A stretch of 32,591 bases of DNA. Source: Fidelibacterota bacterium. Its GTDB lineage: Bacteria > Fidelibacterota > UBA8477 > JABMPR01. Shown in pieces: positions 1 through 32,591 of this stretch. Position numbers and translations under genes: made by a program. Numbering within the stretch: the stretch's first letter is position 1; each line of letters opens with the position of its first letter. The notes beneath the pieces were generated by a model. It worked only from the letters and a program-made list of their open reading frames with translations, was not told where the DNA came from and made no database searches. The DNA is taken from assembly GCA_021736185.1 (NCBI GenBank), contig JAIPGJ010000019.1, forward strand, positions 1-32,591. Direction: 5' to 3'.

Positions 1-752
1 CTGCGATTCAAATCGCAATGCATTTCGAATGCTGACATCTGATCTTCAGCCCAAACATAGGCCTTGAGATTTACGGAAGAATCCCCAAAGCCGATGACCC
101 TCACGACGACTTCTGGAATGTTGGCCGTTTTTTCCGCTTCGCTTCTTCCATCGATCTGCTTTGGATGTGCTATGGCTTCTTCCTGGATAATCCTCGTTGC
201 CCTGGCGATGTCTGAGTCATAGCTAATTCCAAAATCTACATGTCGCTTGATCCGCATATCATTCATATTTGAATTAATAATGGTTTCAGTACCTAGAATG
301 GCATTGGGGATGATAATACGTCGATTTTCAAAATCGCGAATAATGGTGTGCCTGAGAGTAATATCTTCAACGATACCGTGATAAAGGCTTCCAATTTTTA
401 CGACATCATTCACTTTCAGGGGTTTAAATATCACGATAAAGACACCGCTGATCATATTGGAAAAGGCTGCCTGGGAGGCAAAACCGATAATGGCTGCAAA
501 GATTCCTGCCCCGGCCAGTAATCCAATCGCCAAAGTCCGCAAAGAAGGAATCATATAAATACTCAAACTGATAGCCAAAAGATATATCAGTGAAGAAAGG
601 GTGTTTTTGAAAAATTTATAGTTTGTAGGATCAACATTGAGTTTTTCAGAAGCCTTATCTAAATACCGTTCCAGAAAAAAGCGTACGACCCGAACAACGA
701 TAATTGCAATGACGAGAATAATTGCTGCGATTAGAACGTTCTGCAAATCCAT
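1..752 (-). CDS. MscS-family mechanosensitive channel, 3' end cut by window edge
   Basis: This is a small-conductance mechanosensitive channel of the inner membrane that would release solutes on membrane tension. Reading from ATG at 752, 250 residues are visible before the window ends. Hydrophobic segments lie near residues 1-20 and 43-60. The pore-lining helix follows (about 63-90), with the Gly/Ala-rich pattern LAGAGIFAAIIGFASQA. After it comes the beta domain, with KPLKVNDVVKIG and later RRIIIPNA, both typical of MscS. An AAGGA Shine-Dalgarno sequence sits about 7 bases before ATG. The gene follows the AstE-like gene by 49 bases on the same strand, so it may be the last gene of the RimK cluster. 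The true C-terminus is not visible. Confidence 0.9.
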   Translation of the reverse strand, partial: MDLQNVLIAAIILVIAIIVVRVVRFFLERYLDKASEKLNVDPTNYKFFKNTLSSLIYLLAISLSIYMIPSLRTLAIGLLAGAGIFAAIIGFASQAAFSNMISGVFIVIFKPLKVNDVVKIGSLYHGIVEDITLRHTIIRDFENRRIIIPNAILGTETIINSNMNDMRIKRHVDFGISYDSDIARATRIIQEEAIAHPKQIDGRSEAEKTANIPEVVVRVIGFGDSSVNLKAYVWAEDQMSAFEMHCDLNR

Positions 753-801
753 TAACTGATCCTTATTGTTATTAAATATTCCCATCTTTCACGATAATCT
801 A

Positions 802-1881
802 CTAATTATCATCCGGTTCTACGACAATCATATTGGATGCAAGATCCTCAATCACTCTTTGTTCAAGACCATCTGCGGTCTCTCGTAGACGCCTCAGCTC
901 CCTGGGTTTTGCGCCTGTCGGCAGTTTTCCCAGATTACATATAGGTTCTCCCGGACTGATCGCCGGTAATGTCGTCATGCCAATGACAACGGCGTCAAAG
1001 GGAGCAACCAGGGTATTCTGATCATCACCCAGAAGCGTGGTATTGGTTGCCAGGGGTTGCCCCTGATCAACGATATCCCCTGGAGATACATGGAATTGCA
1101 TGAATCCTCCAAAATCAGCCCGAATCCATTTTGATTTTTCGATAATCAATTGATACTTAGGCATCTCAGGGGTCCCCTCCAACATCCCGAGTTTGCGAAG
1201 TACGTTTTTTACTCCACGTACGGCTGTTTCCACGATAGTAGGTTCAACTTTCCAAACTTCGCCACCTTCCATAATAATGGTTGGACAGCCTGCTTTGCTC
1301 GCTTCACGACGAAAGCCACCCACCGGTCCAACACCATTGAGAATAATCTCGCTGCCGAATGATTTGGCTAGCTTTCGAACCATTGGATTTGACAGGTCAC
1401 CACGAACATTGGGATAGTTGGTGCGACGAATCGAGGCAGTGTGAAGATCAATTCCAAAATCAGAGATGGCGACGATCTCATCAAATAAGATTCGTGCCAT
1501 GCGGGAAGCTAAACTGCCACCTGTTGTTCCAGGAAATGAGCGATTCAAATCCCGACGATCAGGGAGATATCTGCTGTGTCTGTCAAAGGCCAGCAAATTC
1601 AGAACGGGGATCAGAATGAGGGTTCCACATTTCAACTGAAATTCATCATCCTGGATTAATTGGCGTACAGCTCCCGTGCCATTAATCTCGTCGCCGTGAA
1701 GTGCTGCAGTGACAAAAACAACCGGTCCTTCTTTTTTTGATCGACGCACATGAATGGGTATTTGAACGTCCATACTGCTATAACTCTCACCTACTGTAAG
1801 GGTCACATTTCGTGATTCTCCAGGCAATATCTTATGACCAAACCACATATCGATAGATTTCCGTTGAAGCGGCTCATTCAT
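802..1881 (-). CDS. Succinylglutamate desuccinylase/aspartoacylase (AstE/AspA) family zinc hydrolase
   Basis: This is a zinc carboxypeptidase-fold deacylase of 359 residues. The metal and catalytic pattern is visible: HGDE at residues 62-65, DLHT with His147, and EGGE near 205-208. The C-terminal part (about 255-320) looks like the small beta/lipoyl-like domain seen in this family. The reading frame opens at a TTG (1887), but I chose ATG at 1881 because a strong GGAGG lies 9 bases before it and only 3 bases before the TTG. It overlaps the end of the RimK-like gene by 8 bases, so translation is probably coupled. The family removes acyl or amino-acid groups from amide bonds. Beside a RimK ligase and a protease, it may act on glutamate tails rather than free succinylglutamate (inference). 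Confidence 0.88.
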   Translation of the reverse strand: MNEPLQRKSIDMWFGHKILPGESRNVTLTVGESYSSMDVQIPIHVRRSKKEGPVVFVTAALHGDEINGTGAVRQLIQDDEFQLKCGTLILIPVLNLLAFDRHSRYLPDRRDLNRSFPGTTGGSLASRMARILFDEIVAISDFGIDLHTASIRRTNYPNVRGDLSNPMVRKLAKSFGSEIILNGVGPVGGFRREASKAGCPTIIMEGGEVWKVEPTIVETAVRGVKNVLRKLGMLEGTPEMPKYQLIIEKSKWIRADFGGFMQFHVSPGDIVDQGQPLATNTTLLGDDQNTLVAPFDAVVIGMTTLPAISPGEPICNLGKLPTGAKPRELRRLRETADGLEQRVIEDLASNMIVVEPDDN

Positions 1882-3136
1882 CGCCAATTACCTCCAGTGG
1901 AGTACCATGGCTTGCAGCCAGGTCTTTGGGATTCATCAATACTTCCTCAGCAGCTGGCAAATCAGGTAGATCTTGAATCTCTGCACGTCTTCTCTTCCGG
2001 GCCTTGGCAGGAATAAGCTCCCTCATCAGCTCAAGTTTACCAAAACATAATAAACGATCTTCTGGTTCAAGGACGCGACTGGCCTTGGGGTTCGGGATAA
2101 CTATGGTGCCACGATAGAGGGTCAATACGTTGATATCTCGGTCTCTTAATCCAGATTCTGTGATGGTCTTGCCCACATATTTAGATGTTTTAGGAATGTG
2201 GATTTCAGCCACACCATAGCCTTTACTCACTGTGAGCCTTTGTCTCAAGTCTATATCGGCATAATTAACATGCGCAGCAATATAATCGATGATATTCCCG
2301 GCTATATCCAACTGAGTAGCTCCTTCAATACCCTCCAATCCAGGTGATGAATTCACTTCAAGAACCTGGGGACCATGCTTGCCTTCAAGCAGATCAACTC
2401 CGGCGATTCTAAGGCCCATAATCTGGGCAGCCCGTACAGCGGTGTCATGATACTCTTCATTCAATTCAACGGCTTCCGTGAGTCCACCACGATGGACATT
2501 GCTTCTAAATTCCTGTCCCTGTGCTGTACGCCGCATAGCTCCAACCACTCTATCCCCGACAACAAAGGCGCGAATATCCTTGCCTTTGCTTTCCACTACA
2601 AATTTCTGAATCAGAACATTCTGTTTTTGGCTCTGGAGCATTTCAATAATGGCTTCGGCTGCTTTAATCGTTTCAGCCAGCAATACACCTATCCCCTGGG
2701 TGCCTTCGATTAACTTGATAATGACTGGAGCACCACCTACGCGGCGGATGGCTGGTAAAACATCCCGCTTATCACGTACAAAAGTGGTTTGTGGAATCCC
2801 AATATGATGACGGCTGAGTATCTGTAGACTTCTCAGTTTATCTCTTGAGGTGGCAATGCCAATGGCAGGGTTGGCGGTAAAAACGTCCATCTGCTCAAAT
2901 TGACGGACTACAGCGGTGCCGAAATAGGTGATTGATGCTCCGATTCTTGGCAGCACTGCATCATAATGAGAAAGGCGTTTCTGCCGAAAATATAGATCAG
3001 GATGACCTTCCTCAAGATCAATAGCAAATTTAAGAGTATCCAAAACCTTGACATTATGGCCCCGTTGAACTGCTGCTTCTCGAAGTCGTCTTGTGCTGTA
3101 GCACTTGGCGTTAGATGACAATATCGCTAATTTCAT
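1874..3136 (-). CDS. RimK-type ATP-grasp glutamate ligase fused to an RCK_C (TrkA-C) domain
   Basis: Residues 1-300 are a RimK-like ATP-grasp ligase. A pre-ATP-grasp domain is followed by Lys141, the glycine-rich EGTQGIGV (144-151) and the metal-binding EVNSSPGLEG (270-279). RimK adds glutamates to the C-terminus of ribosomal protein S6 in gammaproteobacteria. The protein is 420 residues, about 120 longer than E. coli RimK. The extra part, about 302-385, has the RCK_C/TrkA-C pattern (VGKTITESGLRDRDINVLTL, then EDRLLCFGK), a ligand-binding regulatory domain usual in potassium transporters. A Lys/Arg-rich then acidic tail follows. ATG at 3136 overlaps the TAA of the upstream protease gene by one base, with AAGGA upstream. 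The substrate is not shown by the sequence. Confidence 0.88.
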   Translation of the reverse strand: MKLAILSSNAKCYSTRRLREAAVQRGHNVKVLDTLKFAIDLEEGHPDLYFRQKRLSHYDAVLPRIGASITYFGTAVVRQFEQMDVFTANPAIGIATSRDKLRSLQILSRHHIGIPQTTFVRDKRDVLPAIRRVGGAPVIIKLIEGTQGIGVLLAETIKAAEAIIEMLQSQKQNVLIQKFVVESKGKDIRAFVVGDRVVGAMRRTAQGQEFRSNVHRGGLTEAVELNEEYHDTAVRAAQIMGLRIAGVDLLEGKHGPQVLEVNSSPGLEGIEGATQLDIAGNIIDYIAAHVNYADIDLRQRLTVSKGYGVAEIHIPKTSKYVGKTITESGLRDRDINVLTLYRGTIVIPNPKASRVLEPEDRLLCFGKLELMRELIPAKARKRRRAEIQDLPDLPAAEEVLMNPKDLAASHGTPLEVIGDE

Positions 3137-3642
3137 TATATATTTTTTCCTTGGTTTAATTGAGTATCACTTTCAGCCGAACTTCTTTTTTTTCGCTTAG
3201 GTTTGCCATTGTAATAAGATTGACCAGCATCAACCAGAAAACGACCACGAAAGGCTTCTCTGCCAAGCAGCATCCTGAAGCCCATTTTGTCTCGACTAGC
3301 CAGGGTCAATTCCACCGGCCAGCTTTCCCCTAATAGTTCTATGGAAGTGATCACTACCGGGCGTATCGATGCTTTTCCGCTGGAACTTCTTACTCGCCGA
3401 TATTCAAGAACCCTGGTATCAACGTCCACTGTAATGACTGTTTTTCTCTGGACAGGATGTACCTTAAATCTGGCCCATGTTTCACCATCTTTCTTATACT
3501 CATGCAAGTCATAGACATGCAAAGATGAAGATCGGGCTCCAGTATCGACTTTTACTTTGATGCTTTTAATACCAAAATCAGGCAGCCCGACCCATTCACG
3601 CCAGCCAATGATAGGTTTTGTTTTTAGACTCTTTTTTTTCAT
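3136..3642 (-). CDS. Retropepsin-like protease of the PF05618 (RimB-type, 'ATP-dependent zinc protease') family
   Basis: This is a 168-residue protein with a retroviral-protease-like fold. The catalytic-type motif DTGARSSSLH lies at residues 33-42, and LLGREAFRGRFLVD at 125-138 is the other conserved signature of the family. The C-terminal tail is basic and looks disordered. Members often sit beside RimK-type ligases, and that is the arrangement here: the stop codon overlaps the start of the RimK-RCK_C gene. I chose ATG at 3642; an in-frame GTG at 3678 would add 12 residues that fit the family poorly. The likely role is cleaving or trimming a substrate of the adjacent ligase (inference from context). 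Confidence 0.85.
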   Translation of the reverse strand: MKKKSLKTKPIIGWREWVGLPDFGIKSIKVKVDTGARSSSLHVYDLHEYKKDGETWARFKVHPVQRKTVITVDVDTRVLEYRRVRSSSGKASIRPVVITSIELLGESWPVELTLASRDKMGFRMLLGREAFRGRFLVDAGQSYYNGKPKRKKRSSAESDTQLNQGKNI

Positions 3643-3728
3643 TATTTTCCAGTTGGGTATTAATTCATCATATAACACAGGTAGTCACATCAGCGCTTCA
3701 TTCCTGTATAGCTCTTCATATTAGTTCA

Positions 3729-4586
3729 TTATGGAAACATAATGGAATGTAATTTGGGTGGGATTAAAGAATTTGAACGATAACTCAAGGTCAGTCCATA
3801 ATGAGGATCGTTGAGACCGTATTGATTCTCAGTCATCCATAGGTACACGCCAAATTTGTCCACGAACTGGAGACCAGCTAAAAGACCAAGAACAGGCCCC
3901 CTGGAAAAATACGGTTCGATGATTTGATTGGGTTGGATATAATAGGCATATCCCGCACGGACCATCATGAGCCAATGCACTGGTATATCTTTGAAAGCCT
4001 GATTGGTCTCGTATTCAAGACCCAGGCGAAAATTACTGGGACCAGCACCAATCCTCAACGCCATGCTGGAATACATCTGGAGATTGGCCAGCTTCCACTG
4101 GGCTACATATCGGGCGATGCGTCCGTAAAGAAGTAAACCAATTCGGTCTTTCGGGAGATATTCCAAATCAAGTCGCTCATAACCCTGCCATTCATGGAAG
4201 GCATTTTGAATATTCGCACCTCCGAAATTCCCTCTGAGAAGAGCTCCAAGCCCATATTTGATCTTCCATTGCTCCTGTTGAAATTCCCGAAACCAGCGAC
4301 CTGCCAGCATGTCAAAGCGTGTCATTTCATCACGATTGGTGAAAATAGCATAATAGAATTCGCCACCCTGGTGGACAGTTGAATCCCCCACCTGAATCTC
4401 AAGCCGCCAGCTGGCTGTCATAAAATCATCATCTCCTGGCGGGATGAGATAGCTTAGTTGCTTTTGATAGGTAAAATTATCATTCCAATAGCTGAAGGTG
4501 AATTGTGGGTTTTGGGATGCTCGTGCTTGGAATGCTGTAAGCAGGAGAAGGCACAAAAGCTTTTGTGATAGAAATATCCGATTCAT
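3729..4586 (-). CDS. Secreted probable outer-membrane beta-barrel protein, faintly LpxR-like
   Basis: This is a 285-residue protein with a signal peptide (MNRIFLSQKLLCLLLLTAFQARA) followed by many alternating hydrophobic/aromatic strands and no internal hydrophobic helix, as expected of an outer-membrane barrel. The start of the mature part, YWNDNFTYQ then DDDFMTASWRLEI, loosely resembles the END...D..T.G.R pattern of LpxR-type lipid A 3'-O-deacylases. I cannot assign the catalytic residues, so this is only a lead. The frame opens at TTG 4607, but ATG 4586 places the signal peptide correctly. It is the third of three consecutive secreted proteins and nearly touches the preceding gene. No function is recognised with confidence. 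Confidence 0.7.
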   Translation of the reverse strand: MNRIFLSQKLLCLLLLTAFQARASQNPQFTFSYWNDNFTYQKQLSYLIPPGDDDFMTASWRLEIQVGDSTVHQGGEFYYAIFTNRDEMTRFDMLAGRWFREFQQEQWKIKYGLGALLRGNFGGANIQNAFHEWQGYERLDLEYLPKDRIGLLLYGRIARYVAQWKLANLQMYSSMALRIGAGPSNFRLGLEYETNQAFKDIPVHWLMMVRAGYAYYIQPNQIIEPYFSRGPVLGLLAGLQFVDKFGVYLWMTENQYGLNDPHYGLTLSYRSNSLIPPKLHSIMFP

Positions 4587-4603
4587 TATGGGCGATGATA
4601 TAA

Positions 4604-5443
4604 TCAAAAAATGATCTGTAAACCAAGAGAACCTAGATGTTGCTCATTGTCGGCCAGGAAGGAATCATAAAAATTATAGGCATAGTAAAGTCCACCAAAA
4701 TTCTGCTTGCCCTTGCGGAACATATTCAGTTTCAACACACCTGTACCTTCCCAATCCCCTGTCTCACGATACCATCCAGTCAGATCAGTCCCCATAAAAT
4801 ATGCCCATTTATTAAAGGACCCGATCTGCAATCTTAGACGTCCGCCCACCTTATATTTATAGTCATGATTTCGGCCGACCCACATGGATCCATTGCTTTT
4901 CCTGAATACACCGGCAAAAGCAAGGGCATCGAGATGATTCAAAAAGCGGTCATGAACATTTTTGTATTCTTCCCAGATGAAGAGGTAATTAGAGCCTTTG
5001 GAACCCAGGGTCACTTGGAGGCTATTCATCCATTGTGTAGTTCCAAAGGTTGAATGACTTACTGTATGAAGAGATTCGTGGAGATAGCTAATACGCAGGA
5101 GCCAGGTTGGATATTCGATCCTTAGATCCGGGCTCAAAGAATATTTAATTTCATCCAGAGTAAAAGGACCCGTTTCCACAGAACTTTTGATCAGGGTTTT
5201 ATTTGCAGTGATGAAACTGAGATAAGCCTGGTTCCATTTGATAATATCAGTAAGGGCTCTCAGTTCAAGTCGATACCCACTATTGGTGCTAATAGATTTA
5301 GCCAGACCATGGATATGTGGGGCAAAAAGCATGTAGCCCTGTGTGGACATCATAAGCTCAGGTCCCTTAGACAAAACCTGCTTCCCTGGCAACACCAACA
5401 GCAGGAAAAGAATAAACAATCTGCGCAAGTATAAGCTTCTCAT
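4604..5443 (-). CDS. Secreted beta-barrel-like protein, paralogue of its upstream neighbour
   Basis: This 279-residue protein has an N-terminal signal peptide (MRSLYLRRLFILFLLLVLPG). The mature part is rich in aromatic beta strands and ends in Ile-Phe, the usual C-terminal signature of outer-membrane barrels. It is related to the product of 5444-6253. Both contain an LxxGSKGxxNLY/LF-type strand and an NHDY/NHNF..(K/R)Y segment, and both end with GL(Y/F)Y.Y.FYD(S/T)F....E.HLG..G..I.F. ATG at 5443 directly follows the TAG of the upstream gene (5444-5446), so the two are almost certainly co-translated. I do not recognise the family; a DUF3187-like or other barrel family is possible. Confidence 0.72.
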   Translation of the reverse strand: MRSLYLRRLFILFLLLVLPGKQVLSKGPELMMSTQGYMLFAPHIHGLAKSISTNSGYRLELRALTDIIKWNQAYLSFITANKTLIKSSVETGPFTLDEIKYSLSPDLRIEYPTWLLRISYLHESLHTVSHSTFGTTQWMNSLQVTLGSKGSNYLFIWEEYKNVHDRFLNHLDALAFAGVFRKSNGSMWVGRNHDYKYKVGGRLRLQIGSFNKWAYFMGTDLTGWYRETGDWEGTGVLKLNMFRKGKQNFGGLYYAYNFYDSFLADNEQHLGSLGLQIIF

Positions 5444-6253
5444 CTAGAAGAGTATCCTGAAGCCGATTTCACCCAAATGATTCTCAAGATCTTTTACAAA
5501 AGTATCATAAAAATGATATTCATAAAATAGTCCGGCATAGCGGGAGTGGCCCTTAAGGAGAATATTGATGGTCACTGATCCCTTGTATTCAGTGGTATCA
5601 TCCCGATTGAGCCAAAGTTGTTGATTCAAATCAGCGTAAATAATTGAATTTTTAATGTTACCGAATTGATAGCGTAAAAGATTACTGAATTCGTAATGGA
5701 AGTTATGATTCTGGCCATCCCGCAGGGAATGGGCGGCTTTTTTATAATAAGCCATCCCTATGCGTCCATCAAAACGCTTCATACTTAACAGCGGGGTATC
5801 AGGAGGAGGTTCGGCCAGATAGAGGTTAAAAGCTCCCTTGGATCCGATGCGCAGTAAATAGGCATTCCACCAGGTCGATCCTGCAATCTCAGGTCGATTT
5901 ATCAAATGGATGCAATCATGATGCAAATCACCGCGGATGACCCACTTCCCCATATCCAGTCGCCCTCCGTAAGTATAGGTGTAGATGATGCGATCCAGAT
6001 AATAGATGGAGTCCGGGTATTGGGAAATATCAGTGGTATTGCCCATTAATAGAGTGAAAGTAAAAGCTTTCCAGGTGAATATATCCACAATTTGAATAAA
6101 CTCTGATCGATGGCTGCGTCTCAGATCTTTTTGATCTTTTTGGCCATGAACATAGGATTCCAAAGTGAGCCAACCATGTGTCTGTAAGGGAAAATCTGCT
6201 TTGGATTCAGCATGAAATAGGGCAATAAAAATGATAATCATTACCATTTTCAT
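5444..6253 (-). CDS. Secreted beta-barrel-like protein, first of a tandem paralogous pair
   Basis: This 269-residue protein has a signal peptide (MKMVMIIIFIALFHAESKA) and a strand-rich mature part ending in Ile-Leu-Phe, consistent with an outer-membrane barrel. It is homologous along its length to the next gene downstream (4604-5443). The frame contains an earlier ATG at 6295, adding 14 residues. I prefer 6253 for two reasons: the signal peptide then starts the protein, and a perfect extended -10 (TGATATAAT) overlaps the 6295 ATG and would start the transcript downstream of it. Neither start has a good Shine-Dalgarno. The function is unknown. Confidence 0.7.
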   Translation of the reverse strand: MKMVMIIIFIALFHAESKADFPLQTHGWLTLESYVHGQKDQKDLRRSHRSEFIQIVDIFTWKAFTFTLLMGNTTDISQYPDSIYYLDRIIYTYTYGGRLDMGKWVIRGDLHHDCIHLINRPEIAGSTWWNAYLLRIGSKGAFNLYLAEPPPDTPLLSMKRFDGRIGMAYYKKAAHSLRDGQNHNFHYEFSNLLRYQFGNIKNSIIYADLNQQLWLNRDDTTEYKGSVTINILLKGHSRYAGLFYEYHFYDTFVKDLENHLGEIGFRILF

Positions 6254-6293
6254 AAATCGCGATGATCTGAGATGCTCAATATATAGTTGTGGC

Positions 6294-6302
6294 ATTATAT
6301 CA
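6294..6302 (-). promoter_or_regulatory. Candidate extended -10 promoter for the three barrel genes
   Basis: The minus strand reads TGATATAAT, a perfect extended -10 element, immediately before the secreted-protein cluster. No convincing -35 lies 16-18 bases upstream, as is usual for extended -10 promoters. Transcription would begin near 6287, inside the longest version of the reading frame. This favours the internal ATG at 6253 as the translation start. Confidence 0.4.
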
Positions 6303-6439
6303 AATCTAAGTACTGAATTGCTATTTCCAATATGAATTGGGATTTGACCCTATGATTTAAGCAATCAAACCTTAAATATTTGGTTAAAAATAAAAAATCC
6401 TTTCTCTTATTATGATCCTATATTCAGCCTTTCTCAATA

Positions 6440-6457
6440 AAGGAGGATACAAGCATA
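6440..6457 (+). promoter_or_regulatory. Perfect Shine-Dalgarno followed by an ATA codon (non-canonical start)
   Basis: AAGGAGGAT spans 6440-6448. The AGGAGG core ends at 6446, and eight bases later comes ATA (6455-6457), in frame with the long downstream ORF. No ATG, GTG or TTG occurs in any frame within normal distance of this ribosome-binding site. A TATGAT hexamer at 6411-6416 could be the -10 of a promoter, but its -35 is not clear. Confidence 0.6.
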
Positions 6458-9400
6458 ATAAGTTCATTTTTCAATCCTGCTGAGACAAAAAGGGATCAGT
6501 CGCTGCACCAGGATGCAGAAGCCTGCAGTCAGGCCCTCCTCACGGTGAGATCCACTGTAATTCAGCAGTGGATTGATGCTTTTCGTGATCTCCTTCAAGC
6601 CCATCAGGAACTGGATCAGACCAGCAAAAATGCATTGGAAGATCAACTCAAGGGGGAGTTTAAATTTCCAGTTTTGCTGGAGCAGCTTGAGAGCACCATC
6701 CCGCAGTATTTAAAATTAGCTAAAAATCTGCCAAATGTTGAAACTAACTATGATCCTAAAAGCCTATTACAGGCCTGGGATGACCAATACAACGAAGCTA
6801 TCAAAGGTGTTTCACGACAATTCAGTGTGTCTATTCCGCATAAGCATCTTCAGACGCTAGACACTGATTCGACTCAAATAAAAATCTGGAAATCCGCACA
6901 AAGAACAAGACTTAGGAGTTGGGAGCTGATTGTTTCCACTCAGAACCAGTTTAGAAGAATCCTGAAAAAAAAGCAACTTGGCAAACCAAAATTTAAGCGC
7001 CGGATAGCCTATCGTGATTATTTGGATGCAATGATCCACTTGCCTGTAACTGAACGACTCCAGAAAATCTGGGACCATTTCGTTGTAGGAATGGCTGAAA
7101 ACATCATTTTACTGCATGAACGTACTTTGAGTCATCTCTATAATCTTATGCTGCTCCAGGAGCAGCATCGCGTACTCAAAAAAAAGGAATTAAATGAGGT
7201 CCTCAATCAACTGCGGGAGATTCGTGATAATTGGGATGGCTTGTCTGAATTCATTCAAAACATAGATGCCCTTGAAAAGGACATAGATGATCAACTGGAA
7301 GACATTCAGATTGCCATATCCAAAGAGATGGCCTCAAACTGGGTGTTTATTGGCACCTGGCTGCATCCCAACCTACTGAACCACCACCCCCGAATTGAAA
7401 ATAGATTGAGAAGAAATAAAAAAAGGCTGGAAAAGTCATGCCATAACTGGCTGCTCTATTTTGAAGGGGAAAAGGAGGATCGTCATATAGATCTGGAGCT
7501 GGGTTTGCTCCAGACTCAAATTTCACTAAGACTCCTGGCTGGCCTGCAGGCCATTCGGGACCAAATCACGCACCAGATCCTCCCCGCCTTTGTTAACCCC
7601 CATCAGGTCATTAATGATGCCTTGAAAAGGTTTCGTGAGTTCGAGTCCAGTACTGAAAGCAAATTGAAGCGGAGTATCGCCAGTGAAAATCGTCAATTAT
7701 TACGAAATCTTCGTCGAGAACTCCTGCCTCGGATTTTAGACAGTCTGTTACAAGCAAGATTGTCTGAACGCCTGAATAGTTTGAACTCTCAGGTCAAATA
7801 CCTGATGGACCAACTGCCGGAGAGTCATCGAATATTCAGGGGACAACGACTGTCAAACGGGAAACCATCCACTCGTTTTATGGATATTGAAATCAAGGCT
7901 CTGGCACTGGGCGAAGTGTACCCCAAGTTATCTGAGCAATTTGAAGCTTTCAGCGATAGTATAAATGACCAAACGGATAAGTTGGGTCGCGATGTCACCG
8001 AGATTGATCAAATTATTGAATTTAATCTGGGTGCAGCGCTTGAATTGCTTTCTGATGAAGAACATCAAGGCGCTACTGATGGAGCCTACACTGTAGTTGT
8101 TGAGGGATTGGAGCGTACCCGCGGACAATTGGGTTTATTGATTGAAGAGAGTCAACATATTCAAATGCTCTGTCAGGAGACCCTACCCTTAATTTCTCAA
8201 AATGCGGGTCTAAGTCTGAAAGAACTGGCAGATAACGAGAAAGTTATTCAGCTACAGATTCGTGTAACCAGGACCAAACTAAAACAGAAGCTGCTTTCTT
8301 TCCGTTTTCGAGTGTTGGAAATGCTGCGCTCTCTATGGCCTCATATCAGATCCAATATTGCCAGTGCATATCATGCCATGCTTGGCTGGTATCGCCGTAT
8401 ACGCAAGATCACCGGGCTCGCTACCGTCCCAACCGATATTGATAAGCAGCTGAATCTCTACCTATCCGGTACTCGCAGACAGATTGATGCGCTGCCATTT
8501 GTCTATCAGCGCCTGTTTAGATTTGAACCGGCTGTGGATGAGCGATTTTTTATTGGACGGGAGCAGGAATTACTCCAAATCCAGAAAAATTATAGTGATT
8601 TCAAAATCGGAAGTCATTCATCAACAGCTATTGTAGGTGAAAGCGGCAGTGGTCGCACCAGTCTACTGAACATGGCTGAAACCAAGTATTTAAGCGCTAC
8701 TACCAGCTACAGAATCAATCTATCTGCCTCTATTCATACTATTCCAGAATTATGCAGCATTCTCAGTGAAGGTCTTAATCAACCGAAGATCAATACGATA
8801 GAAGAAATTGCTGACTATCTAAACCAGAAACCGACCCAGGTGGTCTTTATTGTCGAGAATATTCAGAATATGTTCCTGCGCTATCCCGGTGGTTTCGAGG
8901 CAATAAAACGATTCCTGCTGCTCATGAACGAAACAGCCAAGCATGTTTTCTGGATCGTATCGTGCGGCTTATATAGTTGGGCTTATTTTGAACGTATCAT
9001 TAAAATTGGTGGCTTTTTCCAGGAGATCATTAAGCTTCAGGAATTGGATAACGATACCATTGAAAATGTCATTATGAAACGGCACCGGGTCAGTGGATAT
9101 CAGCTAGAATTTAAAATCCCGGAATCCATGGTCAGGAATCGACGATTCAAAGCTTTCAGTACTGATCACGAACGGCAGGATATGTTAAGAAAATACTTCT
9201 TTGAAGAATTAAACCGATTGGCAGCAGGGAATTTAACTGTGGCCATCATATTTTGGTTAAAAGCAGTGCAGGAAATAAAATCCGACCGATTCATTATTGC
9301 GCCATTCATAGAATTTGATCCGACCTTTCTGGCCCATATGCCTGCTCAGGATCTTTTTTCTTTTGCTGCCTTCTTACAGCATGAAGTTCTTACCATAGAG

Positions 9401-9565
9401 GATCATGCAAGAGTATTTCATCAAGATTACGAAACCAGCCTGCTGCAAATATCACGACTTGAGAAAAACGGGATGCTGGTGAGAAAATCAGGAGGATATC
9501 AAATACATTATCTCCTCTATCGTCCCGTCGTAAAAACCCTAATTCTTCATAACATTATTCACTAG
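6455..9565 (+). CDS. Large helical protein with C-terminal P-loop ATPase and winged helix, partner of MscS
   Basis: With the proposed ATA start the protein has 1036 residues; the first standard start in frame is GTG 6545 (1006 residues), which lacks a ribosome-binding site. About the first 670 residues are charged, helical and coiled-coil-like with no transmembrane segment. The ATPase module follows, with FIGREQELLQIQ leading to Walker A GESGSGRTS (residues 728-736) and a Walker B-like VVFIVEN (Glu801). This resembles the AAA/Orc-STAND class. The last 90 residues look like a winged helix (a basic and hydrophobic ...RLEKNGMLVRKSGGYQIH... pattern). It is cytosolic. The MscS gene begins 6 bases after its stop, so the two probably work together, with the ATPase as a possible gate or sensor. 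No known family name could be assigned. Confidence 0.85.
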   Translation: MISSFFNPAETKRDQSLHQDAEACSQALLTVRSTVIQQWIDAFRDLLQAHQELDQTSKNALEDQLKGEFKFPVLLEQLESTIPQYLKLAKNLPNVETNYDPKSLLQAWDDQYNEAIKGVSRQFSVSIPHKHLQTLDTDSTQIKIWKSAQRTRLRSWELIVSTQNQFRRILKKKQLGKPKFKRRIAYRDYLDAMIHLPVTERLQKIWDHFVVGMAENIILLHERTLSHLYNLMLLQEQHRVLKKKELNEVLNQLREIRDNWDGLSEFIQNIDALEKDIDDQLEDIQIAISKEMASNWVFIGTWLHPNLLNHHPRIENRLRRNKKRLEKSCHNWLLYFEGEKEDRHIDLELGLLQTQISLRLLAGLQAIRDQITHQILPAFVNPHQVINDALKRFREFESSTESKLKRSIASENRQLLRNLRRELLPRILDSLLQARLSERLNSLNSQVKYLMDQLPESHRIFRGQRLSNGKPSTRFMDIEIKALALGEVYPKLSEQFEAFSDSINDQTDKLGRDVTEIDQIIEFNLGAALELLSDEEHQGATDGAYTVVVEGLERTRGQLGLLIEESQHIQMLCQETLPLISQNAGLSLKELADNEKVIQLQIRVTRTKLKQKLLSFRFRVLEMLRSLWPHIRSNIASAYHAMLGWYRRIRKITGLATVPTDIDKQLNLYLSGTRRQIDALPFVYQRLFRFEPAVDERFFIGREQELLQIQKNYSDFKIGSHSSTAIVGESGSGRTSLLNMAETKYLSATTSYRINLSASIHTIPELCSILSEGLNQPKINTIEEIADYLNQKPTQVVFIVENIQNMFLRYPGGFEAIKRFLLLMNETAKHVFWIVSCGLYSWAYFERIIKIGGFFQEIIKLQELDNDTIENVIMKRHRVSGYQLEFKIPESMVRNRRFKAFSTDHERQDMLRKYFFEELNRLAAGNLTVAIIFWLKAVQEIKSDRFIIAPFIEFDPTFLAHMPAQDLFSFAAFLQHEVLTIEDHARVFHQDYETSLLQISRLEKNGMLVRKSGGYQIHYLLYRPVVKTLILHNIIH

Positions 9566-9571
9566 AAAACC

Positions 9572-10528
9572 ATGAATTATCAACTAAAAATAGTCACTGC
9601 TCTGCTCCTGTTCTTTGGTTTCACCACGACGCTTATTTCACAATTGAACCCGGGACCAAGTATACCTGACAGCGTCTCGGTCGCTGCAGAGAGCGTTTCC
9701 ATATCCGAAACCTCACCTATAGCCGTGAACCTTGCCCAGCCCGAATGGTCAATTACCAGGGATAAAGTCATCTGGGCTATACTTGTGGCACTTATCGGCT
9801 TCGCTCTTATCAAATACCTCTCCCGACTGCTTGAGCGTCTGGGTGAGCGGTGGATCAAATTTCGCTTAACCATCAAGGGACTGGTTCCCATACTGAGAAT
9901 TGCGGGCTGGATCATCATATTATACATCATCATTGTGGACCTTCTGGCTCCCCCCATAGCCACCATTGTGGCATTGACTGCATCTGCTGGAATCGCAGTG
10001 GGCTTTGCCTCCCAGGATATTCTCAAGAATATCTTTGGCGGCATCATGATTTTGTTTGATCGACCCTTTCAAGTGGGAGATAAAATTCAGGTCGGTAGTC
10101 ACTATGGCGAAGTAGTTGGAATCGGCATGCGCACGGTTCGCATCACGTCTCCTGATGATAGTCTGGTATCCATCCCCAATAGTGAAATCGTGAACACCTC
10201 TGTCAGTAATTCAAACTCTGGAGAACATTATTGCCAGGTTGTTTCAGAAGTATACCTGCAACCAGATGTTGACCTGACAGCGGTTCGCAAGCTGGCTTAT
10301 GAGGCGGCAGCTATGTCACAATACATCTATTTAAATAAACCGATTCAGATCATTATTAAGAATGAAATTCATCAGGGACAATCGTTACTCAAATTGAGAT
10401 TAAAGGCTTATGTCCTGGACATCAGGTATGAGTTTGCCTTTGCCAGTCAAATGACGGAAATTTTACTCGGCCAACTCTCGCAAGCCCAATTGCCCTTTAC
10501 GCCTACTGAAATTCCCCACAACAAATAA
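9572..10528 (+). CDS. MscS-family mechanosensitive channel paired with an ATPase
   Basis: This is a 318-residue small-conductance channel. A signal-like hydrophobic N-terminus (1-24) is followed by a Ser/Val-rich, probably periplasmic stretch to about residue 60. Membrane helices then lie near 66-84 and 105-126. The pore helix (about 130-157) has ATIVALTASAGIAVGFASQD, and the signature FGGIMILFDRPFQVGD leads into the beta domain, with SIPNSEIVN. A C-terminal alpha/beta domain completes the fold. The Cys and His residues show no pattern. No Shine-Dalgarno is visible, so translation is probably coupled to the ATPase gene six bases upstream. The channel is shorter than MscK-type proteins and has no fused sensor domain; the separate ATPase may supply that role (inference). 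Confidence 0.93.
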   Translation: MNYQLKIVTALLLFFGFTTTLISQLNPGPSIPDSVSVAAESVSISETSPIAVNLAQPEWSITRDKVIWAILVALIGFALIKYLSRLLERLGERWIKFRLTIKGLVPILRIAGWIIILYIIIVDLLAPPIATIVALTASAGIAVGFASQDILKNIFGGIMILFDRPFQVGDKIQVGSHYGEVVGIGMRTVRITSPDDSLVSIPNSEIVNTSVSNSNSGEHYCQVVSEVYLQPDVDLTAVRKLAYEAAAMSQYIYLNKPIQIIIKNEIHQGQSLLKLRLKAYVLDIRYEFAFASQMTEILLGQLSQAQLPFTPTEIPHNK

Positions 10529-10609
10529 CACTGACCAGTCTTACTCAGATCGTACATTAAGGATGTCCCGAGCCTGCCTCTTTGCTGAGTTTCGGTCTTT
10601 TTGATGAAA

Positions 10610-12394
10610 TTAAAAGGCATAACCCATGCTAAAATTAAATCGGACTCGGTCATTCACAGGGATATTGCCCACGGGGAAACCGATATCAACCCGAACCACG
10701 CCGATGGGGGTATTGTAGTGAAACCCCACACCGTAGTCCACAGCCCATTTCCCCTTGGATATGTCATGATAATCCCACCACACATTGCCAATATCTGAAA
10801 AGGTGGCAATACTGAAATCCTTATATACAGGTATACGCAGCTCAAAGACATTCCAGATCAATTTATAAAATCCACCTTTGGCATTATTATTTAAGTCATG
10901 AGGACCCACTTCACGATAGGCGTAACCTCTTAGGGAACTGGGTCCACCTGAATAGAATCTTTCCTGCAGCGAAATGGTTAAATTACCGGATAAACTAGTG
11001 ACAAATCCGGCTTCAATGGCAGAACCAAAAACCGAATTGTCCAGAACTGGTTTAAACCAACGAGCTTTGAATATGGATCTATAAAAACTGTTAGAGCTAG
11101 TCACCGGTCCACCCGCCACTTCGTTTTCCCATTCGATGAGACTCCCTTGCTTGGGATTGAACAGGTTATTGCGGGTATCGCGAGATAGTCTCAGCTTAAG
11201 ACTATGAACATCGTCGGTCCCCTCCCCACTCAAAGTATCCAGTTTTACATTTGAAAGCTGATTGAATTCATCCCTAAGGCTAAAAGTTACTGAAATGAAT
11301 TGATCGAGTTGTCTCTGCACTGCAAGACCCCAGGCATAGGACTCTAAATCATAAACCGGTTGAAATTGCAAATCATATTTTAGTGAGGCGTCCATGCGCC
11401 AGAATGAATCTCGAATTCTAGGGTTTGTATGCGATAGTACTATGAGGCGTTGAATATGAGAGATCTGTCCAGTCAGACCGATTTTTTTGGCGGTTCCTTT
11501 TACATTGTTTTGAGTAAATTCGGATTTGGCACGAAGTCCTTCAACCGACCCGTAGCCAAAAGAAATATTGAATGCTCCTGCTTGATTTTCCTTCAGGCCG
11601 ATCACCAGGTCCTGTTTGGCTGTATCCTGTAAAGCCTGGTTAATTTCCGGGTCGATAAATACGGATTCGAAAAGACCCGTAAGGTACAGGTTTCTTTGAC
11701 TTTTTAAGATTTTGGAGTAGCTGACAATTTCTCCAGGCTTGAGTGTGACCTCACGAATCACAACTCCAGGTATGGTTTTCTCAAGGCCTTTGATTCGAAT
11801 GTCACCGACCCGGTATTGCTGCCCTGCATCAATATCAAAATCCAGAATGGCATGGAGCGCCCAGGAGTCCAGGCTCCATGATGGCTTGACTTCTGCTTCG
11901 AGATACCCGCGATCTGCATAATATCGCAGCATGGTCAACTGAGCTTTCTCGATCACATCAGCGTCAAAGGGATCATTGTCTTTTATTCCGCTAACCATGA
12001 CCAGGATCGAATCAGGTATCGAGGTGTTGCCAAGATAGCTAATCGCATCAATGACTGTTCGCTCCCCTTCCTCCAGCGTCAGCTGTATATTTACACGCAT
12101 TTTAGCGGAATCCCTGAGCACATTGTAATCAGGGATATCCATTTTTAAGAAGCCTCGTCGTTGATAGAAATTTTTAAGTCCATCGAGATCATCCACAAAG
12201 ATGTCTTCATTATAAATCACCGGGAAAAACAAGCGCGATGGCCTTGACATGATAACCTTATGCAGGGCATCATCCTTATATGTTTTATTCCCGGTAAATT
12301 CTACCTTATGAATTTTAAATTGATTTTTGTTCTTGGGAAGAATAAGAACCGGTAAACTTAGAGTGAGGAGGAGAACGATCAGAACCTGTCTCAT
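10610..12394 (-). CDS. tamA: TamA/BamA-family (Omp85) outer-membrane assembly protein
   Basis: This is a 594-residue Omp85 protein. It has a signal peptide (MRQVLIVLLLTLSLPVLILP), about three POTRA domains (residues 25-265; for example VEFTGNKTY at the start of the first), and a 16-strand barrel. The L6 signature GGPSSLRGY lies near residue 483, and the chain ends in Phe. TamA works with TamB to insert or secrete a subset of outer-membrane proteins. The frame opens at ATG 12406, but ATG 12394 forms a classic ATGA overlap with the tamB stop and begins the signal peptide, so I use it. Its length and POTRA number fit TamA better than BamA. Confidence 0.88.
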   Translation of the reverse strand: MRQVLIVLLLTLSLPVLILPKNKNQFKIHKVEFTGNKTYKDDALHKVIMSRPSRLFFPVIYNEDIFVDDLDGLKNFYQRRGFLKMDIPDYNVLRDSAKMRVNIQLTLEEGERTVIDAISYLGNTSIPDSILVMVSGIKDNDPFDADVIEKAQLTMLRYYADRGYLEAEVKPSWSLDSWALHAILDFDIDAGQQYRVGDIRIKGLEKTIPGVVIREVTLKPGEIVSYSKILKSQRNLYLTGLFESVFIDPEINQALQDTAKQDLVIGLKENQAGAFNISFGYGSVEGLRAKSEFTQNNVKGTAKKIGLTGQISHIQRLIVLSHTNPRIRDSFWRMDASLKYDLQFQPVYDLESYAWGLAVQRQLDQFISVTFSLRDEFNQLSNVKLDTLSGEGTDDVHSLKLRLSRDTRNNLFNPKQGSLIEWENEVAGGPVTSSNSFYRSIFKARWFKPVLDNSVFGSAIEAGFVTSLSGNLTISLQERFYSGGPSSLRGYAYREVGPHDLNNNAKGGFYKLIWNVFELRIPVYKDFSIATFSDIGNVWWDYHDISKGKWAVDYGVGFHYNTPIGVVRVDIGFPVGNIPVNDRVRFNFSMGYAF

Positions 12395-15300
12395 TTGAAT
12401 TTCCATCCAAATTTTAAATCGAGACCTGAACGACCCTTTTGATCCGTTTGCCCTTCGATTGAAACACCTTCAATCAATTCATATTCCAGCTTCACATTTT
12501 GTGTGGTTGCCTGCCCCACGGAGGTGCTGTAAGTGAGGGTCGTTTTTTCACCAACTTTCTTTGAAGCAACCAATTCCGGACCCCAGGAGGAACCAAAATT
12601 GAACAAATCCCCCTCAATTGAAATATTGTCCAGATTCATAAAGGTGCCAATTCTATCTGCTGTATAAGCAGATATTTTTTGAGAACTATAGTCAGACAAA
12701 CGATCCTGAAGAATTTTTCCAATCTTTGCATTATCCATGTTAGGGTTTGATTGACTGAGTTCCTGTCTCGTTGCACCCATGGTTAAAAGCGTTAAAATAT
12801 CCGTTCGATCCAGGGCTGGTTCCGAGCGAAGGACAAAATCTGCCTTATCCATAGGGCCCGTCAGATCGATATAGATGGTGTACTCTTTTTTTGATCGAGT
12901 TTGATATGGTTTGAGCTGTGTTTTTGCGTGGAGATCGACTATAGGATTGAGCTCATATTGATTCTGAAAATCCAGAGTGGCTGCAGTCACTTCAAAGTGT
13001 CGATCAAGATACAGTATATATCCTTCTTGAATTTTCATTCGACCCGTGGGAATCGGCTGGGCCAAAGTGCCCAAAATGGTTAAATCTGTTTTTAAGCGTA
13101 CATGGGCAAGATTATTCTGAATGGAAAGCTGGTCACTTTCATCAATTTTAAAATTGATTTTTGTTTGAGTTAATATTTTTGGAGGACTGGTTTTTGGTTT
13201 CCCCGAGGTGCTTGCCATTTTGAGAATATCTTTCGGGGTGATCCTTTGCTGAATGCTGACTGATCCTAATTTAGCTCCACCCTTTAAGATATATTTTTCA
13301 TCCTGACCACTGTAAGTCAGGTTTATATCGTTTATTTGCCCCTTGATGACATTGGCTTCCTTGAGCTTGATCTGAGAGGCCAGCATTCTCATATCAAACC
13401 TGGGGAGCTGGTTAGCAAAATATTCAAACTCTCCCGCTAAAAATATACGGCCATTTTTTCCCTGTCTGAAGGAGAGAGAATCCAGACGTATTTTTTGATC
13501 CTGGAAATGAGCAACAATTTTTCCCTGACTTAGCTCTGGGTCAAAATAGGGCAAATCCATGGCCAGGTCATTTGCATAGATGTCTCCATTTATTTGCGGT
13601 AGTTCAGGGCTTCCCTTGATAAATAAATTGCCCCTTACTTCCCCCGATAGTTTCTCTAATGTAGGAAATAATGGGCGCCAGGCAGAAAGATTCATGGTGG
13701 GAATTTCCACATTCAGATCGAGACTCGTGGTGGAGAAATATCCTTTGAGCGTGAGCGATCTTACACCGGCAATTTCAATAAACTGGTCAATTTTAAACTG
13801 ATCCCACTGAGTGTGCTCCATGTAACCTTGAGATGAGAAAGGAATATTGTCCAGATTTCCTTTAAGTCGTTTAATATCAATCCGATTAGGCAAAATAAAT
13901 ACGCCCAATTCTATGTCCTGAATCGCAGGTAGATCACTGCTTAGTCGAACCAGACCTTTTGAAACCGACATATTTCCACGCACATCCCGGTTACCGCTCA
14001 AATCTTTCACCCCCAATTTTCCATTTGCGACACCCTGTATTTCCTGCCCCGCTTCAAGAAAATAGTTGGCGATGCTCATATCAGCATTTTCCAGCTGAAC
14101 TCCAGCAGCACTAACACCACTCGTAATTTGATAGCTGAGATGTACCTTCCCCTGTAATCCAGCGTCCAGGTCCAATTTTAAGAAATAGCTATCCGGATTG
14201 TAGATATCTGCTTGCCCACTGATGGCTAAGTTGCGTGAGTCTATGGCTAGATCAATTTTCTTTAGATACACACTCTGACTGTCAAACTCCGCAGTGATGT
14301 TTTCTAAAAACATTTGAGGGAAACCCGGGTAATCCATCTGTATGTCTTTCAGGTCAAGTTTTCCATAGAAATGTGGGGCAGTCAAATTTCCTTTGATGCT
14401 GAGAGAACTATTTCCAAAACCTGAAATGGAGACATTTTCTGGAAGAAAAGTTTGCAGTCTGATTAAGTCAAAATTATTGGTTTGAATGTTTGCTGTAAGG
14501 GGACTGTGATTGCGAATAGTCCTGGTGTGCAAATCGATGGGCAATCCCATAGCCACAAATAAGCGTTCAGATTTATGCTCAATGAATAGCGTGTCAAGTT
14601 TGATCCAATTGGAATCCACATAGGCGGACAGGCGGATTGACTGAAAATTCTGATCCTGGAAGGTGATATCAGTGCCATTCAGACGCAGCTTGCCCCATTC
14701 CAATGTAGACCCCAGCTTGGCTGTTAAATCAAAGTTGAGCAAACCGGAGAATTGATTATAGTCAGTTGGCAAATACTTGAGGAGACTCAGATCAAAGCTC
14801 TTGCCCTTCAGTTTGACGGACGAACCCTTATCTGATTGATGGGCCTGAACTGACAGGCTTCCCTGAGACAGCCAATTGGAATCTTCACGATTTTCAACCA
14901 AAAGCACCATGTCCGCATCCATGCGCCGCCAGTTAGCTGCGCCACTGGCCAGAACCCGTTGATCATTGAGGTAGCCTGAGACATTTATCACCTTGATCAC
15001 ATCCGGTTCAACGTATAAACTGACAAATGCTGAATCCACTGAAAGGGAATCGACCTGAAGCGATCTAATATAGAGATTCGCATTCCCAGTCAATTGATCC
15101 AGGGTTCCTTTTACTGATGCCTGGTAAGTGGCGCGCCCGGATAAGATCGGAGCTTCAATAAATCGATTCACCACGGCCAGATCGCTCTGATAAGAGCTAA
15201 TTTCACCATCCAGTATAGTCCAGTCCTGATCTATTCCTTTGACCCTGAAATGTGTTTTATCGATGTGAACTCCCTGGTATTCCAGCGCAGTTCCCCGGAG

Positions 15301-16788
15301 ATCCGCCTTATAGATAAAACTCTCGTTTGCATATCTCACTTCGGCGGATCCCACCAGCTTGCCTGATAATCCTACAGCAGGTGTATAAGACATGATGGGT
15401 GCCAAATCCGGGAGATTGTAGGTGAGCTTGGCTTGATAATGCTCCAGCGAGTCCAGCGAGGCGCTTACATGAAGTTGATTTTGCCCCTGATTAAAACTCA
15501 GCGACGCCTGGCCCTGGTCAAGACTTGCATATAGGGTTGTGCTTTTGATAGGCTTCCCCAGCCAGGAAGCCTGAGAAATATCAAAAGTTGCCTTCATGTT
15601 GACATTCTGAATTTCCAGCAATTGCCCGTTTCCATGGAATTCGCCCTTTACAATGCCTGTATAATCATCACCACTTCCATAATATTCCGCCAGACTTGCT
15701 TCAATGGGAGTGGCTGGCAATTTTCCTGAGATGGCAAAGCTACTCAGGCTGTCAAAGGCAAAATACCCCCTACCTTGCAGTGGAGTTTTGAGGATAACCA
15801 CATCAAATGTATCGATGGTCACCTGCTCCGTCGTGACTAAACCTGCCAGGATTCCATCTACCCGTGGATAATCATTTAGAATTAAAGCATCACATTTGAC
15901 CGTAAAACTCACTTCGGGGGCTACAATGAGCTTATCCATCAATATCTCTGCATCAAAAAGACCGGAAGGAAGGGGTAATTCCACACCCATCAGAGTTGAA
16001 ATTGGTTTCAATAAGGGCGTTGGTGAGCCCTTGAAACTGACAGTGCTATGGTCCGTCCAGGTATAATCACTCAGGATAATCCCCAGATTAGCCCGCAAAT
16101 CAAAGTCGGGATGAATCATGGAGAAGCTCTTCATAATGAATTTAGTATTCGTAAGTGAGCCGGATGCATTTATTGGAGCGATCCTGGGTTCAGGCATACT
16201 CTCGTCCAGCCAGCCGACTGATATTTCATATTGAAATTGCCCTGATTCAGGTTCTGTGACATCCATATTTACTGAGGGGAATATAAGTGAGAGGCCACTC
16301 TGCCTGTCTCCGATATCTACATAGGTATCAGCTATATGTATTTTTTGTACCTCAAGGGACCAGTCTGAGCCAGTACTGTTATCAGAAGGGGTCAGGAGAC
16401 TCCCCAGGAGCCAATTCCCGCTCGTATCCGTTCGCATTTGCAGCTGCACGCCACTGACATCCACTGCGGAGATTATGATACGTTTGATTAACAAACCTGA
16501 TAGATCATATCGTATTCGGAGTTCATCGATTTCGATCCTGGTGGTGTCTTCAAATTCGACACTTTCGAGCGCGAGACCTGCCAGGCGAATCTGGCTAAAA
16601 ATATCCAAGCTTAACGAGTCAATATCTGTCTGAATATGAAGTTCTGATTTAATCCATCGGGAAAGATAATTTTTTAGATAATTCTCACCATCTGCACTGG
16701 TCAGCCATAACAGGAGGACGGTCACACCAATCGATAGGATGACGACGATTCCCCCCAGCAGGGAAAGTGCTTTTTGAACTCGACTCAA
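12391..16788 (-). CDS. tamB: TamB-like translocation/assembly module protein (DUF490/AsmA-like)
   Basis: This 1465-residue protein has an N-terminal membrane anchor (about residues 9-30), a very long stretch of AsmA/TamB-type repeating beta strands, and a C-terminal TamB_C (DUF490) region. The TamB_C region is marked by PTGRMKIQEGYILYLDRHF, IYIDLTGPMDKADFVLRS and the LTLLTMG segment. TamB spans the periplasm as a hydrophobic groove and docks on TamA; recent work also links the family to lipid transport. It overlaps tamA by 4 bases. The only upstream start available is TTG (16788) with no obvious Shine-Dalgarno, just after an in-frame TAG. A weak start may keep its level low. Gene order here is tamB then tamA, the reverse of the usual proteobacterial operon. 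Confidence 0.88.
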   Translation of the reverse strand: MSRVQKALSLLGGIVVILSIGVTVLLLWLTSADGENYLKNYLSRWIKSELHIQTDIDSLSLDIFSQIRLAGLALESVEFEDTTRIEIDELRIRYDLSGLLIKRIIISAVDVSGVQLQMRTDTSGNWLLGSLLTPSDNSTGSDWSLEVQKIHIADTYVDIGDRQSGLSLIFPSVNMDVTEPESGQFQYEISVGWLDESMPEPRIAPINASGSLTNTKFIMKSFSMIHPDFDLRANLGIILSDYTWTDHSTVSFKGSPTPLLKPISTLMGVELPLPSGLFDAEILMDKLIVAPEVSFTVKCDALILNDYPRVDGILAGLVTTEQVTIDTFDVVILKTPLQGRGYFAFDSLSSFAISGKLPATPIEASLAEYYGSGDDYTGIVKGEFHGNGQLLEIQNVNMKATFDISQASWLGKPIKSTTLYASLDQGQASLSFNQGQNQLHVSASLDSLEHYQAKLTYNLPDLAPIMSYTPAVGLSGKLVGSAEVRYANESFIYKADLRGTALEYQGVHIDKTHFRVKGIDQDWTILDGEISSYQSDLAVVNRFIEAPILSGRATYQASVKGTLDQLTGNANLYIRSLQVDSLSVDSAFVSLYVEPDVIKVINVSGYLNDQRVLASGAANWRRMDADMVLLVENREDSNWLSQGSLSVQAHQSDKGSSVKLKGKSFDLSLLKYLPTDYNQFSGLLNFDLTAKLGSTLEWGKLRLNGTDITFQDQNFQSIRLSAYVDSNWIKLDTLFIEHKSERLFVAMGLPIDLHTRTIRNHSPLTANIQTNNFDLIRLQTFLPENVSISGFGNSSLSIKGNLTAPHFYGKLDLKDIQMDYPGFPQMFLENITAEFDSQSVYLKKIDLAIDSRNLAISGQADIYNPDSYFLKLDLDAGLQGKVHLSYQITSGVSAAGVQLENADMSIANYFLEAGQEIQGVANGKLGVKDLSGNRDVRGNMSVSKGLVRLSSDLPAIQDIELGVFILPNRIDIKRLKGNLDNIPFSSQGYMEHTQWDQFKIDQFIEIAGVRSLTLKGYFSTTSLDLNVEIPTMNLSAWRPLFPTLEKLSGEVRGNLFIKGSPELPQINGDIYANDLAMDLPYFDPELSQGKIVAHFQDQKIRLDSLSFRQGKNGRIFLAGEFEYFANQLPRFDMRMLASQIKLKEANVIKGQINDINLTYSGQDEKYILKGGAKLGSVSIQQRITPKDILKMASTSGKPKTSPPKILTQTKINFKIDESDQLSIQNNLAHVRLKTDLTILGTLAQPIPTGRMKIQEGYILYLDRHFEVTAATLDFQNQYELNPIVDLHAKTQLKPYQTRSKKEYTIYIDLTGPMDKADFVLRSEPALDRTDILTLLTMGATRQELSQSNPNMDNAKIGKILQDRLSDYSSQKISAYTADRIGTFMNLDNISIEGDLFNFGSSWGPELVASKKVGEKTTLTYSTSVGQATTQNVKLEYELIEGVSIEGQTDQKGRSGLDLKFGWKFK

Positions 16789-16839
16789 AAGTAATGACTA
16801 TCTAAGCAGTCAGGCACAATGGGGTTAAGAAATGCAGGA

Positions 16840-17223
16840 TCAAGGCTTGGTTTTTATCTTGAGTAGTCGACCATCCACTTTGATGGATGCCTGTTTCAAT
16901 TCCTCAAATCTGCCTATGGCATAGGGGGTACCGATTTCCCAGTTATCCTCCTCCAGAAAGATTTTTATACGGGTATTGATACCAGGGAGTTTCATTTTGC
17001 TATTAATGGCTCTAAAAGCAATAATCCACTCTTCATCGGTTTCAAAGGGTGCTGGGATGACCCCTCGAATTTCTCGTTTGAATATGGCTTCTTCATTCTC
17101 GATATCCTCCACACTGACAATCTCAACTCCGGCGATCATTTCATGTGACTTCACCAGGGATAAAATTGCACAGGATTGAAGGGAAACTATGAAAATGAGT
17201 ACCACCCAAAATTTGGTTTTCAT
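16840..17223 (-). CDS. Small hypothetical lipoprotein
   Basis: This is a 127-residue protein with a lipoprotein signal peptide: a basic start MKTKFW, a hydrophobic core, and lipobox LQSC with Cys18. The rest is a small mixed-charge globular domain with several short strands and no motif I recognise. The frame extends upstream to 17301, but ATG 17223 has AGGGA 7 bases before it and positions the signal peptide, so I use it. It ends 51 bases before the TTG of tamB on the same strand and may be the first gene of that operon. A role in envelope assembly would be guesswork. Confidence 0.72.
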   Translation of the reverse strand: MKTKFWVVLIFIVSLQSCAILSLVKSHEMIAGVEIVSVEDIENEEAIFKREIRGVIPAPFETDEEWIIAFRAINSKMKLPGINTRIKIFLEEDNWEIGTPYAIGRFEELKQASIKVDGRLLKIKTKP

Positions 17224-17430
17224 ATGATCCCTCACTTTGTTATACACTTCAAAAGCATAAAAGACATGGACTCCTGAAGCATCTTCAAAGATAACTGACA
17301 AACTCTGTCGAACTAGATCGAAAGCTGTAACTTAATATATCCGTGATTTTATGTGAAGCACTCTATGCGATCTAACACCTTGAGAAGTTTGGGATTTTGA
17401 TTTATGTGGAATCGATGTATATAAATTGAA

Positions 17431-18402
17431 TTAGAACCATTTTTTCCATTTAAAGAAGGTGATCTGTGCGGTGACCAGTAAAATCAGGATGCCAACAAAA
17501 ATGGCAAATGCTCCTGAATAATCACTCCCGGGGATCCCACCTACATTAATACCCAGCAATCCGGTAAAAAAGCCCAGGGGCATGAAAATGGCAGCAACGA
17601 TTGAGAGCACATACATGCGCTTGTTAAGTTGCTCTGAAGCGCGACTTACTAATTCCTCGTGGGTTACTGCTGCCCGATCTCTGACTTCATCAATATCTTC
17701 AATATGACGGAGGAGCCCATCACTGACTTCACGGAGTCGCAGTTTATGAATATCGTCCAAAATATCTATCTGCTCGATTAAAAGACGACTAAGGGCCTCT
17801 TTTTGAGGAGACAAATATCGCCGAAGAGAAATGGTTGTTCGTCGGAGATTAGCCAGATCATTGCGGAGTGTATTGCTGGTGTCGGCCAGAACATGGTCTT
17901 CCAGTTCTCCGATTCGGTCTTCCAAGTCATCGACGGTAGCGCTCATGCGCATGATGATTCTACTGGTAATAGCCACTATAAAATCTGCTGAACTACCTGG
18001 GCCCTTACCCTGTTCAAATAATTGAACAATATCACCAACTGATAGCAGATTCCGCCTCACGGTACTCACAATTCTCTGCTTGTTGACCCATAATCGAATG
18101 GAGACCATATCTTCGGGATCAGATCCAGGATTTAGATTAACCCCTCTAAGTGCTAACAGCAGCCCTTCACCCAGGGCGGTTGCTCTGGGTCTTGTATCCT
18201 GGGAAATGAGTATATCGGCAACCAGTGGATCGAGTCCACTATTGTTATGCATCCAGTGTAAAACGTCGGGATCCGTATTTAGGAAGTGTGTCCAGATAAC
18301 TCCATCTGCAGGTTTCCATGCCAGAACATCCTCCCAGCTCATTCTTTGGGCATGACCATCTCCCTTTAATAAGTAGGCATGAATGAGCGCTTCAGATTTC
18401 AT
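17431..18402 (-). CDS. zntB: CorA/ZntB-family divalent metal transporter
   Basis: This 323-residue 2-TM-GxN protein has a cytosolic N-terminal alpha/beta domain, a long coiled helix (about residues 140-270, with repeated acidic and basic heptads) and two C-terminal membrane helices. The signature between the helices is GINVGGIPG: GIN replaces the GMN of true CorA, and GGIPG is characteristic of ZntB-type zinc transporters. Its length is close to the E. coli protein (327). The chain ends in FKWKKWF. ATG at 18402 is preceded by AGAGGA. It stands between the tam genes and the glycan locus with 131- and 207-base flanks, so it is probably its own transcription unit. Confidence 0.9.
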   Translation of the reverse strand: MKSEALIHAYLLKGDGHAQRMSWEDVLAWKPADGVIWTHFLNTDPDVLHWMHNNSGLDPLVADILISQDTRPRATALGEGLLLALRGVNLNPGSDPEDMVSIRLWVNKQRIVSTVRRNLLSVGDIVQLFEQGKGPGSSADFIVAITSRIIMRMSATVDDLEDRIGELEDHVLADTSNTLRNDLANLRRTTISLRRYLSPQKEALSRLLIEQIDILDDIHKLRLREVSDGLLRHIEDIDEVRDRAAVTHEELVSRASEQLNKRMYVLSIVAAIFMPLGFFTGLLGINVGGIPGSDYSGAFAIFVGILILLVTAQITFFKWKKWF

Positions 18403-18533
18403 AATATGATTTCCTCTGTTTGTCTGGCTTCAGGGTTTATCACTGACAATATAAACCCGGCATGTTCAATCGCTCACATCATCCTGAAATTTAGTGTGGT
18501 GGAAGGAAGCTAGAAAAGGTGTGATCGGAGAGA

Positions 18534-19217
18534 TTAAGTTGAAGCAAAGATCAAGTGACCAAAATAATTTGGCAAATGGAAATTCAAAACGGGCAGAACC
18601 GTCCATGAAGCCCAGTGTGGATGTGACGTTTGATCCCCACATTTAAAGAAATTACCGCGCCATTCTCCAAGGTCAATTGATGGACCCAAATAGGACTTCA
18701 TAATTGAAAACGGGATAAAGAATTCAAGATACCAGGTTAGCGCTTTTGAGGAGTCAGGGTCATGAATGTCCTTCAGGGAGTGATATCTTTGTATTGAAAG
18801 ATCATCCTCATGCCTCAGTTCTGTATATTCCTTCAATTTTCCATCAATTTTTGTGGGATCAGTGATGTAGGATGCCTTTAATATTCCCAAACAGTTAAAC
18901 TCAAAGTTGAAATACCCCCGGCCAGATTGGGGCTCCAGAAAAATTTCGACACAGCTGTCTTTATAGACATCAGATTGAAATTCAGTATGAACACACCTGA
19001 TGAATTGATCCTCAACTCTAAATATCCCATATAAACCCTTGGAATTATATTGCAATTTACACTGGCTTTGGGGTCGATGGTTACTCCCTTCAGGTCGATA
19101 ATTGGCAATATCCAAAGGTGTTATAGTACGCCATGCGGGCCCCTCCCACAATCCACCCATTTCAGGCTCGACTTTGCTTTTAAAAATGGTGTAACTCGGC
19201 ACTTCAGCTTCACTCAT
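18534..19217 (-). CDS. Carbohydrate-binding module family 9-like protein
   Basis: This 227-residue protein resembles the CBM9-like/DOMON-type beta-sandwich proteins common in polysaccharide loci. It has a W.....PAWRTITPLDIANYRP opening, CVEIFLEP with an Asp/Ser-Cys strand near residue 90, the YFNFEFNCLG strand, and a late LGEWRGNFFKCGD...HWASWTVLP segment. No signal peptide is visible, which is odd for a partner of exported enzymes; it may act in the cytoplasm or be exported by other means. Its ATG overlaps the stop of the preceding gene (ATGA), so they are translationally coupled. It is the last gene of the glycan locus. Confidence 0.75.
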   Translation of the reverse strand: MSEAEVPSYTIFKSKVEPEMGGLWEGPAWRTITPLDIANYRPEGSNHRPQSQCKLQYNSKGLYGIFRVEDQFIRCVHTEFQSDVYKDSCVEIFLEPQSGRGYFNFEFNCLGILKASYITDPTKIDGKLKEYTELRHEDDLSIQRYHSLKDIHDPDSSKALTWYLEFFIPFSIMKSYLGPSIDLGEWRGNFFKCGDQTSHPHWASWTVLPVLNFHLPNYFGHLIFAST

Positions 19218-20563
19218 TCCAGATGGGCCTCATATTCGATGACTTGGCCCGGGACCAACTTATCACATTCGATGGTGAGCACTGGAGCGGTTCCACCTGA
19301 GAGAATTTCAAGATCGAGGGTATCCCCTGCTGTTAAATATTTCAGGGACTCATCTGCTCTGACACCATTCACTGTGGGATAGGCATCGTAATAAATAGGA
19401 GCCACCCCAACATTGGTGATACTTAATTTTGATGAATCAGGATTGGCGCTGAATGCGGTTATTTTGAAGTGATAGCCTGAGGCTTTGCTGGCCTCTTTGA
19501 TCCGGGATTCAGTTTGATATCCAGGCTGGTCGTTGCCAAACATATAGCTGATGTGAAAATCCTGAGCCCATTGCTCGTAGGAAGTACCATGTGCGCCTGT
19601 GACGGGGTTTAAAACATTCTGCTGGTCATAACTGGTGTAATAACTGAACTCTCCCCCGGCAGGTGAATACCTGTAGCGTTCACGATCAAAGAAATTCCAG
19701 TTCCCAAGATTCCAACTGGCATGATTCTCATGCATAAAGGAGTCATCAAACACGCCAAAGGGAATATCCAATAATTCGGTCTGTTGCGAAAAAGGTGAAT
19801 AGGTTGGATCGGCGGCATCAATTGAGATACTCCAGGGCACATGTTCCCAGACCGCATCCATTTGGTGAAAGAACTCGGCCTGAAAGGCCTTACTGGGGAA
19901 GGTCCCTCCCAGTGTAAATGGACCATCATAGATATGATATTCAGCCCAGAGACCGAAACCAACTTGAACAAAAGCCAAACGAGGATCATTATCATATTCT
20001 TGGGCAAAGCGTTCTTGAAATTCCAGGGTGAAGCGTTTCAACTCTGGATGTGACCAGTCAGGGAAATGGGTGGTGCGACCTTCAGAGAGTCCCGCTGTTT
20101 CGGTGTAATCATCAATACTCTTAATGTAATCTGGTACCGAAGTCTGATAACCTGGGTAGACAAATCTGAAGCGAAAGATGGCCTGATGTCCTCTAGAGGC
20201 CACTGCATTTAATTTGGCTTCAACCGGACCCCAATCATAGACACCGCTATCCTGAACGATGGCATTAAACAACATATATGAGAATTCCAGGGAGATAGCC
20301 TCGGAATTGGAGTGGCTACAGGTGGTCCAGTAGACTATCCCCGTCATGGGTTGTACATTTTCGATTGAATCCAGGAGTGGAATATTGAACCATATGGATG
20401 AGGAATCTGCAGTTGTGTCAGGTGGTGCAGTCGTGGTGTCGGAAGGGTTGGTCAGTGTGTCGTTGGGATCGACACGGACAAGAGTCTCCTCCTCTGGACC
20501 TAGACAGGCCATCACCAGGAATAACCCAGGCATGATCAGATGGAACAGGCGATTATTATTCAC
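19214..20563 (-). CDS. Lipoprotein with DUF4832/GH-A-like barrel domain, putative glycan hydrolase
   Basis: This 449-residue exported lipoprotein (lipobox VMAC, Cys20) has a low-complexity Thr/Asp/Pro linker (about 30-56) that holds the domain away from the membrane. The catalytic-type part shows a clan GH-A look: DSGVYDWGPVEAKL near 105-118 and VGFGLWAEYHIYDG near 201-214, where Glu208 takes the place of the GEWH glutamate of the upstream paralogue-like protein. A C-terminal beta domain (about 365-449) follows. The frame opens at a TTG touching a GAGAG; GTG at 20563 sits at proper distance from that site and gives a good signal peptide. Enzyme activity is inference only. Confidence 0.72.
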   Translation of the reverse strand: MNNNRLFHLIMPGLFLVMACLGPEEETLVRVDPNDTLTNPSDTTTAPPDTTADSSSIWFNIPLLDSIENVQPMTGIVYWTTCSHSNSEAISLEFSYMLFNAIVQDSGVYDWGPVEAKLNAVASRGHQAIFRFRFVYPGYQTSVPDYIKSIDDYTETAGLSEGRTTHFPDWSHPELKRFTLEFQERFAQEYDNDPRLAFVQVGFGLWAEYHIYDGPFTLGGTFPSKAFQAEFFHQMDAVWEHVPWSISIDAADPTYSPFSQQTELLDIPFGVFDDSFMHENHASWNLGNWNFFDRERYRYSPAGGEFSYYTSYDQQNVLNPVTGAHGTSYEQWAQDFHISYMFGNDQPGYQTESRIKEASKASGYHFKITAFSANPDSSKLSITNVGVAPIYYDAYPTVNGVRADESLKYLTAGDTLDLEILSGGTAPVLTIECDKLVPGQVIEYEAHLE

Positions 20564-20682
20564 TTGGAGCAACTCTCTTTTCTATTCATGGTCTGCTAGA
20601 TCAACCACTCATTTTCTGGGTAGTGTCGGCAAACTCATGGACCACTATGTGGCTGGAGCATCTCTTAGGCAGGATTGTTATC

Positions 20683-20721
20683 TTGGTGGTTCGTTCCCCA
20701 TGATAGGGAACGAACCACCAA
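20683..20721. repeat. Perfect 16-bp inverted repeat (hairpin) between two lipoprotein genes
   Basis: TTGGTGGTTCGTTCCC (20683-20698) is repeated as its exact reverse complement at 20706-20721, separated by a 7-base loop. It lies in the 182-base gap inside the glycan operon. No U-run follows on either strand, so it is not a standard intrinsic terminator. An intercistronic mRNA-stabilising hairpin, an attenuator or a REP/MITE-like element are all possible. Confidence 0.85.
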
Positions 20722-20745
20722 TGATCGGTCATCTCATATCCAGCA

Positions 20746-22125
20746 TTAATTCACTGTGAGCGCCGGTATGAGGATGTTTACGCCTTTTTCGGCATTCCAG
20801 ACATCTTTGTTGGCAAAGCGTATGGCGTAGCGGACATCATCATGAATACTGGGTGACAGGTCTGGCATACGAATTCCAAGGGAATATTTACCGGGAGCCA
20901 GATTCTCTGGTATGGGTATGGTTGATTTTACTTCAACTTCAGATCCTGCACCCCAAAATCTTGGATCATCTGGCAATTCCGTGACCAGCTCTTCACCCGA
21001 CTCCAAGTTGGTGAGAACCATCTCAACCCGTCGTGGATTAAATAGCTCACCAAATCCTACATTCGCCAGTGCAAACATAAAGTTCAATGGCTGACCTGCT
21101 TTGACGGAGGACTGTATTAACGAATTACGTAAAACAAAACGATAGCCTAGGCGACGTTCAATTTCATCATAACATCCACCTTCCTGCCAGCCCTTGATCA
21201 CACCTCGGTGATAATCACGGTTTATCCAGTTGATGTGGACTTTCTCCATTTCCTTGACAGCATTTTCACAGCCAGCCCGTTCATGAATTCCACAAGTTTC
21301 ACCACCAAAGGGTACATAGCGGGATTCTGCTTCAATAAAATTCAATTCTTCGCCCAAAGTCCAACCATCTTCACCATAGGGATAGGTACCCACATCATTT
21401 TCTGACGCGAGGAAACAATCATTTAGATGACCTACACGAGCCAGGTTTGAGCCATCAAAGGCTCGCTCACGTGTGAGAACAGAATCGCCAAACAATGGGT
21501 TTCCAGTAAAAATATGACGTTTGTAATGAGGTGTACGGATAACAACCATTCGATCTTTGGGTACTTCATCAAGAATTCCAAAAAGAATCTGTTTTTTGTA
21601 GTGGATGCTATCCAGCCCATTGGCTGAACTATGCCATTCACCCCAACCACCGATAAAACCAGCTTCGACATGATTGATCACATCTTTATTCTTGCGCCAT
21701 AACGGCCCCATTTGCTTGATATGCGTCATCACAATATCAATGGGTGCATCGTCGCCATAAACAGCCTTGGCACCCTCATGATGTCCATGATTGTAGGCAA
21801 CACGCGGGTTCACTTTAATCCCATTTTCACGTGCCAGATCAAACCCCTTTTGAATGTCTTGAAGAAACTCTTCGCTGAACGGTCTGTCACGAAATTTATC
21901 GGCAGAAATCCGACCATAAATGAGAGTAATATTCTCATTCCGTATGTCGAAGTTTTGTGGTCTTGGTAGTTCACGCGCATGATGGAATCCCCGTTCAGGA
22001 TTGGGGAATGCATCCATCGATTCCTCGTAGGTGATAGCTGACACTCCAGCTGTTGGACGACAGGCGATGAAGACACTGAAAAGTGCCACGACCAGGATAA
22101 TCCGTATCAAAATTGTCTTACTCAT
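20746..22125 (-). CDS. DUF4874/DUF4832 family lipoprotein, putative glycan-active enzyme
   Basis: This 459-residue exported lipoprotein (signal peptide with lipobox FIAC, Cys22) opens its mature part with FPNPERGFHH (40-49), the hallmark of the DUF4874 N-terminal domain. A TIM-barrel-like core follows, with AGFIGGWGEWH (Glu163), a HINWINRDYH segment and an RLGYRFVL segment typical of DUF4832. A C-terminal beta-sandwich resembling sugar-enzyme accessory domains ends the chain. The frame opens at TTG 22146, but ATG 22125 has a perfect AGGAG six bases upstream and starts the signal peptide. It overlaps the preceding gene by 8 bases. The family has no established activity that I know of. Confidence 0.85.
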   Translation of the reverse strand: MSKTILIRIILVVALFSVFIACRPTAGVSAITYEESMDAFPNPERGFHHARELPRPQNFDIRNENITLIYGRISADKFRDRPFSEEFLQDIQKGFDLARENGIKVNPRVAYNHGHHEGAKAVYGDDAPIDIVMTHIKQMGPLWRKNKDVINHVEAGFIGGWGEWHSSANGLDSIHYKKQILFGILDEVPKDRMVVIRTPHYKRHIFTGNPLFGDSVLTRERAFDGSNLARVGHLNDCFLASENDVGTYPYGEDGWTLGEELNFIEAESRYVPFGGETCGIHERAGCENAVKEMEKVHINWINRDYHRGVIKGWQEGGCYDEIERRLGYRFVLRNSLIQSSVKAGQPLNFMFALANVGFGELFNPRRVEMVLTNLESGEELVTELPDDPRFWGAGSEVEVKSTIPIPENLAPGKYSLGIRMPDLSPSIHDDVRYAIRFANKDVWNAEKGVNILIPALTVN

Positions 22126-22834
22126 GCTTTTCTCCTGTTGGTTCAATAAATGTGACTTTTAACTCTTTAAGGACTTTATCAGCCGTTGTATAGCCCTGGA
22201 TATCAGGCAGTATGTCCGGGATGGCCACCATTTGTTCCGTACGACCCACAAGCTGAGCAGTATCGGACCAGCCACTTACTGCTCGGACTATTCCAGAGTA
22301 GATTAATGAAGGTTGACCATTCCCATCCGGGTCTGGAGTACCATTTGATTTACTTGCTTTAAATGTTTCGTTATAGTCGCCAGAGACATTCAGCTCGAGG
22401 TAGTAGCGCCATTCAGAATCTGGATCCACCGTAGCATATACTTTAAGATTTTCCTTTGGTGTAGCCCCGGTAATGCCATCTGGCAGGGGTCTTAGAAACG
22501 AAGGGATTCCCCCATTGCTTTCAATATCCCTTCTGGATATCCAATGGGGCAGTGCAGTGGGACAGACCACTTTTCCTACCCAAACTCCCCGGGCCAGTCG
22601 ACTGGAGACCCAGAGCGTTTTCACCTGGCTGCCATCCATGCTTTCAATCCACAATGCCATTTGTGGTGGTTCGCCAAAATTGCTCAAGCGATACATCTCT
22701 TTATTCAATTGAAGTTCAAACTGAATATTGGCTTGATCAGGGTTCTGCCAGGCAGGAATTTCTGTCGTTTTGCTGCCGCAAGCAACCATCACGAAGATAA
22801 AAGGAATGAATAGATAATGAAGGCCTCTATACAT
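22118..22834 (-). CDS. DUF2271-like periplasmic lipoprotein
   Basis: This 238-residue lipoprotein (lipobox MVAC, Cys19) has a mature region showing the pattern of DUF2271 'predicted periplasmic protein' sequences: MALWIESMDGSQVKTLWV, then PDGITGATPK, then a strand region of the YYLELNVSGDYNE type. A second beta-rich part follows, giving a compact all-beta fold. The frame extends upstream to 22915, but ATG 22834 begins a proper signal peptide and overlaps the GH109 gene end by 8 bases; the Shine-Dalgarno is weak, so it is likely coupled. DUF2271 proteins elsewhere sit with flavin or redox export genes, so the role here is uncertain. Confidence 0.7.
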   Translation of the reverse strand: MYRGLHYLFIPFIFVMVACGSKTTEIPAWQNPDQANIQFELQLNKEMYRLSNFGEPPQMALWIESMDGSQVKTLWVSSRLARGVWVGKVVCPTALPHWISRRDIESNGGIPSFLRPLPDGITGATPKENLKVYATVDPDSEWRYYLELNVSGDYNETFKASKSNGTPDPDGNGQPSLIYSGIVRAVSGWSDTAQLVGRTEQMVAIPDILPDIQGYTTADKVLKELKVTFIEPTGEKHE

Positions 22835-24206
22835 GGATGATACCCAGTGGTTTTCGTGTTTTCCACTGACCTCGGGTAAAATCTGGAAAATCAATAGTCT
22901 GGGATCGATTGGCAACTGACATTTCAGTTAAGTTGGATACAACAGACCAATCTGCAGCTTCATAAACATCCATATCCGTGGGCAATCCGTTGCGTAGGCA
23001 ATAGATGAGTCGATAATCCTCGATAAAATCCGCACCACCATGTCCGGCACCATCAGCGAGGTCTTCCATTTGAGAAATCAGGGGATGTTTGTAGGTGTTG
23101 GCATAATTCATCAGCGGTTCCCAGCTGTGTGACTGACTCAAGCCCTCTACGTGGACCAGATTGGCATGTGTAGCGTCTCTAAAGCCCTGGGTAATACCTT
23201 TGGTCCCCTGCACCAGATTAATACGGCTATAAGGCCGTGGTAGATTAGTATCTTGTACCAGATAAATGGTCTTACCCTGCACCGTTCGCAGCATTGAAAT
23301 ATTGATGTCCCCGCAATTGAATTTTGTTTTTGAGAATTCATGATCAGGACCGAGATGTTCATTGGCATATTCATGGAGACCCCGGGCATTGGAACTCATG
23401 GAAACCAGATAATCAAAACGATCTCCGCGACTGATGTTCATACATTGTGCAATCGGCCCCAGGCCATGGGTGGGATAGAGATTCCCATTGCGAGCGATGA
23501 CCTCATGTGTCCACCAGTCTCCCTCATAGGCACTCCCCAACAAATTATTGCGCATATCATGACTATAGGCACCCTCCCCGTGGAGGAGCTCTCCAAAGAC
23601 GCCCTGCTGAACCATATTGTATATCATCATCTCTGGTTCCATGTAACACACATTTTCCATCATCACGCAATGCTTATTGTATTTTTCGGCAGTTTCCACC
23701 ATCTCCCAGCATGCTTCAATAGTTGGTGCAGCGGGCACTTCAGTGGCTGCGTGACTCCCATTCTTCATGGCTTCGACCATCACCGGTACATGCCAGTTCC
23801 ATGGTGTCGCTGCAAAAACCAGATCCAGGTCCTCTTCAGCGCACATGCGTTTGAAGTCTGTTTCACCCTGATAATATCCTTTGGGAGCAGGCTTCCCTGC
23901 TTTTGTGGCCCATTCCTGCATGCGCTTGACTTTGTCTTCTACGAGATCGCAGACTGCAACGATTTCCACACCCTCTATGCGCAGGAAGTTTTGAAAATGA
24001 GCCGAGCCCATGTTGCCCACACCAACAATACCCAAGCGGACATTATCAATGGGACCCACTTTGGCAGCACCGGGTTGCGTGGTGATTTCTTTGGCACAGC
24101 TGGATAAGGCTGCTCCAGCCAGAGCAGTTCCAATTCCTACAGCACTACCAAGACGGATAAAATCTCGTCTGCTGAGCCCAGAACTGTCTGATTTTGGATG
24201 ATCCAT
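22827..24206 (-). CDS. Tat-exported Gfo/Idh/MocA protein of glycoside hydrolase family 109 type
   Basis: This 459-residue protein has a twin-arginine signal (LSRRDFIRLG, 11-20) and a possible lipobox LSSC. The NAD-binding Rossmann motif GVGNMG (62-67) leads a Gfo/Idh/MocA fold. Stretches match what I remember of GH109 alpha-N-acetylgalactosaminidases: TPWNWHVPVMVEAMKNG, EVPAAPTIEACWE, MMENVCY, QGVFGELLHGE, NLYPTHGLGP and ISRGDRFDYLVSM. GH109 enzymes use a redox mechanism with bound NAD, which explains Tat export of the folded cofactor-loaded protein. A GGGAG lies upstream of ATG. It is the first enzyme gene after the ROK repressor, 74 bases downstream. A plain oxidoreductase role cannot be ruled out. 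Confidence 0.87.
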   Translation of the reverse strand: MDHPKSDSSGLSRRDFIRLGSAVGIGTALAGAALSSCAKEITTQPGAAKVGPIDNVRLGIVGVGNMGSAHFQNFLRIEGVEIVAVCDLVEDKVKRMQEWATKAGKPAPKGYYQGETDFKRMCAEEDLDLVFAATPWNWHVPVMVEAMKNGSHAATEVPAAPTIEACWEMVETAEKYNKHCVMMENVCYMEPEMMIYNMVQQGVFGELLHGEGAYSHDMRNNLLGSAYEGDWWTHEVIARNGNLYPTHGLGPIAQCMNISRGDRFDYLVSMSSNARGLHEYANEHLGPDHEFSKTKFNCGDINISMLRTVQGKTIYLVQDTNLPRPYSRINLVQGTKGITQGFRDATHANLVHVEGLSQSHSWEPLMNYANTYKHPLISQMEDLADGAGHGGADFIEDYRLIYCLRNGLPTDMDVYEAADWSVVSNLTEMSVANRSQTIDFPDFTRGQWKTRKPLGIIHV

Positions 24207-24280
24207 ACTTTATCTCTCCCTGAAAGGATAGCTTCTTTTATTGAAACCCGTTACAATTGAGAATAAAAAAACACACCTGC

Positions 24281-25516
24281 CTATGCTTCTGCGCAGACAA
24301 TCTTTTCAATGACGAGACCGGCGGCCCCCAGTAGATTTGAGGCGTCACCCAGGTCAGATTGCACAATGACAACATCTTCAGCAATTTTAGGATTGGTATA
24401 CTGGGTGATACATTTTTCCAGTGAATTCGTGATGAGACGTCCAGCGTGGGAATGCTTGCCGCCCAGAATGATCATTTTTGGATTTAATATTTGCATAACT
24501 ATGGCCAGACAGCGACCAATGGATTCGCCTGATTCCTGTAATAGACGAATGGAAAATTCGTCTCCTTCCTTGGCAACATTCACAATTTTCCGGGCTGTAA
24601 TCTGACTCAAATCATCAGCATAATCATAGGCGAGTAATGATTTTTCTCCATTTTTGAGACGCTGGATGGCAATACGGCTAATGGCTTCACCGGATGCGAC
24701 GGTTTCTAAACAGCCATATTTGCCGCAGTGGCAGGGTACTCCATCAGGATCAACCTGGATGTGACCAAATTCCCCGGCAAATCCATTACCGCCCATATAA
24801 ACTTCATTATTGAGTATAAAGCCCATGCCAATCCCCCACCCCAGATTGATGATCAGGGCGTCACCAGCATTTTTAGCGAGTCCGAAGTGGTGTTCAGCAT
24901 GAGCCATTAGATTAACATCATTTGCAATCACCACAGGCAGACCAAAGGTCTCAGACAGGGTGATACTAATTGGTTTATCAAAATAATTGAGGAATGAATA
25001 ACTAATCCCGCTCTCGGAATCCACGAAACCCGGAATCCCCACCCCTAAACCCAGAATATTTTTCATTGAAACACCGGTCTCTTCCAACATGGAGAAAACA
25101 CTTTCCTTAAGCAGTGGAATGAATCCGTTGTCGCCTTTAAATACAGGACTTCTGAAATTTCGATGAGCCAGAATTTCTCGTCCAAGATTCATGATTGCCA
25201 GTTTGGTGTTGAGGCGACCTGAATCCACGCATAAGATGTAGCCAGCCTGTGGATTGAGATGATACTGGGCAGATCTTCTACCACCAGAGGAGCGACTTTC
25301 ATCATGAACAAGAACCACATTTTCCTGTTGTAACTCTTCGATAAGCTTAGCTGCAGTTGGAAAGGTAATTTTGAGAAGCTCAGCTAATTCCTTCAATGTT
25401 GCCGAACTTTCATAGAACAAGTATTTTACAATTTCTTTTTTTCTTGGGGTGGCTATTAGCTGCAATGCCTCACTCCTATCATCACTCGTGGTATTCCCTG
25501 GCTGTGCTACGTCCAT
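24281..25516 (-). CDS. ROK-family transcriptional repressor (NagC/Mlc/XylR type)
   Basis: This 411-residue regulator has an N-terminal winged HTH (about residues 25-80: RKKEIVKYLF, then LKELAELLKITFPTAAKLIEEL) and a sugar-kinase-like ROK domain. The ROK domain shows DSG (98-100), IPGFVD, NDVN (199-202) and the ROK signature with a zinc site: GEFGH (His252) and CHCGKYGC (Cys262, 264, 269). NagC/Mlc-type proteins release DNA when they bind a sugar or amino-sugar. The gene leads the glycan locus, so it probably controls it and itself. GAGG lies 7 bases before ATG. An AT-rich palindrome and promoter lie upstream. Confidence 0.92.
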   Translation of the reverse strand: MDVAQPGNTTSDDRSEALQLIATPRKKEIVKYLFYESSATLKELAELLKITFPTAAKLIEELQQENVVLVHDESRSSGGRRSAQYHLNPQAGYILCVDSGRLNTKLAIMNLGREILAHRNFRSPVFKGDNGFIPLLKESVFSMLEETGVSMKNILGLGVGIPGFVDSESGISYSFLNYFDKPISITLSETFGLPVVIANDVNLMAHAEHHFGLAKNAGDALIINLGWGIGMGFILNNEVYMGGNGFAGEFGHIQVDPDGVPCHCGKYGCLETVASGEAISRIAIQRLKNGEKSLLAYDYADDLSQITARKIVNVAKEGDEFSIRLLQESGESIGRCLAIVMQILNPKMIILGGKHSHAGRLITNSLEKCITQYTNPKIAEDVVIVQSDLGDASNLLGAAGLVIEKIVCAEA

Positions 25517-25589
25517 TCATCTGCCTCATTGCGATTTGATCTGAAGAAATATCAGATAATATTTTACGCCCCTTTTTAACAGCATGGGC

Positions 25590-25618
25590 AATATACTTGG
25601 TTAATTGTCGTCAAACAA
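25590..25618 (-). promoter_or_regulatory. Candidate sigma70-type promoter of the ROK gene
   Basis: On the minus strand, TTGTTT (25613-25618) and TATATT (25590-25595) are separated by 17 bases. The predicted transcription start is near 25583, giving a 5' leader of about 67 bases before ATG 25516. It is AT-rich and of moderate consensus match, so the call rests largely on position. Confidence 0.45.
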
Positions 25619-25646
25619 TTAGATATTAAATTATTTAAATATCTAA
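25619..25646. promoter_or_regulatory. AT-rich palindrome, candidate ROK operator
   Basis: TTAGATATT (25619-25627) is mirrored by AATATCTAA (25638-25646) across a 10-base AT spacer. It abuts the -35 of the candidate ROK promoter. NagC/Mlc-type regulators bind AT-rich, widely spaced inverted repeats of this kind, so autoregulation is plausible. Confidence 0.5.
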
Positions 25647-25690
25647 CCAGTCAATATAGAAATACGAGCGGTCGAATTACACATCTATAC

Positions 25691-25722
25691 AAAAAAGCCC
25701 CTTGCATAAAGCCAGGGGCTTT
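25691..25722 (-). terminator. Intrinsic terminator of the metallophosphoesterase gene
   Basis: On the minus strand a 9-bp stem (AAAGCCCCT with AGGGGCTTT, 11-base loop) is followed by a run of six T. It lies about 20 bases after the stop codon at 25742 and fits a rho-independent terminator well. Confidence 0.9.
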
Positions 25723-25741
25723 CCTTCTTCAGGAGGTATAA

Positions 25742-28700
25742 CTACTGCAAATAGACCATTTTTATCACCTGTGAAAAATCTCCACAGTTAAGTTTAGCAA
25801 AGTACATACCTGTACTCACCTCCAAGCCCGCTGAGTTCAAACCATCCCACTGCAGGTTATACATACCGGGAGTCTGGTGGTCCAACTGCCACGATTTGAC
25901 TTCAGAACCACGAATGTCATAAATGGTCAGACTCACATCAGAAACTTCAGGAAGGGTATACCGTATTGTCGTTGTAGGGTTGAATGGGTTTGGATAATTC
26001 TGGTATAGCTCAACTACCGTTGGTAGCTGGCTGATTGAATCGTCAATATCAGTCTGATACGTTCCATTTGCCGACATCCGCAGACTGTCAACGACCTCTC
26101 CGTCAGAATTGATACATTCTAAATACAGTTCATCATCATCAACCTGGAACTTAACATAGTTCCATAGCGATTCTGTGTATTCCAGCCACCAACCATTCGG
26201 TGAATTGTTATAGATTGGGCCTCCCATGGTGCCCGTTTGCATTTGAAGTCTTCCCTGTCCTTCAGCACTGCCGTACATTTCAACTGGCTCAGATTCAGAA
26301 ACTTGTAAATTGATGGGTTTCGAACGTGTGTAGGTGTGTTCGTGACCATTGAGAATGATATCTACACCATACTCATCAAACAACCTCCACCAATGGGGAA
26401 TCGCAGCGTCCATTTCTCCAGCGTGTCCACCCGTTGTGAAAAAGGGTCGGTGGAAATAGACAATGATCCAGGTTGCATCGGTCGTGGCCAGGATATTTTC
26501 CATAAACGACATCTGGGTGGAGAGTTGCCCCTCTGAATTAAGATTGATAACCAGGGTGTTACCCTGTTCAAAATAGAACCACTTCTCCAAACCGGGCTGT
26601 ACAAACTGATTCAGGAATGCGATCCCGGAGTCAGTATCATAATAAGTATGATTTGAGGGCGTATAGAAAGTCAGTGAATTCTCAAGGAATTCTTCACCAT
26701 AGGCATAATACTGTTCTTCCCATAGACCGGAATACAGGGTATTGTCCACAATGTCTCCTGGCATGAGATAAAAATCGGCATTTTCATCCGACGCCATGGT
26801 GGAGATTGCTTGCCAGGGTATGGTTCCAGTTTGTTGATCACCACCTGTAATAAAGCTGAATTGACTTGATGCCGTATCGACAGAAGTTGAATAGGATTTT
26901 GTCTCGCCCCACAAACCACTATACTTAAGTGAATAATAGATATCTGTAAGTGGGTCCAACACTGGGAAAGTATAGTCAAATAAATACAATGGACCTTCAC
27001 CATAGCTATAATTATTACGTCGGACTCCAGGGAAGGCTCCCATTTCGAATTCCGTAGTATAGCCCCAGCGCAGGGAGTCATTTTCCGATCTATTACTCCA
27101 GGTTATGGTTAATCCTCTGAGCGTGTTATGATAAGTTCCCCACCTGATGGCATATGGGAATGATATCCAGGGCCACCATGTTTCAGCACCCAAGCGGATC
27201 ACTCCAAGGTTATCAAAAAGGACTGCAGGCGAATTGACAGGATAGGAAAAATCACCATTCTCAGGGTCAATCATCAACGGATCAGCCTGGGCGACGACGT
27301 TGATTAGTTGGAAATCTGTCGCTCCCGAACTGAGATCAATATCACGGGTATTAAAATACAAGAAATTCTCAATGCGTGAATTGGTTCCATAAATCTTAGC
27401 CGGTGCATAGTCAGTATTCATCACAGGTAGAACAACTATTGAATTGCTTATGACAGCCCCATCCACATAATGAGGGATGATATTATAGCTGCCACAGTCA
27501 TAGACAGTGACCTTATTGACAAAAAATTCAGGATCAGGTGTGGTAACATCAGAATCAGCACCATCCACATAAATGGCTTCCGAGCTCATATCCCAAAAGG
27601 TACAATTTTCAACCATGAAGTAATTTACTGATCCAGTAGGAGTAACGGGATCATTGAAACTGATTCCCATATCGAGGATATGTGCAAAATAACAATCCTC
27701 GACAAGTACTGAATCGATAACGGAAGTCACATCACCATATATTCCAAAACCAGATGTCTGTTCTGCATTTTCAAAATTCAGAAAATCCGTATTGGTTACA
27801 GTAAGATTATAGCCACTTGTACCTGGTGAGTTCGTGATGGCTGTTGTCGTAGCCGCACCACCCAGGGAACCATCAAGGATGACGCCATCCAGAGTAAAAT
27901 TAGATGAGATTTCAAACATCGCTCCTGTTGCTGCCGAGACAATAGTTGGTCGGGAAGTGAGACCCGATGCAACTTTGAGACTTACATCATGGGTGACAGT
28001 CAGGGTAGCGCTTTCCTCATAGGTACCCCCATCAGTTGTCAGGAGAATGGATTGACCATCTACAGCATTGGAAAGTGCAGTTGAGATGCCATCAGTCCCG
28101 GCTGAAACAAAGATATATTCTGTATTATTTTCTGGCCACCAACGTGGATCTCCCAGATGGCTGCCATCGTCACCTGCACTCAAGGCAGGTGATCCGGGGA
28201 GCAAAGTAAAATTTCCACCCGCAGCGCTGGCGTATAGCGGGTCCATTCCTGCCTGGACATTTGATAATTGACTGACCAGGGCGCCTTGTTGTAAGCCAAC
28301 AGCAGCAAAATTATTGTAGAGGATATTACTTACTTGAGAACTGGTGCCAAAAATGATACAGGCTGGATCTGGTGAGCTTGCAGAACTGGTCATAATGGAA
28401 TTCTTAATGACTGCTCCATTAATATCTCTGGGGTAAATATTGCCGTTGGTTGCATCATGAATAGTGACATGGTCAACCTGGAAATCGATGGCAGGATTAG
28501 CATCAATGCTGGTTGCCTGGACATAAATCGCATAACCACTAATGTTCCAGAAGCTTGAATTTTCACAAATGAACTGATTAACAGCTCCGGGAGCCGTTCC
28601 ACCTGTGCTGAACTGGATAGCCGACCGAGCCATGTTCACAAAAGTACAATTGCTGATGGTGACAGTTCCCAACTGGTTTTGATCTTCACCATAGATGGCG

Positions 28701-29140
28701 TGGTTGGTGTTGACAAAATCACAATTCAGCAAGGTCATATCAAAACCAATGGTAAGTTCATACCATTCTGGTTCGGCACAGCGAATAATGACCTCTCGCG
28801 TTCCCCCACTGATGGAGCCATCAAGGATGATTCCATCCAGGGTCAATCCATCAGCAGGCAGAACCAGGGCCCATCCACCGGTGGCAGACCATCTGGGTTT
28901 CTCTGCCAGTCCAGCAGCGGCCCGAACTGTGATTGGCTTTCCTGCATCAATGACGAGATCATTTTCTTCCTCATAATCGCCACCACTGGTAATCAATTCA
29001 ATAATGTCTCCTGCAGCGGCATCATCATAGGTATCAGAAATGGTGCTTTCACCGGCTGCAATTTGGTGAATAGTTTGCGATATTCCGCTTATCGCCATCG
29101 ATAAGATGAGGATAAAAGCGAATATAAATTTTGATTTCAT
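25742..29140 (-). CDS. T9SS-secreted protein: two beta-helix modules plus purple-acid-phosphatase-like metallophosphoesterase
   Basis: This protein has 1132 residues. A Sec signal peptide (1-21) is followed by two parallel beta-helix modules (about 30-336 and 337-657), each ending with a DPRWWP/ETWWP-type motif and resembling DUF5123/DUF4957-type lyase-like repeats. A fibronectin-like domain of the purple acid phosphatase type comes next (about 661-760). The metallophosphoesterase domain (765-980) has GGDQQ (Asp768), GDIVDN (Asp796), SNHTYYD (Asn830, His831), FHRPF (His897) and GHEHTYTR (His933, His935). The GNHE of the family is SNHT here, but the ligand residues remain. The C-terminus (1047-1132) is a T9SS type A sorting domain (NYPNPFNPTTTIRY). 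AGGAG precedes ATG. It probably acts outside the cell on phosphate esters while bound to a surface or glycan (inference). Confidence 0.9.
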   Translation of the reverse strand: MKSKFIFAFILILSMAISGISQTIHQIAAGESTISDTYDDAAAGDIIELITSGGDYEEENDLVIDAGKPITVRAAAGLAEKPRWSATGGWALVLPADGLTLDGIILDGSISGGTREVIIRCAEPEWYELTIGFDMTLLNCDFVNTNHAIYGEDQNQLGTVTISNCTFVNMARSAIQFSTGGTAPGAVNQFICENSSFWNISGYAIYVQATSIDANPAIDFQVDHVTIHDATNGNIYPRDINGAVIKNSIMTSSASSPDPACIIFGTSSQVSNILYNNFAAVGLQQGALVSQLSNVQAGMDPLYASAAGGNFTLLPGSPALSAGDDGSHLGDPRWWPENNTEYIFVSAGTDGISTALSNAVDGQSILLTTDGGTYEESATLTVTHDVSLKVASGLTSRPTIVSAATGAMFEISSNFTLDGVILDGSLGGAATTTAITNSPGTSGYNLTVTNTDFLNFENAEQTSGFGIYGDVTSVIDSVLVEDCYFAHILDMGISFNDPVTPTGSVNYFMVENCTFWDMSSEAIYVDGADSDVTTPDPEFFVNKVTVYDCGSYNIIPHYVDGAVISNSIVVLPVMNTDYAPAKIYGTNSRIENFLYFNTRDIDLSSGATDFQLINVVAQADPLMIDPENGDFSYPVNSPAVLFDNLGVIRLGAETWWPWISFPYAIRWGTYHNTLRGLTITWSNRSENDSLRWGYTTEFEMGAFPGVRRNNYSYGEGPLYLFDYTFPVLDPLTDIYYSLKYSGLWGETKSYSTSVDTASSQFSFITGGDQQTGTIPWQAISTMASDENADFYLMPGDIVDNTLYSGLWEEQYYAYGEEFLENSLTFYTPSNHTYYDTDSGIAFLNQFVQPGLEKWFYFEQGNTLVINLNSEGQLSTQMSFMENILATTDATWIIVYFHRPFFTTGGHAGEMDAAIPHWWRLFDEYGVDIILNGHEHTYTRSKPINLQVSESEPVEMYGSAEGQGRLQMQTGTMGGPIYNNSPNGWWLEYTESLWNYVKFQVDDDELYLECINSDGEVVDSLRMSANGTYQTDIDDSISQLPTVVELYQNYPNPFNPTTTIRYTLPEVSDVSLTIYDIRGSEVKSWQLDHQTPGMYNLQWDGLNSAGLEVSTGMYFAKLNCGDFSQVIKMVYLQ
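27170..28132 (-). repeat. Beta-helix module 2 of the phosphoesterase protein (type A)
   Basis: This unit of 321 codons ends at ETWWP. It is of the same type as the two units at 29593-31512 in the neighbouring gene, sharing blocks such as MGISFNDP, NCTFWDM, EAIYVDG and IENFLYFNTRDIDLS with nearly identical spacing. Confidence 0.85.
28133..29053 (-). repeat. Beta-helix module 1 of the phosphoesterase protein (divergent)
   Basis: This unit of 307 codons ends at GDPRWWP. It follows the same layout as the other modules (an ISDTYDDAAAGD-like start, LDGIILDG, NCTF, SSFWNI) but is clearly diverged from the type A units. Confidence 0.75.
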
Positions 29141-29175
29141 CGGTACTCCTGGAGTTATTGCGTTGCTTAAACATT

Positions 29176-29207
29176 GCGGAGAACCAGGGTCTACCCTGAT
29201 TCTCCGC
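29176..29207 (-). terminator. Long GC-rich hairpin after the giant repeat gene, probable terminator or mRNA end
   Basis: GCGGAGAA.CAGGGT pairs with ACCCTG.TTCTCCGC (15 positions each side, one mismatch, 2-base centre). It lies about 60 bases after the stop codon at 29269 on the minus strand. No strong U-run follows, so it may act as a 3' stabiliser or processing site rather than an intrinsic terminator. Confidence 0.5.
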
Positions 29208-29268
29208 GAATCTCACATCAATTTATTGATCCTCATACATCCTGGGATCAATGCTTGAAACATTCGAG

Positions 29269-32200
29269 TTATTTCAAATAGAGCATCTTCTTGGTTTGAA
29301 CAAAGCTACCACTGCGAATCGTGTAGAAGTAGACACCTCCACTCACACTCGTGCCACTACTGGTCAGACCATTCCAGCTTGTCTGATAATATCCAGGCTG
29401 CATCTCACCATTCACCAGGCGATTGACTTCCCGACCCAATACATCATGAACAACCAGACTCACGTTACCTGCTTCAGGCAGCTGGAAGTCAATCAAAGTG
29501 GTTGGGTTAAAGGGGTTGGGATAGTTCTCAGCTAAGAGATAGGTCGTTGGAATTTGCTCTTTAGCATTATCCACACCAACTGGAAGCAAGAACCACCATC
29601 TATCATCACCAATGGCCACACGCTCACCAGCCACAGTCAGATAGGCTGGAGAATTCTCCGGATAGGAGAAATCACCATTCTCTGGATCGGTAAGCAGCGG
29701 ATCTTCCTGAACAACCACATTGATCAGTTGAAAATCGGTTGCGCCACTACTGAGATCGATGTCACGGGTATTAAAATAGAGGAAGTTTTCGATAACTGAG
29801 TGAGCGCCATAGATTTTTGCAGGCGCAAACGCCGTTTCCAAAACTGGATAGACCACCATTGAATTTGTGATGACCGCATAATCAATGTAATGAGGTATAA
29901 TATTGTAACTACCGCAATCATAAACAGTCACTTTATTCACAAGGAACTTTGGATCAGGAGTAGCAACATCTGAGTCAAAACCATCCACATAAATAGCTTC
30001 TGAGTTCATGTCCCAGAAAGTACAGTTGTCAACTTCAAAGTAGTTAACAGAACCAGTTGCCGTAAGAGGATCATTAAAACTGATACCCATATCCAGTATG
30101 TGGGCGAAGTAGGAGTTCTGGACAAATACGGAATCAACAACAGAAGAAACGTCGCCATAAATTCCAAATCCACGACTGGCATTGACATCTTCCATATTGA
30201 GAAAATCGCAGTTCAATACGGTGAGGTTATAACCTGAAGTATTGGCTGCATTCTTAATGCCTGTGTTTGACATGGCTGCACCAAGGGCACCATCGAGAAG
30301 CACACCATCCAGCAGGAAGTCTGCGGAAAACTCAATCATGGCACCCGTTGCACCAGAAGTGATCATTGGTTTATCCGTCAAACCTTCGGCAGCTATTATT
30401 CTTACTGCTTTATCAACGACCAGCGTTGCTGATTCATCATAGGTTCCACCATCAGTAGTCAGGACAATGGTGAGGCCCGGGCTGGCTTCAGCAAGGGCAG
30501 CAGATAATACATCGGTCCCAGCGGCAAGGTCAAGAGTTGCACCCCATACCACGGGCCACCAGCGACTATCTCCGAGAAGTGCTGGGCCATCTTCAGTAGC
30601 AATGACAGCAGGCGAGCTCATGGGATAAGAGAAATCCCCATTCTCAGGATCAGTCAGGAGAGGATCCTCCTGAACGACCACATTAATCAGCTGAAAATCA
30701 GTGGCACCACCACTGAGATCAATATCACGCGTATTAAAATAGAGGAAGTTCTCTATCCTGGAATTTATTCCATATATCTTGGCAGGAGCATACGCTGTTT
30801 CTAGCACCGGCAGGACTACCATAGAATTGGTAATCACAGCATAATCGATATAATGGGGAATAATACTATAGTCACTACAATTGTAGACCGTGACCTGATT
30901 CACCAGAAACTCTGGATCGGGTGTACTCAAATCTGAGTCACTGCCATCTACATAGATTGCTTCATCGTGCATATCCCAGAAGGTACAGTTATCCACTTCA
31001 AAGTGATTGACTGAACCTGTGGCTGTGATTGGGTCGTTAAAGCTGATACCCATCTCCCAGATGTGGGCAAAATAGCTGTTCTGCACAAATACAGAGTCTA
31101 CAACAGAAGTCGGGTCACCAAATATGCCAAACCCCTGAGTTTCAGCTGCATCAACCATATTTACAAAATCTGAATTCAATACTGTCAGGTTATACCCTGA
31201 GGTGCCGGGAGTGTTGGTGAGACCTACCGCAGTGGCGGCTCCACCTTGGGCACCATCCAGAATGACACCATCCAGCACGAAGTCTGCTGAAAACTCGATC
31301 ATGGCATCTGTAGATCCGGAGATGATCATCGGTTTTTCATCAAGTCCAACTCTAGCAGCGAGGCGAATATTTTTATCAATGATTAATGTTGCGGATTCTT
31401 GATAAACACCACCATCAGTAACCAAATAGATGGTCTGACCGGCGACTGCTTCAGCGAGGGCTGCAGCTATGCCATCAGTACCAGCGACAACAACCAGGTC
31501 GACAGAACCTGCTGGCCACCAGCGGGGATCACCAATGGGCAAGCCCGTGGTACCAACACCAAGGGCCGGTGAACCGGCTTGCAGGGTAAGGTCACCATTG
31601 GCTGGATCTGTAAACAGCGGATCAGCATTAATCATATTCTCAGCGATACCATAGCTCCCACCGATATGGGTTCCGGGGAAATTCCAGTACAATGAGTTTA
31701 GAATGGTTGAGCCGTTATAGAAATAAAAGAAGGTATTCCCTACATCGGCAGGATTGGCGGCGATGACATTCGTCACCATGGCGCCCAGAATATGTGAAGG
31801 ATAAATTCCCTTATCATCAATATCATAGAAAGTGACTTGATCAACCACCAGGTTGACCTCTGACACATCGCTCTCAAATGGATATACAGCAATGACATCG
31901 TCACCGATATTGATAAATGTGGAATTGGTGACGGACAGATTCTTGACGCCAGCAGGACTGATGTCATCTGTATTAAAAGCAATGGCCTTGTCACCAATGT
32001 TGGTGATTAAACAGTTATTAAAGCTGACCAGTTCTGCTTGTGTACCCGTTCTGCTGGCAAGGATACCGGTTGTAAAATTGGTGAAGTCACAATTCTCCAC
32101 AACCAGCTCATATCCCATTCGGGCCGAAGCATCGTAGGGGTCAAAAGCCATGTCAGATGCGGCAGCACCCTGTGCACCATCCAGCATGACGCCCGCAAGA

Positions 32201-32591
32201 TTGAGATGATTGTAAAGCTGGATCATGCTGCTATCAGAATCACTTATCAGCACTGGTTTGTCCGTCAGACCTGCAGCAGCGCGGATGGTAATTTCTCTAT
32301 CAATGATAAGCGTACTGGTTTCCAGGTAGCTGCCACCATCAGTAATCAATTCAAGTACATCACCAGCACCTGCAGCAGCCAGGGCGGTTGAGATAGCATC
32401 GGTTCCAGCAGCAACTTCAAACACGGTAGCAGGCCACCAACGTGGATCACCAATACTCTGACCTACGGTCCCAGCATCGATAGCAGGAGATCCTTCCAGT
32501 AAAGTCAAGTCTCTATTGGCTGCATCAGCTAACATGGGATCAGCATTGATCATATTTTCAGCAGTGCCATAGCTGCCACCTAAATGAGTCC
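29269..32591 (-). CDS. Giant T9SS-secreted beta-helix repeat protein, 5' end outside the window
   Basis: 1106 residues are visible, and the frame stays open to the right edge. An internal ATG at 32553 is not the start: the codons before it match the module sequence (GTHLGGSYGTAEN). The visible part holds the end of one module, one type B module, two type A modules (320 and 321 codons) and a C-terminal T9SS type A sorting domain beginning NYPNPFNPTTLIDF. The modules carry parallel beta-helix and DUF5123-like features (NCTFWDM, EAIYVDG, ISFNDP) and a terminal GD.RWW motif. Extracellular polysaccharide lyase, binding or adhesin roles are all possible. No enzymatic domain is seen in this part. 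Confidence 0.88.
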   Translation of the reverse strand, partial: THLGGSYGTAENMINADPMLADAANRDLTLLEGSPAIDAGTVGQSIGDPRWWPATVFEVAAGTDAISTALAAAGAGDVLELITDGGSYLETSTLIIDREITIRAAAGLTDKPVLISDSDSSMIQLYNHLNLAGVMLDGAQGAAASDMAFDPYDASARMGYELVVENCDFTNFTTGILASRTGTQAELVSFNNCLITNIGDKAIAFNTDDISPAGVKNLSVTNSTFINIGDDVIAVYPFESDVSEVNLVVDQVTFYDIDDKGIYPSHILGAMVTNVIAANPADVGNTFFYFYNGSTILNSLYWNFPGTHIGGSYGIAENMINADPLFTDPANGDLTLQAGSPALGVGTTGLPIGDPRWWPAGSVDLVVVAGTDGIAAALAEAVAGQTIYLVTDGGVYQESATLIIDKNIRLAARVGLDEKPMIISGSTDAMIEFSADFVLDGVILDGAQGGAATAVGLTNTPGTSGYNLTVLNSDFVNMVDAAETQGFGIFGDPTSVVDSVFVQNSYFAHIWEMGISFNDPITATGSVNHFEVDNCTFWDMHDEAIYVDGSDSDLSTPDPEFLVNQVTVYNCSDYSIIPHYIDYAVITNSMVVLPVLETAYAPAKIYGINSRIENFLYFNTRDIDLSGGATDFQLINVVVQEDPLLTDPENGDFSYPMSSPAVIATEDGPALLGDSRWWPVVWGATLDLAAGTDVLSAALAEASPGLTIVLTTDGGTYDESATLVVDKAVRIIAAEGLTDKPMITSGATGAMIEFSADFLLDGVLLDGALGAAMSNTGIKNAANTSGYNLTVLNCDFLNMEDVNASRGFGIYGDVSSVVDSVFVQNSYFAHILDMGISFNDPLTATGSVNYFEVDNCTFWDMNSEAIYVDGFDSDVATPDPKFLVNKVTVYDCGSYNIIPHYIDYAVITNSMVVYPVLETAFAPAKIYGAHSVIENFLYFNTRDIDLSSGATDFQLINVVVQEDPLLTDPENGDFSYPENSPAYLTVAGERVAIGDDRWWFLLPVGVDNAKEQIPTTYLLAENYPNPFNPTTLIDFQLPEAGNVSLVVHDVLGREVNRLVNGEMQPGYYQTSWNGLTSSGTSVSGGVYFYTIRSGSFVQTKKMLYLK
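29593..30552 (-). repeat. Type A beta-helix module, last copy
   Basis: This 320-codon unit ends at GDDRWW. It aligns with 30553-31512 at the DNA level with an offset of 963 bases at several points. Differences are largely at synonymous positions. Confidence 0.88.
30553..31512 (-). repeat. Type A beta-helix module, second-to-last copy
   Basis: This 320-codon unit ends at GDSRWWP. It shares nearly all structural blocks with the following unit and with module 2 of the phosphoesterase protein. It differs locally, for example by HDEAIYVDG instead of SEAIYVDG. Confidence 0.88.
31513..32430 (-). repeat. Type B beta-helix module
   Basis: This 306-codon unit ends at GDPRWWP. It carries GTHIGGSYGIAENMINADPLF near its end, and the window-edge codons repeat the same block (GTHLGGSYGTAENMINADPML). 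At least two type B units therefore stand next to each other, one of them mostly outside the window. Confidence 0.85.

Follow-up and report, generated by a model that had tools for sequence, protein, structure and literature searches.

AUA is already known as a bacterial start codon, of a rare kind. The available excerpts of a study on S. aureus (PMC13009471) describe AUA starts of infC, ccpN and citZ, each behind a strong, extended Shine-Dalgarno sequence (SD); in these excerpts, reporters of the ccpN and citZ AUA starts reach about 10% of the AUG level in poor medium, and the ccpN reporter reaches up to 30% in rich medium. According to the same source, conservation of the ccpN AUA extends to B. 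subtilis, this start was experimentally tested, and the citZ AUA is lineage-specific in S. aureus. For Listeria rsbW, the excerpted text of PMC13068326 reports ATG to ATA variants, with the start strength decreasing in the order ATG > ATA > ATT; the excerpted part of PMC11497404 contains nothing on AUA as a start. Our literature search on start codons yielded no report of an AUA start on an ATPase gene of the type analyzed here.

The window, that is, the entire 32,591-nt stretch of DNA under analysis, corresponds to contig C45 in the draft genome of a Fidelibacterota bacterium (2.74 Mb, 161 contigs, 89% complete). Apart from the ATPase locus, the window encodes, in a row on the minus strand (805-3678), an AstE/AspA-type deacylase, a RimK-like ligase with a TrkA_C domain and a Zn_protease-family protein. 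Also on the minus strand (25742-32553) are genes for two long proteins with repeated segments and an NPFNPTT-type C-terminus, which we take to be a type IX secretion sorting signal.

Anatomy of the start region

The frame of the ATPase gene follows an in-frame TGA (6413-6415), is open from 6416 to 9562 and ends at a TAG stop (9563-9565); its first in-frame ATG, GTG or TTG is the GTG at 6545 (Table 1). The first-pass annotation had pointed to a strong SD 8 nt before ATA 6455 and to a first canonical start that lacks an SD, and all of this was confirmed in the sequence: the SD match is 7 nt long for ATA 6455, 4 nt (AAGG) for CTG 6503, and none is found for GTG 6545. ATA 6455 is a near-cognate codon at SD distance, with the canonical start absent behind the SD; at 4-12 nt behind AAGGAGG, no ATG, GTG or TTG followed by at least 30 open codons was found in any frame. 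The 8-nt spacer is of acceptable length but counts against an AUA start, given that the spacer distribution in this genome peaks at 5-6 nt; the rise of the GC content from 0.23 to 0.53 at about position 6476 was counted in its favor. The N-terminal residues were originally given as ISSFF, which holds with ATA 6455 translated as Met, but the literal frame is Ile-Ile-Ser-Ser-Phe.

Table 1. Features of the ATPase gene start and its surroundings in the window.
Feature	Positions	Strand	Source
Left arm CTTATTATG of a perfect 9-bp inverted repeat	6406-6414	+	
Shine-Dalgarno AAGGAGG	6440-6446	+	sequence
Right arm CATAATAAG of the repeat, contains ATA	6454-6462	+	
ATPase gene, 1036 aa with ATA as the start	6455-9565	+	
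ATA, most likely the start, with the SD 8 nt upstream	6455-6457	+	
Adjacent second ATA, with the SD 11 nt upstream, less likely as the start	6458-6460	+	
CTG, in frame, rival start, 4-nt SD AAGG	6503-6505	+	
GTG, first canonical in-frame codon, without SD, at a strong hairpin	6545-6547	+	
Hairpin directly behind GTG 6545, 10 pairs	6549-6574	+	
MscS-type channel gene, 6 nt downstream of the ATPase stop, without its own SD	9572-10528	+	Pfam

The SD is bracketed by a perfect 9-bp inverted repeat, which may form an RNA hairpin or serve as an operator. We regard this repeat as suggestive only, because shuffled sequences yielded an arm on ATA in 4 of 500 cases and an arm somewhere in 77 of 500. The fold of the leader overall is not unusual (z = -1.06).

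Rarity of the arrangement in the genome

The frequency of such gene starts was assessed in a sample of 40 stretches of the same genome together with the window (393,237 bases), which contains 234 simple genes, the target included. An SD of at least 7 nt within the open stretch ahead of the first canonical start is present in three of these genes, again counting the target; in the other two, the SD lies one codon ahead of the canonical start and is an ordinary SD, so that the target alone among the 234 genes has a core SD of at least 7 nt well upstream of the first canonical start. When an SD of at least 6 nt located more than 5 codons upstream is accepted, one further case appears, in L023, where the match is GGTGAT and the GGAGG core is lacking. 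At least 43 open codons ahead of the first canonical start, as in the target, are found in 2.6% of the genes. Across the genome sample, SDs of at least 6 nt showed no clear enrichment at near-cognate codons (2 of 162) compared to other codons (12 of 1770), which counts against such starts being habitual in this genome.

Non-AUG starts in the lineage

Initiation factor IF3 was detected in 10 of the 12 relatives searched, and at all 10 loci read, the place of the infC start is occupied by ATC or ATT. ATC is found in all six genus loci read and also in G021; ATT is found in G020, G022 and the phylum relative G023. In the window genome (where infC is located on contig C6, away from the ATPase locus) and in the close relative G006, ATC immediately follows an in-frame TAG and is preceded by AGGGAG, and the next canonical codon corresponds to residue 27, past the start of the conserved region (loci L048 and L046). 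Because its infC starts at ATC after an in-frame TAG, non-AUG starts occur in the window genome, and the lineage very probably makes use of them. The 3' end of 16S rRNA with the anti-SD, GGATCACCTCCTT, was found in 5 of the 19 genus genomes; the assembly of the window genome, from which that 16S end seems to be missing, did not yield it.

Orthologs and remote homologs of the ATPase

The ATPase gene is present in 2 of the 19 genomes of the genus, including that of the window. The only close ortholog, in G006, shares 69% identity with the window ATPase across the last 238 residues, and comparison of these codons (pN 0.185; pS 0.919, saturated) indicates purifying selection. The G006 contig C2 begins inside the ATPase gene, and the upstream neighbor is on contig C88, which ends inside the counterpart of the window gene 5444-6295; the start of the G006 gene thus falls in an assembly gap of about 3 kb. 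In G017, the neighbor genes are present and the ATPase is absent. At the phylum level, a 3-row profile finds matches in 7 of 245 genomes at an E-value of 1e-20. The remote full-length homologs G056 (L003) and L007, the latter being the single relative identified in a search of genome contigs, begin with ATG, at other positions, and their N-terminal regions of approximately 100 residues are strongly diverged from that of the window ATPase. Similarity ahead of GTG 6545 is weak: with the 30 additional residues included, the alignment score with L007 rises by 8, a gain matched by 11% of shuffles, and the alignment with L003 becomes worse. No relative was found among the viral contigs searched, and searches of plasmids and for near-identical DNA produced no match; a blastn comparison of the window with L013-L015 likewise gave no hits and was left out of the evidence.

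The ATPase and its channel partner

The ATPase domain, nSTAND1/AAA_22, maps to residues 684-895, approximately, with scores above the curated cut-offs (nSTAND1, PF20703, 31.9 bits versus 27.1; AAA_22, 31.9 versus 27). Searches with PADLOC and NCBIfam assigned no family to this ATPase, with just weak matches around the P-loop of the window protein. In each of the seven loci with flanks read (the window, G006, G056, L007, G022, G021 and G220; the G020 locus did not resolve on the scanned strand), a gene of the ATPase family adjoins an MscS-type channel gene, and all seven channels score above the Pfam cut-off for MS_channel_2nd. Both gene orders occur among these loci, the channel gene coming first in L007. 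The seven loci (window 6455-10528; L002, L003, L005, L006, L007, L018) come from distant lineages, and their large AAA/nSTAND1-type ATPases are about 1000-1700 aa long. Possibly, the pair constitutes an ATPase-controlled channel module; a literature search combining STAND ATPases and mechanosensitive channels found no paper on such a pair. Given that the MscS gene follows the ATPase stop codon after 6 nt and has no SD, translational coupling of the channel to the ATPase appears likely, in which case a weak start of the ATPase gene would limit both proteins.

Choosing among the possible starts

A standard gene finder would start the gene at GTG 6545. This codon is the first canonical start, in 61 of the 234 genes of the sample, none of the canonical starts within the first 40 codons has an SD, and the remote homolog L003, counted from its ATG, is 1005 aa long, close to the 1006 aa of the window ATPase counted from GTG 6545. 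We nevertheless consider this start improbable. The cost of opening the mRNA over positions -18 to +12 is 18.4 kcal/mol at GTG 6545, compared to the mean of 8.8 kcal/mol for 48 reference genes with ATG and SD, of which 4% reach such a cost; together with the hairpin at this codon (-16.4 kcal/mol), this makes GTG 6545 a poor start, the coding signal is already apparent in 6503-6544, and the SD is missing. The same hairpin, located inside the ATPase coding sequence near its 5' end, is terminator-like by pattern. CTG 6503, which would follow the AAGG after a 6-nt gap and turn 6455-6502 into leader, is likewise a near-cognate start, and the codon score taken alone would favor it: the score is -2.8 bits for coding in 6455-6502 and +4.3 in 6503-6544, and in comparison with 42 clear gene starts, the 15 codons 6458-6502 rank at the 7th percentile. 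Codon statistics lend no support to coding in 6455-6502; a simpler codon-usage scan placed all 30 codons (score -0.5) at the 8th percentile of real coding windows. An AlphaFold2 model from a 3-row alignment (mean pLDDT 52) predicts a helix at 8-55 that spans residue 31, at pLDDT below 40, as is the case across the N-terminus, where the model is too poor to bear on the choice of start. Still, a start at CTG 6503 is unlikely: its SD is just 4 nt long, opening is costlier, at 11.7 kcal/mol, and the 7-nt SD upstream would be left unexplained. The opening cost at ATA 6455 is 8.3 kcal/mol, about the median of the reference genes. The SD, this accessibility, the lack of a rival start behind the SD, the case against GTG 6545 and the infC precedent together make AUA 6455 the best reading, and it is most likely the start codon in use.

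If AUA is the start, its origin has to be considered. A recent change from ATG to ATA in the strain or in a strain mixture is a serious candidate, which we rate at somewhat short of even odds; the SD would have been made for ATG, and the present allele would be leaky and attenuated rather than a regulatory device. Such a change has published parallels, as far as the excerpts go, in the ATG to ATA variants of Listeria rsbW (PMC13068326) and the lineage-specific AUA of S. aureus citZ (PMC13009471); the ATPase gene is patchily distributed in the genus, and with ATG, the pairing of 6406-6414 with 6454-6462 would still hold through a G-U pair. Against it, neither the ATPase frame nor the channel gene behind it is disrupted, and no decay is seen. 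This scenario overlaps with the preferred explanation, since in both the gene starts at AUA today, and the probabilities assigned to the individual readings do not add up to one. A sequencing or assembly error masking a true ATG at 6455 might be suspected in a draft assembly as fragmented and incomplete as this one, but the error would have to hit exactly one base in a gene otherwise free of frame errors, and we find it hard to credit. It also seems doubtful that AUA has been fixed under selection as a control point acting with the 9-bp repeat, such that the ATPase-MscS operon, with its coupled output, would be sensitive to the IF3 level or growth state.

Discussion

The explanation that we favor, with a probability of roughly 0.65, is that AAGGAGG recruits the 30S subunit, initiation with fMet would then occur at the near-cognate AUA 6455 to produce the 1036-aa ATPase, and this initiation would be weak, AUA being disfavored by IF3 and the P site; translation of the MscS gene is probably coupled to that of the ATPase, so that both proteins would be kept at a low level by the weak start. 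From the anatomy of the start region, its rarity in the genome and the non-AUG start of infC, all directly observed, we infer the use of AUA, its weakness and the coupling. The weakness is a fair inference from the published AUA starts, at about 10-30% of AUG, and to that extent the throttling of synthesis proposed in the first-pass annotation stands. The autoregulation of the infC type suggested along with it does not apply, because infC autoregulates by virtue of encoding IF3, and the product here is an AAA/nSTAND1 ATPase. Gene finders limited to ATG, GTG and TTG would drop 30 residues of the ATPase together with its true start. If correct, this reading extends the AUA starts beyond the few species tested, and it draws attention to a conserved ATPase-MscS gene pair, the output of which such a start would limit.

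Compared to the known systems, the locus resembles Listeria rsbW (as described in the excerpts of PMC13068326) in that the start codon of one partner in a stoichiometric pair would be weakened; unlike the rsbW variants, which are selected mutations of a known ATG, no ATG ancestor is seen at the window ATPase. With the AUU, AUC and AUA starts of infC, it shares a near-cognate start behind an SD and the lack of a usable canonical start, and infC of the window genome itself has ATC; the ATPase, however, is not IF3, which leaves no direct autoregulatory loop. The ccpN AUA is conserved and experimentally tested, whereas the AUA in the window is known from the sequence of one genome; with this difference, the locus resembles ccpN, citZ and infC of S. 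aureus, as they are presented in the excerpts of PMC13009471, in that a strong SD precedes an AUA codon of a protein-coding gene.

Follow-up and report, generated by a model that had tools for sequence, protein, structure and literature searches.

The window, a stretch of 32,591 nucleotides that forms one contig (C45) of a 2.74 Mb genome (89% complete, 161 contigs), carries a two-gene unit on the plus strand, flanked by two blocks of opposite orientation (Table 1). The product of the first gene consists of about 650 helical residues, a STAND/ORC-like P-loop NTPase and a winged-helix-like domain, in that order, and has no transmembrane segment by hydropathy. The second gene encodes an MscS-type channel. 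Both open frames, and the 6-bp gap that separates them, had been called in an earlier sequence-only reading and were confirmed.

Table 1. Features of the two-gene unit in the window, and architectures and partners of its homologues.
Feature	Location	Strand	Evidence
Ribosome-binding site AGGAGG	6442..6447	+	Sequence; 7 bases 5' of ATA at 6455
Putative NTPase switch protein	6455..9565	+	Frame and translation; Pfam; hydropathy; homologue alignments
P-loop NTPase core, STAND/ORC kind, residues ~688-895	8516..9139	+	Pfam nSTAND1, AAA_22; alignment
Winged-helix-like C-terminal domain, residues ~966-1036	9350..9562	+	Secondary structure; best pLDDT of model; Foldseek
Partner MscS-type channel, 318 aa	9572..10528	+	Pfam; PDB alignment; hydropathy; pore-helix alignment; clade in tree
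Type A, helical arm + NTPase (window type)	G000, G056, G060, G728; G803 and G006 cut by contig ends		
Type B, SLC12 + helical arm + NTPase, 1707-1724 aa	G020, G021, G022, G221, G060, G725, G728, G670, G784, G956 (G956 placed from the C-terminal 850 aa of a 1720-aa frame; its helical arm matches type B)		
Type C, membrane segments at the N-terminus, a signal-like start and coil in some	G671, G685, G951, G533 (cut)		
Type D, NTPase + winged helix alone, ~400 aa	G689, G659		
Type B MscS-like partners without glycine/alanine-rich pore helix	L016 5517-6269, L017 6460-7212, L018 12052-12786, L028 7031-7771, L029 10908-11552		

The 1036 residues given for the first protein in the sequence-only reading hold if the ATA at 6455 is the start codon; from the GTG at 6545, the earliest standard start codon of the frame, the protein has 1006 residues. 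A start near 6455 is favoured because the ribosome-binding site lies just ahead of it and because part of the additional N-terminal stretch can be aligned to a homologue (locus L013, 31% identity overall), T11, D14, D20, A23, L29 and T30 being identical within residues 11-30. The true start is probably near 6455, either as a rare ATA start or as an ATG turned into ATA by an assembly error.

Alignment places four motifs in order along the NTPase core: FIGREQEL, Walker A GESGSGRT, Walker B VVFIVENIQ and IxxxIMKRHRVSG. Residues 684-895 match Pfam nSTAND1 (E 1.5e-7, 31.9 bits against a cut-off of 27.1) and the protein also matches AAA_22 (E 1.8e-7, over its cut-off); the homologues at loci L009 and L013 score under the nSTAND1 cut-off. 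The Walker A lysine (motif at 8636-8659) is replaced by arginine, as it is in the G056 homologue, whereas most relatives keep the lysine (GKT or GKS). The Walker B acid pair is E-N (VEN), so that the window protein lacks the intact Walker A lysine and Walker B acid pair of STAND NTPases. The earlier label of ATPase was right as to the presence of an NTPase domain and too strong as a name, because of the arginine in the P-loop and the E-N pair. With this arginine and the weak Walker B motif, nucleotide binding with little hydrolysis is the likelier behaviour, and binding-driven switching would be more plausible than vigorous hydrolysis.

Structure models of the protein were built from a two-row alignment and are poor (pLDDT 50 and 39). 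In a low-confidence model, residues ~1-650 are predicted to be nearly all helical. The C-terminal domain, with the order helix-helix-helix-strand-strand-helix, reaches pLDDT 70-85 within a model of residues 643-1036 that averages pLDDT 50. Foldseek with the NTPase model ranked Cdc6/ORC at the top with plant NLRs among the next matches; this ranking serves as a hint only, because the model is of low confidence and TM-scores are near 0.3. A single-sequence search of solved structures gave no match for the NTPase, and a profile search of the same structures matched it at the P-loop level and the winged-helix level only. Thus, of the STAND, Orc/Cdc6 and AAA families that had been suggested for comparison, nSTAND1 and AAA_22 were matched over their cut-offs and ORC/Cdc6 appeared only as a Foldseek hint.

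The partner channel contains the MscS beta domain (Pfam MS_channel_2nd, E 2e-22) and has a signal-like helix at its N-terminus. Its alignment with the MscS structure 7dlu spans residues 64-286, which shows that it has the usual cytosolic part of an MscS; only an extra regulatory domain is missing, and the earlier description of an MscS lacking its own regulatory domain is accurate in that sense. The pore helix TM3 is canonical and rich in glycine and alanine (ALTASAGIAVGFASQDILKNIFGG). By its domains the partner is a standard MscS, for which mechanosensitive conductance is predicted.

We searched ~950 genomes for homologues of the NTPase domain, comprising all 245 available genomes of the window's phylum and a sampling, at phylum, class and order level, around a relative recorded as 'Proteobacteria bacterium'; two phyla were thus sampled, and the order-level searches largely re-sampled the same genomes and added 2 loci. 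The NTPase domain was found at 22 loci in 20 genomes from at least two phyla. At all 22 loci an MscS-family gene directly adjoins the NTPase gene on the same strand, which supports the proposal of a switch NTPase dedicated to a membrane channel. The distance to the first plausible start of the second gene is that of translational coupling, usually -1, -4 or a few bases and 19 bp at most, and at L059 the frames overlap. The NTPase gene comes first except at 2 loci of reversed order, which hold the stand-alone copies in G060 and G728. Since there are just 1 to 8 MscS-domain genes per genome (seven genomes counted), adjacency at 22/22 loci is beyond chance. The module is patchy: 2 of the 19 genomes of the window's genus have it, the window's own included. 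We found neither homologues that mostly stand without an MscS gene nor an unrelated family that the protein matches over its whole length, the two outcomes that the sequence-only reading had named as counting against the pair.

The partner MscS proteins of a test set of 20 loci were compared in a tree with the MscS paralogues of G000, G006, G020-G022 and G060. The partners separate from the MscS paralogues of the same genomes and fall into two groups: those of types A, C and D cluster across phyla with weak support (0.54), and the type B partners make up the other (support 1.0). The node that unites both groups has a support of 0.77. Type B, and likewise the sub-groups within A, C and D, are clearly set apart from the paralogues; for all partners taken jointly the separation is less clear. 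Over the same 20 loci, NTPase and MscS tree distances are correlated (Mantel r 0.71 for all loci and, group by group, 0.82 and 0.93), values that are inflated by kinship among the loci; the observed r was reached by 0, 1 and 0 of 5000 permutations, respectively. The correlated divergence indicates that partners are not freely swapped. Type B partners keep the beta domain, and bulky residues replace the glycine/alanine pattern of their pore helix. With so degenerate a pore helix, the type B partner may not form an MscS-like pore and could instead serve as a structural or regulatory subunit, and channel gating is perhaps not the common function of all loci.

The part of the protein N-terminal to the NTPase varies among loci: it is absent (two loci), helical, membrane-anchored, or an SLC12 cation-chloride cotransporter (ten loci). 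In its minimal form the module consists of an NTPase of ~400 aa and an MscS (L058, L060), and this form marks out its core. Between types A and B the homology of the NTPase domains is clear (hhalign E 7e-38). It is weak between the helical arms of the stand-alone proteins and those of the SLC12 fusions (hhalign probability 85%, 148 columns, E 6e-6), and part of this likeness could be coiled-coil bias. Pfam AA_permease was matched by all three type B proteins tested and Pfam SLC12 by two of them. One type B protein was compared further by phmmer and matched KCC4 over the transmembrane and C-terminal domains (E 6e-77) as well as NKCC1. The Na+ site of NKCC1 is formed by A610, S613 and S614 (PMC7889885). 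TM8 of the tested type B protein reads A-T-I-S-S, and in our own alignment its A-x-x-S-S appears to have the spacing of that site. The window protein has no SLC12 part, and no AA_permease or SLC12 gene was found in the window's own MAG. Two NTPase homologues with other N-termini, at L057 (5154-8294) and L059 (5704-8301), start with a signal-like helix and membrane helices, and that of L057 additionally has a likely periplasmic coil. We take these N-terminal parts to resemble the N-terminal half of MscK, placed on a separate chain.

Our preferred reading, which we hold with a little more belief than doubt, is that the two genes form a conserved module for ion or osmotic homeostasis in which a STAND/ORC-like nucleotide switch docks on a dedicated MscS-type channel and sets its opening. 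The P-loop protein would change conformation with the bound nucleotide, would dock on the cytosolic face of the channel, and would thereby set whether, or at which tension, the channel opens. All parts of the module are able to meet in the cytosol. Because the NTPase, the winged helix and the MscS fold are constant and the variability lies ahead of the NTPase, the latter region may serve as the input, in the form of the cytosolic helical arm of the window protein, of a coil with membrane helices, or of a complete SLC12 cotransporter. The window switch would work by binding and release of nucleotide, reporting ATP level or strain on the arm, more likely than by steady hydrolysis. A role in salt and volume balance is favoured by the fusion to SLC12 salt cotransporters in type B, and of the functions suggested in the sequence-only reading it is the osmotic one that gains from this result. 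From these patterns we infer physical contact between NTPase and MscS, gating of the channel and its direction, the ligand and the physiological role. The poor structure models, the degenerate pore helix of the type B partners, the patchy occurrence within the genus and the lack of an SLC12 gene in the window's own MAG weigh against this reading. A bolder reading, which we offer tentatively and doubt somewhat more than we believe, is that the loci represent a hitherto undescribed family of MscS-type complexes under nucleotide control, whose switch would couple energy status or the sensing of cell volume to the channel and, in some lineages, to SLC12, as a bacterial unit of cell-volume control.

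The same data fit a protein that assembles or positions the channel complex, as a scaffold or AAA-like chaperone, and does not gate it. No other rival is as strong, above all for type B, where the degenerate pore helix of the partners is what would be expected of a structural subunit; strict pairing and coupling are explained just as well by an assembly factor or an obligate subunit, and the weak catalytic motifs agree with it. However, most members retain the nucleotide-binding motifs and the proposed input regions vary widely, a pattern that points to signal input more than to assembly, and we regard a pure assembly role as unlikely. A regulatory role of another kind is suggested by the winged helix C-terminal to the NTPase and by ORC/Cdc6 as the top fold matches, namely that of a STAND-type transcription regulator whose winged helix binds DNA and controls the channel operon. 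A winged helix is, however, an intrinsic part of STAND and ORC NTPases, and at ten loci this domain shares a chain with a 12-helix membrane transporter, at others with membrane segments; because types B and C thus hold it at the membrane, we disfavour a DNA-binding regulator, the least probable of the readings considered.

STAND NTPases are sensors in known defence systems, and the patchy occurrence of the module within the genus would suit a device in which such a sensor opens an MscS-type pore and so kills or arrests infected cells. Neither gene has a PADLOC match (the NTPase reaches E 0.046 at best and the MscS has no hit), ten neighbouring genes have none apart from a weak HTH match and a cysteine desulfurase, and searches of phages, plasmids and viral contigs gave no relatives. 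Fusion to complete SLC12 cotransporters is moreover not expected of a killing device. We consider defence very improbable, and this suggestion of the sequence-only reading was rejected.

No paper describing a system with this NTPase-MscS pair was found in the open-access literature, in keeping with the earlier impression that the pair is undescribed; each component belongs to a known family and the combination appears to be new. MscK and the bacterial cyclic-nucleotide-gated MscS-like channels are alike in the MscS pore and beta domain, in a presumed osmotic role and in having an attached regulatory part. They carry their regulator as a domain of the channel, whereas the regulator proposed for the window is a separate P-loop protein from the neighbouring gene. 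With STAND NTPases (nSTAND1; NLR and MalT kin) and ORC/Cdc6 the window protein has in common the GRExEL start, the P-loop and probably the C-terminal winged helix, but it has no known effector or repeat sensor, is dedicated to an MscS, and has a Walker A arginine and a weak Walker B motif. The potassium channels TrkH-TrkA and KtrB-KtrA likewise pair an ion pathway in the membrane with a nucleotide-binding regulator that is a separate cytosolic protein; their regulator is of the Rossmann/RCK kind in place of a STAND/ORC P-loop protein, and their channel fold is unrelated to MscS. The N-terminal half of the ten type B homologues belongs to the family of the SLC12 cotransporters KCC and NKCC; unlike those, the homologues continue for ~1000 further residues, made up of the helical arm and the NTPase, and an MscS-like gene comes next. 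SLC12 cotransporters control cell volume in animals, and the fusion would tie salt cotransport and a channel-type protein into one bacterial unit. For the question of what regulates MscS channels apart from membrane tension, a strictly co-encoded and co-diverging P-loop partner offers a directly testable candidate.

Four further groups of genes were noted in the window, all on the minus strand. Directly downstream of the MscS gene, and convergent with it, adjoining genes encode Omp85-family and TamB-like proteins (10610-16788). In the segment 3-3678, a second MscS gene near the contig end follows genes for a RimB-like aspartic peptidase, a RimK-type ligase with a TrkA_C domain at its C-terminus and an AspA/DoeB-like deacylase, and this group is possibly an operon for synthesis and release of a peptide or osmolyte with its own channel. 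An apparent carbohydrate-use cluster at 18534-25516 encodes CBM9-like and DUF4832/DUF4874 proteins, a GH109-type oxidoreductase and a ROK protein. At 25742-32553 lie the genes of two large secreted proteins that carry DUF5123/beta-helix repeats and end in Por-type sorting signals; one of the two has a calcineurin-like phosphoesterase domain.
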